A program made the translations under genes and the position numbers. 64,000 nt of DNA from an uncultured Verrucomicrobiae bacterium (GTDB lineage: Bacteria > Verrucomicrobiota > Verrucomicrobiia > Limisphaerales > UBA1096): assembly GCA_937770485.1 (NCBI GenBank), contig CALJHX010000034.1, positions 1 to 64,000 on the forward strand, read 5' to 3'. The notes beneath the pieces were generated by a model that was given only the letters and a program-made list of their open reading frames with translations, did not search any database and was not told the origin of the DNA. Shown here piece by piece: positions 1-64,000 of the stretch. How positions within the stretch are numbered: position 1 is the first letter of the stretch; the number at the start of each line of letters is the position of its first letter.

Positions 1-345
1 CGTCTTGCCGCCGTGTTTGCGGAGGAGGTTGGAAGTTTCGGTTTTATTTTCTGCAGTTAAAACAACTGCTCAATCTAGCGATGTGCTACCGTTAATATCC
101 TGCACATTCACATCCGCACCTTTAGTAATGAGTAGTTCGGTGACTTCCTTGTAGCGTCCTAAAGAGGCTCGATGCAATGATGTCTCATCAAAAATATTTT
201 CTGCATTCACATCTGCACCTTCAGCCAAGTGCTGCTTCACGGCTTCGATGTTTCCAGTTCTGGCAGCTTCGTGAATAGCCACACTCGGCCCACACCCCAC
301 CAGCACGAAGGCTGCGATTGTTGCCAGTAGGAGGTGTTTGATTTG
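1..345 (-). pseudogene. ankyrin-repeat lipoprotein, inactivated (no start codon, internal stop)
   Basis: The minus-strand reading gives ankyrin repeats (EAVKQHLAEGADVN, EVTELLITKGADVN). Upstream of the tracked GTG the frame continues as KHLLLATIAAFVLVGCGP, a lipoprotein signal with an LVGC lipobox. The codon where Met should stand (340-342) is ATC. A TGA at 70-72 interrupts the third repeat after GSTSLD. Beyond it the same frame stays open to the window edge and reads AVVLTAENKTETSNLLRKHGGKT, a normal ankyrin tail, so the TGA most likely replaced a TGG Trp codon. Two point changes therefore disable an otherwise intact frame. Ankyrin repeats bind proteins; the target is unknown. The gene may end beyond the window edge. 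A sequencing error at either site is the alternative. Confidence 0.7.
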
Positions 346-356
346 GCAGGAACTAC

Positions 357-2072
357 TTAACCGTTTATTGCAGTTTTTAAGGTATCCACAATTCGTTTAT
401 TATCAACTTTGTTTTTCACAGCAATTCTTAGATAATTTGCACGAATTGACGTTCCCATGGTGCTGGCGTTTCTTAAGTATACTCCTTTCGTAACGCACAT
501 TCTAACGATGTCTTCTGCACATTTCCCACCCTCGGGAAGTTTGCAAAGTAGGAAATTCGCTACACTGGGAAAAACTTCTAAACCTATTTCACTCAACTCA
601 GAACTAAACGCTTCTTTCAGAATATGAGTCTCTTTGTAGCGGGCCTCGTAGTAACTGGGATCATCTAATGCATAAACACCAGCAAGTTGAGCCGGCATGC
701 TAATCACCCATGGGGGAGTGATCGTTCGTAGTGGTTCTATTTGATGCTGCCCACCACAAAGATATGCAACACGCGCGCCACTCAACGCATATACCTTAGA
801 CATAGATTTACAAACAATGATGTTTTCGCTACATGCAGCAACTTTCTCTAGCGATTGGTCAGAGCCGACGTATTCCACATAGGTTTCATCTACCCAGACC
901 CTAGTAGTTAGTGGGATCTGACTGATTGCCCTAATCATATTTTCTTTTGACAAATGTTTTCCGGTTGGGCTGTTAGGGTTTACGAGGACGATCAAATCGT
1001 ATTTCTTCTTAAGAGCCTGCTCAAAGTCATTTAAGTCTAATGCGAACTCATTCTCATAATTCAAACGAACTCGATCGACTTTGCATCGCACAACTTTTTC
1101 AATCACGTGTGAATACTCTCCGTAGGTAGGATCAAGAATTAGCACCTTTGAAGACTCTTTTAGCCATAGTCTAAATGCTCTAAAAATTAGATCAGAGGAC
1201 CCTGCACCGGGAAGTACGTTACATGGGGTTACCCCTCGGGCGGTTGCCACCTTTGAGAGAAAACCTTCGCAACCAGTTGGTGGGGATGTTCTTAACAACC
1301 AAGACAGGTTTTCGTTTATCGCAGAAATAATTTTCGGCGAAGGCGGGAACCAAGCATCTAAAACGTCTGCATTAACAATTGAATTCTTTCGGTCCAAATG
1401 ATCAAAGCAATCGCCAATCGCTTTAAAAAAGGCGCCGCCATGAAAACAGGGAACCGGCGGGTTAAATGAAACAGGGAGTTGCCAATCTGTTTGGCTCAAA
1501 ATTTTATTGAGTGTTTTCCCTTGCTCCTCAGACTTGGCGCGGAGTTGCGAAACAGTGCCGAGCATAAGATCGTAGGTTAATGCACCTGATTGAGTTGAAA
1601 GCCCCGACGGTTCAAAACCCAATCTCTTATACATTTTTGAAATTCTGCGATGCCCAATAATGACAATCTTCTTGCCGCCGTGAGACTCCACCCACCTGAG
1701 AGCCCCGTACATTAATAATCCAACAATAACACTCCCTCGGTGTTTCTTGAAAACAGTTAAAAGGCGACTTTCCCAAATAGATTCATCAACTGTAAATGGG
1801 AGGTCACTTCGTTTGAAATATTTATCAATTGAAAACGAATGTTTGTTAGGTGGCGTCAAACTGATAAATCCCACCAATTCTCCACTAACGGAAACCACAA
1901 CATTTACATTGTAAGCATCGAGCGAATCCCCTAGCTGCCCAACACGATTCGTTTCATGTTGCCCCAGTTCAACGGCGTAAACATCGTGTCGATGAAAAGC
2001 CAATTCAGCATCTTGCTCTTTTGTAGATATGCTTATCTGATAGCGATTGTTAATAGAATTACTCTTATACAC
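357..2072 (-). CDS. fusion of GNAT N-acetyltransferase and HisC-like aminotransferase
   Basis: This 571-residue protein has two enzymes in one chain. Residues about 1-170 look like a GNAT acetyltransferase, with the acetyl-CoA-binding strand-loop RGSVIVGLLMYGALRW and the closing MYKRLGFEP. Residues about 210-571 are a fold-type I PLP aminotransferase close to histidinol-phosphate or threonine-phosphate enzymes: GAGSSDLIFRAF for the phosphate loop, VNPNSPTGKHLS, WVDETYVEY with the PLP-ring Asp, and CKSMSKVYALSGAR with the Schiff-base Lys near residue 426. The substrate is not evident. It could make and acetylate an amino compound such as an amino sugar or a natural-product precursor. No biosynthetic partner lies next to it. 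It is AT-rich like the rest of the island and its start lacks a clear Shine-Dalgarno. Confidence 0.85.
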   Translation of the reverse strand: MYKSNSINNRYQISISTKEQDAELAFHRHDVYAVELGQHETNRVGQLGDSLDAYNVNVVVSVSGELVGFISLTPPNKHSFSIDKYFKRSDLPFTVDESIWESRLLTVFKKHRGSVIVGLLMYGALRWVESHGGKKIVIIGHRRISKMYKRLGFEPSGLSTQSGALTYDLMLGTVSQLRAKSEEQGKTLNKILSQTDWQLPVSFNPPVPCFHGGAFFKAIGDCFDHLDRKNSIVNADVLDAWFPPSPKIISAINENLSWLLRTSPPTGCEGFLSKVATARGVTPCNVLPGAGSSDLIFRAFRLWLKESSKVLILDPTYGEYSHVIEKVVRCKVDRVRLNYENEFALDLNDFEQALKKKYDLIVLVNPNSPTGKHLSKENMIRAISQIPLTTRVWVDETYVEYVGSDQSLEKVAACSENIIVCKSMSKVYALSGARVAYLCGGQHQIEPLRTITPPWVISMPAQLAGVYALDDPSYYEARYKETHILKEAFSSELSEIGLEVFPSVANFLLCKLPEGGKCAEDIVRMCVTKGVYLRNASTMGTSIRANYLRIAVKNKVDNKRIVDTLKTAING

Positions 2073-2586
2073 TACAATGACTTTCCTTTGATTTTCATTT
2101 TAAACCTTACATGGGAAATTTCCTGCACTTAAAGAAGGAGTTTACCACGAAACACAAAAAACCGTTCATTGAAAAAATCAATGTTAGCATTGAGTGAATC
2201 AATACTCACCCAGCCAACAGCACGGTGACGATTTTTTGTGAGTAGAACGTGTTTCATTTGCCTTTAGCTTTCAATTCTGTATCCGTCTATGCAGAGGAGG
2301 TCGGTAATTTTGGTTCGTTTGTATCGCATCGCAATATCTAGTGGAGTCTGGTCATTCTTATTCCAATCACACTCATTAGTAGATGGCCCGCTTAGTGAAC
2401 TCTGTGATACCAGTGTTGGCAGTTCCTCAAATACAAGTTCACCACTGTTTTTCTGTAGTTAAGGGCACTTCTTGAAACAGGAGACTCTTTCGATTAGTGT
2501 TTATTAAAAAATATTATAAATATAAGTTTTGGAAGCATCGGAGCCTCACTCAATCCACGGCTTTTGAGTAAGGCCTGGCAGTTGAG
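2073..2586. other. non-coding interval with ankyrin debris
   Basis: No intact gene is visible in these 514 bases. The part at 2264-2458 is a decayed ankyrin repeat (separate entry). The rest is AT-rich, with TTTATTAAAAAATATTATAAATATAAG near 2502-2526 that could hold promoter elements, but no defined site can be supported. Confidence 0.5.
2264..2458 (-). pseudogene. ankyrin-repeat gene remnant
   Basis: Read on the minus strand, the frame ending at TAA (2264-2266) gives NECDWNKNDQTPLDIAMRY followed by KRTKITDLLCIDG. This is a recognisable last ankyrin repeat (xDQTPLDIAxxxKxxxIxDLL). The frame opens after a stop at about 2459-2461 with no usable start codon, and the preceding residues do not look like ankyrin. 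It is a 3' fragment, too short for the ORF track. Its tail resembles that of the pseudogene at 1-345, so the two may be decayed paralogues now separated by the GNAT-aminotransferase gene. Confidence 0.6.
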
Positions 2587-5500
2587 CTAGAGTGTTTCCA
2601 GATAGGCTATCAAGTCGCGAAGCTCATGCTTCGTGAGAATGGCGCCCACGGGAGGCATTACCGAGGTTTTGGATTCGGTAGTTTTCTTGATTGTGTTTAT
2701 GGGGATCTCCCTTGTTTTGCCTTGAGGCGGAATCAGGGTCAGCGTTTTTTTTGTTTGATTTCCGATGCTTCCGGCAAGGACTTCACCGTTGTTTAACTCG
2801 ATGACTGTCACACCGAATCCGTCCGCGATATCCGAGTTGGGAGTGATGAGGGAGCGGAGAAGATAATCCTTGTTGACGCGTTTTCCTATTCCGCCCAATT
2901 CAGGCCCTACCTGATTGCCTTTACCGCCAGCGCTGTGGCACCGGACACATTGCGCAGCTACATGGTTGTCGTAAACCAACTTCCCTTTGGCAGGTTGACC
3001 GCCGACCAACGTTGATCGATAGGAAGCAACAGGATCCTCGGCGGACTGCCTTGATTCGTATCGGGCGATAAGTTGTTTCAGTTTTGGGGTTTGTCGTGCC
3101 TTGGCTGAAGTAATCACGTCAAGCTCGAGTGCCTTGGGAAGCTCTCCCACCAGAAGAGAGGCAAGGGAATCAATCACGATCTCGTCCCCCCTGGCGCTTG
3201 TCGCGGTCCCCAACTGACTCAGGAATGTTTGTTGAGCTGGAAGGCTCAGGGGTCTCCAGTTATTTTCCATTTTTCTGGCAAAAGTCTTTGGTTCGATTTC
3301 TGCAAGTTTACTTACCGCAGCCACCTGGATTTCCGGATGTTTGCTTTTTAAAAGTGCGATCAGTTGATCGGATGCATCTTGTGTTTTATTTACCTGAACA
3401 GATTGGACGGCCTGAACCCGCGCACTCAAATCCTGTGACTCAGACTTGGCGATCACGAGCAATGATTTGGCTCCCAGTTTGATCTGAAGTTTTTCACAAA
3501 GCCGGATGAGTTCGGCGAGCAATTCAGAGTCGGATGCCTCGAAAAGGTCCTGGAGGTTTGCCAATATCAGTTTGCCGGCCAGGGAATCATCGCGCTTTGA
3601 AAGCTCACGCACCCGACCTTCAACCCGGTCGACGAAGGGACGGCGATTCCAGTCGCCCAGGCAAAGCAACGCCTCGGCTCGCATGGCACTTGGTTTGGAT
3701 TGATCCAGGGCATAGGCAAGGAGGCGCTCGGCATTTACAGCCTTGCCAACCCGCAGGTTAGCGCTGAGCAGGCGCCGGGTTATAGCCTCGGACTGACTTG
3801 TGCTTGATGGCAATAAATCCGCCACGGCAGGGAGAGCTTCCGGGATCGACTCGTCATCGTGAACCGCGCTGACGGCCTCCCGCAACACCCACTCACTAGA
3901 GTCTGCCAAAAAAGATTTTACTCCCGGATGCTTCAAACGGCGCAGCGTGGCAACGGCCGCAACCCGCACGGCAGCTGACTCATGTTTGTTTTGTGCGCTC
4001 AACTGAGCCGGTCCGGCACTCCCGGCCAGTCCCATGATGGCTGCGTGGCGCAGGTAAGCGTCCCTGTCGTCATTGCGTTCGAGCAACGCAATCAACCCGG
4101 GGACGATTGATGAATCCCCCGCTTGGCCAAGCGCCATTGCCGCATGAAATTGGACCCGGGAATTTTCGTCATGAAGAAGATCCGCCAATTTTGCAGCACA
4201 GGATTTAACTTTTCTTGTTCCCGCCAGCTTGGCTGCCTGCGCACGAATCTCGAAATCAGAATCCGTAAACGGAAGTCGCCTGGCCAGGCGTTTATCCCGC
4301 TGTGAATTATCTTCAAGTTGGCCAAGGCCCCATAGCGCATGAACCCGGGCAAGCCGCTTGGCATTCGTGTTTGCTGCGACCTTCAACAGTTCCGCAAACT
4401 TGTCGCGCTTAGCCAATTCGAATTGTGCCTCAAGCCGAATTCGCTGGTCTTCGTGGGCCAGCAGGTCGACCAGGAACGCATCAGGATGAGAGCTGTAATT
4501 GCTGCGGAGCAACTCGGCAACCTGTTTCCGCTTTTCCGATCTCCGAATCGCGGGGTCGTCAACCACCCAGATGCTGCCAAGTTCGTTGGGTTGCCATTTC
4601 CCATCCCAGTTGGCCACATACATGGAGCCGTCCGGGCCGAAATTGATGGCGCTAGCCATCATCCCAAAAAGAAAGATGTGTTCGTCCACCATCTTGAAGT
4701 AGGCGCCTTGTGGCTCGGTCTTAAATGCCGTCACTTTCTGGACCGGAAATTCACAGAGAAAAAAGGAGCCCTTGTAGCGATCATTCAACGCCGTGCCGGG
4801 ATTGTACTTGAAACCTCCCGGCCCGACGGAGAATTCGCTCATGGGGGGAGTGATATACGCGGCCTGCCCCTTCCAGTGGGGGAGCCAAAGTTTTTCATCG
4901 ATCCAGGGGCAGTACTCCGGAGTTTTGGTCTGCCTGGGCCAGCCCCCTTTCTTAAACTGCCAGTTTAGTCGCCACCCGGAATCGCTGCCTTCCGTGATGT
5001 AGACGAACCGCTCTCGCTCCTTCCGGATATCTCCATCGTTGTCCACCGAGAATAGGTTTCCAAATTCGTCAAAAGCCAGTTCCTGGACATTTCGCAACCC
5101 GGTCGCAAACACCTCCAGGTTGCTGCCGTCCCAATTGCACCGCAACACACCTCCCGTATTGGGGTGGTGAAGAAGTTTGCCCTCGCGGGTGCGTACGGAA
5201 AACCCGTTGTCGCCAACAGAGAAATACAGCTTGCCGTCCGGCCCGATGGTGAGTCCGTGCAGGTCGTGTCCATCAAAGGCGGCGTGAACCCCGAATCCAT
5301 GAATGAAAACCTCTTGCTTGTCCGCATACCCATCGTGATTCGTGTCATTCAACTTCCAGACATCCGGATAAATGGTCGCAAAGACATCGCCGCGATAGGG
5401 GAGCACACCGGCCATGACGCCATTGATCTCCTGATTGAACCCCTCGGCAAATACTTTGGCGACATCCGCCTTGCCGTCGTCATCGGTGTCCTGGAGCAGA

Positions 5501-5919
5501 TGGATCCGCTCCTTGACAGCCATCAAGTCACGCCAGTCGTGGGAACCATCTTGATTCCGGTCCTGAAGCCAGGGTTTGTTTTGTTCGCTCAGTTCCGGGG
5601 CCATTTTACTCCGGAACATTTTTCGAAGCTGGGGAATATTTTGATTCGAAAGATCGTCAATCACCCATTCCTTGTGGGCCCGGATATCAATGTCCACTGT
5701 CCCCCTGCGAGCCGTCTCAACAACAAACAGCCGCCCCTGATAGTCAAAGCTAAGCGCGACTGGATTCAGTAGCATCGGTTGCTTGGCCCATTCTGTCAGT
5801 TTGAGAGATTTGTCATGCAACTCAAATGGTATTTGCACCCGAGGATTTTGAGCCCGTACTTGGCTAGGCCCGCAGGCCGCAAACGCAGCGAATCCTAAAA
5901 TAAAAAAACGAAAAAGCAT
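2587..5919 (-). CDS. PVC-type secreted heme-binding propeller/HEAT-repeat protein
   Basis: The domain order is an export signal (MLFRFFILGFAAFAACG, possibly a lipoprotein), a six-bladed propeller of the membrane-bound dehydrogenase family (about 40-450: LSFDYQGRLFVVET, GDNGFSVR, GLRNVQELAFDEFGNLFSVD), then HEAT repeats (about 500-950: VQFHAAMALGQAGDSSIVPG). A C-terminal cytochrome-c-like module has a CVRCH heme motif near residue 990 and GPELGGIGKRV. This architecture is typical of Planctomycetes and Verrucomicrobia and is thought to oxidise sugars or alcohols outside the cytoplasm. I chose ATG 5919 over the track's TTG 5967 because the signal peptide begins there. Calcium-like DxDxDGxxD repeats (QDTDDDGKAD, NDTNHDGYAD) lie in the propeller. 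The substrate is unknown. Confidence 0.9.
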   Translation of the reverse strand: MLFRFFILGFAAFAACGPSQVRAQNPRVQIPFELHDKSLKLTEWAKQPMLLNPVALSFDYQGRLFVVETARRGTVDIDIRAHKEWVIDDLSNQNIPQLRKMFRSKMAPELSEQNKPWLQDRNQDGSHDWRDLMAVKERIHLLQDTDDDGKADVAKVFAEGFNQEINGVMAGVLPYRGDVFATIYPDVWKLNDTNHDGYADKQEVFIHGFGVHAAFDGHDLHGLTIGPDGKLYFSVGDNGFSVRTREGKLLHHPNTGGVLRCNWDGSNLEVFATGLRNVQELAFDEFGNLFSVDNDGDIRKERERFVYITEGSDSGWRLNWQFKKGGWPRQTKTPEYCPWIDEKLWLPHWKGQAAYITPPMSEFSVGPGGFKYNPGTALNDRYKGSFFLCEFPVQKVTAFKTEPQGAYFKMVDEHIFLFGMMASAINFGPDGSMYVANWDGKWQPNELGSIWVVDDPAIRRSEKRKQVAELLRSNYSSHPDAFLVDLLAHEDQRIRLEAQFELAKRDKFAELLKVAANTNAKRLARVHALWGLGQLEDNSQRDKRLARRLPFTDSDFEIRAQAAKLAGTRKVKSCAAKLADLLHDENSRVQFHAAMALGQAGDSSIVPGLIALLERNDDRDAYLRHAAIMGLAGSAGPAQLSAQNKHESAAVRVAAVATLRRLKHPGVKSFLADSSEWVLREAVSAVHDDESIPEALPAVADLLPSSTSQSEAITRRLLSANLRVGKAVNAERLLAYALDQSKPSAMRAEALLCLGDWNRRPFVDRVEGRVRELSKRDDSLAGKLILANLQDLFEASDSELLAELIRLCEKLQIKLGAKSLLVIAKSESQDLSARVQAVQSVQVNKTQDASDQLIALLKSKHPEIQVAAVSKLAEIEPKTFARKMENNWRPLSLPAQQTFLSQLGTATSARGDEIVIDSLASLLVGELPKALELDVITSAKARQTPKLKQLIARYESRQSAEDPVASYRSTLVGGQPAKGKLVYDNHVAAQCVRCHSAGGKGNQVGPELGGIGKRVNKDYLLRSLITPNSDIADGFGVTVIELNNGEVLAGSIGNQTKKTLTLIPPQGKTREIPINTIKKTTESKTSVMPPVGAILTKHELRDLIAYLETL

Positions 5920-5967
5920 TTTTGGGTTAGTTTTATCGAGTCGACTCAAAAGAAGAGTCAACGGCAA

Positions 5968-6746
5968 CTCCCCTGAAAAGTGATATTTTTCCAGGGGCCA
6001 TCGTTGACTCGTGGAGAGCGGACTCTCTTCCGGTTTGGATTTCCATTCAACATTTCTTTCATAATTGCGGTCATACCCCGTTTTTATTCAGCTTGGTCCA
6101 GCGCTAGACTTAACGGCGTAATAGGCACGGGAGAGGAGGCAACTTGGCGACGGTGGGCAGACGGCTGCGCCGACCTTCGGTAATGAAGCCTGAACACGGT
6201 CTGGCGGAGTCGAATGGAGAACGGAGGATTCTTTTTTGTTCCGGCGGATCGGTCAGTTTCAATGGAACTGACGGTATGGTGGTCATGGAATACCTAGCGC
6301 TGACCTTAAAAATAAGTTTTCTAGATAAAAGTATAAATCCTCAATCATTCTGGTTAGAGTACTTGCTTCCCGGGGACTCAGGCTCGCTCCATTGATATGA
6401 GGTTGTTTCATTTGCTGACTAAGTGTCTTTAAGTAAAGAAAACGAAGTTTATTTTCGATGGAATTGGCGTTCTTTATACTAAAGGTAGATGTCCTTTGTT
6501 TTTGTTTTAGGGGATATAACGGGACAACACGCTAATTTTATGCTAAATGCATAGGGAAGAAATTAATGACTGAATATTAAAATAAATAGGATACGTTTAT
6601 GATCAGTTGCCTGTTTATGGAAGATAGATTTAATCAAAAGTTGTAGGTTTTGAATATACGCTAAAAATCTACCAGCGCTCGCAGAAAACTTAATAGTTGG
6701 ATGACTGTTGAAATGTTTTATTTAAAATAATGGAGCTAATTAACTT
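5968..6746. other. long intergenic region, no supported gene
   Basis: Short ORFs in the track here (67 and 83 residues) show no recognisable family, signal peptide or ribosome site. The first 350 bases are mixed composition and the last 400 are strongly AT-rich, leading to the sulfatase at 6747. The AT-rich stretch probably holds its promoter. I could not define -35 and -10 boxes with confidence. Confidence 0.5.
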
Positions 6747-8063
6747 ATGAAATTTACAATCTTATCTATCTTATTGTTGTCTCTTAGTGTTTTCGGCCAA
6801 ACTAAACCCAACGTAGTTTTTATTCTCTCAGACGATCAGGCCTGGGGAGACTATGGCTTTATGGGAAGCAAAGAAGTCCAAACCCCCCACATCGACAAGT
6901 TGGCACAAGAAAGCCTTGTTTTCAAACGAGGTTATGTCACTTCACCTCTTTGTCGCCCTTCTCTGGCATCTATGGCGACCGGACTTCATACACACCAGCA
7001 CAGAGTGACAGGCAACGATGTTGATGGCCGTAACAATAGAGCTGAGTTGGATAAGCCGGTACAAAAGTTCTTTAATCAACAAGCTAGCTTTATTAAAGAA
7101 CTGGTAAAGAACGGATACCTCGCCCATCAATCTGGTAAGTGGTGGGAAGGTTCCTGGAAGGATGGGGGTTTTACTCACGGTATGACTCATGGCGACCCCA
7201 AGCGCAAAGGTAGACACGGTGATGAAGGACTGTCTATTGGCCGTAAAGGGATGAAACCGGTAACTGATTTCATTGACTCTGCAGTAGTGAAGCAAAAGCC
7301 ATTTGCCATTTGGTATGCACCATTTTTGCCTCATACGCCACATAACCCACCAGAAAGGCTACTTAAAAAATACCAGCAGGAAGGGCGCGGTAAAGATGCA
7401 GCAAAATACTTCGCGATGATCGATTGGTTTGACGAAACTTGCGGTGAGCTTCTTGACTATATAATTACAAAGGAACAGGAAGACAATACTCTAGTGGTTT
7501 ACATCTCCGACAATGGCTGGAAGGCCCCCAGCCAATCCGATATGAGAATTCCAAAAAATTGGAATCAAGGTTATGCTCCAAGATCAAAAGGTTCTCCTTA
7601 TGAAAATGGAATTCGCACGCCGATTATGTTTAAGCTTCCAAGAAAAATAAAAGCTCAATTTTCAGATGATTTAGCCAGTGCTGTTGATCTCTTTCCGACA
7701 ATTCTAGCAGCCTGTGGTTTTGATGCTCCCAAGAATCTTCCGGGAATTAATCTTCTCGATACCGAAATTCGTAAAGAAAGAAAAGTTATCTTTGGTGCAG
7801 CTTATTCTATTTACAATATGACAGTTGGAAATCCGGCAGATACTCGCCAGTACAGATGGGCGATAACCAAGAAATGGAAGTACTTATTGCGAGACAAGGG
7901 TAGTGATACGACCAAGTATAAATATGTTCATCAATGGGATACAATCCCGGAACATTTATACGATCTGGAAAAGGATCAAGGTGAAAAGTTAAACGTCGTG
8001 TCTGACTTTCCAAAAGCCTCTCAAAAATTAAAAGCGAAACTCAATAATTGGCTTAGTGATTAA
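6747..8063 (+). CDS. secreted sulfatase with atypical active-site motif
   Basis: This is a 438-residue type I sulfatase with a signal peptide (MKFTILSILLLSLSVFGQ). KPNVVFILSDDQAWGDYG holds the two metal-binding Asp residues, and TSPLCRPSLASMATG holds the residue converted to formylglycine (Cys69). The C-terminal half carries VVYISDNGW with the metal-binding Asp-Asn. The usual maturation motif is C-x-P-x-R, but here it is C-R-P-S-L, so the Arg is absent. This variant may use a different maturation route or be poorly matured. It probably cleaves sulfate esters from polysaccharides in the periplasm or outside the cell. It is the most AT-rich sulfatase here. Its start ATG has only a weak upstream GGAG. 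Confidence 0.9.
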   Translation: MKFTILSILLLSLSVFGQTKPNVVFILSDDQAWGDYGFMGSKEVQTPHIDKLAQESLVFKRGYVTSPLCRPSLASMATGLHTHQHRVTGNDVDGRNNRAELDKPVQKFFNQQASFIKELVKNGYLAHQSGKWWEGSWKDGGFTHGMTHGDPKRKGRHGDEGLSIGRKGMKPVTDFIDSAVVKQKPFAIWYAPFLPHTPHNPPERLLKKYQQEGRGKDAAKYFAMIDWFDETCGELLDYIITKEQEDNTLVVYISDNGWKAPSQSDMRIPKNWNQGYAPRSKGSPYENGIRTPIMFKLPRKIKAQFSDDLASAVDLFPTILAACGFDAPKNLPGINLLDTEIRKERKVIFGAAYSIYNMTVGNPADTRQYRWAITKKWKYLLRDKGSDTTKYKYVHQWDTIPEHLYDLEKDQGEKLNVVSDFPKASQKLKAKLNNWLSD

Positions 8064-8562
8064 TTTCTATTACTGCCTTTTTTTATTCCATACTTTCAAG
8101 TATGGGATTTTGGCTTTAGAAGTCGGCTGAGTCTGTTATTGCTTGTTCCTCAGAATAAGGGATAAAAGCTTCACTTTCCTTGAGCAATGGATTGGCCAAG
8201 ATCTTGGTCAGGCCAGTTGGTCCAAGGGACAATCAAGGCCCTACCAGTCTGGCTTCATTATCGAGGCAAGTTCGAAATGAAAAAGAGAATAATTTAAAAA
8301 GTAGGATGAGTTGTATTTCATACATAACTTTGAAGCGATAATAGTTAGAACCATCGTCTTCGAATAGCCTTAAACGGTATCAACGCCATCGAAGCCATAT
8401 TGGTTTCCACAAAATTGCGTAGAGAGGAGAGTTGGTTGAGTCTGCCAGATCAGGAGCGTGAAGCGGGACAAATATTGAAGGCGATAACTCGCCAACATCA
8501 TCTTTTCCTTGGAAGTTCGTGGATTCATGGGCATTGTTTGTTTACCCAATCAAGGTTTAAAA
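8064..8562. other. intergenic region with hairpin and an orphan reading frame
   Basis: A hairpin CCATACTT-TC-AAGTATGG at 8088-8105 follows the sulfatase stop and may end its transcript, although only GATTTTGG follows it. From 8349 a plus-strand frame stays open to TAA 8571-8573 (74 codons), containing ALNGINAIEAILV and LPDQEREAGQILKAITRQ. It has no start codon and no family I can name, so it is probably a gene remnant. It overlaps the start of the ThuA gene. Confidence 0.35.
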
Positions 8563-9897
8563 ATGATAAATAACATAATGTTCCGCCTGCTGGGCGTAGT
8601 GGCAATACTAAGTATGACAACTGGGATCATCGCGGCCCCAAAGAAACTGTTGGTGGTAACGGTTACCAAGGGATTTCGTCATGGATCCATTCCAACGGCT
8701 GAGAAGGTTCTGGGGCAGTTGGCGAAGAGCAGCGGCGATTTTGAGGTCGATTATGTACGGAACGACGGGGACATAAAAACCAAGATGACCCTTGAATCGT
8801 TAAAGACAATTGATGGTGTGATTTTTGCCAACACCACGGGGGATCTGCCTCTTCCCGACAGGGAGGGCTTTGTCCAGTGGGTTAAGTCTGGGAAGGCATT
8901 TATCGGGATGCACAGTTGCAGTGATACATTCCATGGGTTTCCTGCCTTTGTGGATATGCTTGGAGGGGAGTTTCAAACACACGGAGCCCAGGCAAAAGTC
9001 GAGTGTCTTAATCAGGATTTGAGCCATCCTGCCGTTCGGCATTTTGGTGAAAGATTTACGGTTTACGATGAGATTTATCTACTAAAAAGTTTTCACCGAA
9101 ACCGTGTTCACGGGTTGCTGACTCTGGATAAGCATCCAAACAGCAAGATGCCCGGGGATTACCCTATTTCCTGGAACAAAAAAGTGGGAAGTGGCAGTAT
9201 TTTCTATACATCGCTTGGCCATCGAAATGATGTTTGGGAGAATGAGAAATACCAAGCTCACGTTCTTGGTGGAATTCGTTGGGCACTAGGTTTGGTTAAG
9301 GGGGATTCCAAACCTCAGGACACACGTTATCGTGTCAGTCAGGAGGAGGAAAAGGACGGTTTCAAACCTCTCTTTAACGGGGTGAACCTTGACGGCTGGA
9401 AACTTCGGAATCCTAATGGTCTCAAGAGCTGGAGCGCGCAAAATGGCATGCTGGTAAATGAAATCCCCAGCGGCAAACATGGCACCGACATTGTTTCCAA
9501 TTCGAAGTTCCGCGACTTTATTGTGAGGTACGAATACATGATTCCTGCGGGCAGCAACAGTGGCTTCTACCTCAGAGGGCGACATGAGATTCAAATCTTA
9601 GATGACTACAAGAATGGCAAACTGAAATCGGGTGGCAATGGTGGTATTTACAGTTTTTCTGCACCATCAAAATTTGTTTCCCGTAAACCAGGTCAATGGC
9701 AGACCGCCGAGGCCACAATCCGTGGCGATCTTGTCACCGTAATGCTCAACGGGGTCAAAATACATGATGGCTTAAAGGTGGATCGGAGTACCGGTGGTCA
9801 TTTGGATGAGAATGTGGACCAACCAGGGCCGGTTATGTTGCAGGGCGATCACGGGGCAATTGCCTTTAGAAAAATTCGGATTAAGCCGTTGCAATAA
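8563..9897 (+). CDS. secreted ThuA-like / DUF1080 fusion protein
   Basis: The N-terminal ThuA-like class I amidotransferase fold spans about residues 25-240 (KKLLVVTVTKGFRHGSIPTAE, FIGMHSCSDTFHGFP, GSIFYTSLGHRNDVW). The C-terminal half is DUF1080, the concanavalin-like fold of 3-keto-disaccharide hydrolases (FKPLFNGVNLDGWKLRNP, NSGFYLRGRHEIQILDDY, PGPVMLQGDHGAIAFRKI). A signal peptide starts at ATG 8563 or 8578; the track start at 8509 would put about 20 non-hydrophobic residues in front of it. The fusion is common in PVC bacteria and goes with degradation of glycosides through 3-keto intermediates. It sits between two sulfatases on the same strand, so it probably acts on the same glycan. Confidence 0.88.
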   Translation: MINNIMFRLLGVVAILSMTTGIIAAPKKLLVVTVTKGFRHGSIPTAEKVLGQLAKSSGDFEVDYVRNDGDIKTKMTLESLKTIDGVIFANTTGDLPLPDREGFVQWVKSGKAFIGMHSCSDTFHGFPAFVDMLGGEFQTHGAQAKVECLNQDLSHPAVRHFGERFTVYDEIYLLKSFHRNRVHGLLTLDKHPNSKMPGDYPISWNKKVGSGSIFYTSLGHRNDVWENEKYQAHVLGGIRWALGLVKGDSKPQDTRYRVSQEEEKDGFKPLFNGVNLDGWKLRNPNGLKSWSAQNGMLVNEIPSGKHGTDIVSNSKFRDFIVRYEYMIPAGSNSGFYLRGRHEIQILDDYKNGKLKSGGNGGIYSFSAPSKFVSRKPGQWQTAEATIRGDLVTVMLNGVKIHDGLKVDRSTGGHLDENVDQPGPVMLQGDHGAIAFRKIRIKPLQ

Positions 9898-9934
9898 AGC
9901 AGGCTTTCAAGTGGAAGGATGATTGTTCTTAGTG

Positions 9935-11290
9935 ATGTCTGTTCTTAACACAAAACAATTCACGGTCCGATTATTCCTTTTGATAATTGCGTGTTTCCTG
10001 GTGTCTATTGCCGAGGGCACTGCAAAAACAAAGAAGCATTACAATGTTATCCTGATAATGGCGGACGATTCGGCCGTTGATAACTATGGATGCTATGGCA
10101 GTACTTTCTTTAAAACTCCCCGATTGGATGCACTGGCGCGTACTGGAGCCAAGTTCAACCACTGCTATTCTGAGCCGGTTTGTACTCCCAGCCGGGTGAA
10201 GATCATGACCGGCCGCGACGGCATCCGGAATTACGTTCAATTCGGAACCCTAGACAGGGACGAGATCACCTTCGGAACGATGATGAAGCAAGCAGGCTAC
10301 GCTACGGCCATTGCTGGCAAGTGGCAGCTTCACGGAGGCAATCGTGGCACCCTTGCCCCTGCATGCGGCTTTGATACCTATTGTCTATGGAATTACCCCG
10401 GGACCGAGCGTTCGCGTTATTGGAATCCGAGCATTATGCAGGACGGAAAATTGCTGCAGACAGGCAAAGATGACTACGGCCCCGACATATTCACCAACTT
10501 TCTCATCGATTTTATAGGGAGGAACAAGAATAAGCCTTTCTTTGCCTATTACCCCATGGTGCTCGTTCACTCCCCCTTCCCCAAGTCACCTGACAATGTC
10601 GGGACTAATGGCAAAACTGCACAAGCCAAAGGTGAGGCGCTTGAGAATTTTAGAGGCATGACCCTTTACGCTGACAAGCTTGTTGGTAAAATCATTGACG
10701 CACTTGAAAGCCATGGTCTTCGGGAAAACACGGTTGTCATTTTCACAACCGACAATGGCACTCACCGAAGCCTCACTTATCCTTTCGGAAAGGAGAAACG
10801 CACCGGAGAAAAAGCTTTCGCCACTGAGGGCGGGTCCCATTCACCATTGATCATAAGCTGCCCGGGCACTGTCCCTACTGGTGTTGTGAGTGATGACTTG
10901 GTTGATTTTTCGGACATGATGCCGACGATTGCTGGGATCACCGGAGCCAAATTACCCAATGTCGAACTTGATGGACGCAGTTTCTGGCCACAGTGTCTCG
11001 GCCAAACGGGCAATCCCAGGAAGTGGATTTTTCAGTATTATTATCCAAAGTTCGTTCAAGCTGCCAAGAATCACGGCCAGGGCATCAATGGATTGGAAAT
11101 TGTCTGGGCCCAGAATCAACACTTCAAGCTGTACCGGGATGGGACGCTTTACGCAACAAGTGATCGCCATGAAGAAACGCCGATCGATTCGGGTGGTGAC
11201 AAAGAAGCTGATGCAGCACGAACACTTCTCAAGGGCGCGCTTGACTCCATGCCTTCGAGGGCCGGGAAACTTCAGCCAAAGAAGATATAA
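9935..11290 (+). CDS. secreted sulfatase (arylsulfatase-like)
   Basis: This is a type I sulfatase of about 451 residues. A signal peptide (VRLFLLIIACFLVSIAEG) precedes NVILIMADDSAVDNYGCYG, which supplies metal ligands. SEPVCTPSRVKIMTG is a canonical C-x-P-x-R maturation motif (Cys about 83). VIFTTDNGTHRS gives the C-terminal Asp-Asn metal pair, and TEGGSHSPLIISCPG is conserved in arylsulfatase A-like enzymes. ATG 9935 is preferred over the track's TTG 9923. The gene follows the ThuA-DUF1080 gene by 37 bases and may be cotranscribed with it. The substrate cannot be read from sequence, but neighbours point to a sulfated polysaccharide. Confidence 0.92.
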   Translation: MSVLNTKQFTVRLFLLIIACFLVSIAEGTAKTKKHYNVILIMADDSAVDNYGCYGSTFFKTPRLDALARTGAKFNHCYSEPVCTPSRVKIMTGRDGIRNYVQFGTLDRDEITFGTMMKQAGYATAIAGKWQLHGGNRGTLAPACGFDTYCLWNYPGTERSRYWNPSIMQDGKLLQTGKDDYGPDIFTNFLIDFIGRNKNKPFFAYYPMVLVHSPFPKSPDNVGTNGKTAQAKGEALENFRGMTLYADKLVGKIIDALESHGLRENTVVIFTTDNGTHRSLTYPFGKEKRTGEKAFATEGGSHSPLIISCPGTVPTGVVSDDLVDFSDMMPTIAGITGAKLPNVELDGRSFWPQCLGQTGNPRKWIFQYYYPKFVQAAKNHGQGINGLEIVWAQNQHFKLYRDGTLYATSDRHEETPIDSGGDKEADAARTLLKGALDSMPSRAGKLQPKKI

Positions 11291-11493
11291 AAGTTAACTG
11301 GCCTACTCCTCCTAAAACAGTAGCCCCCGTTAACTACTGAACCTAGTCCAGTTGGCGGTTTAAGGCTGTGGTAGTAGTTAAGGAACCAAATTCCAATGAT
11401 ACCCTTAGTTTTCGGAAGGTTTTAATGCTTTAAACCGCTGATAATATCCTGAGTATCAAACGGGTCAGCAAATTAATAAGTTGGGATCGGTGT

Positions 11494-11889
11494 TTGCACG
11501 GCAAATTGAAGATGATGAGCGGTAAGATTGATCAATTGGTTGGTAGGATGGTGAGGCCCATTGCTGGGTTGTTGCTGGCGGCGGGATCCTTGTTCTATCC
11601 CGGGTTGATGACCGTCCACGCCCAGACGGTGGATGCCAATTCTGTCCTAACCTATGCTATGGGATTCGACAGCATCACTATTACAGACTGTGAAGAAAGT
11701 GCATCCGGAGCATTGGTGATTCCGTCTTCTTTGGATGGGTACCCCGTACGTGCCATTGGGGAAAGTGCCTTCGCATGGTGGAACGATCTGACGAGCGTAA
11801 CGATTGGCAGCAACGTCGCCAGCATTGGGGGTTCTGCCTTCCAGGGTTGCAGTAGCCTCACAGCTTCACGCAAAAGGCATTATCACTAG
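11494..11889 (+). pseudogene. truncated BspA-type leucine-rich-repeat protein
   Basis: The first 125 or so residues are a secreted BspA-like LRR_5 protein. They have a signal peptide (MVRPIAGLLLAAGSLFYPGLMTVHAQ), then VIPSSLDGYPVRAIGESAF, LTSVTIGSNVASIGGSAFQ and GCSSLT. After CSSLTA the repeat stops abruptly and the frame ends in RKRHYH. In the next frame (11865-11990) the sequence reads FTQKALSLAYKWKELPKNF and then LLGSWYLFDF to a TAA. That looks like the tail of some other protein. A deletion seems to have joined an LRR gene to unrelated coding sequence out of frame. Intact members usually carry many more repeats. It is probably nonfunctional. Confidence 0.65.
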
Positions 11890-12068
11890 CTTACAAATGG
11901 AAGGAATTGCCCAAGAATTTTAAGACTTTGCTTGGTAGCTGGTATCTATTTGATTTCAGCCTGAATACTAAAATCTCAAAGGCAAAATAAACGGTGCAAA
12001 AAGCGAAGTTGATCCAGGCTAGAATGATTGACTTAACCAAGCGGACGGAGAGACTAACAGCAGTTTGC

Positions 12069-13175
12069 ATGACGATTTACAGATGGATTACAATGGCTGC
12101 GTTTCTTTGGCCGTTTAGCCAAGTGATGGCAGAGGAACGAGTTCAGGGCCGACGTTCGCTCGTGCTGGAGAATGACAAGGCGCGCCTGGTATTGGATATT
12201 GCCGGCGGTTCGATTCCTGAGTTTCGCTTTAATGACTCCGAACTTAACCCGCTCAACTGGGGCCGCCGCAACCCGGGCGATCAGCCCGGCTCGATGGGCC
12301 ACTTTCTCTGCTGCGACCGTTGGGGCCCTCCGTCTGATGCAGAAGGGAAAAACGGCATGCCCTATCACGGTGAATCCGCAAAAGTTATTTGGAGTGTGTT
12401 GCAGGATACCGAGACAACAGCTGCTGGCATTCACGCCCGTATGACGGCGGATTTGCCGCTAGCAGGGTTGGCAGTTGATCGCTCCGTGACTTTGGCCGCG
12501 TCCTCGCCGTTTTTTGTTGTCAGCGAGACGATCACGAATAACAACAAGCTCGGTCGCATTTTCAATATTGTACAGCATCCGACTATTGGCCCGCCGTTCC
12601 TCGATGAGAATTGCGTAGTCGATTCCAACGGCCGCCGCGGGTTTGCGCAGGGCGGCTTGATGCCGAATCCGGAGCAGCCGGAGTTTCTTTGGCCAAGCGC
12701 GATTACAAAGGGTGGCAAACGGGTTTTAATGCGTCGAATGACCGATAGTGAAGAACCAAGCGTCACCTCGTTCGTGATCGACGAAGACCTAGGCTGGGTG
12801 ATCGCCAGCAACGGAAAAAGGGGGTTGCTGTTCGGTTACGCCTGGAAGCGGAGCGACTATCCGTGGTTCAATCATTGGTGGAAGTTAAAGGATGGCAAAC
12901 CGCATGCGCGCGGGTTGGAGTTTGGTTCTACTGGACTGCATCAGCCATTTCCGGTGTTGGTAAAGAAGAGGGAAATTTTCGGTCAACAATTGTTCGAATA
13001 TCTCGATTCGGGCAAGAATATCACCAAGAGCTATGCCTGTTTTTTGGCGAAGATACCGGACGACTTTGCGGGTGTTAGTAAGGTGGTTATCGATGGCGAG
13101 TCGCTGGTAGCCACCGAGCGTGTGGGGAAGCGACCTCGTACGATTAAAATTGCCACCGGTGGTTTGATTCGGTAG
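12069..13175 (+). CDS. secreted protein, possible galactose-mutarotase-like fold
   Basis: No confident family. From ATG 12069 the protein has a signal peptide (MTIYRWITMAAFLWPFSQVMAEE) and about 368 residues. RRSLVLENDKARLVLDIAGG and SIPEFRFNDSELNPLNW resemble the opening of aldose-epimerase or glycoside-hydrolase-associated beta-sandwiches, in which a sugar ring binds a beta-supersandwich. LGRIFNIVQHPTIGPPFLD and GHFLCCDRWGPP are distinctive. The start was moved from GTG 11994 because the signal peptide begins at 12069. It lies between the broken LRR gene and a sulfatase, 24 bases upstream of the latter, so a role in the same glycan pathway is likely but inferred. Confidence 0.6.
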   Translation: MTIYRWITMAAFLWPFSQVMAEERVQGRRSLVLENDKARLVLDIAGGSIPEFRFNDSELNPLNWGRRNPGDQPGSMGHFLCCDRWGPPSDAEGKNGMPYHGESAKVIWSVLQDTETTAAGIHARMTADLPLAGLAVDRSVTLAASSPFFVVSETITNNNKLGRIFNIVQHPTIGPPFLDENCVVDSNGRRGFAQGGLMPNPEQPEFLWPSAITKGGKRVLMRRMTDSEEPSVTSFVIDEDLGWVIASNGKRGLLFGYAWKRSDYPWFNHWWKLKDGKPHARGLEFGSTGLHQPFPVLVKKREIFGQQLFEYLDSGKNITKSYACFLAKIPDDFAGVSKVVIDGESLVATERVGKRPRTIKIATGGLIR

Positions 13176-13199
13176 TGCCCGCTTAGACGTAAAGAACAA

Positions 13200-14720
13200 A
13201 TGAACAACTCAAAGGCATTCCTCCCTGTAACCTTTATTTTTGCAATGTTTGTTGCAAGTCTTGAAGCGGCAGAGTCTCGACCTAACATTCTTTTCTGCAT
13301 CTCCGACGATCAGTCTTATGCTCATGCGGGAGCCAACGGGGATCCGGTGGTGAAGACGCCGGGATTTGATCGTGTCGCACGCGAAGGGTTGCGATTTATT
13401 CATGCGTTTTGTGATGCCCCGACTTGTGGTCCTTCGCGGAGTGCCATTCTTACGGGACAACCGATTTGGCGATTGGAAGAGGCCGGCAATATTCATAGTA
13501 CTTTGCCGGCGAAGTTTGCTACCTACACCGAGCTGCTTGAGGATGTTGGTTATGCAATTGGTTTCACCGGTAAAGGCTGGAGCCCGGGTCGACTTGAGGC
13601 GGGTGGCCGAACGACAAATCCGGCTGGTCCTCGGTTCGAAGGCAAGGAATTGAAGCCTCCCTTCAAGGGCATGACAAAAAAAGACTATGCAGGAAACTTC
13701 GACGACTTTTTCGCGCAAGTGTCTAAAGACCAACCATTCTGTTTCTGGCTGGGGACGCACGAACCGCACAGAGGTTTCGAGAATGGTGCGGGGCGACGAA
13801 CCGGAAAAGATCCGGCCAATGTCGTAGTGCCGCCGATCTTTCCAGATCATCCGATTGTGAGAAGTGACATCCTCGATTACTATGTGGAGATTGAGCATTT
13901 TGATCGCATGGTCGCCCGAGCGATCAAAACCCTGGAAACAGCCGGCCAGCTTGAGAACACCATCGTTGTGGTCACAAGCGATCACGGTATGCCGTTTCCG
14001 CGAGCCAAGGCTAGTCTGTACGACGAAGGTACCCGTGTGCCGTTGGCGATTCGTTGGCCAAAGGGTATTCGGAACCCAGGTCGCGCTGTTAACTCGTTCG
14101 TGAATCTCAGCGATCTGGCATCGACTTTTCTGGAGACGGCTGGCTTGCAGCCTCCACAAATGATGACCGCTGTCAGCTTGATGGATGTGTTTGCCAATAA
14201 ACCGAAGGCAGCTCGCGCAAGTGCTTATATTGCAATGGAGCGGCACGATGGTTGTCGCAAAGGTGGTAAGGGATTTCCGTGCCGGGCGATTAGGACGAAA
14301 GATTTTTTGTACATTAAAAACTATGAACCCGACCGCTGGCCTGCAGGTAATCCAGACCGGGAGTTCTGCGCCCGCTACATCCCGTTTGGCGAAGTCGACT
14401 CCTCGCCGACCAAGACATTGATAATGGAGAACAAAGACAGGCCAGGCTTCAAGCGCTTTTATGATTTGGCTTTTGCCAAGCGGCCGGCCGAAGAACTCTA
14501 TTTACTCAAGAGCGATCCCGGTCAACTTGTCAATTTGGCGGGAAATCCCGAGTTTGCAGATATGCAGAAGAAGCTGCGCTCGGAACTGCAGAACCATTTA
14601 ATTGAAACCAAGGATCCTCGCGCGCTTGGTCTGGATGCGCCTTGGGACTTTTATCCCTACTACGGCTTACGCCGAAATAAAAACTGGTCGGTCGATCTGA
14701 AGACTTCTTCAAAAAACTAG
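13200..14720 (+). CDS. secreted sulfatase (N-sulfoglucosamine sulfohydrolase-like)
   Basis: This 506-residue sulfatase has a signal peptide (FLPVTFIFAMFVASLEAAE) and the metal site RPNILFCISDDQSYAHAG. The canonical maturation motif is DAPTCGPSRSAILTG with the formylglycine Cys at about 76. WLGTHEPHRGFENGAGRR and VVVTSDHGMPFPRAKASLYDEG are typical of the sulfamidase/heparan N-sulfatase-like branch common in PVC bacteria. The C-terminus contains EELYLLKSDPGQLVNLAG, a conserved ending in these families. It follows the mutarotase-like gene closely. Substrate assignment within the branch is an inference. Confidence 0.92.
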   Translation: MNNSKAFLPVTFIFAMFVASLEAAESRPNILFCISDDQSYAHAGANGDPVVKTPGFDRVAREGLRFIHAFCDAPTCGPSRSAILTGQPIWRLEEAGNIHSTLPAKFATYTELLEDVGYAIGFTGKGWSPGRLEAGGRTTNPAGPRFEGKELKPPFKGMTKKDYAGNFDDFFAQVSKDQPFCFWLGTHEPHRGFENGAGRRTGKDPANVVVPPIFPDHPIVRSDILDYYVEIEHFDRMVARAIKTLETAGQLENTIVVVTSDHGMPFPRAKASLYDEGTRVPLAIRWPKGIRNPGRAVNSFVNLSDLASTFLETAGLQPPQMMTAVSLMDVFANKPKAARASAYIAMERHDGCRKGGKGFPCRAIRTKDFLYIKNYEPDRWPAGNPDREFCARYIPFGEVDSSPTKTLIMENKDRPGFKRFYDLAFAKRPAEELYLLKSDPGQLVNLAGNPEFADMQKKLRSELQNHLIETKDPRALGLDAPWDFYPYYGLRRNKNWSVDLKTSSKN

Positions 14721-14852
14721 TTTTTTCGCTGGCCTCTGAAACTCCTACTTTTCACAACAATTTCCGCTGGGGAAAAATAGCAATCGCATTTACATATCGA
14801 TCATCAATTGGCGATTCTGAGCGAGCTACTTGGTCAAGCGCTGGTTCGTGGC

Positions 14853-16106
14853 TTATTTTGTTTTTGTGAAAGACCAGCGGATCAATTCCTGACGATCCTT
14901 GATCAGGATTCCTTCTTTAAGAAGGACTGGCGCAGCCCAAGTTGAACGATCAGCCACTTTGTATTCCGCGACCTTTCTCGACTCGGCTCCCTTGGCTTCG
15001 ATGATTTGCAACTGGCCATTGTCGAGCAGGGCAACGAGATGCCCAGGGATAGAGAGAAACGCCACGTTTTGACCTACACGACCAGGGCCCTGCCAGATGA
15101 TGTTGCCTGACTCAGTGTCGATACAGAAAAGCTGGCCCAAGCCTTGATGTGTCATGCCGTAAAGCTGCCCGTTGTTGATGACAGCTGTGCTCATGTCGAG
15201 AGGGGCGCGTTTTTGGTTCCATTTCTCGGTGACGACCCATTTGCCTTCTTTAATATGTGGATGAATGCTTCGCATGCCACGGTTTTCGCCGCCCACCAAA
15301 ACGTGCTCGTTGTGGATCGTGGGAGTCGGCATGTTTTGATTCGATCCCCGGTGAGGCAGGTGGTACTTCCAGAGGAGTTGGCCGGACTGGATTTCGATTC
15401 CAAGCAGGTCCTCGTGGTTCCATTCGACGATTTGTCGTACGCCTCCAAACTCAGCGAATAGTGGCGAAGCATAGGCGGTTCCGTCTTTACCATGCCGCCA
15501 GATTTCTCTTCCTGTTTCTACATCGAGCGCTGTTAGGAAACCCTTCTCGTCATCGCCAAAGTGCACATAGAGCCGATCATTAATTACGAGGGGCGAGGTA
15601 GCCATTCCCCAATATGGATGAGGGCGTTTACCAAACTTAGAGCGATGATCGACTGTCCAAAGTCGAGTCCCGGACTTGGCGTCCCAAGCGGAAAGAATAC
15701 CGGTTATCCCCATGGTGAAAAAACGACCATTCGCGAGAGTGGGATTTGATTTCGGCCCCTTGCCGTGAGATTGGCCACCGCCACCTATCTTGAAAGGAAC
15801 CGAGTAGTGATTGCGCCACTTTGTTTTGCCGGTTTCCAGGTTGAGACACCAAATAGCTTCGTCCTCCTTTTGGCGGGTGTGAAGATAAACGAGCCCGCCA
15901 TCGACAACTGGAGAGCCATAGCCGTCACCGACGTTTACCTTCCAATTCTGCTTAAGTTGCTTGGGCCATTTTTTTGGTGGCTTAAAATAGGAGACCCAGC
16001 CATTACGCTTGGGCCCCATCCATCCTGGCCAAGCGACCTCTGCCTGGCTTCTCGATGAGGTTGAAATGAAGCCGATAACAACTGAAAAAATTAGTATTAC
16101 TCGCAT
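14853..16106 (-). CDS. secreted PQQ-like beta-propeller protein
   Basis: This 417-residue protein has a signal peptide (MRVILIFSVVIGFISTSSRS) followed by repeated PQQ/quinoprotein blades: CLNLETGKTKW, AWDAKSGTRLW, ALDVETGREIW, GIEIQSGQLLW, CIDTESGNIIWQG. The repeats fit a seven- or eight-bladed propeller. Many PVC proteins of this shape are exported and of unknown activity. Some are quinone-dependent alcohol dehydrogenases, but the catalytic dehydrogenase signatures are not seen, so a binding or scaffold role is equally possible. It converges with the sulfatase cluster and lies just inside the integrase remnant that bounds the AT-rich region. Confidence 0.85.
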   Translation of the reverse strand: MRVILIFSVVIGFISTSSRSQAEVAWPGWMGPKRNGWVSYFKPPKKWPKQLKQNWKVNVGDGYGSPVVDGGLVYLHTRQKEDEAIWCLNLETGKTKWRNHYSVPFKIGGGGQSHGKGPKSNPTLANGRFFTMGITGILSAWDAKSGTRLWTVDHRSKFGKRPHPYWGMATSPLVINDRLYVHFGDDEKGFLTALDVETGREIWRHGKDGTAYASPLFAEFGGVRQIVEWNHEDLLGIEIQSGQLLWKYHLPHRGSNQNMPTPTIHNEHVLVGGENRGMRSIHPHIKEGKWVVTEKWNQKRAPLDMSTAVINNGQLYGMTHQGLGQLFCIDTESGNIIWQGPGRVGQNVAFLSIPGHLVALLDNGQLQIIEAKGAESRKVAEYKVADRSTWAAPVLLKEGILIKDRQELIRWSFTKTK

Positions 16107-16848
16107 TATTCAAAGAATACGGGTTGAAATTAGTTGAAATCATTACTGTCGACGAGTTTCAAAAATGTACCGGTTTCACAAGGTCAAATTCAATCCTTCG
16201 CAAATACTGGAGCGAGATGGGGTAAGAATCGAAAGCTGAAAGGAAATAATTCTACAAATTAGAAATCACACTTACCACTTCCCGGAGTCTATCCAGTTCA
16301 GGGTGAGTGTGTTTCTGCTTCATAGCGTCATGTTGCCTGACCTCACTGGCAAATCCCCTTGTTCGCGAGCATGGAGTTGAAACTGTGCCGTAAAGAATGG
16401 AATGAAAACCGGTTGATGGTTCGCCCTTTGCCTTCTCCCTTGCGGTAGTGTTGGGGGGTCGATACCAGGCTTCTCCATTAACTCGGCAAATATTTTTTAA
16501 AGCCCGATTTCCCCTCCTGTTTGTCTCCCTGCGAGAGTGCGAAGAATGGTGGCTTATGGGGCATCCTGATCTAGCACACGGCGGTTAGTCTGCTTGGTTG
16601 AACGCTTGGTGCGCGAACCATCAGGAGTTGTGAAACAGCAATACCAGTATGGGAGTTCGGTTTACGAGTAAGTGAGGCTATGAGAATGATAAGCAAGACC
16701 GTTGGATCAGTGCGCAAGGTTGTGAGGACGGTACTTAAAGTCCTTTGTCTTGCGGAAACTACTCCCAGTTTTTTTACTCAATGGGAATAGCGGTGATTTA
16801 CTTTTTATTTTCCAGAGCCACGGCTAGGCCTCCGGCGAAAAGGCTGAG
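16107..16848. other. intergenic region holding a decayed integrase
   Basis: This 742-base interval has no intact ORF. The minus strand at 16250-16610 contains broken tyrosine-recombinase sequence (separate entry). I recognise nothing in 16620-16848. It separates the AT-rich accessory segment from the GC-rich opp operon. Confidence 0.6.
16250..16610 (-). pseudogene. tyrosine recombinase (phage-type integrase) C-terminal remnant
   Basis: Three minus-strand frames join into an integrase C-terminal half. PHKPPFFALSQGDKQEGKSG is followed, after a frame change, by KIFAELMEKPGIDPP, then GKGRTINRFSFHSLRHSFNS and MLANKGI. After a further shift come SEVRQHDAMKQKHTHPELDR and LREVVSVISNL, ending at a stop near 16250. 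HSLRH is the conserved HxxRH box, and the KHTHPELDRLREVV segment matches the usual region of the catalytic Tyr. Verrucomicrobial integrases commonly read FHSLRHSFNSALANAGV and YTHLELE here. Several frameshifts and a TGA make it inactive. In this copy the nucleophilic Tyr position reads as His. Confidence 0.75.
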
Positions 16849-17841
16849 TTACTGGTTCAACTCGGCTAGGCGGACGCAGGCGGCCTGGTGAGCGTCGTTT
16901 TTCAGCGACTCGAAACTCGGCCAAGCAGCTTGGCAGCGTTCCTCGGCGTGGGGGCAGCGGGGGTGGAACGTGCAGCCGCTGGGCGGGTTGAGCGGCGACG
17001 GTGGGTCTCCGGGTAAAAGGATGCGTTTGCGGGTGCGCTCGCTGTCGGGGTCGGGCATTGGCACCGCGCTGCAGAGTGCCTTGGTGTAAGGATGCTGTGG
17101 ATGCTCGAACACTTCCGTCGCCGGGCCGATCTCGACGATACGGCCGAGGTACATCACCGCGATGCGATCGGAGATATGTTTCACCACCGACAGGTCGTGC
17201 GAGATGAAAATCATCGTGAGTTCCATCTCGCGGGTGAGGTCGCTGAGGAGGTTCAGAATCTGCGCCTGGATGGAGACGTCGAGTGCGGAGACCGGCTCAT
17301 CGGCGATGATGAGCTTGGGCTCGACGGCCAGCGCGCGTGCGATGGCAATGCGCTGGCGTTGGCCACCGGAAAACTCGTGCGGATATTTGCGCATGAAGCG
17401 CGCCGCCAGGCCGACTTTTTCCATCAATGCGCCGACCGCCCCGGCCAGGTCGGCCTTGGGCACTTTGCGGTGTACCTGGATCGCCTCGGCGAGCATCGAG
17501 TACACCGTCATGCGTGGGTTGAGCGAGGCGTATGGATCCTGAAAAATCATCTGGAAATCGGCGCGCGCGGATCGCAGCTCCTTGCCGTCCAAATCGGTGA
17601 GGGTTCGGCTGCCGAGAGTGACGGTGCCTTCGGTGGGCTTGATGAGTTGCAGGACGGTGCGGCCTAGTGTGGATTTGCCGCAGCCGGACTCGCCGACGAG
17701 GCCAAGCACCTCGCCCTTGGCCAAGCTCAGCGACACGCCGTCGACCGCCTTAACTGTGCCGGTGACTTTGCGGAACAGAATCCCTTTCTCCACTGGGAAG
17801 TGGGTCTTCAAGTTGTTAATCTGGAGGTAGGGGTCGCTCAT
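16849..17841 (-). CDS. oppF: oligopeptide ABC transporter ATP-binding protein OppF
   Basis: Cytoplasmic ATPase of an Opp/Dpp peptide importer, 330 residues. It has Walker [10 protein letters not shown], the ABC signature [14 protein letters not shown], Walker [13 protein letters not shown] and the switch His in [10 protein letters not shown]. The OppD/F C-terminal extension is [15 protein letters not shown], whose cysteines can hold an iron-sulfur centre in some homologues. It is the last gene of a minus-strand operon oppA-B-C-D-F, and its ATG is 3 bases after the oppD stop. Confidence 0.95.
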
Positions 17842-17844
17842 CGG

Positions 17845-18825
<981 letters not shown>

Positions 18826-18835
18826 TTTCAGTGGT

Positions 18836-19702
18836 TCAATCTTTTGAGGTCTTGGGGTCTAGGGCGTCGCGGAGGCCGTCGCCGACGAAGTTGAACGAAA
18901 AGAGCGTTATTGCAAACAGGGCGCCGGGGAAAACGAGCATCCACCACGCTTCACGCATCCGGTCGGCTCCGTCCTTGATGAGCAGGCCCCAAGACGGGGT
19001 AGGCGGCTGCACGCCCAGCCCGAGGAAACTGAGGAACGCCTCGAGCAGCATCACTGCCGGGATGGTCAGTGTCGTGTAAACGATGACCGGGCCAAGAATG
19101 TTGGGCACCATGTGACGGAAAAGGATGCGGCGCGTCGGCAGGCCAAGCGAGATGCACGCCTCGATGAATTCCTGCTGCCGCAAACTCATCACCTGGCCGC
19201 GGACGATGCGCGCCATCGTGAGCCACTCGACCGCGCCGATGGCGACGAAGAGCAGGAGCATGTTCCATTGGCCGGAGATGGAGAATTCGGAGCCGCGCGC
19301 CCGGAACCACTCGTCGATCGAGTCGCCGAGGTCTTTCGCGAAGACCATGAGCAGAATCACGAAGATGACGAACGGCAGCGAGTAGAGGATGTCCACGAGG
19401 CGCATCATCACGCTGTCGATCTTGCCGCCGAAGTAACCGGAGATGGTGCCGTAGCCGATGCCGATGGTGAGGGAGACGAAGGTGGCGACCAAGCCGACCA
19501 GCAGCGAGATTTGGCCGCCCTTGATGATGCGGCCAAGTTGGTCGCGGCCGAGGTGGTCAGAGCCAAGTGTGTACTCGCCGCCGGGCGCGGTTAGTTTGTC
19601 CTCGAGTACCGTATTCGTGTAGTAATCGCCCTCAAGAAAAAACGGCCCGATGAACGACAGGCCGGCGAGCAGCAGGATGAACACCCCGCCGGCGAGGGCC
19701 AT
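18836..19702 (-). CDS. oppC: oligopeptide ABC transporter permease OppC (start region frameshifted)
   Basis: Inner-membrane permease with about six membrane segments. YTLGSDHLGRDQLGRIIKGG is the typical loop after the first segment. EFIEACISLGLPTRRILFRH carries the EAA loop that docks the ATPases, and NFVGDGLRDALDPK is the usual C-terminus. The tracked ORF starts at an ATG directly before the first membrane helix, but homologues have a cytoplasmic lead-in like EKGESLWVGAWYRLRKNK. That lead-in is present upstream (19703-19775) in the same frame, without a start codon. A GTG at 19802, 3 bases after oppB, starts SDAPNSQAK in another frame. A single-base indel between about 19765 and 19790 would join them. 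Confidence 0.85.
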   Translation of the reverse strand: MALAGGVFILLLAGLSFIGPFFLEGDYYTNTVLEDKLTAPGGEYTLGSDHLGRDQLGRIIKGGQISLLVGLVATFVSLTIGIGYGTISGYFGGKIDSVMMRLVDILYSLPFVIFVILLMVFAKDLGDSIDEWFRARGSEFSISGQWNMLLLFVAIGAVEWLTMARIVRGQVMSLRQQEFIEACISLGLPTRRILFRHMVPNILGPVIVYTTLTIPAVMLLEAFLSFLGLGVQPPTPSWGLLIKDGADRMREAWWMLVFPGALFAITLFSFNFVGDGLRDALDPKTSKD

Positions 19703-19804
19703 TTTATTTTTACGCAGCCGATACCACGCGCCGACCCACAGCGACTCGCCTTTCTCGACGGTGTCGGTTGCGTTTGGCTTGGCTGTTGGGTGCGTCGCTC
19801 ACGG

Positions 19805-20734
19805 CTAGTCGAACTTGAGTTTCGGGTTGAGGGTGACCTGCAGGATGTCGACGATCAGGTTGAGCAGGATGATCAGCGTCGCGTAAAACATCACCACGCC
19901 TAGCACGAGCGTGTAGTCGCGGTTGAACGCGCTCTTGACGAAGTCCTGGCCAAGGCCGGGGATGGCAAAAATGGTTTCGATTACGAATGATCCGGCGATC
20001 AGACCCGCAACAGCTGGTCCCATGAAACTGATCACCGGCAGCAGTCCGCCGCGAAGCGAGTGTTTGAGGATGACCCGAAGGCCGGAGGCGCCCTTGGCCT
20101 TGGCCGTGCGGATGTAATCCTGCGTGAGGATATCAAGCATGCCGCCACGCGTGAGCCGCGAAATGTACGCCGCGTAAAAGAACCCAAGCGTTACCGACGG
20201 CAGCACCATGTCGCTGGCAAAAAACTGGTCGCCACTGAACCCGCCCCAGCCGGTGGCCGGGAACCACCCGAGTTGCAGCGAGAAAACCAGCATGAGCAGC
20301 GGCCCCATCACGAATGTCGGCAGGCAAATACCGATCATCGCCAGTGACGAGGGGATGTAGTCGATGTACGTGTTGGGGCGCAGCGAGGCGATGACTCCGA
20401 ATAAAACACCCAGACCAAGCGCAATGCACATCGCGAAAAAGCCGAGCTTGGCCGACACGGGAAATTTTTGGCTGATGATCTCGCCGACGGTGCGGTTCGG
20501 GTACTTGAACGACTGCAGGGTGGGCAGGTGGGTGATGTACTGGATGAATTGCTTGTGCAGTGGTTGGTCGAGGTTGAACTGCTTGTTCAGCAGCTCGCGA
20601 ACCTCGGCGGTCACCTGTTTGTCCTCGTCGAACGGCCCGCCCGGTGCCAGGCGGCACATGAAAAACGTCATCGCCGCCACACAGAGCAATACCGGTATGG
20701 TTTCCAGTATTCGGCGGAGGATGAACTTGAGCAT
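19805..20734 (-). CDS. oppB: oligopeptide ABC transporter permease OppB
   Basis: Inner-membrane permease, 309 residues. The N-terminus MLKFILRRILETIPVLLCVA, FMCRLAPGGPFD, YIRTAKAKGASGLRVILKHS (EAA loop) and ETIFAIPGLGQDFVKSAFNR are all characteristic of OppB/DppB. About six membrane segments alternate with short loops. It is preceded by oppA with a 36-base gap. It forms the translocation channel with OppC. Confidence 0.95.
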   Translation of the reverse strand: MLKFILRRILETIPVLLCVAAMTFFMCRLAPGGPFDEDKQVTAEVRELLNKQFNLDQPLHKQFIQYITHLPTLQSFKYPNRTVGEIISQKFPVSAKLGFFAMCIALGLGVLFGVIASLRPNTYIDYIPSSLAMIGICLPTFVMGPLLMLVFSLQLGWFPATGWGGFSGDQFFASDMVLPSVTLGFFYAAYISRLTRGGMLDILTQDYIRTAKAKGASGLRVILKHSLRGGLLPVISFMGPAVAGLIAGSFVIETIFAIPGLGQDFVKSAFNRDYTLVLGVVMFYATLIILLNLIVDILQVTLNPKLKFD

Positions 20735-20770
20735 GGGGTCAGCGCTTGGACAAGCGGGTGGGGGTCGGCG

Positions 20771-22399
20771 TTACTCGTCGGCCTTCACTTCGAGGTCAAG
20801 ATGTTTCCACGGATGGTGGTCGAGCACGTTTGCGTGCCAGTTTTTGACGGCGGGATTCAGCGCGTACACGCGGGTGTAAATGTAGATCGGCAGGACCGGC
20901 AGCTCGTCCATCAGGATTTCCTCCGCTTGTTGGAATAACTCCAGTCGAGCTTCGACATCCTGTGTGGCGGCCGCTTTCCGAATGAGTCCGTCATAATCGT
21001 CTCGGGCCCAGCCGGTTTGATTCTGCTGGCTCCACGAGGTCCACATGTCGAGGAAGGTGTTCGGGTCGGGGTAGTCGCCGGTCCAGCCGGCACGGCTGAT
21101 CTGGTAGTCCATCTCCCGCTGTCGATCGAGGTATACCTTCCATTCCTGGTTTTGCAGCGTGATGTTGATGTTCAGGTTTTTCTTCCACATCTGCTGAATG
21201 GCCTCGGCGATGATCCGATGCCCCTCGGTGGTGTTGTAGAGGAGTTCGAGTGAAGGAAAGCCCTTACCGTCTGGATAGCCGGCCTCGGCGAGCAGTTGCC
21301 GCGCTTTCTCGACGTTTTCCTCGATCCGTGCCCGCGCCGTGTAGCCGGCAACACCCGGGGGGGTGAAAAACAGCGCCGGCATTTGTTCGCCCTTGGTCAC
21401 GTTTTTCGTGATGCTGCCGCGGTCAAGCGACATCGCCAGGGCCTTGCGAACGCGGACGTCGTCGCACGGCTTCCGTGTGGTGTTGAACCGGTAAAAGTAC
21501 GAGGCCAAGTGCGGCTTGATTCGTAGCTCGTCGGGGTGCTCCTTCTTGTAAGTGGCGATTTTGTCGATGTGCAGGTTGTAGATGTTGTGCAGTTGCCCGC
21601 CGCGAAAGGCGTTTTCCTGCGTGGTCTCCAGTTCGATGGGATAAAAGTGGATCTCGTCCAGCTTGGTTGTCGCGGCGTCCCAGTAATCGGGGTTCTTCTC
21701 CACGACAATCTTGCGGCCAAGCTTCCATGATTTCAGCTTGAAGGCGCCATTGCTGACGAAATTCTCCGGCTTGGTCCAGCCGCTGCCGCGCTTGACCATG
21801 CCGCCGTGTTTCTCGACCGTCGCGATGTGCACCGGAAACCATGTGTAATGATTGAGCAGTGAAAGAAAGTAAGGGGTGGGGGAGTTAAGTGTGATCTCCA
21901 GCGTCCGCTCGTCGATCGCCCTGGCGCCTACCTGCGAGAAGTCCTTGAGCTTGCCCAAGCTGTAATCCTCAGCACCTTTCATGACGAACAACATGTAGGA
22001 GTACTTGGATGCCAGCGCCGGCGTGAGAATGCGCTTGAACGACTGCACAAAGTCATCCGCCGTGACCGGGTCACCGTTCGTCCACTTGGCGTTGCCTCGC
22101 AGGTGAAACGTGTACACCGTGCCATCCTCGGAAACTTCCCACGTTTCAGCCGTGCCCGGCACCGGATGAAGATCAACCGGGTCTTCCGCGACCAGCCCCT
22201 CCGTCAATGCAACGATGATGTGATGCTCCGGCACGCCGGTGACCACGTGCGGATCGATGTCCTCCGGTTCGGTGCCTACTGTAATGTTCAACACCTTGTT
22301 AGGTGTGCCTTGATCGACCGGCTTATTGCCGGGGCCGCAACCAGCCAAGACGCCGGCCAACAGGACAAGCGCACCGCCGGTGAGGATTCGATTTATCAT
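20771..22399 (-). CDS. oppA: oligopeptide-binding lipoprotein OppA
   Basis: Extracytoplasmic solute-binding protein (SBP family 5), 542 residues. The lipoprotein signal is MINRILTGGALVLLAGVLAGC, with lipobox LAGC anchoring it to a membrane. NITVGTEPEDIDPHVVTGVP is the usual mature start. TYTFHLRGNAKWTNGDPVTA is the SBP_bac_5 signature (EDGTVYTFHLR), and ALAMSLDRGSITKNVTKGEQ is also typical. It heads the operon and should capture peptides for OppBCDF. A promoter probably lies in 22400-22568, divergent from phhB. A CTTGGCCAAG palindrome lies 36 bases upstream of its start. Confidence 0.95.
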   Translation of the reverse strand: MINRILTGGALVLLAGVLAGCGPGNKPVDQGTPNKVLNITVGTEPEDIDPHVVTGVPEHHIIVALTEGLVAEDPVDLHPVPGTAETWEVSEDGTVYTFHLRGNAKWTNGDPVTADDFVQSFKRILTPALASKYSYMLFVMKGAEDYSLGKLKDFSQVGARAIDERTLEITLNSPTPYFLSLLNHYTWFPVHIATVEKHGGMVKRGSGWTKPENFVSNGAFKLKSWKLGRKIVVEKNPDYWDAATTKLDEIHFYPIELETTQENAFRGGQLHNIYNLHIDKIATYKKEHPDELRIKPHLASYFYRFNTTRKPCDDVRVRKALAMSLDRGSITKNVTKGEQMPALFFTPPGVAGYTARARIEENVEKARQLLAEAGYPDGKGFPSLELLYNTTEGHRIIAEAIQQMWKKNLNINITLQNQEWKVYLDRQREMDYQISRAGWTGDYPDPNTFLDMWTSWSQQNQTGWARDDYDGLIRKAAATQDVEARLELFQQAEEILMDELPVLPIYIYTRVYALNPAVKNWHANVLDHHPWKHLDLEVKADE

Positions 22400-22568
22400 T
22401 GCTGGGAAATATTTTGGGTAATGCCGGCTAAGCCCTTGGCCAAGCGAAACGCCGGAGACTTTTGTCGCTTGGCCAGGCGAAAGTCAATGCCTCGTGGCCA
22501 GCCCAAGCCATTGTTGGGTATTGAAATAAACATTAAATATGCGGACACTCCGGCAGTTACTTAGAAGC

Positions 22569-22865
22569 ATGAGCGAACCACTAACCGAAAACCAAATCCA
22601 GGAAGCGCTGGCTAACCTCCCCGGTTGGGCATTTGCTGATGACACAATCAGCAGAACCTACCGGTTCGGCAGTTTCACCGAGGCTATTGGCTTTATCACT
22701 GAAATGGCCTTTGCTTGCGAGAGGTCCAATCACCATCCGGAACTCACAAACGTGTACAGCACCGTCACCATAAGCCTCAACACACATGATGCCGGGGGCA
22801 AAGTGACCGAAAAAGACATCGATTTGGCCGGGAAAATCGAAAACCTAAATGAGAAAAGAGTCTAA
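22569..22865 (+). CDS. phhB: pterin-4a-carbinolamine dehydratase
   Basis: Small cytoplasmic enzyme, 98 residues from ATG 22569. It dehydrates 4a-hydroxytetrahydrobiopterin in aromatic amino-acid hydroxylation or acts in pterin recycling. The active-site block ACERSNHHPELTNVYSTVTI (two adjacent His, Pro) and LNTHDAGGKVTEKDIDLAGK are diagnostic. The track start at 22539 adds a basic leader MRTLRQLLRS not seen in the family. Its initiation site overlaps the divergent oppA promoter region. No phenylalanine hydroxylase is in the window. Confidence 0.93.
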   Translation: MSEPLTENQIQEALANLPGWAFADDTISRTYRFGSFTEAIGFITEMAFACERSNHHPELTNVYSTVTISLNTHDAGGKVTEKDIDLAGKIENLNEKRV

Positions 22866-22975
22866 GAGGCAATGATTTAGGTTGCCATTAGCCTGTTTTA
22901 AAGGAAAATAAGGGCCTTGAGACAGCAACTTGGCGGGTGCGTTCAAAAAGAAATGAAAAAAGTTGCTAAAAAGGG

Positions 22976-23010
22976 GTTGACGCCCGGCAACGCCTCTGCC
23001 AAATTCGCTG
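22976..23010 (+). promoter_or_regulatory. possible sigma-70 promoter of the exported repeat protein
   Basis: TTGACG at 22979-22984 fits a -35 box. About 17 bases later the sequence CAAATT is only a fair -10 match. It lies about 30 bases before the ATG at 23036. The -35 is convincing, the -10 is not. Confidence 0.3.
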
Positions 23011-23035
23011 CGCATACGGAAACTATTCCAAAGAA

Positions 23036-23677
23036 ATGAGAACTAAAACACTAATACTAACAGCATTTGTCGGCGCATTGGGAATCGCTGGAGCTTCGGC
23101 TCAAGTCTATTCTGTCAATGCGGTGGGATACGTCAACAAGAGCATCCCTGCGGGATTCTCGATCGTTGCCAATCCCCTTAACAACGGCGGAAACAAGGTT
23201 TCTGACGTTTTCGGTGCCAATCCTGGCTCACTGACCGTTTATCGTTTCGGCGATGCCGGTTTCTCCATCAACTCCTACGACGCTGATTTTGAAGAGTGGG
23301 ATGACGGAGATGCCACGGTTGCTCCGGGAGAAGGATTCTTCGTTCTGAACAGCGGTGACGCAGCAGTGAACATTACCTTCGTGGGTGAAGTTCCTCAGGG
23401 TGATCTCAGCAATGGCTTGCCTAAGGGTTTCTCCATTCGCAGTTCACAAGTTCCGCAGGAAGGCAAACTGGATTCTGATCTTGGCTTCCCAACTGATGAG
23501 GCTGTGACGGTTTATCAGTTCGGCGCTGCAGGTTACACCATCAGTTCCTATGATTCGGACTTCGAAGAGTGGGATACGGATGACGCGGCTGGCCCAGTTG
23601 TCGGTGTTGCAGAGGGATTCTGGGTTCTGCGCGAAAGCGCCACGAACTGGACACGCTCATTCAGCACCTCTGAATAA
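23036..23677 (+). CDS. exported protein with a duplicated beta-rich module
   Basis: I do not recognise a characterised family, but proteins opening AQVYSVNAVGYVNKSIPAGF are frequent in Verrucomicrobia. The 213-residue product has a signal peptide (MRTKTLILTAFVGALGIAGASA) and two copies of one module. Copy one is VYRFGDAGFSINSYDADFEE followed by a GEGFFVLNSG ending. Copy two is VYQFGAAGYTISSYDSDFEE with AEGFWVLRES. The acidic DFEEWDDGD stretches could bind metal. It is followed 41 bases later by a PEP-CTERM gene on the same strand. A surface or matrix role is inferred from export and neighbour only. Confidence 0.75.
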   Translation: MRTKTLILTAFVGALGIAGASAQVYSVNAVGYVNKSIPAGFSIVANPLNNGGNKVSDVFGANPGSLTVYRFGDAGFSINSYDADFEEWDDGDATVAPGEGFFVLNSGDAAVNITFVGEVPQGDLSNGLPKGFSIRSSQVPQEGKLDSDLGFPTDEAVTVYQFGAAGYTISSYDSDFEEWDTDDAAGPVVGVAEGFWVLRESATNWTRSFSTSE

Positions 23678-23718
23678 ACGTTAAGTAATTTCTGGTACAT
23701 TAACCAAACTAAGAAAAA

Positions 23719-24225
23719 ATGAAAAAACTAGTACTATTATTGGCATGCACGGTGATCGCTACCTCCGCCTTTGCGCAGGGTACAATCAACTTCACCAACA
23801 TGAAGCCTAGCAAGCAGATCATCACTGATGGATCTGGAGCTAACCTCGAAGGTGGTTGGGCCCAGCTGTATGCAGGCTCTTCTGCTGAAAACTTGGCCGC
23901 AGTTGGTAGCCCGGTTGCCTTTTATACAGGCACCAAGGCCGGTTACTTCAAGGGCGGTGTTGTTGATTCTGGATTAAGCGGGTCGGTAGCCGGTTTCTTT
24001 CAGGTAGCTGCTTGGAAGGGTGCTGACACTTTTGCTGCTGCAACAGAGTCAGGCATGTCCAATGTGTTGAGCCTAACCCCAGGCAATTCAGCTGCGAGCC
24101 CTCCGGGTTTGCCGGCTAACTTGGAAGGTTTGGAAGCTTTCAGCCTTACGGTGATTCCCGAGCCGGGCACCATCGCGTTGGCTGTTTTGGGACTGGCAGC
24201 ATTCTTTGTGCGCCGTCGCAAATAA
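23719..24225 (+). CDS. PEP-CTERM sorted exported protein
   Basis: 168 residues with an N-terminal signal peptide (MKKLVLLLACTVIATSAFAQG) and a C-terminal sorting tag VIPEPGTIALAVLGLAAFFV followed by RRRK. That tag is the PEP motif, a membrane helix and a basic end recognised by exosortase. In between is an unremarkable Gly/Ala-rich beta domain (GTINFTNMKPSKQIITDG, YTGTKAGYFKGGVVD). Such proteins are processed by EpsH/XrtA-type exosortases and placed in the envelope or exopolysaccharide. No exosortase is in this window. A strong terminator follows it. Confidence 0.88.
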   Translation: MKKLVLLLACTVIATSAFAQGTINFTNMKPSKQIITDGSGANLEGGWAQLYAGSSAENLAAVGSPVAFYTGTKAGYFKGGVVDSGLSGSVAGFFQVAAWKGADTFAAATESGMSNVLSLTPGNSAASPPGLPANLEGLEAFSLTVIPEPGTIALAVLGLAAFFVRRRK

Positions 24226-24247
24226 TTAGTTGGTGTGTTCTCATTAA

Positions 24248-24274
24248 GCCGCCCGCAAGGGCGGCTTTTTTTTT
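24248..24274 (+). terminator. rho-independent terminator
   Basis: GCCGCCC-GCAA-GGGCGGC is a perfect 7-base-pair stem followed by nine T residues. It sits 22 bases after the PEP-CTERM stop and separates that transcript from the helicase gene. Confidence 0.9.
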
Positions 24275-24317
24275 GCCCTAGTTTGGTATTAAATTCTCTG
24301 ATTGGAACAGTTCAATA

Positions 24318-27062
24318 GTGAGTGATGTAAAACAAAAGATACGTTATCTGCGGGAATGCTATTCTTCAGACAGTAGCGGGATTGAAATATTGAATATATT
24401 CTCACGTTCAGTTGAACATCGGATATTCATTGAAGGAGGGAATGAGTTAGCGTTTGAGGGGGATCACCAAATCCCATTGGATAAAGATGCAGGAAGTGCA
24501 GCACATGAGGCTGCAATAGTGTATGAACGTGAGAAGGAGCTTATTTATGCATCGATATTTGTAGCGGGAAAAAATCCAGAAACAGCTGAAAAAACCGTTT
24601 CTCCTTTGGTGGTGTTTCCAGGAAAAATTGAAAAGATTGCTGGTTTTCCATTTCTTTCTTTTGATTCAACAAACTTCAGAATTAACTATGGCTTAATTAA
24701 GAGAATCATAGTGGATGATGAAAAGAGTTCGCTTTTGCATGAGCAAATCTTTGAAGCGGTGGCAGATGGTCTTTTCAGGCCGGAGGGAATCGCTGCAATA
24801 GTGGATTCCTTCAAATGTTTAGCCAGTGATATTGATGTATCACAAATGATTTTCTTTCCGCATGCGAAAGCGTCAACAGATTTAAGAAAACAAGCAGTTA
24901 ACGAGGGTTTAAAGGTATTACCAGCAGGTTGTGTTGCTTTAATAAAGCGATCCATTGAGCGTCGTGGTATTTTGGAGGAATTAGCCATAATGTCTGACGC
25001 GAATAAGTTTTCTAAACCAATTTGCGAACTTTTGGGCGTAGCTGGGTCAAAAGACCGTACGAGAGAAAAGAAAACAAAGTTGGAAAAAATACCAGCAGTT
25101 TTAAGTGTTCCTCAAAGCAACATTCTAAAATCCTGTGCTCAAAACCCAGTGACATTGGTGATTGGGCCTCCTGGAACAGGGAAATCGTACACAATTGCCT
25201 GTATGGCGTTGGAGCATATGGCGAGGGGGAAATCGGTGTTGATTGCTTCAAGAAAAGACCATGCAGTAGACGTAATCGGACAAAAGATTGAAACACTCTC
25301 TGGTGACAAATCGAGCGTTATTCGTGGAGGGAGAAAGAAATATTTGTCCGAATTGAAAACTAGGTTGCAAGCGATTTTGAGCGGTATGCGAGGCAGGAAG
25401 AAAGCGGCAACTTTGCAAGGCCACGCAGAAGCGGAGACAATCAAACTAACTCAATCCATAGAAGGTATTGAGAGAAACATCAAAAAATCTGAGTCAGTTT
25501 TCAACAAGCGATCTGAACAGGAGAAAGAGTATGCCAGCATCCAAGAAAAATTGTCCCAAGGTGGATTTCAACTCATTAGCAAAATCAGATTATTTATCCT
25601 TCAGCACAGCATTAATTCCAGAAAAGAATCTTTTGACGTATTAATCAAATCGATCGAACACAAAATTGATATTAGAAATCGGGATGTAATCAAGCGAATT
25701 GGAATAAGAAAAGACGCGAGGGTTCATGAGGTGCTTGCGAGCAATCGAAAAACATTGATGGATTTTCTTAAATCCCTCAGGGCTAGGACAGGGGCGAAGC
25801 AGCGCGATATGCTTTCAAAACTGGATATCGGGATGATCTTGAAAACGTTTCCGGTCTGGATGTCTAAGAATTCCGACATTCACGACAATATGCCGCTGAT
25901 TCCGGAAATGTTTGATTTGGCGATAATAGATGAGGCAACTCAATGTGACATTGCAAGTTGTCTTCCTATCCTGCAACGGGCCAAGCGGGTTGCTATTGTG
26001 GGAGATCCAAAGCAACTGCGACATGTCTCTTTTCTTGCTAGAAGCAAGCAAGCCATACTGGCCACAAAAGAAGGACTGGGTGCGGAAGTTGCAGATCAAT
26101 TGGATTACCGATCCAAGAGTATTCTTGATCTTGCAGAGGAGACGATAACCGAACAACAACGAGTCCAATTTTTGGATGAACATTACCGGAGTCGTCCAGA
26201 TATCATTCAATTCAGTAATCGTCATTTTTACAACGGTTCACTTCGTATTATGACCCAAAATCCGGAGTTGGTCCGATTCCGAAATATCCAAGTGATTCAA
26301 TGTAATGGTGTTCGGGAAAAAAATGGCATCAATAGAAATGAATCTGAGAAATTATTAAAACTCATTCGGGATACAGTTGAGTCCCAAAGTCACCTAGAGT
26401 CCGAGTACTTGCAAAGTATTGGCGTAACAACTCCGTTTAGGCATCAAGCTGATTATCTCGGAGAGTTGATTCATCGTGAAGTACCCATTGAGGCAATCCA
26501 AAAACATAAGATCTTAGTTGGAACGCCTCATTCATTCCAAGGAGAAGAGCGCGATATTATGTGCCTTTCGTTTGCGTTGGATGAGAAATCATCCGCTACT
26601 GCGTTTCGATATATGAACCAACCAGATGTTTTCAATGTCATGGTCACTCGAGCGAGAGTTCAGCAGGTCGTCTTTCTTTCTATTAGAGAGGGCGATTTAA
26701 AGAAAAACTCATTGCTAGCTTCCTATTTGTTGTATTTGAGAGGTTATTATCAAGAACCTACGTGTGGGCAGTTATCTCAGCTTCCTGATTCCGCTCTCCC
26801 AGTGTATGATGCGTTAAATAAAGCCGGATATAAAGTGTGGCCGTCGTTTGATGTCGCTGGGATGGAGATGGATTTCGTAATTCAGAAAAAGGGAAGAACG
26901 TTGGGGATTGATTTAATCGGTTTTCCTGGTCGATTCGAGGATGCGTTTAGCTTGGAGCGATATAAAATGTTAAAGCGTGCCGGGATGCGAATATTCCCCT
27001 TGGCTTATTCCGAATGGGGGAGGTCTCAAGAGGAATGTTTGGATTCGATTCGAGAGTTTTAG
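24318..27062 (+). CDS. SF1 (Upf1/DNA2-type) helicase with C-terminal Vsr/MTES_1575-like nuclease domain
   Basis: This 914-residue protein starts at a GTG. Residues 1-240 match nothing I know. The AAA_11/AAA_12 helicase core begins at about 265: Walker A VIGPPGTGKSYTIA (about 283), a charged, probably coiled insert (380-500), Walker B LAIIDEATQCDIAS (about 540), motif III GDPKQLRHVSFL, motif IV EHYRSRPDIIQFSN, motif V VGTPHSFQGEERDIM and motif VI NVMVTRARVQQVV. Residues 820-914 resemble Vsr/DUF559-type nucleases: AGYKVWPSFDVAGMEMDFVI, then LGIDLIGF and GMRIFPLAYSEW. Asp852 and Asp865 would be the acidic pair, but the usual E-x-K/ECDG box is altered to IDLIG. The gene is AT-rich, solitary and palindrome-free, as expected for acquired defence genes. 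A repair or RNA role is possible. Confidence 0.8.
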   Translation: MSDVKQKIRYLRECYSSDSSGIEILNIFSRSVEHRIFIEGGNELAFEGDHQIPLDKDAGSAAHEAAIVYEREKELIYASIFVAGKNPETAEKTVSPLVVFPGKIEKIAGFPFLSFDSTNFRINYGLIKRIIVDDEKSSLLHEQIFEAVADGLFRPEGIAAIVDSFKCLASDIDVSQMIFFPHAKASTDLRKQAVNEGLKVLPAGCVALIKRSIERRGILEELAIMSDANKFSKPICELLGVAGSKDRTREKKTKLEKIPAVLSVPQSNILKSCAQNPVTLVIGPPGTGKSYTIACMALEHMARGKSVLIASRKDHAVDVIGQKIETLSGDKSSVIRGGRKKYLSELKTRLQAILSGMRGRKKAATLQGHAEAETIKLTQSIEGIERNIKKSESVFNKRSEQEKEYASIQEKLSQGGFQLISKIRLFILQHSINSRKESFDVLIKSIEHKIDIRNRDVIKRIGIRKDARVHEVLASNRKTLMDFLKSLRARTGAKQRDMLSKLDIGMILKTFPVWMSKNSDIHDNMPLIPEMFDLAIIDEATQCDIASCLPILQRAKRVAIVGDPKQLRHVSFLARSKQAILATKEGLGAEVADQLDYRSKSILDLAEETITEQQRVQFLDEHYRSRPDIIQFSNRHFYNGSLRIMTQNPELVRFRNIQVIQCNGVREKNGINRNESEKLLKLIRDTVESQSHLESEYLQSIGVTTPFRHQADYLGELIHREVPIEAIQKHKILVGTPHSFQGEERDIMCLSFALDEKSSATAFRYMNQPDVFNVMVTRARVQQVVFLSIREGDLKKNSLLASYLLYLRGYYQEPTCGQLSQLPDSALPVYDALNKAGYKVWPSFDVAGMEMDFVIQKKGRTLGIDLIGFPGRFEDAFSLERYKMLKRAGMRIFPLAYSEWGRSQEECLDSIREF

Positions 27063-27077
27063 GTTTCCTGGGTTTTC

Positions 27078-27728
27078 CTAGCTGATTTCAAAGAAACCGC
27101 CAATGTCTTCATAAGTTTGAAATACCTGATCCGCGCCCGCTTGCTCTAGTGCATTTGCCTTGAACGTATTTGTGATGGCCAAAACCGTCATTCCAGCCGC
27201 CTTGCCGGCCAGAACTCCGGAAACGGTATCTTCGATCACACAGCACTTTTTAGGCATCACACCCAGGCGCCTAGCCGCCAGGAGGAAGGTATCTGGGGCA
27301 GGCTTGGGCTTTTCCACATCCTCTGAACTTGCAGTGCACCGGAAATAACGGCGCAAGTCTCGCATTGCCAGGACTTCGTCAATAATTCGATGAACAGAAC
27401 CTGAGGCAACGGCAAGTGGGAGTTGCTTTGCCAAGCACTGAACCAATTTCGGGACACCATCGAAGATAGGCTGCTTGTCGCGAAGTATTTGAAGCAGTCG
27501 TTCCTCTCTGAGTCCGAGGAGTTCCTCGATGGGTTGCGTGGGATGATGCTTTTCGATGAAGGTCTCCCAAAGGACGCGGTCGGATCGGCCGTAAAAATCG
27601 GGAAAGTGGATACCGTGATTGTCGCCGTAACCCATCTCCTGCCAGAGTTCCAAAAACGACATTTCATGAATCGGCTCACTGTCGACGATCACGCCGTCCA
27701 TGTCGAAAATTACCGCGTCGAACCGACT
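27078..27728 (-). CDS. HAD-superfamily sugar-phosphate phosphatase/phosphomutase-like
   Basis: 216 residues from ATG 27728, chosen because it is preceded by GGGAGGGGAA, a strong ribosome site. Motif I FDMDGVIVDSEPIHEMS has the nucleophile Asp and a cap typical of beta-phosphoglucomutase-like HADs. Motif II is AVASGSV, motif III is the Lys in EDVEKPKPAPDTF, and motif IV is CCVIEDTVSGVLAGKAAGM. It lies 25 bases downstream of a ribulokinase-like gene on the same strand, so it may act on the sugar phosphate that kinase makes. General phosphatase activity is the safe call. Confidence 0.88.
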   Translation of the reverse strand, partial: SRFDAVIFDMDGVIVDSEPIHEMSFLELWQEMGYGDNHGIHFPDFYGRSDRVLWETFIEKHHPTQPIEELLGLREERLLQILRDKQPIFDGVPKLVQCLAKQLPLAVASGSVHRIIDEVLAMRDLRRYFRCTASSEDVEKPKPAPDTFLLAARRLGVMPKKCCVIEDTVSGVLAGKAAGMTVLAITNTFKANALEQAGADQVFQTYEDIGGFFEIS

Positions 27729-27753
27729 CATTTCCCCTCCCGATATATTTGTT

Positions 27754-29448
27754 TTAATGGCCAAGTGCTTGGTTCCTCAGTTTTTTGAGCACCTTCATGC
27801 TGCTGTTCGGATCGCGACCAAACTGGTCATGTAGCCTGTTGTATTCGCGGTAAAGCTGATCGTAGGCTTTTTTGTTCTTTGAATTAGGCCGGTAAATTTT
27901 TCGCCGCACTCGCGCCATTCGTTTTGCGGCTTGCCCAACGTTCCCATAAATCCCGGCGGCCACCGCCCCGAATATTGCTGCCCCGAGCGCGCTAGCCTGC
28001 TCGCTGGCTGCCACCTTGATTGGACGCCCGGTGACGTCGGCGTAAATCTGGAGCATGAGCGGGTTTTTTACCGCCAAGCCGCCGCAGGCATAAAGTTCGT
28101 TAATGGCTACGTCCTGTGATGTGAACGCCTCAATGATCTGCCGGGTCCCAAACGCGGTTGCCTCGAGCAGCGCGCGGTAAATCTCATGCGGGCGCGTGGC
28201 CAGAGTTTGGCCAAGCAGCAATCCGCTTAAGTCGGTATCGACCAGCACCGAGCGGTTTCCGTTCCACCAATCCAGCGCGAGCAGGCCGCTCTCGGCCGGC
28301 TTGAGCCTTGCCGCCTGTCCCTCAAGATACTGGTAAATGTCCTGCTTGGCCCGTTTCGCCGCTTGGCTAATTTCCGCTGGGATGCCGTTCTTGATGTACC
28401 AGGCAAAGACATCGCCCACTCCCGATTGGCCTGCCTCGTAGCCCCAGAGGCCAGGGATCACACCGTGCTGCACCACGCCGCAAATACCCTCCACAGGTTT
28501 TTCGCGCTTCGCGGCTAGCAGATGGCAGGTGCTGGTGCCCATGATCATAACGAGTTTGCCAGCATCGGTGACCGTGCAGGCAGGCACAGCTGCGTGGGCG
28601 TCAATGTTGGCCGCAGCGACTGGCGTACCGGCGGCAAGCCCCATCGCTTTCGCCATTTTTGGAGTTAACCCACCGGCGTTGCTGCCAAGCGATATAATCT
28701 CGCTCTCCAGTTTCTCAGCGACGACGTTGGTCATCCTAGGATCTAAAGACTTAAAAAAAGCCTTGCCGGGATAGTCCCACCCGCCTCGCTTGGTTCGGGA
28801 CACGCGCATGGCCTTGAATCCGGCGGCGGAAAGGCAACGTTTTTCTTCGCCGGTAAGCTGCCACACAAGCCAATCACCGGCCTCGACGAATCTCTCGGCG
28901 GCATCGTAAATCTTGGGCGCCTCTCGGACGGTTTCGAGTATTTTGGAAAAAAACCACTCGCTCGAGTATTTGCCACCATAGGCGGTGATAAAATCCTCAT
29001 TCTGTCGCAAGCCGACCTCGTTGATACGGTTAGCTTCTGGTTGGGTAGAGTGATGTTTCCACAATTTCACCCAAGCATGCGGATTGTTGCACCACTTTTT
29101 CAACGAACAAAGTGGCGTGCCATCGCTCAATACAGGCAGCATGGTGCAACTGGTGAAATCAACTCCGATGCCGAGCACCTGCTCCGGCCTGGCCTTGGCC
29201 AGGCGCATTACTCGCGGCACGGCTTTTCTCAAGACTTCTATGTAGTCAGCCGGATCCTGCAGCGCTGTGAGGGGCTTGAGGCGTTTTTTGCTGTCGGGCA
29301 GCGACTCCTCTATCACGGCGTTTTTATAGTTGTGATCGGCCCACGCCACTTCCTCGCCGGTGTCGGCATTCACCATCAGCGCTCGGCCTGATAGTGTCCC
29401 GAAATCGATGCCCAGCACGTAGCGTGTTTTTTTATCTTCCGATTTCAC
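27754..29448 (-). CDS. araB: ribulokinase (FGGY family)
   Basis: About 564 residues from GTG 29448. The track's 29571 start would add 41 residues and overlap the divergent hydrolase. YVLGIDFGTLSGRALMVN is the phosphate-1 motif of ribulokinases. GIGVDFTSCTMLPVLSDGTP with WCNNPHAWVKLWKHH follows the AraB pattern (D-F-T-x-C-T, K-x-H). MIMGTSTCHLL and ELYACGGLAVKNPLMLQIYA form the second ATP-binding region. It should phosphorylate L-ribulose or a related pentulose at O5. No arabinose isomerase or epimerase is nearby. A cluster of TTGGCC palindromes sits in its upstream region. Confidence 0.9.
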   Translation of the reverse strand: MKSEDKKTRYVLGIDFGTLSGRALMVNADTGEEVAWADHNYKNAVIEESLPDSKKRLKPLTALQDPADYIEVLRKAVPRVMRLAKARPEQVLGIGVDFTSCTMLPVLSDGTPLCSLKKWCNNPHAWVKLWKHHSTQPEANRINEVGLRQNEDFITAYGGKYSSEWFFSKILETVREAPKIYDAAERFVEAGDWLVWQLTGEEKRCLSAAGFKAMRVSRTKRGGWDYPGKAFFKSLDPRMTNVVAEKLESEIISLGSNAGGLTPKMAKAMGLAAGTPVAAANIDAHAAVPACTVTDAGKLVMIMGTSTCHLLAAKREKPVEGICGVVQHGVIPGLWGYEAGQSGVGDVFAWYIKNGIPAEISQAAKRAKQDIYQYLEGQAARLKPAESGLLALDWWNGNRSVLVDTDLSGLLLGQTLATRPHEIYRALLEATAFGTRQIIEAFTSQDVAINELYACGGLAVKNPLMLQIYADVTGRPIKVAASEQASALGAAIFGAVAAGIYGNVGQAAKRMARVRRKIYRPNSKNKKAYDQLYREYNRLHDQFGRDPNSSMKVLKKLRNQALGH

Positions 29449-29492
29449 AGCGCGGATTCTGCCAAGGCAAGCGAGTCCCGACAAGCGGCGAG

Positions 29493-29538
29493 CTTGGCCA
29501 AGTGTAACTTGAAACTGGCCAAGCGCTTGGTCGCTTGG
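29493..29538. repeat. clustered TTGGCCAAG palindromes
   Basis: CTTGGCCAAG at 29493-29502 is followed by CTGGCCAAGCGCTTGGTCGCTTGG. This packs one perfect and several partial copies of the iterated palindrome between araB and the divergent hydrolase, where their promoters should lie. Confidence 0.7.
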
Positions 29539-29557
29539 TATTTCCCTCTGAGCATGT

Positions 29558-30280
29558 TTGGCAGAAATCAAAAATCAACACGGCGAACAACTCGACTACT
29601 CCGTGCAAGCGGGCGAGGCGCGTTCGGACTTCATTGTCATCATTGGCCATGGCGTCACCGGCAACAAGGATCGGCCATTTGTCGTCGCATTAGCCGAGGA
29701 ATTGAGTGCTGCCAGCATTCCGACGCTATGCATGTCGTTCGCTGGTAACGGCGACTCCGGCGGGACGTTTGCAGACTGCACCATTTCAAAGGAGACGGAT
29801 GACTTGGGCAGTGTCATCGATGCGATGGGAGACCGGAAGATTTGCTACATAGGCCATAGTATGGGGGGCGCAGTGGGCGTTAGGAGAGCCAGCAGCGATT
29901 CACGGATCGGCTCTTTGGTATCGCTCGCCGGCATGGTGCACACGGAGGAATTTGCCCGGCGCGAGTTCGGCGAGGAGACACCGGACGCCGGCTGCATGTG
30001 GGAGGAGGAAAGCTGTCCGCTCTCCAGCACGTTTATGAATGACATGGCGGCGATCCGCTCAGTGGTCGATCTTGGGGCGGAAATCAGCGTACCGTGGCTG
30101 TTGGTGCATGGCACGGAAGACGACGTTGTGCCGATCGGCGACACACACGATATTATCGCGAAGGCCACGAACCCGCCGGAAGTTTTCGAGATCACCGGGG
30201 CCAACCACGTATTTAGCGACGACGCACTCCCACTGATGATTGCCAAGGTTGTTGACTGGGTGAAGGCTCAAGCGGATTGA
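29558..30280 (+). CDS. alpha/beta hydrolase
   Basis: 240 residues, TTG start. The fold is clear: oxyanion HG in FIVIIGHGVTGNKDRPF, nucleophile elbow YIGHSMGGAVGVRR (Ser), acidic residue in LLVHGTEDDVVPIGD and catalytic His in EITGANHVFSDD. Pattern and length match cytoplasmic serine esterases/peptidases of the DUF1749 or BAAT-like type. It has no signal peptide. It is divergent from araB and converges with the RND gene with a 1-base gap. The substrate is unknown. Confidence 0.85.
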   Translation: MAEIKNQHGEQLDYSVQAGEARSDFIVIIGHGVTGNKDRPFVVALAEELSAASIPTLCMSFAGNGDSGGTFADCTISKETDDLGSVIDAMGDRKICYIGHSMGGAVGVRRASSDSRIGSLVSLAGMVHTEEFARREFGEETPDAGCMWEEESCPLSSTFMNDMAAIRSVVDLGAEISVPWLLVHGTEDDVVPIGDTHDIIAKATNPPEVFEITGANHVFSDDALPLMIAKVVDWVKAQAD

Positions 30281-30281
30281 G

Positions 30282-32552
30282 TCACTTCCGGGGCGTCAAC
30301 AGTGACGGAAGCCCCCATAGCACAGCCAGCAAGGTGGCTCCGTAGGCGATAGCCGAGAGCCAGCCAAAGTCCTGCACCGGAGGGAAACTCATCCAGACCA
30401 GCGCCACGGAAAAGCCTATTAGAATGAGACTGGTGCAGAGGATAGCTGGCCCTTTTGCTTCGAGCGATTTGCCCATAGCTGTGATTGGGTCGACTCCTTT
30501 TTTGCGGAGTTGCACCCAGTGGGTCACGAGGTGAACGGCGTCGTCGATGCCGATGCCAAGGACTAGTGCAGCAATCATCACGGTGATCGAGTTCAGTGGT
30601 ACCTCATTAAATGCCGCCAGTATCGCCAGCACAGCCAGTGGCACCAAGGTGATGCTGAGCGCGGCTATTGCAAACTTCACCGAGCGCCACAACAGCATCA
30701 TCGCCGCTATCATCATGAAGAGTGTGATGCCAAGGCTGTTGAGCTGTGCCTGGACAATTTTCCGGTCGGCCTGGAGAATGGTGTGAAGTCCGGCCTCGGC
30801 GGAAACAGTGACATCTTCTGGCATCGTTTTGTTGGCAAACTGCTCGACCGATTCCAGCAGGCGGACGAACTCCGCGCTGGGCAGATCGATCGTGCGCAAC
30901 ACGAGATGCGCGGTTTGCTGCGACTCATCGCTGAGTGCCTGTAGGAATGGGTAGTTCGTCGCCTTGAGCGCAATGACAAACAGGCCCAGCGTCAGCGGAT
31001 TGCTCGGGAGCGTGAGATCGCCCGAGTCGCCACCTTCCCAAATGCCGTTCAATATTGCCATCAGGGACGCGTACGAATAGGTGCTGCTGAACCGTTTCGT
31101 GTTCTCGGCGAAATCTTGCACACTCTGCATTCTCCGGAGGAAATCCACTCTGTTGATACCGTTTGGTTTGCCGCTGTCGAAATCCAACTGGACGATGTTG
31201 ATGCCGCCCATCCGAGCGTCCATCATTTCAGCCATCTCCCGGGTGGGGCTGTCCGGCGCGAGAAATTGGACCGCCCGGATATCGATGTTCAAGTGAGTCG
31301 ATGCAAAGAAAGCGGAGAGTAAAAGTATCACTGAAACTACGAGGGTTTGCCAACGTCGTATCAAACATGCCTGGAAAGACCAACAGGAAAGAGTTGAGGT
31401 TTTTCCAGAATTCATATTTTTGGTTATCAATCGGATGGCGCTTGGCCAGATGCGACAGCCCAGCCGCAAAAACGACAGCCCAGGCCCGAAGTTCCATGCG
31501 AAAATAACCGTGACACCGATAGCTCCCGCAATGCCGAAATTCTTCAAGTGCGATACTTCGCTTACAGCCAGTGACAAGAGTCCAACGGCAGTCGTGATGG
31601 AGGCGAACAGGCTTGGCAAAAATACTTCGCTCAACATGGCGGTGAAGCGATTGTCCAGCGAGAGGGTTGCATCTGTCTGGCGAAGGGCGGTCAACTGGTG
31701 GATTAGTACGGTCAGGTTGATCGCCCCGAGTAGCGGCAGTAGCAGCAGGTTGTACGGCGAAAGCGAAAAACCGGCCAAGCCCAGCACTCCGGGCAGCATC
31801 GCCACCAAGGTCACTTCGCTGAGCAACAGCAACACGAGGCAGGGGAACGAACGCAGAGTGAAGCCGATGACAAGCAGGATGACCAGCGCCGTGATCGGCA
31901 ACACCAGCTTCAAGTCGCGCAGAAATGATTCACTGATTTCCTCCGCGATGAACGGTAGCGAGATGGTGCGAATCCTATAGTCTGGCGAGTCGAATGGAGC
32001 AAGCAGTAGACTCGTCTCATCGCGAAATGCCTGGCGCAGTGCCGGTGTGGAGAGGTCGCGTTTGTAGGTTGCCGTAATGAGCGTGATCCTGCCATCGGGC
32101 GAGACCATGATGTTGCGGACCAGCGGATGCGTAACGGAGAACTGGCGAATTGCAATGATTTGATCCTCCGACAGATAACCGGCCGGGACAAATGGCTCCC
32201 ACGCAAGGGCGAACCCCCTGCGAACCGGCTTGACTGAATGTGTCAGACTCTTGACATCGACCAGGCCCGCCTGTTGGCCAAGCGCGTTGCTGATGGAACG
32301 GATTTGGTCGAAGCCGGCTTGGCTGAATATCTGGTCGCTCTCAACACTGATGACGACAACCGTGTCGTCGCTGAGGAACGACCGTATCCGGTCGTAGGTT
32401 TCCAAGTGCCGCTCGTCCGACTCGAGCAGCGTCAGCGGGTCGGTATCGATGCTGACCTGCGTCGTGTGCCATATTATTGGGATGGATCCCAGCAGGAAAA
32501 CGGCGAACAGGCATCCTGGGAAAAGCACGAAAGGATTACGGGAGCCATTCAT
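30282..32552 (-). CDS. MMPL/RND-superfamily exporter
   Basis: About 756 residues from ATG 32552; the track TTG 32573 is possible and only 1 base after lysA. There are two homologous halves, each a membrane helix, a large periplasmic loop and a five-helix bundle. Half one has FVLFPGCLFAVFLLGSIPII then LKLVLPITALVILLVIGFTL. Half two has TLVVSVILLLSAFFA then LALGIGIDDAVHLVTHWVQL, containing the G-x-x-x-D-D-x-x-H proton-relay motif of hopanoid/lipid exporters (HpnN-like). Such proteins move lipids or hydrophobic compounds using proton flow. Its position after lysA suggests cotranscription but gives no substrate. Confidence 0.88.
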   Translation of the reverse strand: MNGSRNPFVLFPGCLFAVFLLGSIPIIWHTTQVSIDTDPLTLLESDERHLETYDRIRSFLSDDTVVVISVESDQIFSQAGFDQIRSISNALGQQAGLVDVKSLTHSVKPVRRGFALAWEPFVPAGYLSEDQIIAIRQFSVTHPLVRNIMVSPDGRITLITATYKRDLSTPALRQAFRDETSLLLAPFDSPDYRIRTISLPFIAEEISESFLRDLKLVLPITALVILLVIGFTLRSFPCLVLLLLSEVTLVAMLPGVLGLAGFSLSPYNLLLLPLLGAINLTVLIHQLTALRQTDATLSLDNRFTAMLSEVFLPSLFASITTAVGLLSLAVSEVSHLKNFGIAGAIGVTVIFAWNFGPGLSFLRLGCRIWPSAIRLITKNMNSGKTSTLSCWSFQACLIRRWQTLVVSVILLLSAFFASTHLNIDIRAVQFLAPDSPTREMAEMMDARMGGINIVQLDFDSGKPNGINRVDFLRRMQSVQDFAENTKRFSSTYSYASLMAILNGIWEGGDSGDLTLPSNPLTLGLFVIALKATNYPFLQALSDESQQTAHLVLRTIDLPSAEFVRLLESVEQFANKTMPEDVTVSAEAGLHTILQADRKIVQAQLNSLGITLFMMIAAMMLLWRSVKFAIAALSITLVPLAVLAILAAFNEVPLNSITVMIAALVLGIGIDDAVHLVTHWVQLRKKGVDPITAMGKSLEAKGPAILCTSLILIGFSVALVWMSFPPVQDFGWLSAIAYGATLLAVLWGLPSLLTPRK

Positions 32553-32574
32553 GCCGTGGGGGTTGTTGATCAAG

Positions 32575-33888
32575 TCACTTGAGCCACTTTGGGATGCTTT
32601 CGCTTGCCCAAAGCTGCTTTCGGGGCTGACGTTTGCGTACGATTTCAGCCTGGCTGCCCTTCACCAGCACTTCGGCCGGGAAGGGACGGACATTGTAGTT
32701 GGACGCCATCACAAACCCATAGGCGCCGGCGCTGAGCAGCGCGAGGTGATTGCCTTCGCCGACCTTTGGCAGCATGCGATTTTTGCAGAAGTAATCGCTG
32801 GACTCGCAGATCGGCCCGACGACATCGGAGCAAACCTGGTTCTTTTTCAGATGATGACCAGCCTGCCGCGTCAGCGGCACGATCTCATGGTAGCTGTCGT
32901 ACAGGGCAGGGCGGGCGAGATCGTTCATTGCCGCGTCGACGATCACGAAATTCTTCACGCCGGTCTGCTTCACGTACTCGACGCGCGTGATCAGGATACC
33001 CGCATTGCCGGCGATGAAGCGGCCGGGCTCGATCAATATTCGCAGGCCAAGTGGCTTGAGCAGCGACATCAGCTTGGCTGCGTACTTGGCCGGAGTGAGC
33101 AGGTTTTTGCGCTTGGGTGAGCGCCACCACTTGGCATCCCCACTCTCGAGCGCCGACTCGTAAACGATACCCACGCCACCACCGATACTGAAGAACTCGA
33201 TACCATGCTTTTCAGCCAGTCTCTTGGCCAAGGGTGCGACTTTTCGGACGGCTTTTTCGAATGGCCCAACCTCTGTGAGTTGTGAGCCGATGTGCATCTG
33301 CAAGCCGCGAATCTGCAGGTGCTTCAGCTTGGTCGCTCGTTCGTACACATCCTCGACTTCCTCAAAGGCAATTCCAAATTTATTCTCATAAGTGCCAGTG
33401 GTGATCTTGGCGTGCGTTTTGGCATCGATGTTCGGGTTCACCCGAACGGCGATGGGCGCTTTCTTTTTTAATCTGCGGGCAATTTGATTGATTCGAATTA
33501 GTTCTGGCTCGCTCTCGGCGCTGAATGCGTAAATTCCCTTCTTCAGTGCGAGTTCGATGTCCTCCTCCGTTTTGCCGACACCGGCGAATATGCATTTTGA
33601 CGGATCACCACCTGCAGCTATGACACGCTGGAGTTCGCCGCCGCTGACGATGTCGAACCCGCTCCCAGCGTTCGCCAAAGTTCGTAACACGCCAAGGTTG
33701 GAGTTGGCCTTGACTGCAAAATGAATCGTGTGATCCACCGGTGAAAGGGCGGTGTCGAGTAGTCGGAAATTTCTCGTCAGTGTGGCGTGGGAGTAAACGT
33801 AAAGCGGAGTATTATGTTTTTCGGCGAGTGACGCCACCGAGACATTCTCACAGTACAACTTCCCGCGCTTGAAGCTAAAATCATGCAT
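32575..33888 (-). CDS. lysA: diaminopimelate decarboxylase
   Basis: About 437 residues from ATG 33888; GTG 33945 is the track alternative. It is a fold-type III PLP enzyme making L-lysine from meso-diaminopimelate. HFAVKANSNLGVLRTLANAG has the PLP Lys. IGGGVGI (FFSIGGGVGIVYES) binds PLP phosphate. LIEPGRFIAGNAGILITRVE is a substrate motif, and DVVGPICESSDYF has the catalytic Cys of the partner subunit. SAGAYGFVMASNYNVRPFPA completes the site. An insertion WWRSPKRKNL sits between the barrel motifs. Confidence 0.95.
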   Translation of the reverse strand: MHDFSFKRGKLYCENVSVASLAEKHNTPLYVYSHATLTRNFRLLDTALSPVDHTIHFAVKANSNLGVLRTLANAGSGFDIVSGGELQRVIAAGGDPSKCIFAGVGKTEEDIELALKKGIYAFSAESEPELIRINQIARRLKKKAPIAVRVNPNIDAKTHAKITTGTYENKFGIAFEEVEDVYERATKLKHLQIRGLQMHIGSQLTEVGPFEKAVRKVAPLAKRLAEKHGIEFFSIGGGVGIVYESALESGDAKWWRSPKRKNLLTPAKYAAKLMSLLKPLGLRILIEPGRFIAGNAGILITRVEYVKQTGVKNFVIVDAAMNDLARPALYDSYHEIVPLTRQAGHHLKKNQVCSDVVGPICESSDYFCKNRMLPKVGEGNHLALLSAGAYGFVMASNYNVRPFPAEVLVKGSQAEIVRKRQPRKQLWASESIPKWLK

Positions 33889-33941
33889 CGCGGAGGAGTA
33901 TGCCAAAGTCTCCCAGCCGTTTGAAGGAAATCCTTTTCGAG

Positions 33942-34180
33942 TCACTCCGCTTGGGCAATCGCAAGGTTGCTGAGGTCGGCGATTGAATCGATGACGGCCA
34001 GCGGGCCGGTCGCCTGCTCAAGTTGCGATTCGTGTTCGCTGCCGTAGCCGGTTCGGATGAGGGCGCAGCACTTCACGCCGGTGTTCCAGCCGCATTCGAT
34101 GTCTGAAACCTTGTCGCCGACCATTTAGCTGGCGGATAGGTCGAGGAAAATGGCGGATTTTCCGTAGCACATGCAGTTCA
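33942..34180 (-). pseudogene. gmhB-like HAD phosphatase with internal deletion
   Basis: The 60-codon ORF MVGDKVSDIECGWNTGVKCC, ending in ALIRTGYGSEHESQ, is the C-terminal part of D-glycero-D-manno-heptose 1,7-bisphosphate 7-phosphatase (usual form MVGDKxSDxxxGxNAGxxxxLVxTGYG). Just upstream in the same frame is MCYGKSAIFLDLSAS and then a TAA. The GKSAIFLD part corresponds to the GmhB N-terminus (KPAIFLDRDG). The first few residues therefore run straight into the last third, so the catalytic DxD segment and the middle have been deleted. It is not functional. It adjoins an hldE remnant from the same pathway. Confidence 0.65.
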
Positions 34181-34195
34181 GAAACTAGCGAGAAG

Positions 34196-34345
34196 TTACC
34201 TTGGTGTCACGGTGGCCGTGCCGAGTTTTCCGACAACCAATCTGGCGGCATGATTTGCAACGATCACTGCCTCGATCGGACTCTCGCCTGCGGCGATGGG
34301 CAATGTGAATGAGCCAATCTCAGTGTCGCCGGTGAGGAGCACCGT
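34196..34345 (-). pseudogene. hldE-like kinase C-terminal remnant
   Basis: The minus-strand frame ending at TAA 34196-34198 reads VLLTGDTEIGSFTLPIAAGE and then SPIEAVIVANHAARLVVGKL and GTATVTPR. This matches the end of the PfkB-type heptose-7-phosphate kinase domain of HldE/RfaE (GAGDTxxxxxxLALAAGxxxxEAxxxANxAAGxVVGKxGTATV). The conserved GAGD reads LTGD, there is no start, and the upstream sequence is lost under thiG. With the gmhB fragment 16 bases further on, it marks loss of the ADP-heptose pathway at this site. Confidence 0.6.
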
Positions 34346-34403
34346 CGGTCGTGCAGCGGTGCTCAAGATGCTCCGGGGGCATTATAGCGAGAGTGTTTTA
34401 CGT

Positions 34404-35219
34404 TCAGCCATCAACCTCTTTCAACGGATCTTCCTCAAGAAAGCCAGTGAGTGGGCTGGTCGCGCTGGCCGTGCCAAGTTGTTGGCCAAGGCCAATTTCA
34501 TAGGCCGTGCGGCCCGCCTCAACGGCCGCCTTGAAAGCAAGTCCCATGCGAGAGGGGTCATTTGCGATGGCGATGGCGGTATTCACCAGCACGGCGTCAG
34601 CGCCCATTTCCATTGCCTCAGCGGCATGGCTCGGTGAGCCGATGCCGGCATCGACGACCACCGGCACGGTGGCTTGCTCAATAATAATGCGAATTTGCTC
34701 ACGCGTCTCGATGCCGCGATTGGAGCCGATCGGCGCGCCCAACGGCATGACTGTGGCGGTACCGACCTCCTGCAGGCGCTTGGCCAGGACGGGGTCGGCG
34801 TTGATGTACGGCAGCACGGTGAATCCGTCGTCGACGAGCCGCTTGGCCGCCTCGAACGTCTCGACTGGGTCGGGCAGTAGGTAGCGGGGGTCGGGATGAA
34901 TCTCGAGCTTCACCCATTTAGGCAGGCCAGCGGCGGCGGCGAGCTTGGCCAAGCGCACTGCCTCGTCGGCGTTCATAGCGCCGCTGGTGTTTGGCAGGAT
35001 GAGGTAGCGTTTGGGATCGATGAACTCGAGGATGTTCGCGAAGGGGTCGTTCTTGCCGGTGAGGTCGGCGCGGCGCAGGGCCACGGTGACGACCTGCGTG
35101 CTGCTCGAGGCGAGGGCATCGCGCATCGACTCGGGCGAGGCGAACTTGCCCGTGCCCAGGAACAGGCGCGAGTCGAACGTGCGATCGGCAATGGTCAGCG
35201 GCGAAGTCTCCAGCGACAT
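34404..35219 (-). CDS. thiG: thiazole synthase
   Basis: 271 residues from ATG 35219; the track extension to 35483 runs through yggS and is rejected. ThiG makes the thiazole phosphate of thiamine from 1-deoxyxylulose 5-phosphate, dehydroglycine and ThiS thiocarboxylate. [34 protein letters not shown] with the Schiff-base Lys, [46 protein letters not shown] and [15 protein letters not shown] are all diagnostic. thiS and thiH are not adjacent. No TPP riboswitch is visible in the 44-base gap to yggS. Confidence 0.96.
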
Positions 35220-35263
35220 CGGGGAAAAACTAGGCGAGCCAAGTGCCGTTGTCGAGGCGACGG

Positions 35264-35971
35264 CTAATCCCTGGGCTTCGGCTTCACCGGGCGGGGGCGG
35301 GGACCGAATAGGGCGGTGCCGATCCGGACGAGGGTTGCTCCTTCCTCGATTGCCACCTCGAAGTCGCCGCTCATGCCCATGCTGAGGTGTTGCAGCGGCG
35401 CGCCGAGTTTTTGTTCGCACGCCTCCTTCAACTCGCGCAGGCGCTGGAAGATGGGCCGCACTTTTTCCGGCTCGGGCACCCACGGGGCGAGGGTCATCAG
35501 TCCGTGGATTTCCAGCCGTGGCAGGTCGTTAATCGGTTCGAGGACGTCGAGCAACTCAGCCGGATTGAAGCCGTACTTGCTGCCTTCGCCGGCGACGTTG
35601 ACCTCGAGCAACACCGGCATGTCCTTGGCGGCATTGTGGGCGTGTTTGTTGATTTCCTCGGCGATCGACATGCGATCGACGCTCTGGATCATGCTAAAAA
35701 AACGCACGGCGTCGCGGCATTTGTTGGACTGCAAATGACCGATGAGATGCCACTCGAGGTTGCCGGGGCAGGCGGAGATTTTCAGCTTGGCCTCTTGGAT
35801 TTTGCTTTCGCCGAAGACGCGGTAGCCGTGATATGTCAACTCCCGCACGGCGTCGGCGCTGTGGTTTTTCGAGACCGGCAGCAGCATGACCTCAGCGGGG
35901 TCGCGCCCGGCGAGTTCGCAGGCGGCACTGATCCGCTCGCGGATGCCTTGCAGTCTTTCGTCCAACTCCAT
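35264..35971 (-). CDS. yggS: PLP homeostasis protein YggS/PROSC
   Basis: About 235 residues from ATG 35971. It is a single-domain alanine-racemase-like barrel that carries PLP. The PLP Lys is in [70 protein letters not shown] and [20 protein letters not shown] with RIGTALFG are the full family signature. It buffers free PLP in the cytoplasm. Same-strand order is ndk-yggS-thiG. The C-terminus ends in a Pro/Lys-rich tail [12 protein letters not shown]. Confidence 0.95.
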
Positions 35972-36039
35972 GCGCCGATTTAGCCACAGGAACCCCGCCT
36001 CCGGCAAGGTCGCGGCAGTTTCGCGCTCGGCCAAGCGGG

Positions 36040-36456
36040 TTAGCCGAACAACTCTCCGTCGGCGAAGAATCGTTTGAGTTCCGCCTGGCCGTTTTCGATC
36101 GAGTCGGAGGCGTGGACGACGTTGCGCATTTTGTCCTGGCCGAAGTCGCCGCGCAGGGTGCCTTTTTCGGCAACGGTCGAGTCGGTCGGGCCGACCATCT
36201 CGCGGATGCGGACAATCGCGTTTTCGCCACGAAGCGCGATCGCCACGACTGGCGACGACTGCATAAAGCCCTGAATCTCTGGGAAAAATGGCAACTCAGT
36301 CAGGTGCGCGTAATGATCGCGCAGGATTTCGTCCGACAGGCGCATCATCTTCACGCCGAACACAGCGAAGCCGGCTTCCTCAAAGCGCTTCAACACCTCG
36401 CCGCACTTGCGGCCTTCCAAACAATCCGGTTTCAACAGAACCAATGACTCTTCCAT
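36040..36456 (-). CDS. ndk: nucleoside diphosphate kinase
   Basis: 138 residues from ATG 36456 (MEESLVLLKPDCL), 15 bases inside the track start. LVLLKPDCLEGRKCGEVLKR and KMMRLSDEILRDHYAHL, the nucleotide-binding MVGPTDSTVAEKGTLRGDFG, and RNVVHASDSIENGQAELKRF with the phosphohistidine His are all present. It transfers gamma-phosphate between nucleotides in the cytoplasm. The active-site loop reads VVHASDS where NxxHGSDS is usual, a mild variant. Confidence 0.96.
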   Translation of the reverse strand: MEESLVLLKPDCLEGRKCGEVLKRFEEAGFAVFGVKMMRLSDEILRDHYAHLTELPFFPEIQGFMQSSPVVAIALRGENAIVRIREMVGPTDSTVAEKGTLRGDFGQDKMRNVVHASDSIENGQAELKRFFADGELFG

Positions 36457-36490
36457 AAGGGCACGAATCATGCGGACGAATCCCCGAGTG

Positions 36491-36512
36491 AAAAGCGAAA
36501 AGTGATTTTCGC
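36491..36512 (-). terminator. probable terminator of the SMP-30 gene
   Basis: Read on the minus strand, GCGAAAA-TCAC-TTTTCGC forms a 7-base-pair stem followed by TTTT. It lies 32 bases past the SMP-30 stop and before ndk. Confidence 0.5.
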
Positions 36513-36543
36513 GTAATTTTTCTCCACTTGGCCAAGCGGTGGC

Positions 36544-37650
36544 TCAAGTCATGTGGGCGCCGGTGGCGTTGGTGTAGACGGCGTAGAGGCTTTGGCTGGC
36601 GGTCATGAACAGCCGGTTGCGTTTGCGGCCGCCGAAGCAGACGTTGGAGCAAATCTCCGGCAGCCGGATTTGCCCGATGCGATCGCCGTTCGGGGCGAAG
36701 GTGTGCACGCCGTCGTAGCCGGCTCCGACCCAGCCCGCACTTGCCCAGATGTTGCCATCCACATCGGCGCGGATGCCGTCGGCACCGCCTGCTGCCATTA
36801 GCCTTGGTGTGTTCTTTTGAGCCAATTCTTTGGTTGTTGCCAGCCTGTCTCCGCCCTGGGCTTTCATGGCTTTCATCGAGGCGAACTCTTTTCCGTTTTT
36901 CAGCTTCACGCCATCGACGTTCCACACTTTGATGTTTTTTCCCGTGCCGCTGTCGGAGACGTAGAGTTGGCTCAAGTCGGGCGAGAAGCAGAGGCCGTTT
37001 GGCTTGTGAATGTCATCGGTCACCATGGTGATTTTTCCGCTCTTGGCGTCGATGCGGTAGACGGCTTCCTTGAGGTCGAGCGGGCCTTTGTTGCCCTCAT
37101 AGTCGGACAGGCTGCCGTAGCCGGGGTCGGTGAACCAAATCGAGTCGTCGCCGCGATGGACGACAGCATCGTTCGGCGCGTTGAATGGTTTGTCGTCGAA
37201 CGTGGCCGCCAGCACGGTCTCGGTGCCATCGTACTCATAGCGCACCACGCGCCGGTGTCCGTGCTGGCAGGAGATCTGCCGGCCCCGATAGTCGAACGTG
37301 TTGCCGTTGCTGTTGCCGCTGGGTTTGCGGAAAACGGTCACGCGGTTGTCGTCCTCGACCCAGCGAAGTTGCAGGTCGTTCGGGATGTCGCTGAAAACCA
37401 GATACCGGCCGACACCGTTCCAGGCGCAGCCCTCGGTCCAGAGGGCATTCGGGCTGGTGTAGAGCCGTTGAACCGGCGTGTTGCCGATCTTGTATTTGTC
37501 GAAGCGCGAGTCGAGCGAAATGAGGTCTGGATCGGGATAGCGCGTCGGGTTTTTGCCGGTCCAATCCCGAGCGGCGGCGGTGGCCAAGCCGGCTCCGGCA
37601 ACGGCTGCGGTGGCGAGAAAATTCCTGCGATCAATGTGGGTCTTGTTCAT
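36544..37650 (-). CDS. Tat-exported SMP-30/gluconolactonase-family protein
   Basis: 368 residues with a twin-arginine signal (DRRNFLATAAVAGAGLATAA). The six-bladed SMP-30 propeller has WTEGCAWNGVGRYLVFSDIP near the start (metal-binding Glu), FKPNG-type lactonase motifs (VTDDIHKPNGLCFSPDLSQL, YVSDSGTGKNIKVW) and RADVDGNIWASAGWVGAG. The family hydrolyses sugar-acid lactones such as gluconolactone in the periplasm using a divalent metal. It is divergent from the LarA-like gene, with a palindrome cluster between them. It begins a run of sugar/hydroxy-acid oxidation genes. Confidence 0.92.
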   Translation of the reverse strand: MNKTHIDRRNFLATAAVAGAGLATAAARDWTGKNPTRYPDPDLISLDSRFDKYKIGNTPVQRLYTSPNALWTEGCAWNGVGRYLVFSDIPNDLQLRWVEDDNRVTVFRKPSGNSNGNTFDYRGRQISCQHGHRRVVRYEYDGTETVLAATFDDKPFNAPNDAVVHRGDDSIWFTDPGYGSLSDYEGNKGPLDLKEAVYRIDAKSGKITMVTDDIHKPNGLCFSPDLSQLYVSDSGTGKNIKVWNVDGVKLKNGKEFASMKAMKAQGGDRLATTKELAQKNTPRLMAAGGADGIRADVDGNIWASAGWVGAGYDGVHTFAPNGDRIGQIRLPEICSNVCFGGRKRNRLFMTASQSLYAVYTNATGAHMT

Positions 37651-37683
37651 GATGTTTCAGGGCTAAACGGTGAAGCGCAGCTT

Positions 37684-37756
37684 CGCTTGGCCAAGCGGTT
37701 GGGGCAAGAAAAAGCTCGCGCTTGGCCAAGCGATTCCGTCAGCTTGGCCCAAGCTG
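37684..37756. repeat. triple palindrome cluster upstream of the LarA-like gene
   Basis: Two full CGCTTGGCCAAGCG palindromes (37684-37697, 37719-37732) and an imperfect-centre copy AGCTTGGCCCAAGCT (37741-37755) lie within 72 bases, ending just before ATG 37757. The last hairpin would cover the initiation region of the LarA-like mRNA. Confidence 0.8.
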
Positions 37757-39031
37757 ATGACCGATCAATTTCCACAAATGTTCCGTGTGCGGCAGCAGTT
37801 CGATGCGACGCCGCCGGTCGATGTCGCCGCCTCGATTGCCGATGGCTTTGCGGCGATTCGCGGGCAATTGAAGCCGGGCATGCGTGTCGCCGTGGGTGTC
37901 GGCAGTCGCGGGATTTCAAACTTGGCCAAGGTTGTCGCCGCCGTGATCGGCGAGCTGAAAAGCGCCGGCGCGGAGCCATTCATCCTCCCGGCGATGGGCA
38001 GCCATGGCGGCGCGACGCCGGAAGGGCAGGCCGGGTTGCTTGCCGACTACGGCGTCACCGAGGCGTCGATGGGCGTGCCGATTCGAGCCTCGATGGAGAC
38101 CGAGTCGCTTGGCCAAGTGGAGGGAGGACAGGACGTGCCGTGGAGCCGCGAGGCGTTGGCGGCGGATGGGGTTATCGTGATCAACCGCGTCAAGCCGCAC
38201 ACCGACTTTGCCGGGCCGATGGGCAGCGGGCTAACGAAGATGCTTGTCGTCGGCCTAGGCAAACACGCCGGTGCCTCGGCGTACCATGCGGCCGCGCTCA
38301 CACTCGGCTACGAGGCGGCGTTGATGCGCTTGGCCAAAGTGGTTTTTGCTCGGGCACCAATCCTCGGCGGCGTGGCCATTGTCGAGAATGCGATGCACGA
38401 CACGGCTCGCGTCGAGATGCTTGCGGTTGACACGATTCCCGGGCGAGAGCCGGAGCTTTGCGCCGAGGCGGCGACGATGATGCCGGCGCTACCGTTCGAC
38501 GAAATCGACCTGCTGATCGTCGATCAAATCGGCAAAAATATCAGCGGCACCGGCATGGATACCAACACGATCGGCCGCGGTGTGCACGGCTATAACCTCA
38601 TGCCGGGGGACGCGTTGGCCAAGCCGTTCATCTGGCGAATTTTCGTGCGCGGCCTGACGCCGGAGACGCACGGCAACGCCATTGGCATCGGCTTGGCCGA
38701 GGCGACGACCAAGCGGTTGGTCGCCGGGGTGGACGCGGCCGCGCTGCGGACCAACGTGCTCACCTCGCGCGCCGTGCAGTGCGCCAAGTTGCCGATGGAT
38801 TTTGAGACCGACGCCGAGGCGATTCACGCCATGCTGGCGTCGCTGTCAGATCCCGATCCGGCCAAGGCGCGCGCGGTGCGTATCCGCGACACGCTCTCGC
38901 TTGGCACGCTTGAGGTCTCGGCCGCATTGGCCGCCAAGGTGGCGTCGCATCCTGCGTTGGAGCCGCTTGGCCAAGCGGAGCCGATGAAGTTCGGGGCTGA
39001 CGGCAATCTGTCGTTGTTGGATTTGGACTGA
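37757..39031 (+). CDS. LarA-like (DUF2088) racemase-family protein
   Basis: 424 residues from ATG 37757; the track start 37670 would make coding sequence out of the palindrome cluster. VAVGVGSRGISNLAKVVAAV, PFILPAMGSHGGATPEGQAG, VIVINRVKPHTDFAGPMGSG and IDLLIVDQIGKNISGTGMDT are the LarA-like core. Characterised LarA proteins use a nickel-pincer nucleotide to racemise lactate, and relatives act on other 2-hydroxy acids. The neighbouring LhgO and lactonase-type genes fit a hydroxy-acid role. The His pairs typical of LarA are not all visible, so substrate and cofactor are open. Two palindrome copies occur inside the gene. Confidence 0.8.
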   Translation: MTDQFPQMFRVRQQFDATPPVDVAASIADGFAAIRGQLKPGMRVAVGVGSRGISNLAKVVAAVIGELKSAGAEPFILPAMGSHGGATPEGQAGLLADYGVTEASMGVPIRASMETESLGQVEGGQDVPWSREALAADGVIVINRVKPHTDFAGPMGSGLTKMLVVGLGKHAGASAYHAAALTLGYEAALMRLAKVVFARAPILGGVAIVENAMHDTARVEMLAVDTIPGREPELCAEAATMMPALPFDEIDLLIVDQIGKNISGTGMDTNTIGRGVHGYNLMPGDALAKPFIWRIFVRGLTPETHGNAIGIGLAEATTKRLVAGVDAAALRTNVLTSRAVQCAKLPMDFETDAEAIHAMLASLSDPDPAKARAVRIRDTLSLGTLEVSAALAAKVASHPALEPLGQAEPMKFGADGNLSLLDLD

Positions 39032-39090
39032 GTTGTGGGTGCGAACATCATCGACAAGTGGCGGTGCTTGGCTATCTTCTGTCGCGATCA

Positions 39091-40185
39091 ATGGGGGTTC
39101 CTGTTTTTAAAATACGATTCGTTATCGGACTGTTTGTTCAGCTTGGACTGTTTGGGTTGGTGATTGCTCCGGCGCTTGGCCAAGAGCCCAAAGACGATCG
39201 GGTTGAGGTGGACATCGCCGCGCGGGCCGGGTTGCGATACGACGTCGTCCGGTTCGCCGCCAAGCCGGGCCAGGCGATCCGGCTAAAACTCATCAACGGC
39301 GACGACATGGCGCACAACCTCGTCTTCACAAAGCCCGGCCAGCGGCAAGCTGTGGCCACCGCCGCGCTCGTGCTGGGCGTTGATGGTGAGGCGAAAAACT
39401 GGGTACCCGATCATGATGCGGTTTTGTGGTCGACGCCGGTGCTGCCGCCGGGAGAGCAGCATGTGCTGCAGTTCACCGCGCCGGTGGAACCGGGAATTTA
39501 TCCGTATGTCTGCACGTACCCCGGGCACGGCTTCCTGATGTACGGTGCGATGTATGTCGGTGTTTCGATGCCGGAATTGGCCACGGATCAACACGTACCC
39601 GAACTGGCCCGGCAGGGGAAAGCAGCTCAAAAACAGTTTCACGCCTGGGGACATAAACGTCCGCTGATGTATCGCATTTTCATGCCGGACGCTTCCCCGG
39701 CAGCGATCGCTGTGGGGCTGAAACACGGGCAGAATTACTGCTGGGACGCCGGGCAGTGTCGGTTGCGATACGTGTGGTACGGTGGGTTTGTCGATCCGTC
39801 GCCGGTGTGGCGAAGCAACGGCAACGGCTTGGCCGGGGTCTTGGGCACGAAGTATTGGGAGTCAGAAATGCCTGGCACGATCCGGGTGGGTGGCGCTGAT
39901 TCCGAGCCGGAGTTTTTGGGCTACAAAAAAGTCGATGGCCAGCCGGAGTTCCATTTCCGCGTCAACGACACGGATGTGTATGAATTGATCACTCCACTTC
40001 ATTCGATCATTGGGATTCAACGTTCATTTCGAATCCCGAACAACACGCAGCCGGTCTCGCTTCCGGTCGGCCCGACGAGCCGGGTGACTTTTGAGCACAG
40101 CGCGGGCAAACTCGAAAATGGCCTGCTGACGTTATCCGCAGAAGAGGCCAGGGCGTTTACCGTGTTCATCGGGTTGATCAAGTAA
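39091..40185 (+). CDS. exported blue-copper (plastocyanin/azurin-like) protein
   Basis: About 364 residues, start at ATG 39091 (39058 is the track alternative). A signal segment (FVIGLFVQLGLFGLVIAPAL) leads to a cupredoxin domain. NGDDMAHNLVFTKPGQ supplies the first His ligand, and YPYVCTYPGHGFLMYGAMYV supplies Cys, His and Met, a complete type 1 copper site. A second domain of about 200 residues (KRPLMYRIFMPDASPAAIAV, QCRLRYVWYGGFVDPSPVW) is unnamed but recurs in PVC propeller enzymes. It precedes a propeller dehydrogenase-like gene by 6 bases, so it is probably the electron acceptor for that enzyme. Confidence 0.85.
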   Translation: MGVPVFKIRFVIGLFVQLGLFGLVIAPALGQEPKDDRVEVDIAARAGLRYDVVRFAAKPGQAIRLKLINGDDMAHNLVFTKPGQRQAVATAALVLGVDGEAKNWVPDHDAVLWSTPVLPPGEQHVLQFTAPVEPGIYPYVCTYPGHGFLMYGAMYVGVSMPELATDQHVPELARQGKAAQKQFHAWGHKRPLMYRIFMPDASPAAIAVGLKHGQNYCWDAGQCRLRYVWYGGFVDPSPVWRSNGNGLAGVLGTKYWESEMPGTIRVGGADSEPEFLGYKKVDGQPEFHFRVNDTDVYELITPLHSIIGIQRSFRIPNNTQPVSLPVGPTSRVTFEHSAGKLENGLLTLSAEEARAFTVFIGLIK

Positions 40186-40191
40186 GTCACG

Positions 40192-41733
40192 ATGAGAGTT
40201 ACAGGACGAATACTGACAATTGCAGGGCTAGTTGCGGCTGTTTCCATGCGTGCGGCGGGCATTGGCGACTACTACTCGTTGGAAAACATCGCCACGCCCA
40301 AGGGGCTCGATCCGCAGGTCGGCGGGCTGGACTTCATGCCCAACGGGCGCTTGGTTGCCTGTTTTCACCGTGGCGAGGTGTACACGTACGATCCCGGCAA
40401 GGGCGAGTGGAGGTTATTCGCCGATGGACTGCAGGAGCCGCTTGGCATCGTGGCGATAAACGACCGTGAAGTCGTCGTCATGCAGCGGTCGGAGTTGACG
40501 CGCATCACTGACACCGACGGCGACGGCGAGGCGGATCAGTACAAAACGGTGTGCGACGATTTTGGCATGACCGGCAACTACCACGAGTTCGCCTTTGGGC
40601 CGGCGCGGGATGCGCGCGGCAACTTGTTCGTAGGCCTGAATCTTGCCTCGAGTGGAGCGAGCATCCGGCCGGAGTTGCGTGGGGAGTTTCGCCACTACGG
40701 ACTGTCGCGCGAAGGATTCAAGGCCAGCAGCTACGGGAGGGCGTCCGGCCGAATGTACGGGGCCACGCCGTACCGCGGCTGGGTGTTGAAGATCACCCCG
40801 GAGGGCGAAATGACGCCGTTTGCGCCCGGTTTCCGCTCGCCCAACGGGCTGGGCTTCGACCTCGATGGGAGGTTGTTTGTGACCGACAACCAGGGCGACT
40901 GGCTGGGCACGAGCAAACTGTTTCACGTGCAGCCCGGGAAGTTTTACGGACACCCGGCGAGTTTGGCATGGACGAATAAATGGAAGAAGGGGCGCAACCC
41001 ACTGAAGGTTGCTTCAACCGAATTTGATGCCAAACGCACCCGCGCAACGGTGCTTTTCCCTCATGGGTTGATGGCCAACAGCCCGACCCAGCCGATCCCC
41101 GATTCTTCCGGCGGCAAGTTTGGCCCGTTCGCCGCTCAACTGTTCGTCGGCGAAATGAACCGGGCGCGGATCGTTCGCGTGATGTTGGACAAGGTCGCCG
41201 GCGAGTGGCAGGGCGCGTGCGTGCCGTTTTACGACGGCGCAGGCTTGGGCAAAGGCAACCACCGGTTTGTTTTCGGCAAAGACGGCAGCCTGTGGGTGGG
41301 CCAAACACACCTCGCGTGGGTCGGCGGCCAAGGTGTGCAGCGAATCAAGTGGAATGGGGAAACGCCGATGGAAGTCGAGTCGATGCACCTCACCGAGTCT
41401 GGCTTTAAGCTGACGTTCACCAAGCCCTTGGCCGAGGGCGCGGGTCATCACGATCATTTTCAGTTCACTCGCTACTACTACGGGTACCGGCAGGGCTACG
41501 GCTCACCGCAACTCGGAACGGATGCGGTGCAGGTTGGAGGCTTAAAACTGCTGAAGGGAGGCAGAACGTTGATGATCTATTTGGATAAGCTGACCCCGGG
41601 CTACATCTATCAACTCGACATGAAAAACATCGCCGCCACCGATGGTTCGCCGCTTGTGAACGCACTGGTTTGCTACACGCTGAACCGACTCACCAACGGC
41701 GACGACAAGGCGCCGCATTTGGTGGAAAAATAA
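40192..41733 (+). CDS. exported six-bladed propeller protein (soluble sugar-dehydrogenase-like)
   Basis: 513 residues with a signal peptide (MRVTGRILTIAGLVAAVSMR). Blades include GGLDFMPNGRLVACFHRGEV, LTRITDTDGDGEADQYKTVC (EF-hand-like calcium loop), FAFGPARDARGNLFVGLN, FRSPNGLGFDLDGRLFVTDN and GQTHLAWVGGQGVQRIKW. The family is close to PQQ-dependent sorbosone/glucose dehydrogenases and to the heme-free part of the protein at 2587-5919. The product likely oxidises a sugar in the periplasm, passing electrons to the blue-copper protein encoded just upstream. Cofactor binding was not verified. Confidence 0.82.
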   Translation: MRVTGRILTIAGLVAAVSMRAAGIGDYYSLENIATPKGLDPQVGGLDFMPNGRLVACFHRGEVYTYDPGKGEWRLFADGLQEPLGIVAINDREVVVMQRSELTRITDTDGDGEADQYKTVCDDFGMTGNYHEFAFGPARDARGNLFVGLNLASSGASIRPELRGEFRHYGLSREGFKASSYGRASGRMYGATPYRGWVLKITPEGEMTPFAPGFRSPNGLGFDLDGRLFVTDNQGDWLGTSKLFHVQPGKFYGHPASLAWTNKWKKGRNPLKVASTEFDAKRTRATVLFPHGLMANSPTQPIPDSSGGKFGPFAAQLFVGEMNRARIVRVMLDKVAGEWQGACVPFYDGAGLGKGNHRFVFGKDGSLWVGQTHLAWVGGQGVQRIKWNGETPMEVESMHLTESGFKLTFTKPLAEGAGHHDHFQFTRYYYGYRQGYGSPQLGTDAVQVGGLKLLKGGRTLMIYLDKLTPGYIYQLDMKNIAATDGSPLVNALVCYTLNRLTNGDDKAPHLVEK

Positions 41734-41802
41734 ACTCGCCTGCGACTCCGATTCGCTCCAACAATCCGCCGGAAAACTTGACGAACTACACACGAATCAA
41801 AC

Positions 41803-42750
41803 ATGCCCAATACACCCCAAAGCCACATGAGCCGACGCGATTTATTGAAGACGACCGGCGTTGCCACCGCTGGCCTGTTGGCTGGCAGCGCCACGGCGCA
41901 GACCAAGCAGAAAAAAGAAGGCGACCCATTCCGGTACTGCCTGAACATGAGTACGATCCGCGGGCAGGAATTGTCTGTCACCGAGGAGGTCGATGTCGCT
42001 GGCAAGACGGGCTACGACGCCATTGAGCCGTGGTTGGGCAAGCTCAATGACTACAAGAACAACGGCGGCTCGCTGAAGGATTTGCGCAAGCGCATCGAGG
42101 ATCACGGGTTGACCGTCGAGAGTGCGATTGGCTTTGCGCGTTGGATTGTCGACGATGACGCGCAGCGAGCCAAGGGCCTCGAGGACGCTCGGCGAGACAT
42201 GGATCTGCTCGCCCAACTCGGCGCCAAGCGCATCGCCGCGCCGCCGGCCGGTGCCCGCGGCACGGTCGACCCGATGGCGGCGGCCAAGCGGTATCGAAAG
42301 CTGCTTGAGATCGGCGACGAGATCGGTGTCGTGCCGCAGATCGAGATGTGGGGCGGCAACCCATCCATTGGCCGCGTGAGCACGGCCATTTACATCGCGA
42401 TCGAGGCCGGCCATCCGAGCGCCTGTTTTTTGGGCGATGTTTATCACACGTACAAAGGCGGCTCCGATTTCGCAGGGCTGAAGATGCTCGGCCCGCAGGC
42501 GTTGCAGCATTTTCATTGGAACGATTATCCGGCCGACCCGCCGCTGGACAAAATCGGCGACCAGCACCGGGTGTTCCCCGGCGACGGCATTGCGCCGATC
42601 GCCGACATCACGAGAGGCTTTCTGCAGGTCGGCGCGACGCCGGTGCTGTCACTCGAGTTGTTCAATCGCGAATACTGGGCGATGGACGCGCTCGAGGCCG
42701 CCAGGATCGGGCTCGACAAAATGAAGACCTCCGTCGCCCCGGCACTTTAG
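41803..42750 (+). CDS. Tat-exported TIM-barrel sugar epimerase/isomerase
   Basis: 315 residues. The twin-arginine signal SRRDLLKTTGVATAGLLAGS precedes a xylose-isomerase-like TIM barrel. Family features are RGQELSVTEEVDVAGKTGYD, VESAIGFARWIVDD, PQIEMWGGNPSIGRVS (metal-binding Glu), FLGDVYHTYKGGSDFAG (Asp, His), FHWNDYPADPP and LSLELFNREYWAMDALE. It should convert a keto sugar or inosose-type substrate using a divalent metal. An exported location is unusual for classical members but common in PVC bacteria. It is 9 bases upstream of the SDR gene. Confidence 0.88.
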   Translation: MPNTPQSHMSRRDLLKTTGVATAGLLAGSATAQTKQKKEGDPFRYCLNMSTIRGQELSVTEEVDVAGKTGYDAIEPWLGKLNDYKNNGGSLKDLRKRIEDHGLTVESAIGFARWIVDDDAQRAKGLEDARRDMDLLAQLGAKRIAAPPAGARGTVDPMAAAKRYRKLLEIGDEIGVVPQIEMWGGNPSIGRVSTAIYIAIEAGHPSACFLGDVYHTYKGGSDFAGLKMLGPQALQHFHWNDYPADPPLDKIGDQHRVFPGDGIAPIADITRGFLQVGATPVLSLELFNREYWAMDALEAARIGLDKMKTSVAPAL

Positions 42751-42759
42751 TTTTTTGCG

Positions 42760-43506
42760 ATGGCAACGTACGACGAACTCGCCGGTCGTCTGGTGCTCAT
42801 AACCGGTGGGGCTAATGGCATTGGCCAGGCGATGGTCGAGGCGTTTCACGCCCAGGGAGCCGTGGTTTGTTTCTGTGACTTGGATGACAGGGCCGGTGTG
42901 CGCCTGGCCAAGCGCCTGGGCGACCGGGCTGAATTTGCCAAGGTTAACCTCTGTCGTGAGGCTGGCATCAAGCGCTGGGTGGCAGATTTGGCCAAGCGGC
43001 ATGGCGACATTCACGTGCTCATTAACAACGCCGCGCGCGACCCGCGCATCGCCCTTGAGGACGTCACTGCGAAGGTGTGGGATGATCTCATCGCCGGCAA
43101 TATTCGGTCCTATTTTATAGCCTGCCGCGAGGCGTCGCCACACTTGGCCAAGGGGGCGTCGATCGTCAACTTTTCGTCGATCACGTTTTATACTGCGCCT
43201 GTGAATATGAGCGCCTATGTCGCGACCAAGGCCGCGGCGATCGGTTTGACGCGATCACTGGCCCGTGAGCTAGGGCCTCGGCGGATTCGAGTGAACACCA
43301 TTTCTCCGGGCTGGATCATGACCAAGCGGCAACTCAGCGATCATGTCACACCGGCGGTCAAGCGGCAGATCCGCGCGGCACAATGCATCCCGGATCTCAA
43401 TCAACCGGATGAGGTCGCCGACGTGGCGTTGTTCCTCGCGAGCGATGCCAGCCGCGCGGTGACAGGGCAGGAGATACTCGTTGATCGCGGTTGGGTGTCC
43501 GGATGA
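42760..43506 (+). CDS. short-chain dehydrogenase/reductase
   Basis: 248 residues, classical SDR. VLITGGANGIGQAMVEAF binds NAD(P), HVLINNAARDPRI is the NNAG-type motif, IVNFSSITFYTAPVNMSAYVA then TKAA give Ser and Tyr-x-x-x-Lys, and NTISPGWIMTKRQL and GQEILVDRGW complete it. It likely oxidises a secondary alcohol of a sugar or polyol. The stop codon overlaps the lhgO start in ATGA, so the two are translationally coupled. Three palindrome copies or near-copies lie in the gene (about 42903-43152). Confidence 0.92.
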   Translation: MATYDELAGRLVLITGGANGIGQAMVEAFHAQGAVVCFCDLDDRAGVRLAKRLGDRAEFAKVNLCREAGIKRWVADLAKRHGDIHVLINNAARDPRIALEDVTAKVWDDLIAGNIRSYFIACREASPHLAKGASIVNFSSITFYTAPVNMSAYVATKAAAIGLTRSLARELGPRRIRVNTISPGWIMTKRQLSDHVTPAVKRQIRAAQCIPDLNQPDEVADVALFLASDASRAVTGQEILVDRGWVSG

Positions 43507-44699
43507 AAACGGACTTCCTTGTTATCGGCGGAGGCGTTGTCGGCCTGGCGACGGCTTGGCGGTTGCAAACCATGCAGCCGGGGAGCCGCGTTTGCCTACT
43601 GGAAAAGGAACCGGAAGTTGGCAGTCACCAAAGTGGCCACAACAGCGGCGTGTTGCATTGCGGCCTCTATTACAAGCCGGGCTCGACCAAGGCCATCCTC
43701 GCCGTGCGCGGTATTCGGCAAATGGTCGAGTTTTGCCGCGAGGCCGACATCGCTCACGAGGTCTGCGGTAAACTGGTTGTGGCGTGCAACGACACCGAGC
43801 TGGAGCGACTGCATAAACTCGAGGAGCGCGGCCGGCAAAACGGACTTGAAGGCATCGAGTTTCTTGGGCGCGAGGCAATGCTCGAGCGCGAGCCGAACGT
43901 CGGTGGCATCGCTGCGCTGCGAGTGCCGCAGGAGGGAATCGTCGACTATCCGGCAGTTTGCCGCGAACTCAAGCGACGCATCATGGCCAATGGCGGTGAC
44001 GTGCAGACCGGCGCGCGAGTCACGCGGCTCGAGCAGCGCGGTGGCGAGTGGGTCGGGTCGACATCCAAGGGCGAGTTTGCCGGCAGATATCTCGTGAACT
44101 GCGCCGGGCTGCATTGCGACCGTGTCGCCGAGCTGGCCGGTGAGAAACGCGAGACGCGAATCGTTCCGTTCCGTGGCGAGTATTATAAACTGGTTGAGGG
44201 CAGCGAAGGGTTAGTGCGCCACTTGATTTATCCCGTGCCTGATCCGCAGTTCCCGTTTTTGGGTGTGCATTTCACGCGGTTGATCCACGGAGGCACCGAA
44301 GCCGGCCCGAACGCTGTACTCGCCTTTGCGCGCGAGGGTTATCGCAAGACAGACGTCAACATGCGCGACCTGTGGGATGCGGTGAGTTATTCCGGCCTGT
44401 GGCGTTTCGTCGCGAAATACCCGAGGATGACCGCGCTTGAGTTATGGCAGTCGTTCAGCAAACGTCGCTTCTGCACGGCGCTTCAAAAGCTCGTGCCAAG
44501 CATCCGTGTAACCGATATTGAGCCGGGCGGCGCGGGTGTGCGCGCACAGGCGATGGCGCGGGAGGGCGACTTAATACAGGATTTTTGCCTGATTCAGCGA
44601 CCGGCAGCGCTGCATCTACTCAACGCCCCCAGCCCGGCTGCGACCGCGTCGTTGGCGATCGGCGAGGAAATCGTCCGCAAGATTTTGGCGGGTAACTAA
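43503..44699 (+). CDS. lhgO: L-2-hydroxyglutarate oxidase
   Basis: About 398 residues from ATG 43503, which overlaps the SDR stop. It is a FAD-dependent DAO-family enzyme: DFLVIGGGVVGLATAWRL (Rossmann), LLEKEPEVGSHQSGHNSGVL (the HxSGHNSGV signature of LhgO), HCGLYYKPGSTKAILAVRG, CAGLHCDRVAELAG and FLGVHFTRLIHGGTEAGPNA. It oxidises L-2-hydroxyglutarate to 2-oxoglutarate and feeds the quinone pool at the inner membrane. It closes a plus-strand run of carbon-oxidation genes. Confidence 0.95.
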   Translation: MKTDFLVIGGGVVGLATAWRLQTMQPGSRVCLLEKEPEVGSHQSGHNSGVLHCGLYYKPGSTKAILAVRGIRQMVEFCREADIAHEVCGKLVVACNDTELERLHKLEERGRQNGLEGIEFLGREAMLEREPNVGGIAALRVPQEGIVDYPAVCRELKRRIMANGGDVQTGARVTRLEQRGGEWVGSTSKGEFAGRYLVNCAGLHCDRVAELAGEKRETRIVPFRGEYYKLVEGSEGLVRHLIYPVPDPQFPFLGVHFTRLIHGGTEAGPNAVLAFAREGYRKTDVNMRDLWDAVSYSGLWRFVAKYPRMTALELWQSFSKRRFCTALQKLVPSIRVTDIEPGGAGVRAQAMAREGDLIQDFCLIQRPAALHLLNAPSPAATASLAIGEEIVRKILAGN

Positions 44700-44702
44700 A
44701 CG

Positions 44703-44756
44703 CGCTTGGCCAAGCGGAATAAAGGAAATCGCACCTGCTCAATCCCGGCAGGTTTT
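44703..44756 (+). terminator. palindrome plus hairpin between convergent genes
   Basis: The full palindrome CGCTTGGCCAAGCG (44703-44716) lies 3 bases after the lhgO stop. ACCTGC-N9-GCAGGT with TTTT (44733-44756) follows and could end transcription. A further inverted repeat AAACGAC/GTCGTTT at 44758-44779 borders the CotH stop. Confidence 0.45.
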
Positions 44757-44778
44757 CAAACGACGGCGGTCGGTCGTT

Positions 44779-46470
44779 TCAGCGGCCCATCCCGATGAGT
44801 TTCATTACTTCACCCTCGAACTCACCTTCAACCTTGTCACCTTCCCGCATGCCGGCGGCGCTGAGCCGGGTCTTGCCGCCGATAAATTGCATGCCAAGCG
44901 GGCCAAACGAAAAGCTGCGACCCTCTTTCAGCACGCCGCTGGATTGAATGTCGTCTCCGGCACGAAAGGCGTCCTCCTCCATTCCTAAATCGAACGACAT
45001 CTGTTTGTCGTTGTCGGCGCGTCTCGCCACGATACGTACCGACGGCTTGCTGCTCCGGCCGAAGCCGCCTGTCAAAGCCGCATGCACGCCGGCGTCCTTC
45101 AGCGCAACCTTCCTGCCATCCATAGTCAGGCTGATTTCCACCTTGCCGATATTGGTGCGTTCGCGCGGGGAATCCTCCATCCACGTGGCGGAGAACCTGG
45201 CCTTGATTTTGCCGATGGTGGCGATGACCGGCGGCGCCTTGGGCTCCTTGCGCCACGCTGGCATGCTGTCCCCGGTTTCCTTCATCAAATCCCCGCGTCG
45301 TGCCTCGATGAAATCCCGCGTGCCATTCAGCGATTTGGTGAAGCGATACTGCTCACGGTTCAGGTGTGGCTTGATCAGTGCCTCGATTCGGTCGCACTCG
45401 GCGAGCAACTTGTCCTCGCCCCAATGTTCCTCGAGCAAGCCGTGCAGTGTCTTGCGATAGCGTTCACGGCTTTCCGGTAGTTGGTAAAGGCGATAGGCGA
45501 CCCGGCCCTTGGTCTTGACCGAGACTGGCGCGCGGAAATCGAAGTTGAGCATACTACGCTTGCGGAACAGCGCGTCCGCTCCCCACGGTATGAAGTGGAA
45601 CCGATCTGTCTTCGGGTTGAGATAAATGAAAAAGTTGTTCGCGTTGCCGGAGTAGCCGTCCCAAAAACCAAGCAGCCCCTCGATGGCCCAAAACCGGTAA
45701 AACGAATCGAGATCGACGAACCTGCCGATGGCTTCCTCGCTAGCCTCCTCGCTCTCGAGCAGCTGGATCAGTTGCCGAATTTTTTCGCGGCCCAGTTTGT
45801 CGTCGCCGCGTTTGTGCTCGAGGCTGCCCTCCCAGTCCTCGTAAAAATCCGCTACCGTACCCTCGTAAAGCGTGCCGGCATCGTTGCCAAACCCGCGCGC
45901 CAGCAGCGGCTTGCGTATCGACTCCACGTGCGAGTAGATGCCGATATTTTTGCCGTTGACTGTCACCTTGGCAAAGGCGCAGCGGGGCGCCGGCGACCCG
46001 GCCTGGGCGAAAACGGCATACCCCATGTACTGGCTCACGATGGAGCTGTCCTGCTTGTTGTTGTTCATCGTCAGCTTGGTTAGCCCGCCGATGGCCTGCC
46101 CCTTGTCGGTGTGGTTGAGCTTGATCTTCAGCGACGGCCGACTGGTGCTCTGCGAGCCGATGAACCCCTTCTTGCGCAGGCCGACCTTTTCAAACTTCAC
46201 GCCGTCAATCGTCATGTCGGCATTCACGTATTCGTATGGGCCGTCGATCGGCTTTACTTTCCGGCTTTCATGCAGCGCGGAGACGAAGTTGCGCGACTGA
46301 TTGCGTATCTTGTTCCAGTCCTTTTCGGCAACGGTGATTTGCACGTCGAGCACGCGGTCGGCAGGGAACAGTTCGTCGAGCGTCAGTTTTTTGCCCGCAG
46401 CCAAGCCGGTGGAGGCCAACACAAATGCAGCTAAGCCGACGGTCGGACACTTGAAGAAAGTCAGGTTCAT
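44779..46470 (-). CDS. exported CotH-family kinase-like protein
   Basis: About 563 residues from ATG 46470, where the signal peptide starts (TFFKCPTVGLAAFVLASTGL). The CotH domain spans about 40-420: VGLRKKGFIGSQSTSRPSLK, KLTMNNNKQDSSIVSQYMGY, GIYSHVESIRKPLLARGFG, LYEGTVADFYEDW and FIPWGADALFRKRS. Bacterial CotH proteins are atypical protein kinases; in PVC and other bacteria exported versions are found with unknown targets. The C-terminal 130 residues form an added beta domain (IKARFSATWMEDSPRERTNI). It stands alone between convergent lhgO and trpF. Confidence 0.88.
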   Translation of the reverse strand: MNLTFFKCPTVGLAAFVLASTGLAAGKKLTLDELFPADRVLDVQITVAEKDWNKIRNQSRNFVSALHESRKVKPIDGPYEYVNADMTIDGVKFEKVGLRKKGFIGSQSTSRPSLKIKLNHTDKGQAIGGLTKLTMNNNKQDSSIVSQYMGYAVFAQAGSPAPRCAFAKVTVNGKNIGIYSHVESIRKPLLARGFGNDAGTLYEGTVADFYEDWEGSLEHKRGDDKLGREKIRQLIQLLESEEASEEAIGRFVDLDSFYRFWAIEGLLGFWDGYSGNANNFFIYLNPKTDRFHFIPWGADALFRKRSMLNFDFRAPVSVKTKGRVAYRLYQLPESRERYRKTLHGLLEEHWGEDKLLAECDRIEALIKPHLNREQYRFTKSLNGTRDFIEARRGDLMKETGDSMPAWRKEPKAPPVIATIGKIKARFSATWMEDSPRERTNIGKVEISLTMDGRKVALKDAGVHAALTGGFGRSSKPSVRIVARRADNDKQMSFDLGMEEDAFRAGDDIQSSGVLKEGRSFSFGPLGMQFIGGKTRLSAAGMREGDKVEGEFEGEVMKLIGMGR

Positions 46471-46554
46471 GTTCAGTGAAAAGTTGTGGCTGTAAACAAC
46501 TCGCAATGCATTACGTGCCGGGAGGCTGCAAAGTTACCGAATCACCTCAAAAAC

Positions 46555-47202
46555 TCAACATCCGGCCCAGAGTCCAGTGCCTGCAGAACTGCCCTTGGCA
46601 TTGGCGATGAATGCGGCGACCTTCGCGGCATCCTTACGGCCGGGAGCCGCTTCCACGCCACTGGACACGTCGAGCCCGAACGGCGCAACCTGGCCAACTG
46701 CTTCGCCAGCGTTCTCCGGCGTCAACCCGCCAGCGAGCAGGATCGGGCGGCCCAGCCGGTTGGCCTCCACGGCCAGGTCCCAGTTGAACCGTTCTCCGGT
46801 GCCGCCCGGCACTCCCTTCATGTAACTGTCCAGCAGCCACGCGTCGGTCTCATAATCCGGCAGTTGGGCAAGCGACTCGCTGTCCTTCACGCGGAATGCC
46901 TTGATCGTCCGTAGTTCGAATCGCGCACAATACCCTGGCGACTCGTTGCCGTGGAATTGCAGCGTGTCCAGCCCGGCCGTGGCGGCGGTTGCGCGCACCG
47001 TCGCCTCGTCGGCATCAACGAACACGCCGACCTTAGCCACGTGTGTCGGGAGTTCGGCAATAATCGCCGCCGCCCGCACCGGCGTGATGCAGCGCGCGCT
47101 CGGCTCATAAAACATGAAGCCCAGCGCGTCCGCGCCCGCAGCGCCCGCAGCGCGCGCATCGTCGATCGATGTGATGCCGCAAATTTTTACCCGCACACTC
47201 AC
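46555..47202 (-). CDS. trpF: phosphoribosylanthranilate isomerase
   Basis: 215 residues, GTG start at 47202 (47196 also possible). The track start at 47289 overlaps the folK promoter region. VRVKICGITSIDDARAAGAA has the catalytic Cys in KICG. ADALGFMFYEPSARCI, VGVFVDADEATV, LDTLQFHGNES, PILLAGGLTPENAGEAVGQV and LDVSSGVEAAPGRKDAAKV (Asp and phosphate site) are diagnostic. It carries out the third step of tryptophan synthesis. No other trp genes are adjacent. It is divergent from folK. Confidence 0.95.
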   Translation of the reverse strand: MSVRVKICGITSIDDARAAGAAGADALGFMFYEPSARCITPVRAAAIIAELPTHVAKVGVFVDADEATVRATAATAGLDTLQFHGNESPGYCARFELRTIKAFRVKDSESLAQLPDYETDAWLLDSYMKGVPGGTGERFNWDLAVEANRLGRPILLAGGLTPENAGEAVGQVAPFGLDVSSGVEAAPGRKDAAKVAAFIANAKGSSAGTGLWAGC

Positions 47203-47311
47203 GTCGCAAGACGCTATGCGGTCAGGGCCAAGTGTCAACGCCCGTGTCGGATTCAGATTGCGCTGGAGGTTGGGGCACGGCAAAACCAAGCGCGTGAATG
47301 ACGAACCGCTA

Positions 47312-47809
47312 ATGGCCTATGTAGCACTGGGGGCCAATCTCGGCGCCGCCGCCGGGACATTGCGAGAGGCAGCCGACTCAATCGCCGGATGGCCGTCCAC
47401 CAAGCTGTTTGGCTCGTCGCTTTGGCGGACCGCACCGGTCGATTGCCCGCCTGGCTCGCCGCCGTTCCTCAACGCTGCGCTTGGCCTGCAGCCAACGCCC
47501 GGCACCACGCCAGAGTCGCTGCTCGACGCATTGCTGGCACTCGAGGCCCGGTTGGGCCGTACGCGCTCCGGATTGACCAATGCGCCACGTGCCATCGACC
47601 TCGACCTGATCGCCTTCGGCACAGAGACACGCACCACGCCGACATTGGTTTTGCCGCATCCGCGTGCTCACGAACGCACTTTCGTCTTAGCCCCACTAGT
47701 CGAGATTGCCCCTGGCTTGATTCTGCCCGGTCAGCAACAAACGGTTTCCGCGTTATTGGCAATGCTTGGCCAATCGGAAGCGATGAAAACAGAGCATCGC
47801 CTCATCTAA
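47312..47809 (+). CDS. folK: 2-amino-4-hydroxy-6-hydroxymethyldihydropteridine pyrophosphokinase
   Basis: About 165 residues from ATG 47312; GTG 47294 is also possible, and the track start 47114 lies inside trpF. MAYVALGANLGAAAGTLREA is the usual opening. LWRTAPVDCPPGSPPFLNAA, ALEARLGRTRSGLTNAPRAI and DLDLIAFG (the HPPK signature with Asp ligands for Mg-ATP), and LVLPHPRAHERTFVLAPLVE are characteristic. It makes the pyrophosphorylated pterin for folate. A near-palindrome CTTGGCCAAT lies near the 3' end. Confidence 0.95.
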   Translation: MAYVALGANLGAAAGTLREAADSIAGWPSTKLFGSSLWRTAPVDCPPGSPPFLNAALGLQPTPGTTPESLLDALLALEARLGRTRSGLTNAPRAIDLDLIAFGTETRTTPTLVLPHPRAHERTFVLAPLVEIAPGLILPGQQQTVSALLAMLGQSEAMKTEHRLI

Positions 47810-48105
47810 ATGCAGAGGGTGCAGAGACGCGAAGAACCGCAGAGATGAAGGTAGGGACGGCTGTCCCAGCCGTCCGCAACGTGTGAGCACTACTTGGACT
47901 GGCAGATTGTTTTAGGGCGTAGAACATCGCGTCAGTGTCTTGGATTGCTGCGCTGCGCGCCGCTTTGGAATGGGAACAGGATTTCACAACGTCACTGAAA
48001 TCGGTGCAGAGAACCGCACTCCAAAACGCTCTCGCGTGCACAACAGACGGTCCAGATTGCATACTGCAAAAAAGCTTTGCGACCCTCTGCTTTTAATTCA
48101 ACCGT
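47810..48105. repeat. intergenic region with dispersed REP-like elements
   Basis: GGACGGCTG-TCC-CAGCCGTCC at 47855-47875 is a perfect 9-base-pair inverted repeat inside AAGGTAGGGACGGCTGTCCC. Translated, this gives the KVGTAVPAVR string seen as spurious peptides around many verrucomicrobial intergenic repeats. GCTGCGCTGCGCGCCGCTTTGGAATG (47951 on) and AACCGCACTCCAAAA look like further parts of a repeat family. No gene is supported here, and the 86-residue ORF in the track is a by-product. Confidence 0.6.
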
Positions 48106-48876
48106 CTATTTGAATGCCGGTGTTATTGCGGTTTTTTTGAACACGATGACGTGTTGGCGTGGGAGCACGGAGATTGTCTTCACCCACTCGAGCGGGTGCG
48201 GTGTGGCCTCTATCATCACCTGCAGTTGCGACATCTTGTGCAGTAGCTTTATCGGCACGTTGGGATCCTCCATCCGATACTCGACGAACGCGATCCGCCC
48301 TCCCGGCTTCAGCGCATGGCAGATGTTCTGCAGCATCTCGTGCGGGTGCGAAAACTCGTGGTACACATCGACCATCAGCGCGAGGTCGATGCTGTTTGCG
48401 GGCAGGTTTGGATTTTTGATCGTGCCGAGCACTCCCTTCACATTCTTGATGCCGAGCTTCCCCAGGTTCTTTGCGAGTAGCTCAAGCATCTCGGGCTGGA
48501 TATCGACCCCGTACACTGTACCCTTAGGGCCGATGACTCGAGCGATACGTCGCGTGAAGTATCCTGTGCCGACGCCGATGTCAGCTACGTTGTCACCCTT
48601 CTTAAGTTTGAGCGACTTGATGAGTGTTTGCGGTCTCTCCTCCAGTTCGCGCGACGTGCGTTCGAGCCACCCCGCGCCGAGGTGCCCCATCACGTGAGCG
48701 ATCTCGCGGCCCATATAGAATTTCCCAATGCCGTCACGGCTGTGCTGTGTGCGGTATGTGTAGCGCGGGTTCTCGGGATCGACGCGGACACCCTTGGTCT
48801 GGCCAAGCGCGGGGGAGAGCTGGCCAAGCGCGACGAAGGCGGAGGCGAGTCCGAGGCAAAACATCGGGCGTTTCAT
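48106..48876 (-). CDS. exported SAM-dependent methyltransferase
   Basis: 256 residues from ATG 48876; the track start at 49230 is antisense to the glyoxalase gene. An N-terminal signal (MKRPMFCLGLASAFVALGQL) is unusual for a SAM enzyme but common for this PVC/proteobacterial group. Motif I is NVADIGVGTGYFTRRIARVI, then VYGVDIQPEMLELLAKNLGK, LALMVDVYHEFSHPHEML and LKPGGRIAFVEYRMED, a class I methyltransferase of the ubiE/arsM-like type. YTYRTQHSRDGIGKFYMGRE is a conserved lead-in of this family. Two direct CTGGCCAAGCGCG copies encode LGQ in its signal peptide. The substrate is unknown. Confidence 0.88.
   Translation of the reverse strand: MKRPMFCLGLASAFVALGQLSPALGQTKGVRVDPENPRYTYRTQHSRDGIGKFYMGREIAHVMGHLGAGWLERTSRELEERPQTLIKSLKLKKGDNVADIGVGTGYFTRRIARVIGPKGTVYGVDIQPEMLELLAKNLGKLGIKNVKGVLGTIKNPNLPANSIDLALMVDVYHEFSHPHEMLQNICHALKPGGRIAFVEYRMEDPNVPIKLLHKMSQLQVMIEATPHPLEWVKTISVLPRQHVIVFKKTAITPAFK
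48799..48832. repeat. tandem CTGGCCAAGCGCG copies in a signal-peptide region
   Basis: CTGGCCAAGCGCG occurs at 48799-48811 and again at 48820-48832. On the coding strand this gives two LGQ-type tripeptides (ALGQLSPALGQ) in the exported methyltransferase. It is a variant of the iterated palindrome. Confidence 0.7.
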
Positions 48877-48963
48877 ACGGGGCAATGTACCCTTGGGCGG
48901 GTGCGATGACAAGCTGGCCTGTGCTTGGCTCGGCGCGCCCGGCTTGGTACAGTGTGCGGCGTT

Positions 48964-49350
48964 ATGGCCTTGGCAAAGAAACTGTTGCACACCCGCTACC
49001 GCGTGAACGACCTCGAGAAAACCATTGAGTTTTACAAGAACGTCCTTGGGCTGGAGGAGGTGCGCCGCCACAAGTCGCCGCGCGGCTCCGAACTGGCCTT
49101 CCTCAAGGCACCCGAGAGCGAGGAGACCGTCGAGATCTGCCATTTCCCCAACAGCGGCCAAGTGGTGGTGCAGGAAGACCTCACGCATCTGGCATTCGAG
49201 GTCGACAGTCTTGAGGAATTCGGCCGGCACCTCGCCAAGCTAGGCTTCGAGTACTCCGATGGCCCGACGATGAGGGAGGCCGGCGGCGGCTTCGCCTTCA
49301 TCGACGCCCCCGAGGGCTACGAAATCGAGCTGATCGAGATAGCGAAGTGA
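48964..49350 (+). CDS. gloA: glyoxalase I / lactoylglutathione lyase-like (VOC family)
   Basis: 128 residues from ATG 48964. The two beta-alpha-beta-beta-beta modules of a VOC protein are clear. LLHTRYRVNDLEKTIEFYKN supplies the first metal His, GSELAFLKAPESEETVEICH continues the first module, LTHLAFEVDSLEEFGRHLAK supplies the second His, and FAFIDAPEGYEIELIEI the final Glu. It should isomerise the methylglyoxal-thiol adduct. The start is divergent from the methyltransferase by 87 bases. Substrate could be another hemithioacetal, so the symbol is by similarity. Confidence 0.85.
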   Translation: MALAKKLLHTRYRVNDLEKTIEFYKNVLGLEEVRRHKSPRGSELAFLKAPESEETVEICHFPNSGQVVVQEDLTHLAFEVDSLEEFGRHLAKLGFEYSDGPTMREAGGGFAFIDAPEGYEIELIEIAK

Positions 49351-49367
49351 GTTTCTGATTTTTAGAT

Positions 49368-49410
49368 TAGACACAGATTTCACGGATCAGCACATCCTTG
49401 CTAATCCATA
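49368..49410. repeat. dispersed ACACAGATTTCACGGAT repeat, copy 1
   Basis: GACACAGATTTCACGGATCAGC is a form of a widespread intergenic sequence. Its inverted partner lies at 49950-50015 across the Rrf2 gene. Confidence 0.5.
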
Positions 49411-49476
49411 TCCTCTTCCTCCGCTCATCAAACGATACTTGACTAAACAGGTCGAGATTCTACTTTCTGCCTTGGC

Positions 49477-49938
49477 ATGAAATTGTCGCAACGGGGTGAG
49501 TATGCTTTGCGGGCGGTGTTGGTTCTGGGGATGAACCACGGTTCGGGTGTGGTGCGGATCAGGGACATCGCGCAGCAGCAGAATATTCCGCGCCGGTTTT
49601 TGGAGCAGATTCTCAATGATCTGAAGTCGGCCGGATTTGTGTTGAGCAAGCGCGGGGTAGCGGGAGGCTATCGGCTGCAGCGCGGGCCGAACGAGATTTC
49701 GCTGGCCGATATTATTCGTCACTTGGAGGGACCTCTGGCACCGGTGGGGTGTGTGAGTGTGAATTATTACCAGCGCTGTTCCTGTCCCGACGAGGGCGCG
49801 TGCGCGATCCGCAGCGTGATGCAGGAGGTGCGTGATGCGATCGTCGGTGTGCTGGAGGGAGTGAGTGTGGCGCATTTGTGCGACCGCGTGCGCGACTTGC
49901 AGGGGCCACTGGAGAATCCGCTCGATTATATCATTTAG
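49477..49938 (+). CDS. Rrf2-family transcriptional regulator with cysteine cluster
   Basis: 153 residues. The winged-helix N-terminus is MKLSQRGEYALRAVLVLGMN, then IRDIAQQQNIPRRFLEQILN and AGFVLSKRGVAGGYRLQRGP, all standard Rrf2. The C-terminal half holds a cysteine set CVSVNYYQRCSCPDEGACAI that could bind an iron-sulfur cluster, as in IscR or NsrR, although the spacing differs and four Cys are present. It may sense redox or NO status or cysteine supply. No obvious target gene is adjacent; glnD converges on it. It is bracketed by inverted copies of a dispersed repeat. Confidence 0.9.
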   Translation: MKLSQRGEYALRAVLVLGMNHGSGVVRIRDIAQQQNIPRRFLEQILNDLKSAGFVLSKRGVAGGYRLQRGPNEISLADIIRHLEGPLAPVGCVSVNYYQRCSCPDEGACAIRSVMQEVRDAIVGVLEGVSVAHLCDRVRDLQGPLENPLDYII

Positions 49939-49949
49939 GGAGTTCTAAG

Positions 49950-50022
49950 TTCGGACACGGATTACATGGTTGAACTCAATCCTGGCTATCTTTGTTAATC
50001 CGTGAAATCCGTGTCCCTTTTC
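49950..50022. repeat. dispersed repeat, inverted copy 2
   Basis: GGACACGGATTACATGG and further on AATCCGTGAAATCCGTGTCCC is an inverted relative of the element at 49368. The second half overlaps the glnD 3' end, so it supplies its last codons. Confidence 0.5.
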
Positions 50023-52787
50023 TGTTCACTTAATTCCGTCTCGAGGTCGGACTGGATTTGCCGGAGTAGTGCTTCGTCGGTTGGTTTTTTTCCGAGGGCT
50101 GTCCGGACGTAGAAGGTGTCGATTGCCGCGCCTTTCTCGGTGCTGATGCGCGCGACGTGGATGCTGAGTCCGTGCCGTGTCAGCACCTTTGAGATGCGGT
50201 GCAGCAGGCCCAGCCGATCCGCTGCCTCGACCTCGATGATGGTGCGCGACTCGGCGGCCTCGGTGTCGATGCGGATGCGCGTCGGCCACTCCCACTCCGC
50301 TGGTGTGGCGCGCTTGGCCAAGGTGTCGATCTGTGTCTGGAATTTCGGCGACTCGCCCGGCAGCAGCGCCTGGGTGAGCTGTTTTTTGAACGTGTCGCGC
50401 TCGCGCCGCTTGGCCAAGCCGCCGGTACGCGCGTCCACGACGAGGAACGTGTCGAGGATGATCCCGTCGCCCCGCGAGAAGACGCGTGCGCTCAGGATGT
50501 TTAGCCCCGCCGCGGCCAAGGCACCGGAGATGGTGGTGAACAGCCCAGGGCGATCCCACGTGCAGATTTTTACCGAGGTGTGGCCGCGCGCAGGTTGATT
50601 GTGCCAGGCGATGACCGGCTCGAGCACCCTGGAGCCGGAGCCGTTGACGACGCGCTTGAGGAAGCGGTTCACTTGTGTGAGGTCGATGTTGATATGCTCG
50701 AGCGAGTGAGTGCGGAAATAACGCGGCGTGAGGTGCTCAAAGTGGGCCTCGAGTTCCTCGGCGGAAATTTTTAGCGGCAACTGTTCGCGCGCCTCCTGCA
50801 TGAGCTTGGCCAGGCGCTGCTGCTCCGCCTGCTCGTAATCCTTGCCGCTGGCGAGTCGCCGGCCGGCGAGGTGGTAGAGGGTCTGCAGCAGCGTGTTTTT
50901 GAAATCGTTCCAGAGGTTGTTGCTGGTGCCGAGCGAGTCGGCGAATGTCAGCAGCGTGAGCATCGCCAGGTTTTCCTCATCCTGCACCGTCTCTGCGAAT
51001 TGGCGGATCACCGTGGGTGAGTCGATGTCGCGCCGCTGCGACACCTCGGCCATGAGCAGGTGATGCTCGACGAGGAACTTCAGCCGGGCCAGGCGGCGAG
51101 GCGTGAGGCCAAGCCGCTCGCCGACTTTTTGGCAGACGACTGTGCCGTCCTTCACATGGTCGCCGCTCTCCATGCCCTTGCCGGCGTCGTGCAAAAACAG
51201 CGCGAGGTATAGCAGGTAAGGCAGGTCGATGTCCTGCAGGATGTGGGTGTAGTGCGCGAACGGCGGCTGAGCTGCGTCCCAAACTTGGTCGAGTTTCTCG
51301 AGGCAGACGAGCGTGTGCTCATCCGCCGCGTAGGCGTGAAAAAACTCGTGCTGCACGAGGCAGGTCATCCGGCCAAACTCCGGAATGTAGCGCCCCAGCA
51401 GATCGACCTCGTGCATGGCACGCAGGACGGGGGCGACGTTGCCGCGCTGGTTGAGAATCTCGAGAAACGTCTCGTGGTTTTCCGTGTCATGGACGAAGTC
51501 GTCGTCCACCAGCGAGACGTTATCTCGCAGCAACTGCGTGAGGTCGGGGTGAATCTCGAGGCCGCGCTGCTGGGCGTGCAGGAACACGCGCATGAGTCGT
51601 TTCGGCTGATCCCTGAAAATACGCGGTGAGATCGGCACCAGTTCGCCGTCAATGATGTTGAAGCCGTCGAGCGTCTCCGTTTTTTTGCCACCTCCGAAAA
51701 ACGAGCGAAGCGAGGGCAGGCGGCGGGCCGGCTTGGGGCGGAGAGCCAGTCGGCGCTCGACCATGCGGGTGATGAGATGGATCGCGCGCATGTGTGTATA
51801 AAGGTCGCGCATGAACGCCTCGAGCCGGCGCGCCGGGGAGCGGTCCTTGTAGCCAAGCTGCCAGGCGATTTTCGGTTGGAGCGCCTTGGGGATATCGTCC
51901 GCCAGTCGCTTCGTCTGGAGGTGAAGCTCGTTGCGGGTGCGCAGCAGGAAGTCGTAGCCCACCTCGAGTTGCCTGCGATTTCTCGGGCGAACCATTCCCT
52001 GGGCCTCGAGCTGCTCGAGGGTGTGGGCGCCGTACTTGAAGTGCGTCATCCAAAGCAGATTCTGGTAATCGCGAAGTCCGCCGCAGCCGTTCTTGATGTT
52101 GGGCTCCTGCAGCAGGGCGGAGTTACCGAACTTTACGCGGCGAGCGTCCTGGTTGCCGATCCGCATTTGCAGATAGTCGCCGACGTGGTTGCGGACACAT
52201 CTGGCCTCGAGCCGCTGCTGGAACTGCCCGAACAACCCGGCGTCGCCGGTGATGAGGCGCGACTCGATCAACGACGTCTTGGTCTGCATGTCGTCATTGG
52301 CGACGTTGACCGCATCCTGGATGTTGCGCACCGAGTGGCCGACCTTCAAGCCGAGGTCGTACAGCGTGTAGATCAAGCCGCCGGCGCCGGTGAGTTTCTC
52401 GAGGAGCGGATGACTGAAAATGCGGTTGACGCTTGGCATCGAGCCGCTGTGCAGCAGCATGATGTCGATGTCACTGTGTGGGTTGAGTTCCGCACGACCG
52501 TAGCCGCCGATGGCGATGAGGGCGACTTGAAGTTTCCGCGCATTGCCGGGCTGCTCGAAGGTTGCCAGCGTCCAGTCGAACAGCTCGCGCAGTAGCGTGT
52601 CGAGCATCCACGACCGACCAAGGCAGACCTCGCGACCGCCACCGCCGTCGCGGTGCCACCCCTGCAGGCGGGCCGACTCCGTCTTGAGGAAACGCTTGAG
52701 CCTTGGCAGCTCCTTGACGAGGGAACTGTCATTGGGGATGGCTATCAACTCTGTGACACCGGCTGGGTCTGTGACGTTATCCGGCAC
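49995..52787 (-). CDS. glnD: [protein-PII] uridylyltransferase/uridylyl-removing enzyme
   Basis: 930 residues, GTG start, full family length. The nucleotidyltransferase domain has AIGGYGRAELNPHSDIDIML (G-G-Y-G-R and D-x-D). The HD domain is around LYLALFLHDAGKGMESGDHV, and there are two ACT domains at the C-terminus (VKICTWDRPGLFTTISGALA; IIEVEAADRLGLLHRISKVL). The enzyme uridylylates PII when nitrogen is scarce and removes UMP when glutamine is high, so it is the nitrogen sensor. Codons from a dispersed repeat overlap the last residues (QKRDTDFTD). It contains several palindrome copies. Partners glnB and glnA are not in the window. Confidence 0.96.
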   Translation of the reverse strand: MPDNVTDPAGVTELIAIPNDSSLVKELPRLKRFLKTESARLQGWHRDGGGGREVCLGRSWMLDTLLRELFDWTLATFEQPGNARKLQVALIAIGGYGRAELNPHSDIDIMLLHSGSMPSVNRIFSHPLLEKLTGAGGLIYTLYDLGLKVGHSVRNIQDAVNVANDDMQTKTSLIESRLITGDAGLFGQFQQRLEARCVRNHVGDYLQMRIGNQDARRVKFGNSALLQEPNIKNGCGGLRDYQNLLWMTHFKYGAHTLEQLEAQGMVRPRNRRQLEVGYDFLLRTRNELHLQTKRLADDIPKALQPKIAWQLGYKDRSPARRLEAFMRDLYTHMRAIHLITRMVERRLALRPKPARRLPSLRSFFGGGKKTETLDGFNIIDGELVPISPRIFRDQPKRLMRVFLHAQQRGLEIHPDLTQLLRDNVSLVDDDFVHDTENHETFLEILNQRGNVAPVLRAMHEVDLLGRYIPEFGRMTCLVQHEFFHAYAADEHTLVCLEKLDQVWDAAQPPFAHYTHILQDIDLPYLLYLALFLHDAGKGMESGDHVKDGTVVCQKVGERLGLTPRRLARLKFLVEHHLLMAEVSQRRDIDSPTVIRQFAETVQDEENLAMLTLLTFADSLGTSNNLWNDFKNTLLQTLYHLAGRRLASGKDYEQAEQQRLAKLMQEAREQLPLKISAEELEAHFEHLTPRYFRTHSLEHINIDLTQVNRFLKRVVNGSGSRVLEPVIAWHNQPARGHTSVKICTWDRPGLFTTISGALAAAGLNILSARVFSRGDGIILDTFLVVDARTGGLAKRRERDTFKKQLTQALLPGESPKFQTQIDTLAKRATPAEWEWPTRIRIDTEAAESRTIIEVEAADRLGLLHRISKVLTRHGLSIHVARISTEKGAAIDTFYVRTALGKKPTDEALLRQIQSDLETELSEQKRDTDFTD

Positions 52788-52899
52788 GCGTCGGGAGTCT
52801 AACTGCGCTGGGCCGCTGAAACAATTCCGCTTGGCTAGGGCACAATTTTACCCACCGTAACCTTGCCGCTTGGGCAAGCGTAATTTAGATTTTTGAGGC

Positions 52900-53508
52900 A
52901 TGGTTGACAGGAACGATCCCGATGTGGCCCTGATGTTGAGGGTGAAGGAGGGAGACTTGTCGGCCTACGAGACGTTGGTGGAGAAGTTCAAACAGCCGGT
53001 GATGAACCTGGTTTACCGGCTGATCAATGACATCGACGAGGCGGAGGACATCGCCCAAAACGTCTTCGTTCAAGTTTGGAAAACCCGTGAACGGTACGAG
53101 CCAGCCAGCAAGTTTACCACCTGGCTTTTCACGATTGCCCGCAACCTTGGCCTGAACGAAATCCGTCGACGCACCCGGCATCCGGCCGACTCACTCGATG
53201 AGCCGCGCCCTGACAACGAGTCGCAGCCATTACGTGTGGTGGAGGATGCCTCCAACCCGATCCCGGCCGACGCCGCCCTGAGCGGCGAGCTGCGCACGAA
53301 GGTTGAGGAGGCGCTGATGGATCTACCGGAAAAACAGCGCATCGCCCTTGTGCTCTGCCGCGAGGGAGGCGTCAGCTATGAGGAAATCGCCGAGGTGCTG
53401 GGCGGGATCTCGCTGACGGCTGTGAAATCGATCATTTTTCGGGGACGTGCGGTGCTCAAAAACCGCCTGAAACCTTATTTAAAATCAGGCGAATGGCAAA
53501 AAAAATGA
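52900..53508 (+). CDS. ECF-type RNA polymerase sigma factor
   Basis: 202 residues. Region 2 is DLSAYETLVEKFKQPVMNLV plus DEAEDIAQNVFVQVWKTRER and the -10-contacting FTTWLFTIARNLGLNEIRRR. Region 4 is LPEKQRIALVLCREGGVSYE plus EIAEVLGGISLTAVKSIIFR. This is the extracytoplasmic-function layout. It is followed by a membrane anti-sigma-like gene and a DUF3106 gene, which suggests an envelope-stress circuit. The gene starts at ATG 52900. Confidence 0.93.
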   Translation: MVDRNDPDVALMLRVKEGDLSAYETLVEKFKQPVMNLVYRLINDIDEAEDIAQNVFVQVWKTRERYEPASKFTTWLFTIARNLGLNEIRRRTRHPADSLDEPRPDNESQPLRVVEDASNPIPADAALSGELRTKVEEALMDLPEKQRIALVLCREGGVSYEEIAEVLGGISLTAVKSIIFRGRAVLKNRLKPYLKSGEWQKK

Positions 53509-53557
53509 CCTCACGGCAAAACTTTTTTGCAGCCTTGGTTTTTAAGTGGAGGAGACA

Positions 53558-54040
53558 ATGAACCAATCCGAGTTTGATAGCCTATTGCAAACCGCACCTG
53601 AGCGTGATTTGACTGATGGTGAGTTGGCCAGGCTGGAGAGCTGGCTGGCTGCGAACCCCGCCGATCAGGCCGAGTGGGAAGTGCTCGACCACCTGTTAGC
53701 CGCACTGCCTGACACGCCTGTCGCGACCAATTTCACCTCCCGTGTACTGGACGAAGTCCGCAGCGCCGAGGCGTCCCGCCCGGCGCTTGGCCAAGCGTGG
53801 TGGCTGAGGCTCCTCGCGCCGCAGTTTCGGCCCATCCAAATCGCAGCCGCTGCAATGCTTGCCATGGTGATCGGTGGTGTTGGCTACCAATCGCACCTTA
53901 ACCAGTCCCGAGCCGAGATGGCTGCGGCCGTCGTGTCGATCGCCGAGTTCACCCCGGTTTTTTTGGCTGATATCGAGGCCATCGAGGCCGTCGCACAGGC
54001 CGCCGCGATCGACGAGGAACTTTGGGCCGCACTCAAGTAA
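53558..54040 (+). CDS. putative anti-sigma factor with one membrane segment
   Basis: 160 residues. ATG 53558 is chosen over the track's 53546 because GGAGGAG lies at the right distance before it. The N-terminus FDSLLQTAPERDLTDGELAR plus LESWLAANPADQAEWEVLDH resembles the cytoplasmic anti-sigma domain of RsgI/ZAS-like regulators without the zinc ligands. A single membrane helix follows (IQIAAAAMLAMVIGGVGYQ), then a short periplasmic tail. It is next to the ECF gene (49 bases). Role inferred from layout. Confidence 0.65.
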   Translation: MNQSEFDSLLQTAPERDLTDGELARLESWLAANPADQAEWEVLDHLLAALPDTPVATNFTSRVLDEVRSAEASRPALGQAWWLRLLAPQFRPIQIAAAAMLAMVIGGVGYQSHLNQSRAEMAAAVVSIAEFTPVFLADIEAIEAVAQAAAIDEELWAALK

Positions 54041-54044
54041 CTTC

Positions 54045-54998
54045 ATGAAATTGCGAGTCACAGTTGCCCGCCTGCTCCTGCTGCCGATATTGGCAATGGG
54101 AGCGCCCGTTGGAGCGATGGCTGCTAGCTCGCCGTTTGCGGCCTTCAAAAAAATTGTCTCGCTACCCGAAGCCGAGCGCGAGGCGGCGGTGGGCAAACTC
54201 AAGATTTCCTCCGAGCGCCATCGTAAACTAGTGCAGGCCAAGGTCCTCGAATACGCCGCTATGCCGGAGGCCGAGCGTGATCGCAAACTCGATGCGCTGG
54301 ATTTCCGCTGGCACCTGATGCCCATCATGAAAACGGCGAAGACCGATCGGGCTAAGCGTCTGGCCTCTGTGCCGGAGCGGTTCCGCACCGATATCAAGAG
54401 GCGGTTGACTGGCTGGGATCAACTCGACGCCCGCGTCCGCGCCGACTTGCTCAAGAACGAGTCGTTTTTCCGCTATCTCTCCAGCTTCGGCCGAGGCCAC
54501 CAGTCGCGCGTTGCGCTGACGAATCACATGGAAAAAATGTCGGCCCGCCTTCGCGAGGGCCTCGAGGGGCGGATCACGACCTGGCGTGAAAAACCGAAAC
54601 CGGATCGCCGCCGGATGACTCGCCAGTTTCACCATTTTTTCGACATGCCGGTTGCCGAGCAGGAGCGCACCCTGAGCCACCTGTCGAGTCGGGAGCGGGC
54701 GCGAATGGAGGCCAGTCTTGCGCAGTTCAAGGTCTTGTCCCGCGCCCAGCGCGAGTTGGTCATCCGGTCGTTTGAGAAGTTGGCCAACATGTCGCAGAGT
54801 GAGCGTGCCGGTTTTTTCCTTAACAACGAGCGGTGGAATGACATGAACGAGGCCGAGCGCAAGAAGTGGCGAACACTCGTGACACAGATGCCGCCGTTGC
54901 CTCCCGGTTTCGGGAAAGAGGCCGCGCCCCCGCTGCCGCCCGGTTTGGTTGATGAGACCATGCCCGGTCAAACCGTGGTCACCAACACCATTCGCTGA
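54045..54998 (+). CDS. exported DUF3106 protein
   Basis: 317 residues from ATG 54045 (4 bases after the preceding stop). A signal peptide (LLLLPILAMGAPVGAMAASS) precedes a highly charged helical protein with repeats of the type MPEAERDRKLDALDFRWH, LSSRERARMEASLAQFKVLS and MSQSERAGFFLNNERWNDMN. This is the DUF3106 pattern, in which W/F-x(n)-L-x-x-x-E-R repeats occur. It is related in style to periplasmic stress sensors such as Spy/CpxP and may bind unfolded proteins or metals. Gene order sigma - anti-sigma - DUF3106 suggests it is the stress-sensing third member. The start was moved from 53874, which lies in the anti-sigma gene. Confidence 0.8.
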   Translation: MKLRVTVARLLLLPILAMGAPVGAMAASSPFAAFKKIVSLPEAEREAAVGKLKISSERHRKLVQAKVLEYAAMPEAERDRKLDALDFRWHLMPIMKTAKTDRAKRLASVPERFRTDIKRRLTGWDQLDARVRADLLKNESFFRYLSSFGRGHQSRVALTNHMEKMSARLREGLEGRITTWREKPKPDRRRMTRQFHHFFDMPVAEQERTLSHLSSRERARMEASLAQFKVLSRAQRELVIRSFEKLANMSQSERAGFFLNNERWNDMNEAERKKWRTLVTQMPPLPPGFGKEAAPPLPPGLVDETMPGQTVVTNTIR

Positions 54999-55006
54999 GC
55001 AGCGAA

Positions 55007-55834
55007 ATGGATCCCATTGCCTTCAAGATCGGCGGCTTCGCAATCTACTGGTACGGCATACTAGTGGCCGGTGGTTTTATGGCCGGACTTTGGACCGCCA
55101 GCCGCCGGTGCGTCCTCGACAAACTCGACGGCAAAGTCATCTCCGATCTCGGTGTTTGGATTATCATCGCCGGGATGCTTGGTGCCCGGGCAATGTACGT
55201 GATCACTTACTGGGATGACCAATATGCCGGCGAACCGCTCTGGCAGGTACTCGATTTTCGGGGCGGTGGGCTTGTGTTTTACGGCGGTTTCATCGGTGCG
55301 GTGCTCGCGGTGATTCTTTACACCCGTTTCTACGGCAAGCAGCCGATTTGGAAGATCGCCGATGCCTTTGCCCCGAGCATTCCGCTTGGCCACGCGCTGG
55401 GCCGCTTGGGCTGCCTGATGTACGGCTGTTGTTTTGGCATCGAATGCGACCTGCCGTGGGCTGTTCAATTCCCGGCGTACAGTCCCGCCTTTGGCGTACA
55501 TGCCGCGCTTGGCCAAGTGCCCGGCGATGCGGCCCACTCGCTGTATGTCCACCCGACACAAATCTACTCCGCGCTGCTGAACTTGGCCCTGTACGGCGGC
55601 TTGGCCTGGCTGTATCGGCGCAAGCGGTTCGACGGGCAGGTGTTCGCCGTGTACCTCGCGGGCTACTCGGTCAACCGCTTCGTCGTCGAGTTTTTTCGAG
55701 GCGACTATTCGGTGGAGGGAATGTGGTTTGGCTGGATCAAGCCGGGTCAGCAGCTCAGCCTGTTTTTGCTGCCCATCGGCATCGCACTGATCCTGACTCT
55801 GCGCCGCCGAACCATGGCCAAGCGGCAGGATTGA
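55007..55834 (+). CDS. lgt: prolipoprotein diacylglyceryl transferase
   Basis: 275 residues, seven membrane segments expected. Lgt attaches diacylglycerol to the lipobox Cys of prolipoproteins at the inner membrane. IGGFAIYWYGILVAGGFMAG (His/Tyr region), GMLGARAMYVITYWDDQYAG, FRGGGLVFYGGFIGAVLAVI, and IPLGHALGRLGCLMYGCCFG (the R-x-G phosphatidylglycerol motif with the cysteine-rich variant) place it firmly in the family, as does FRGDYSVEGMWFGW. It starts 8 bases after DUF3106 and is likely cotranscribed. The window encodes several of its substrates (OppA, the LysM lipoprotein). Confidence 0.95.
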   Translation: MDPIAFKIGGFAIYWYGILVAGGFMAGLWTASRRCVLDKLDGKVISDLGVWIIIAGMLGARAMYVITYWDDQYAGEPLWQVLDFRGGGLVFYGGFIGAVLAVILYTRFYGKQPIWKIADAFAPSIPLGHALGRLGCLMYGCCFGIECDLPWAVQFPAYSPAFGVHAALGQVPGDAAHSLYVHPTQIYSALLNLALYGGLAWLYRRKRFDGQVFAVYLAGYSVNRFVVEFFRGDYSVEGMWFGWIKPGQQLSLFLLPIGIALILTLRRRTMAKRQD

Positions 55835-55850
55835 GCTGGACTTTCTCAAC

Positions 55851-56579
55851 ATGAAAACAATGACTCGATTCGCTTTTTGCCTGGCCTTGGCCGGTGCACT
55901 CACGGCCCAGGCCGCCGACAAGATTAAGACGGCCAAGGGCGACTTGGAGGTGCACCCGGTCAAGCACGGTACGGTGGTGTTCAAGTGGAACGGCAAGACG
56001 GTATTCGTCGACCCGGTGGGTGGTGCGGCACCGTTCAAGCCCTACGGCGTGCCGGACCTCGTGCTGGTGACCGACATCCACGGCGACCATTTCAACAAGG
56101 GCACCCTCGAGGCGATCGTGAAGGACAAGACGGTCGTCATCACGCCCGAGGCGGTGGCCGCGCTCGCGCCGGAGGGGTTGAAAAAGCGCATCACCACCCT
56201 GGGCAACGGCAAGTTGATGGAGAAACTCGGCGTGAAGATCGAGGCGGTGCCGATGTACAACCTGACGGCAGCGCGGCTGCGCTTTCACAACAAGGGACGC
56301 GGCAACGGCTACGTGATGACCTTTGGCGGCAAACGGGTGTACGTGAGCGGCGACACGGAGGACATCCCGGAGATGCGCGCGCTGAAGAACATTGACGCAG
56401 CGTTTGTCTGCATGAACCTGCCGTACACGATGACGCCGGAGCAGGCCGCCGACGCGGTGCGGGAGTTCAAGCCGAAGGTTGTGTACCCGTACCACTACCG
56501 GGGCAGCGACACGGCCCAGTTCAAGAAACTGGTCGGCGGCGCCTCGGAAGTACGATTGCGGGATTGGTATAAAAATTAA
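55851..56579 (+). CDS. exported MBL-fold (UlaG-like) metallo-hydrolase
   Basis: 242 residues with a signal peptide (MTRFAFCLALAGALTAQAAD). The metallo-beta-lactamase fold is shown by LVLVTDIHGDHFNKGTLEAI (H-x-D-H core), KRVYVSGDTEDIPEM with the metal-bridging Asp, and VYPYHYRGSD with the last His. The family includes UlaG-type lactonases and HtsA-like hydrolases. It has only one H-G-D-H in place of HxHxDH, so the first zinc ligand is altered (D-I-H). Substrate unknown. It is downstream of lgt by 16 bases, and convergent with ftsK. Confidence 0.85.
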   Translation: MKTMTRFAFCLALAGALTAQAADKIKTAKGDLEVHPVKHGTVVFKWNGKTVFVDPVGGAAPFKPYGVPDLVLVTDIHGDHFNKGTLEAIVKDKTVVITPEAVAALAPEGLKKRITTLGNGKLMEKLGVKIEAVPMYNLTAARLRFHNKGRGNGYVMTFGGKRVYVSGDTEDIPEMRALKNIDAAFVCMNLPYTMTPEQAADAVREFKPKVVYPYHYRGSDTAQFKKLVGGASEVRLRDWYKN

Positions 56580-56593
56580 CGCCTGGCCGAGCG

Positions 56594-59245
56594 TTAGTCT
56601 TCGATGTCGAAGAGGATTTCGCGGGGCTCGGCACCACGGCTGGGGCCGACGAGGCCGCGATCCTCGATTTCGTCCATAATGCGGGCGGCGCGGGTGTAGC
56701 CCAGGCGCAGGCGGCGCTGCATGAGTGAGACGCTGGCCTTTTGCTCGACACGGATGATCTCGATGCATTGCTGGATGAGATCTTCGTCCTCGTCGATGCC
56801 GCCGCCGTTGCCGCCGTTGCCGGGGGCTGGGGTTTCGAGTTGGCGCTCCATGTCCTTGTCGTAGCTTGGCTTGGCCTGGTTGTTGACGATCTCGACAATG
56901 CGGTTGATTTCATCGTCGGTGACGAGGCAGCCCTGGACGCGTCTGAGGTTGGAGGTGCCGGGCGGCAGGAAGAGCATGTCGCCTTTGCCAAGCAGTTTGT
57001 CGGCGCCCATGGCGTCGAGAATGGTGCGGGAGTCCACCTTGGCGGCAACCTGAAACGCGATCCGGGCGGGAATGTTGGCCTTGATGACGCCGGTGATGAC
57101 ATCGACGCTGGGCCGTTGTGTCGCGACGATGCAGTGGATGCCGGCGGCTCGTGCCATCTGCGTGATGCGTGCGATGGAGTTTTCCACATCGTTCTTGGCC
57201 ATCAACATCAAGTCGGCCAACTCGTCGATGATGACGACGATGTAGCTGAGCTTTTCCGGAATCTCGATTTCCTCATCGCGGGGGACGCTGACCTCCTGGT
57301 CCATCTCGACGGCGAAGCCCTCACTCTCGTCGAGTGGCAACTCGGGCTGGGCAGTTTTCTCCGGTTTCTTTTTGGAGCGCGAGTTGAAGCCGGCGATATT
57401 GCGGGCACCGACTTTGGCAAAAATCTGGTAGCGCTTTTCCATCTCGTTGACGACCCACTTGAGCGCGAGGGTGACTTTTTTTGGATCGTGCACCACGGGG
57501 GCGGCGAGGTGGGGGAGGCCGTTGTAAATCTGCAACTCGACGACTTTCGGGTCGATCATCACGAAGCGCAGTTCCTCCGGCGAAAAACGGAAGAGCAGCG
57601 AGGCAACGATGGAGTTGATGCAGACCGACTTGCCCGAGCCGGTGGCACCGGCGATGAGCAGGTGCGGCATCTCGGACAGGTCGGCGACGATCGGCTTGCC
57701 GTAGACGTCCTTGCCGAGTGCGAGCGGAATCTTGGCCTTGGAATTTTTCCACTCGGGCGAGTCGATGATGTTGCGGAAGAGCACCTTGGTCTTGATGCGG
57801 TTCGGCACCTCGATGCCGACGGAGCTGCGGCCGGGGACGGGGGCGAGGATGTTGATGTGCTCGGCCTTGATGGCGGCGGAGATGTTGTTGGCCAGGGCGG
57901 AGATGCGCTCGAGCCGGACGCCGGGCGCGGGGTGCAGCTCGTAGCGGGTGATGGTCGGCCCCTTGGTGATGTCGCCCTCGGTGACGTCGATATTAAACTG
58001 CTTCAGCGTGTCCTTGAGCAGGCGTGCGTTGGAGAGAAGTTGCTCGCGGGTCTCGGTGGGGGCGGTGGCGGGCTCGGGTTCGTCGAGTAACCTCGACTTG
58101 GGCAGCTTGTAGCCCATGACCTTGGGCGTCTTGGCGACGGAGGCTGGCCCCTTGTGCTTGGGGAGGTGTCGGGGCAGCTTAGGCTTGGCTGGTGCAACGG
58201 GTTTCGTCGTGTCGTCCGGCTTGGCTTCGCTCTCTGTCGTGTCGTCCGCTTGGCCAAGGATGTCATCGGTGCTGGCGGCCTTGTGATCGGTGGGCGCACT
58301 TGGTTCGTCCGGTTTTTTGGGTTTGGCCTCTGCGTCGGGTTCATCGGCGCAAGCCTTGACCTCCTCGGCAGTAATCACCGCGCCCATCTCGACTTCATCC
58401 GGATCCGGTTCGGCCTCATCTGTGGTCTTGTTCCGTTGTTCCGCATCCAGCACGCTCAGGTCGCGAACGGTCGGCTTGGGCACAGGCTTGAGATCGGCAC
58501 CGATCCCCTGGTCGGTCTTCAGTTCCACCGTGTTCGGCTCGATCTCTTGCTCGATGGCTTTCTTCTGTTTTTGCAGGTCACGCTCAAGCCGCCTGGTCTT
58601 GCGCTTGATTGACTTTTGGTATGGCTTGCCCGCCGCCAAGCCGGTTTGCTCACGTCGGTCACGCCAATTTCCCCATTTATCGACCGTCCAGTGCCAAATC
58701 TCGATCGGCTGGAGGTTGGTCAGGAAATAGAGGCTGGCGAGGATAGCCGCGGTGTAGATGATGATCGCGCCCGCAGTACCGAAGGTGTGAAAAACCGGGT
58801 AAATGATGGATTGGGCAATGACGCCGCCGAGTTGGAATCCGTCCGCCCAGAATGCGAGGCCGAAGTTTTCGTCAAGTTCCTGCAGCAGCCCCATCAGACC
58901 GATCAGGTAAACCACTGCAGCGACCGGTTCCTTCCACGATTGGCGGAGGTGAATGAAGAACGGGTGGAGAAAAGAGGCTCCAAAGAACAGCAGAAGCAGC
59001 GGCACCATGTAGGCCGCGAAGCCTATGGCCATGAACGAGATATAAGAGAGGTAGGCTCCGACTGGCCCGATCATGTTTTGGTAACCGTCGGCTGGACCGC
59101 TAGAATTGAGAGGGGGATCCGTCGGGTTGTAGCTGAGTAGTGACAGGATGAAAAGGACCGAAACAGCGATCATTGGGATCCCGATCCATCCCAGATCCAT
59201 TCGGGGCTGAGCGTTGGTTGCTGCCTTACTCTCCTTGCGCGGCAC
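56594..59245 (-). CDS. ftsK: DNA translocase FtsK
   Basis: 883 residues from GTG 59245; ATG 59200 is an alternative. The track extension to 59992 is antisense to the LysM gene and is rejected. About four membrane segments lie near the N-terminus (MIAVSVLFILSLLSYNP, IGFAAYMVPLLLLFFGASFL). A long Pro/Glu/Lys linker follows (about 200-400), then the motor with PGRSSVGIEVPNRIKTKVLF, Walker A LIAGATGSGKSVCINSIVAS, Walker B IVVIIDELADLMLMA and QRPSVDVITGVIKANIPARI. The C-terminal gamma winged helix SVSLMQRRLRLGYTRAARIM, ending in DEIEDRGLVGPSRGAEPREI, recognises KOPS. FtsK pumps chromosome ends to the septum. Confidence 0.97.
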   Translation of the reverse strand: MPRKESKAATNAQPRMDLGWIGIPMIAVSVLFILSLLSYNPTDPPLNSSGPADGYQNMIGPVGAYLSYISFMAIGFAAYMVPLLLLFFGASFLHPFFIHLRQSWKEPVAAVVYLIGLMGLLQELDENFGLAFWADGFQLGGVIAQSIIYPVFHTFGTAGAIIIYTAAILASLYFLTNLQPIEIWHWTVDKWGNWRDRREQTGLAAGKPYQKSIKRKTRRLERDLQKQKKAIEQEIEPNTVELKTDQGIGADLKPVPKPTVRDLSVLDAEQRNKTTDEAEPDPDEVEMGAVITAEEVKACADEPDAEAKPKKPDEPSAPTDHKAASTDDILGQADDTTESEAKPDDTTKPVAPAKPKLPRHLPKHKGPASVAKTPKVMGYKLPKSRLLDEPEPATAPTETREQLLSNARLLKDTLKQFNIDVTEGDITKGPTITRYELHPAPGVRLERISALANNISAAIKAEHINILAPVPGRSSVGIEVPNRIKTKVLFRNIIDSPEWKNSKAKIPLALGKDVYGKPIVADLSEMPHLLIAGATGSGKSVCINSIVASLLFRFSPEELRFVMIDPKVVELQIYNGLPHLAAPVVHDPKKVTLALKWVVNEMEKRYQIFAKVGARNIAGFNSRSKKKPEKTAQPELPLDESEGFAVEMDQEVSVPRDEEIEIPEKLSYIVVIIDELADLMLMAKNDVENSIARITQMARAAGIHCIVATQRPSVDVITGVIKANIPARIAFQVAAKVDSRTILDAMGADKLLGKGDMLFLPPGTSNLRRVQGCLVTDDEINRIVEIVNNQAKPSYDKDMERQLETPAPGNGGNGGGIDEDEDLIQQCIEIIRVEQKASVSLMQRRLRLGYTRAARIMDEIEDRGLVGPSRGAEPREILFDIED

Positions 59246-59353
59246 AGGTGGTAGTGTAGGGGCTGCGACGCCGAAGAAAAAGCGCGGATTGGCGATTTGT
59301 TGTCTACGCGAACTTGGGTTGCTTTGGGGGTGGTTCCTGTTTAGTTTCCGCCC

Positions 59354-60145
59354 ATGAACTTGTGGTTCAGCCTTGGGAGGACGATGACGCTGGCGATGTT
59401 GGCGGCCTTGATGGTGGGTTGTGAACCAACGAGCGGGAGCGGTTCCCGAATGGAGGATGACGCTGATTTTGTGCGTGGGAAAAGCCGCCTGGCCCGCAAG
59501 GACGTTGACGGTGCGGTTCTCTCCTTCAGCAAGGCGCTCGCCAACAGTCAGGGCAACGCTGCCGCTCATTTCGAGCTGGGGCTGATTTTTTACGAGCCCA
59601 GCAACAAAAAAAACAACTACGTTTCGGCCTGCTACCATTTCCAGCGGCATCTTGAGTTGCAACAGGACTCCAGCCACGCAGGCAACATCGAGGGCTTCAT
59701 CAAGGTCTGCAAAAAGGAGATCGCCAAGGACATCGCCATGGCGCCCATCCCGCGTTCGGAGATTAACGCGATTCACACGATGCGCACGCAGTTGGCCAAG
59801 GCCAACAGCGAAAAAAGCCACCTCAAGAGCCAAGTCGAGGCCATGCGCGGCCGGTTGCAGCAAGCCGGCAGCACCGTACCGGAGGTCGCCGTGGCGACCG
59901 GCAGTTCGCCGCCTTCCGTGAACCCGCGCGCCAACCCGCGCGTGGCCCCAAGGCCCAATTACGAAGTCCGATCCAGCCAGACTCGGACTCACACGCTCAA
60001 GGTGGGCGAGAGCCTCTACAGCCTGGCCAGGCGCTACGCCGTCCCGTTTTCAGCCTTGAAAGCGGCCAACCCGCGCCTGATGCGCAACTCTCGCGACCTG
60101 AAGCCGGGCGTCACCGTTTACATCCCGGCCAAGCGCACCCAGTAA
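59354..60145 (+). CDS. LysM/TPR lipoprotein
   Basis: 263 residues. The N-terminus MTLAMLAALMVGCEPTSGSG has an LMVGC lipobox. Residues about 40-130 form TPR-like helices (FVRGKSRLARKDVDGAVLSF, HFELGLIFYEP, SACYHFQRHLELQ). A coiled linker follows (HTMRTQLAKANSEKSHLKSQ), then a Pro/Asn-rich spacer and a C-terminal LysM domain (HTLKVGESLYSLARRYAVPF, LKPGVTVYIPAKRTQ) binding peptidoglycan. It is divergent from ftsK with about 108 bases between starts and followed by the exporter-linked genes. A role anchoring envelope proteins to the wall is inferred. Confidence 0.88.
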   Translation: MNLWFSLGRTMTLAMLAALMVGCEPTSGSGSRMEDDADFVRGKSRLARKDVDGAVLSFSKALANSQGNAAAHFELGLIFYEPSNKKNNYVSACYHFQRHLELQQDSSHAGNIEGFIKVCKKEIAKDIAMAPIPRSEINAIHTMRTQLAKANSEKSHLKSQVEAMRGRLQQAGSTVPEVAVATGSSPPSVNPRANPRVAPRPNYEVRSSQTRTHTLKVGESLYSLARRYAVPFSALKAANPRLMRNSRDLKPGVTVYIPAKRTQ

Positions 60146-60154
60146 TCCATCGCC

Positions 60155-60967
60155 GTGCGCCGATTGGTCTTCCCAGTCATCCTCCTGTTTTGGCTGGCGA
60201 TGAATGTCCTCCTGTGGCGCGCCGAGTACGGCGACACCGATCGAGGCAGCCGCGTCTCCAACGACGTGGTGCTCAACAAAATCTTCAACGCACCCGACGC
60301 TTCCAACCTGCGAGTTTCGCAGAACGGCACGTTGCTTGGCTTCGTCCATTGGGAAATCATCCCCGACGAGGTTTATTTCAGCGGCACCAACCAGCCGGTC
60401 GGGCGCGTGGAGTCTATCAAGGGCTACACCCTCGCGCTCGATGGCCGAATCCAAATCGAGACGCTGAAGACGAAGTTGCGATTCACCCTCCGCTCGATAC
60501 TTGGCGCCGACCTCGGTTGGCAAAACGTCAGCGCCACGATCGACCTGCCGCCCAGCACGTGGGAGTTTGCGTCGGCGGCAACCAACCAAGTGCTGAGCGT
60601 GAAACACGACGGGGCGCTTGGCCAATGGGAACGAATTACACCGCTTGCCCAACTGCGAAACCCCGCCGCATTGCTCGAGTCGTTCGCCGGGCCGGTTTTT
60701 ACGCCGTTGCTCGAGCCGTTGCTACCGCCTATCACCGCGCTTGGCCAAGCTGGCTCCGCGCCGCTTGAGCTTGGCCTCGAGTGGGCCGCCTACAACGACG
60801 CCATCCGGCTCGGCAGCACACGCGTCCGCATTTATCGCATCGAGGCCAAGCTACCCGGCGAGCGTGTTATCACGGTTTTGGTGAGCCGGGTGGGCGAGAT
60901 TTTGCAGGTCATATTCCCCGGCCAACTCGAGTTCACCAACGAAAGTTTCCCCCTGAAAGAAGCGTGA
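60155..60967 (+). CDS. membrane-anchored protein of unknown function
   Basis: No family recognised. 270 residues, GTG start 9 bases after the LysM stop. A signal anchor (LVFPVILLFWLAMNVLLW) is followed by a beta-rich domain (LLGFVHWEIIPDEVYFSG, VGRVESIKGYTLALDGRI), a Pro/Leu-rich middle and a C-terminal stretch ERVITVLVSRVGEILQVIFP. The stop codon overlaps the GTG of the ABC ATPase, so it belongs to that operon and may assist the exporter. Two palindrome copies inside the gene encode ALGQ. Confidence 0.7.
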   Translation: MRRLVFPVILLFWLAMNVLLWRAEYGDTDRGSRVSNDVVLNKIFNAPDASNLRVSQNGTLLGFVHWEIIPDEVYFSGTNQPVGRVESIKGYTLALDGRIQIETLKTKLRFTLRSILGADLGWQNVSATIDLPPSTWEFASAATNQVLSVKHDGALGQWERITPLAQLRNPAALLESFAGPVFTPLLEPLLPPITALGQAGSAPLELGLEWAAYNDAIRLGSTRVRIYRIEAKLPGERVITVLVSRVGEILQVIFPGQLEFTNESFPLKEA

Positions 60968-61686
60968 TTGAAATCGAGCAATTAAAAAAGCAATTCGGCG
61001 ATTTAAGGGCAGTCGACGACGTTAGCCTGGCTGTGCCAGGCGGCGAGTTTTTCGTCATTCTTGGCCCGAATGCCGCCGGCAAAACCACCACCATCAAGGT
61101 CATGGCAGGGCTAATGAAACCGACGAGCGGCTCGGTGAGGATTTGCGGATTCGACATCGGCACCAGCCCAATCGAGGCGCGCCGCCGCATGGCCTATGTG
61201 CCGGATTTTCCGTTCCTCTATGACAAGCTCACACCGGCTGAGTTTTTCCGTTTCACCGGCAAGTTGTTCGGGATGAAGGACCCTGCGATGGAGGCCAAGG
61301 CCGAGCACCTGGCCAACCGATTCAACCTCGGCGATTTTTTGGCCAAGCCGATCGAGAGCCTCTCGCACGGCACCAAGCAGCGCGTAGCCATCGTCTCCGC
61401 GCTGATGCACTCGCCGGAGGTCGTTGTGTTTGACGAGCCGATGGTCGGGCTGGATCCGCACCATTCCCGCGTGCTCAAGGACATCCTGCGCGAACAGGCC
61501 GACGCCGGCGTGACGGTGTTTGTCTCCACCCACCAACTCAGCGTCGCCGAGGAAATGGCCGACCGCATCGGCATCATGCACCAGGGACGACTGGTTGCCG
61601 TCGGGTCGCACGAGGAGTTGCAGGCAGCGAACAGGGACAGCACGCTCGAGTCTATTTTTCTGTCACTCACTGACGACGACGCATGA
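60964..61686 (+). CDS. ABC transporter ATP-binding protein
   Basis: 240 residues from GTG 60964, overlapping the upstream stop; the track start 60781 lies in the previous gene. Walker A is ILGPNAAGKTTTIKVMAGLM, the signature is SLSHGTKQRVAIVSALM, Walker B is VVVFDEPMVGLDPHHSRVL, and the switch His is in FVSTHQLSVAEEMADRIGI. It pairs with the permease at 61683, whose ATG overlaps the stop. The pair is an ABC-2-like exporter; cargo unknown. Confidence 0.93.
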   Translation: MIEIEQLKKQFGDLRAVDDVSLAVPGGEFFVILGPNAAGKTTTIKVMAGLMKPTSGSVRICGFDIGTSPIEARRRMAYVPDFPFLYDKLTPAEFFRFTGKLFGMKDPAMEAKAEHLANRFNLGDFLAKPIESLSHGTKQRVAIVSALMHSPEVVVFDEPMVGLDPHHSRVLKDILREQADAGVTVFVSTHQLSVAEEMADRIGIMHQGRLVAVGSHEELQAANRDSTLESIFLSLTDDDA

Positions 61687-63410
61687 ACGACGAGAAGCCC
61701 ATTCCGCACTGGCGGATTTTGGCCGGGGTCAACCGCACGCAAAGCTGGCGGCGGCTCAAGTCGGCGGTGGCGCACTCTCGGCTGCACGCGTTCCTTATGG
61801 GCCTGTTTGTCTTGGGTTACGCCTTGCTGGCGTACGCGCTGTTTCACAAGGCGCTGCAGTTCACCTCGAGCTTCCCCGGCCTGGGGCCGGTGCTGATCGA
61901 GCGGATGATATTCCTGTTGTTCGCGTTTCTGTTTTTGCTGTTACTGCTCAGCAACGTCATCATTAGCTTCACCAACCTCTTCCGAAACAGGGAAACGCAT
62001 TTTCTGCTGTCGCTGCCGGTGCCGCATCAGGTGGTTTATCGGTGGAAAATTTTTGAGTCCGGAATCCTGGCGTCTTGGGCGTTTTTGTTTTTGATCGCAC
62101 CATTCGTGGCGGCGTACGGGACAACCTACAACGCGCCGTGGCATTTTTATCTTGTGACGCCGATCTTCGTGGTGCTGTTCGTCGTGCTGCCGGCCATCCT
62201 CGGCAGTTGGGCGGCAATCGGGCTGGCGCGGTGGCTGGACCGGTTGGCGTTCCAGGTGGCCGCCGTGCTGGCGGTGATCGTGCTGATCGTCTTTGTCAGC
62301 TCGTGGCTGCAGCCGGAGACGGTGACCGACGAGATGCTCGAGACGCGCGTGCTCGACGTTGTCGACCGGTTGCTATCGCGCACGCGGTTTTCGCTGTTCC
62401 CGTTCCTGCCAAGCTACTGGGTGTCGAGCGGGATCACCCAATGGGTCGAGGGTGCGTTGATGGGCACATTTTTCTTTGGCTTGGTTTTGATCAGTCACAC
62501 GCTCTTTTTCGGCTACCTCGCCTCGACTCGCTCGGGCGGTTTTTTTTACGGGGCGCTCTCAGCGGTGAACAGCCGTGGCGGCGGCGCGACGGCCCGTTGG
62601 AAATTCTGGCGGAGCAAGCGACCGCTGGGCCAAGCGGCGTTCGCGTCCAAGCCGCTAGACCGCTGGGCCAAGCTGCTGTGGTGGGGGAGTGCCGATACGC
62701 GGGCGCTGATCGTGAAGGACATCCGCACCTTCTTGCGCGACGCGACCCAATGGGGCCAGTCGCTGATCCTGCTTGGCCTGTTGATCGCCTATATCGTGAA
62801 CCTTCGCCATTTTTCGCACCGGCTGACTAGCGATTTTTGGATCGACCTCACCTCGTACCTGAACCTTGGTGCATGCGCGCTGAATCTCGCCACGTTGACG
62901 ACCCGCTTCGTCTTCCCTCAAATCTCGCTCGAGGGCAAACGCATCTGGATTATCGGCATGGCGCCGCTTGGGATGCGCCGCACGCTCATGGCCAAGTTCC
63001 TCTTTTCCACCGCCGTGTCGATGATCGTGACGATGGCGCTGGTGGGGGCCTCATGCGCGATGCTCTCGATTTCGCTGGAGCGCATTCTGTACTTCACGCT
63101 GACCGTCGGAGTAATGGCGTTCACGCTCAACGCGCTAGCGGTGGGTCTCGGCGCGGTGTACCCGAACTTCCGTGAGGACAACCCGAGCAAGATCGTCAGC
63201 GGTTTCGGCGGCACGCTCTGCCTTGTGCTGAGTTTCCTCTATATCATTGGCATGCTGAGCCTCATGGCGGCGACATCGCGCTGGGCATTCGGCGGCAGCT
63301 CGTCGGTGATTTTCGGTCTGGGTTGGGCTCTGTTCCTCGGCGGCTCATTCCTGCTCGGTTGGCTGCCGCTGCGAACCGGCATCCGCAAAATGGCCAGCGT
63401 GGAAATCTAG
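61683..63410 (+). CDS. ABC transporter permease, multi-spanning
   Basis: 575 residues with many membrane segments (LHAFLMGLFVLGYALLAYAL, MIFLLFAFLFLLLLLSNVII, VVLFVVLPAILGSWAAIGLA, IWIIGMAPLGMRRTLMAKFL). A putative ABC-2-type exporter domain includes the lead NRETHFLLSLPVPHQVVYRW. The ATG overlaps the ATPase stop, so both are coupled. Length near 570 residues and the conserved SLPVPHQVVY motif match putative ABC exporter permeases of PVC bacteria and Firmicutes. Substrate unknown. Confidence 0.85.
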   Translation: MNDEKPIPHWRILAGVNRTQSWRRLKSAVAHSRLHAFLMGLFVLGYALLAYALFHKALQFTSSFPGLGPVLIERMIFLLFAFLFLLLLLSNVIISFTNLFRNRETHFLLSLPVPHQVVYRWKIFESGILASWAFLFLIAPFVAAYGTTYNAPWHFYLVTPIFVVLFVVLPAILGSWAAIGLARWLDRLAFQVAAVLAVIVLIVFVSSWLQPETVTDEMLETRVLDVVDRLLSRTRFSLFPFLPSYWVSSGITQWVEGALMGTFFFGLVLISHTLFFGYLASTRSGGFFYGALSAVNSRGGGATARWKFWRSKRPLGQAAFASKPLDRWAKLLWWGSADTRALIVKDIRTFLRDATQWGQSLILLGLLIAYIVNLRHFSHRLTSDFWIDLTSYLNLGACALNLATLTTRFVFPQISLEGKRIWIIGMAPLGMRRTLMAKFLFSTAVSMIVTMALVGASCAMLSISLERILYFTLTVGVMAFTLNALAVGLGAVYPNFREDNPSKIVSGFGGTLCLVLSFLYIIGMLSLMAATSRWAFGGSSSVIFGLGWALFLGGSFLLGWLPLRTGIRKMASVEI

Positions 63411-63430
63411 CCGATTGGCCAAGCGGGGAG

Positions 63431-64000
63431 TCAGTCTTTGGAGGGGCGCCAGTCGATTAGTTTTAGCTGAACGGTTTGGCGGTCGTTAAAGTTGTTGATC
63501 TGCGGTGCGATGGCAATGTCGAAAGTGTCTTTCGGCTCGTCCTCGGGCTTGAGGTTCCACGCAACGACTTCGGAGGTACCGCGCTCGTCGGTCACCCAGA
63601 ACTTGGCGTGCTGTTTGTCGCGGCCCATTCGGTAAACAGGACTCGAAAGGGTGAGTCCGGCGACGAGGAGTTGGATCTCCGGGTTGCCTTGGCCAAGCGG
63701 TTCGAGTTGGCGCATTTCCTCGATGTGCACCAGGGTCAGTTCCGAGAGGTCGGTCTCGGCGTCGAGCTTGAGCGGCGGCTGGAACATGTCGGGCGAGATG
63801 GTTTTCTTGGCGATCTCGTTGATCCGTTCGCGGAAGGCGTCAAGCCGGCCGGGCTTGACGGAGACGCCGGCGGCCATGGCGTGTCCGCCGTGATCGTTGA
63901 GGAGGTCGTCGCAGCCGCGCATGGCCTCGGCGAGGTCGAAGCCCTCGATGCTGCGGGCAGAGCCTTTCCAGCCGTCGCCGTCGCTGGCGAGGATGAAGGT
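63431..64000 (-). CDS. recJ: single-stranded-DNA exonuclease RecJ, C-terminal part
   Basis: Partial gene running off the window end; only the last 190 or so residues are seen. The upstream frame reads GWKGSARSIEGFDLAEAM and then DDLLNDHGGHAMAAGVSVKP, whose GGHxxAAG motif belongs to the DHHA1 domain that binds ssDNA. EEMRQLEPLGQGNPEIQLLV and LSSPVYRMGRDKQHAKFWVT continue into the C-terminal OB-fold (VQLKLIDWRPSKD). RecJ degrades ssDNA 5' to 3' in recombination and mismatch repair. A full palindrome CTTGGCCAAG lies inside, encoding LGQG. Confidence 0.93.
   Translation of the reverse strand, partial: TFILASDGDGWKGSARSIEGFDLAEAMRGCDDLLNDHGGHAMAAGVSVKPGRLDAFRERINEIAKKTISPDMFQPPLKLDAETDLSELTLVHIEEMRQLEPLGQGNPEIQLLVAGLTLSSPVYRMGRDKQHAKFWVTDERGTSEVVAWNLKPEDEPKDTFDIAIAPQINNFNDRQTVQLKLIDWRPSKD

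Follow-up and report, generated by a model that had tools for sequence, protein, structure and literature searches.

Why does an uncultured Verrucomicrobiae bacterium carry, between two ordinary genes, a lone gene for a helicase with a nuclease-like tail, and what does this gene do for its host? A sequence-only reading of the window, i.e. of the whole stretch of 64,000 nucleotides analysed, had proposed it as a candidate single-gene defence system. The ~900-aa proteins to which its product belongs, which combine a helicase with an altered Vsr-like domain, are an undescribed family. Judging from its sequence and those of its relatives, we read it, at about even confidence, as an accessory gene for a helicase-nuclease that stands alone, moves horizontally and most likely protects its host, as a single gene, from phage or other foreign nucleic acid.

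The gene and its surroundings

The open reading frame (Table 1) is uninterrupted by stops, and the gene is present as a single copy in its own genome assembly (83% complete). Compared within the 64,000-nt window it is AT-rich (GC 0.42, GC3 0.39 versus a GC3 of 0.51–0.85 for the flanking genes from 16.8 to 34 kb). The upstream neighbour encodes a PEP-CTERM protein, whereas the downstream one, a HAD phosphatase gene, is convergent and separated by a gap of 15 bp. The AT-richness, the strong terminator just 5' of the gene and the ordinary neighbours had already been pointed out in the sequence-only reading and were all found again. Its further argument that the gene lacks the genomic palindrome was dropped, as counts of 6-mer palindromes in the window did not reproduce it as evidence: the palindrome had not been named, the most over-represented one, TGGCCA, occurs once in a gene that is AT-rich and by its length would be expected to hold 3.5 copies. 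As a separate feature, positions 1–16800 of the window have a lower GC content (about 0.42–0.55) than the remainder and contain sulfatase-like genes, with a sharp shift in composition near 17 kb.

Table 1. Features of the helicase locus, in positions of the window
Feature	Position	Strand	Basis
Intrinsic terminator behind the upstream PEP-CTERM gene, marking the variable site's left edge	24246..24274	+	kept in eight species without the helicase gene
Variable segment: gene and short spacers	24279..27117		comparison with eight empty congeners
Complete gene for a solitary ~900-aa protein: DUF4011-like region, Upf1-like SF1 helicase, altered Vsr-like domain	24318..27062	+	914 aa, GTG start; full-length relatives
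N-terminal region, residues 1–255, divergent DUF4011-like	24318..25082	+	Pfam in homologue; profile-profile match
Walker A / helicase motif I GPPGTGKS, residues 283–290	25164..25187	+	GPPGTGK invariant in family alignment
Extended insertion, mostly helical, between motifs Ia and II, residues 346–500	25353..25817	+	dN/dS 0.27–0.31; helices from low-confidence model
Walker B / motif II DEATQC, residues 538–543	25929..25946	+	alignment
Motif III GDPKQL, residues 562–567	26001..26018	+	alignment
Second RecA-like domain, AAA_12, motifs IV–VI, residues 608–785	26139..26672	+	Pfam E 8e-21
C-terminal Vsr/MTES_1575-like PD-(D/E)XK-fold domain, residues 815–914	26760..27059	+	Pfam, hhalign, model, Foldseek, dN/dS
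D852, invariant acid, counterpart of the first catalytic Asp of Vsr-like domains	26871..26873	+	20/20 family members, 4/4 canonical relatives
D865 of IDLIG; Glu in canonical relatives (VEVDG)	26910..26912	+	Asp in 20/20 family members, Glu in 4/4 canonical relatives

Domain architecture

The central part of the protein is an Upf1-like SF1 helicase by its motifs I, II, III and VI and by its Pfam matches to AAA_11 (residues 267–568, E 7e-23) and AAA_12, so that the complete core motifs claimed earlier are borne out; the nearest solved structures by sequence are NAM7/Upf1 and SMUBP2. The insertion at residues 346–500 is the fastest-evolving part of the protein. Its helices come solely from a low-confidence single-sequence AlphaFold model of the whole protein, which with a mean pLDDT of 34 was unusable.

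The N-terminal 240 residues had been said to resemble nothing familiar, a statement that needs some correction. Residues 1–276 of the window protein gave no Pfam match, but homologues match the C-terminal part of DUF4011 weakly (in the Persicobacter one E 5e-4, 20.5 bits versus a cut-off of 22.2), and the N-terminal profile of the family matches a DUF4011 profile at a probability of 80% (E 1.4e-5), with reversed or shuffled controls at about 2% or less. A search of plasmids with the N-terminus alone gave no match, and a PDB sequence search with the N- and C-terminal profiles gave chance-level matches only. The profiles weakly suggest that this region is DUF4011-like, rather than DUF4011 itself.

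The C-terminus matches MTES_1575 (PF18741) at residues 829–913 with an E-value of 4e-8, its 33.6 bits lying under the gathering cut-off of 38.2, and hhalign of the C-terminal profile against canonical domains gave a probability of 96% (E 2e-9). An AlphaFold model of the domain (pLDDT 80, pTM 0.73) shows the order helix-three strands-helix-strand-helix; its input consisted of 16 aligned rows from the window and fetched loci, 12 of them canonical or near-canonical domains of viral contigs, and the modelled fold is therefore informed by these. Foldseek searches with the model found NGO0050 (3HRL, probability 1.00, TM 0.59/0.72) together with 3R3P, the Vsr-like homing endonuclease I-Bth0305I (probability 0.98–0.99), at modest E-values of 0.015–0.043. 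As modelled, the domain has a PD-(D/E)XK/Vsr fold with an alpha-beta-beta-beta-alpha-beta core. The proposal of a Vsr/MTES_1575-like C-terminus, based on the strings GMEMDF, IDLIG and YSEW (all present as quoted), is supported by both sequence matches, and the model, in which the lack of a nuclease fold had been named as a refuting outcome, contains such a fold. The claim of a solitary fusion of helicase and nuclease fold stands likewise, by the helicase Pfam matches, the modelled fold and the lone position of the gene.

An altered active site under strong constraint

Canonical relatives carry the motif D...VEVDG..H...D..R, whereas the ~900-aa family has D852...IDLIG. In an alignment of 20 family members the Asp of ExD is replaced by Ile or Val, and the canonical active-site His and the helix (second) Asp are missing as well, while D852, D865, G868, G871, L885, R887 and W900 are invariant in all 20. 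By this alignment both probable metal-binding acids, D852 and D865, have been kept and the other catalytic positions lost.

Relative to the copy in G006, dN/dS is 0.127 for the whole gene, 0.037 for the Walker A region, 0.032 for the C-terminal domain, 0.158 for the N-terminus and 0.309 for the helical insertion. The C-terminal values against G008 (0.043) and G007 (0.053) are similar, so this domain (0.03–0.05) is constrained to the same degree as Walker A, and the tail is therefore functional. Purifying selection on the gene is comparable to that on the flanking genes. Since dN/dS is low and the residues are invariant in 20 members, the altered motif is, by the alignment, a family trait and not the product of decay; a decayed nuclease is thereby ruled out, and the earlier idea that altered E/Q-x-K positions mark a subtype agrees with the invariance. 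Whether the altered site still catalyses is a matter of judgement, and we put this marginally below an even chance. Another changed active site was seen in a Hhe-like protein of a viral contig (L053:12728-13111), whose MTES_1575 motif reads GIMLDGESYRR.

Some copies are disrupted as assembled. Frameshifts were seen in G007 (L003 near 6600, run of 8 A) and G618 (L073 near 11760, run of 8 G) and apparently in G595 (L074), and the G845 copy has an in-frame stop. Assembly errors, pseudogenes and slippage sites are all possible explanations for the frameshifted copies.

Presence and absence at one site

Within the genus, the gene lies between the same flanks in four species (G000, G006, G007 and G008), whereas the site is empty in eight congeners (G011, G018, G009, G004, G010, G001, G005 and G013). 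In these the terminator and the HAD gene are adjacent on one contig with no gene between them, a short spacer of tens of bp up to about 430 bp leading directly to the 3' end of the HAD gene. Species with and without the gene are interleaved in the flank trees, G000 and G006 grouping with the empty G011, G007 standing by the empty G009 and G008 by the empty G013. Identity between the window and G008 is 90–96% in the gene, 89% in the next 500-bp window and 74–85% further out. This profile suggests a recent recombinational exchange via flank homology; a chimera of MAG assembly is a possible alternative, the G008 contig stopping inside the gene. Because of the empty sites in congeners, the sequence comparison supports horizontal mobility of the gene.

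Family and neighbourhoods

About 20 family members were found, in Verrucomicrobiota and on one Bacteroidota megaplasmid. Beyond the own genus they share 28–33% identity with the window protein, including full-length relatives in G298 (33%) and Persicobacter, the megaplasmid member (30% over 99%). Family f41 carries the gene in 18 of 260 genomes, which fall into 5 of 16 genera. The ~900-aa proteins group together in a motor-core tree (SH-aLRT 93), separate from the 1,100-aa helicase/MTES_1575 and the Hhe-like proteins; the branches are long and the exact joins therefore unsure. Among IMG/VR viral contigs, protein and C-terminal queries found no family member and the full alignment found distant helicases only, and phage records gave distant helicase-core matches, none full-length. 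On the Persicobacter megaplasmid, the homologue has transposase-like genes upstream of it (L039:4296-10472), an IstA/IstB-like pair among them.

The homologues lie among ordinary genes, which change from genus to genus; the same neighbours are met again only in close relatives. As no partner gene recurs beyond these, the gene appears to be a single-gene unit. No defence islands were found around the homologues, and a scan of ten neighbours gave one full match to SoFic and one SNF2-type helicase with generic matches. The expectation of synteny near known defence loci was thus disappointed apart from this one specific defence gene, in G660. The opposite expectation, a consistent housekeeping context that would speak against defence, held as regards the ordinary neighbours and failed as regards consistency, since the context varies between genera. 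In G660, 13 bp separate the family gene from the full-length SoFic single-gene defence homologue, and the two are convergent (L072:177-1292 and 1306-3999). In genus g310 (L069, L108, L109 and L110) the helicase gene has a metallophosphoesterase gene (ILSDLHLGH) adjacent or close by, and in G575 the two overlap by 4 bp; the pairing is confined to this genus, which rules out a general operon.

Comparison with named defence systems

The protein matches models of Hhe, ProA, Mokosh and PDC-S37, with Mokosh the best PADLOC match by score; ~1,100-aa relatives score equally high or higher on the same models, so that the PADLOC matches are generic to Upf1-like helicases. These relatives (L075, L076 and L078), Upf1-like helicases with an MTES_1575 domain, form the nearest other group in the tree, and their N-termini are matched by the family profile at a probability of 95%. 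They differ in being longer and in their canonical VEVDG...H active site, and the two scanned exceed the MTES_1575 cut-off.

Hhe (the DUF4011 anti-phage helicase, NF042953; Klebsiella plasmid copy L079) has a like domain order, a DUF4011-type N-terminus (in the window protein a region that is weakly DUF4011-like) followed by an Upf1-like helicase and MTES_1575. However, it has ~1,900 aa versus 914, its active site is canonical (IECDG..YH, versus IDLIG) and Hhe-like proteins form a separate clade in the motor-core tree. Membership is excluded by the curated whole-protein model, on which the window protein reaches 102 bits versus a cut-off of 2000, and by the missing canonical MTES_1575 active site.

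In CnuH of CoCoNuT type III-B, an Upf1-like helicase with a helical insertion is directly fused to a Vsr-like PD-(D/E)xK domain (PMC11090510). The window protein too fuses such a helicase to a Vsr-like fold, here with altered catalytic residues. CoCoNuT III-B belongs to the McrBC-type systems, whereas the window gene is solitary among ordinary neighbours; there are no McrB/McrC homologues in an operon with it and no match to the McrC family (PF10117) in G000, G006 and G008 (own genome 83% complete), which excludes membership. Mokosh (MkoA/MkoC) likewise has an Upf1-like helicase in a defence protein, but its nuclease domains are PLD (type II) or NERD (type I) (PMC10952713). Neither gave a Pfam match in the window protein, which is therefore not a Mokosh protein.

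In the anti-phage protein Hna, a ssDNA exonuclease, the ATPase activity competes with the nuclease activity (PMC13381803). As a single-protein helicase/nuclease it may offer, in its partitioning of the two activities, a working model for the window protein; the likeness is one of architecture, Hna being a demonstrated ssDNA exonuclease whereas the nuclease here is predicted from sequence and model. MTES_1575 has been described as a Vsr-type REase fused to SF-I helicase, HEPN and wHTH domains (PMC3710099), so the architecture was already known and the new part is the altered site together with the compact form. Furthermore, the core genes of P. aeruginosa include a DUF4011 gene adjoining a defence hotspot (PMC10250203), and the domain alone is thus no proof of defence.

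Function

For a protein whose family, fold, strong purifying selection and presence or absence at a fixed site are established, we infer the following mechanism. The Upf1-like motor would load onto single-stranded or aberrant DNA or RNA, with the DUF4011-like N-terminus gating recognition together with the helical insertion, which evolves fast. ATP-driven translocation on the aberrant nucleic acid might then control or license the Vsr-like domain, which would either cut the bound strand, with D852 and D865 as a metal site reduced to two aspartates, or grip the substrate uncut.

Defence is a plausible and, from architecture and mobility, the best reading of these sequences. It is favoured because the domain plan is common to named defence helicases (the Hhe, ProA, Mokosh and PDC-S37 models), because the gene is mobile (eight empty versus four filled sites), patchy (18/260) and functionally retained (dN/dS 0.127), and because it is a single-gene unit with SoFic beside the G660 copy and Hna as a precedent (PMC13381803). 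It is weakened by the ordinary neighbours, the lack of defence islands and of IMG/VR members, the generic PADLOC matches and the loss of canonical nuclease residues (the Asp of ExD, the His and the second Asp). In its most specific form, to which we give somewhat less than even weight, the gene would be an undescribed single-gene anti-phage system, a compact DUF4011-like/Upf1 helicase in which two aspartates (D-Xn-IDLIG) form the centre of a rebuilt Vsr-type nuclease. Marine Verrucomicrobia species would exchange it by recombination in the conserved flanks, and it would not reside in defence islands.

Compatible with defence is a defence or surveillance helicase with a pseudo-nuclease tail, in which the Vsr fold would act as a non-cutting nucleic-acid grip or dimer interface. 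The loss of the ExD Asp, active-site His and helix Asp from the family fits this possibility, the new invariants G871, R887 and W900 suggest a rebuilt surface and the very low dN/dS is compatible with a structural role; however, all 20 members have acidic residues at both likely metal-ligand positions, for which a mere grip would have no need, and we give it somewhat less than an even chance. A non-defence helicase for accessory nucleic-acid maintenance, exchanged between species and acting, like Upf1/SMUBP2, on aberrant RNA, R-loops or stalled ends, seems unlikely to us. NAM7/Upf1 and SMUBP2 are indeed the closest solved relatives, the contexts are ordinary and kept among close relatives, and purifying selection is on par with that on flanking genes, but patchy spread and clean absence in congeners would be odd for such a gene, and few parts of the protein are as constrained as the nuclease-fold tail. 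Very improbable is a selfish or decaying gene drifting through genomes with no host benefit: the frameshifts in G007, G618 and apparently G595 and the stop in G845 would suit it, yet dN/dS is 0.03–0.17 everywhere but in the insertion, the gene has no mobility functions and the two inspected frameshifts lie in homopolymer runs of MAGs and are maybe assembly errors.

Implications

The conserved yet altered D...IDLIG motif makes it possible to test cleanly how much rebuilding a Vsr-type active site tolerates, and at 914 aa the compact protein is easier to express than Hhe proteins of ~1,900 aa. If the defence reading is true, some one-gene systems sit outside defence islands, where island-based searches miss them, and spread via exchange at an ordinary intergenic site.
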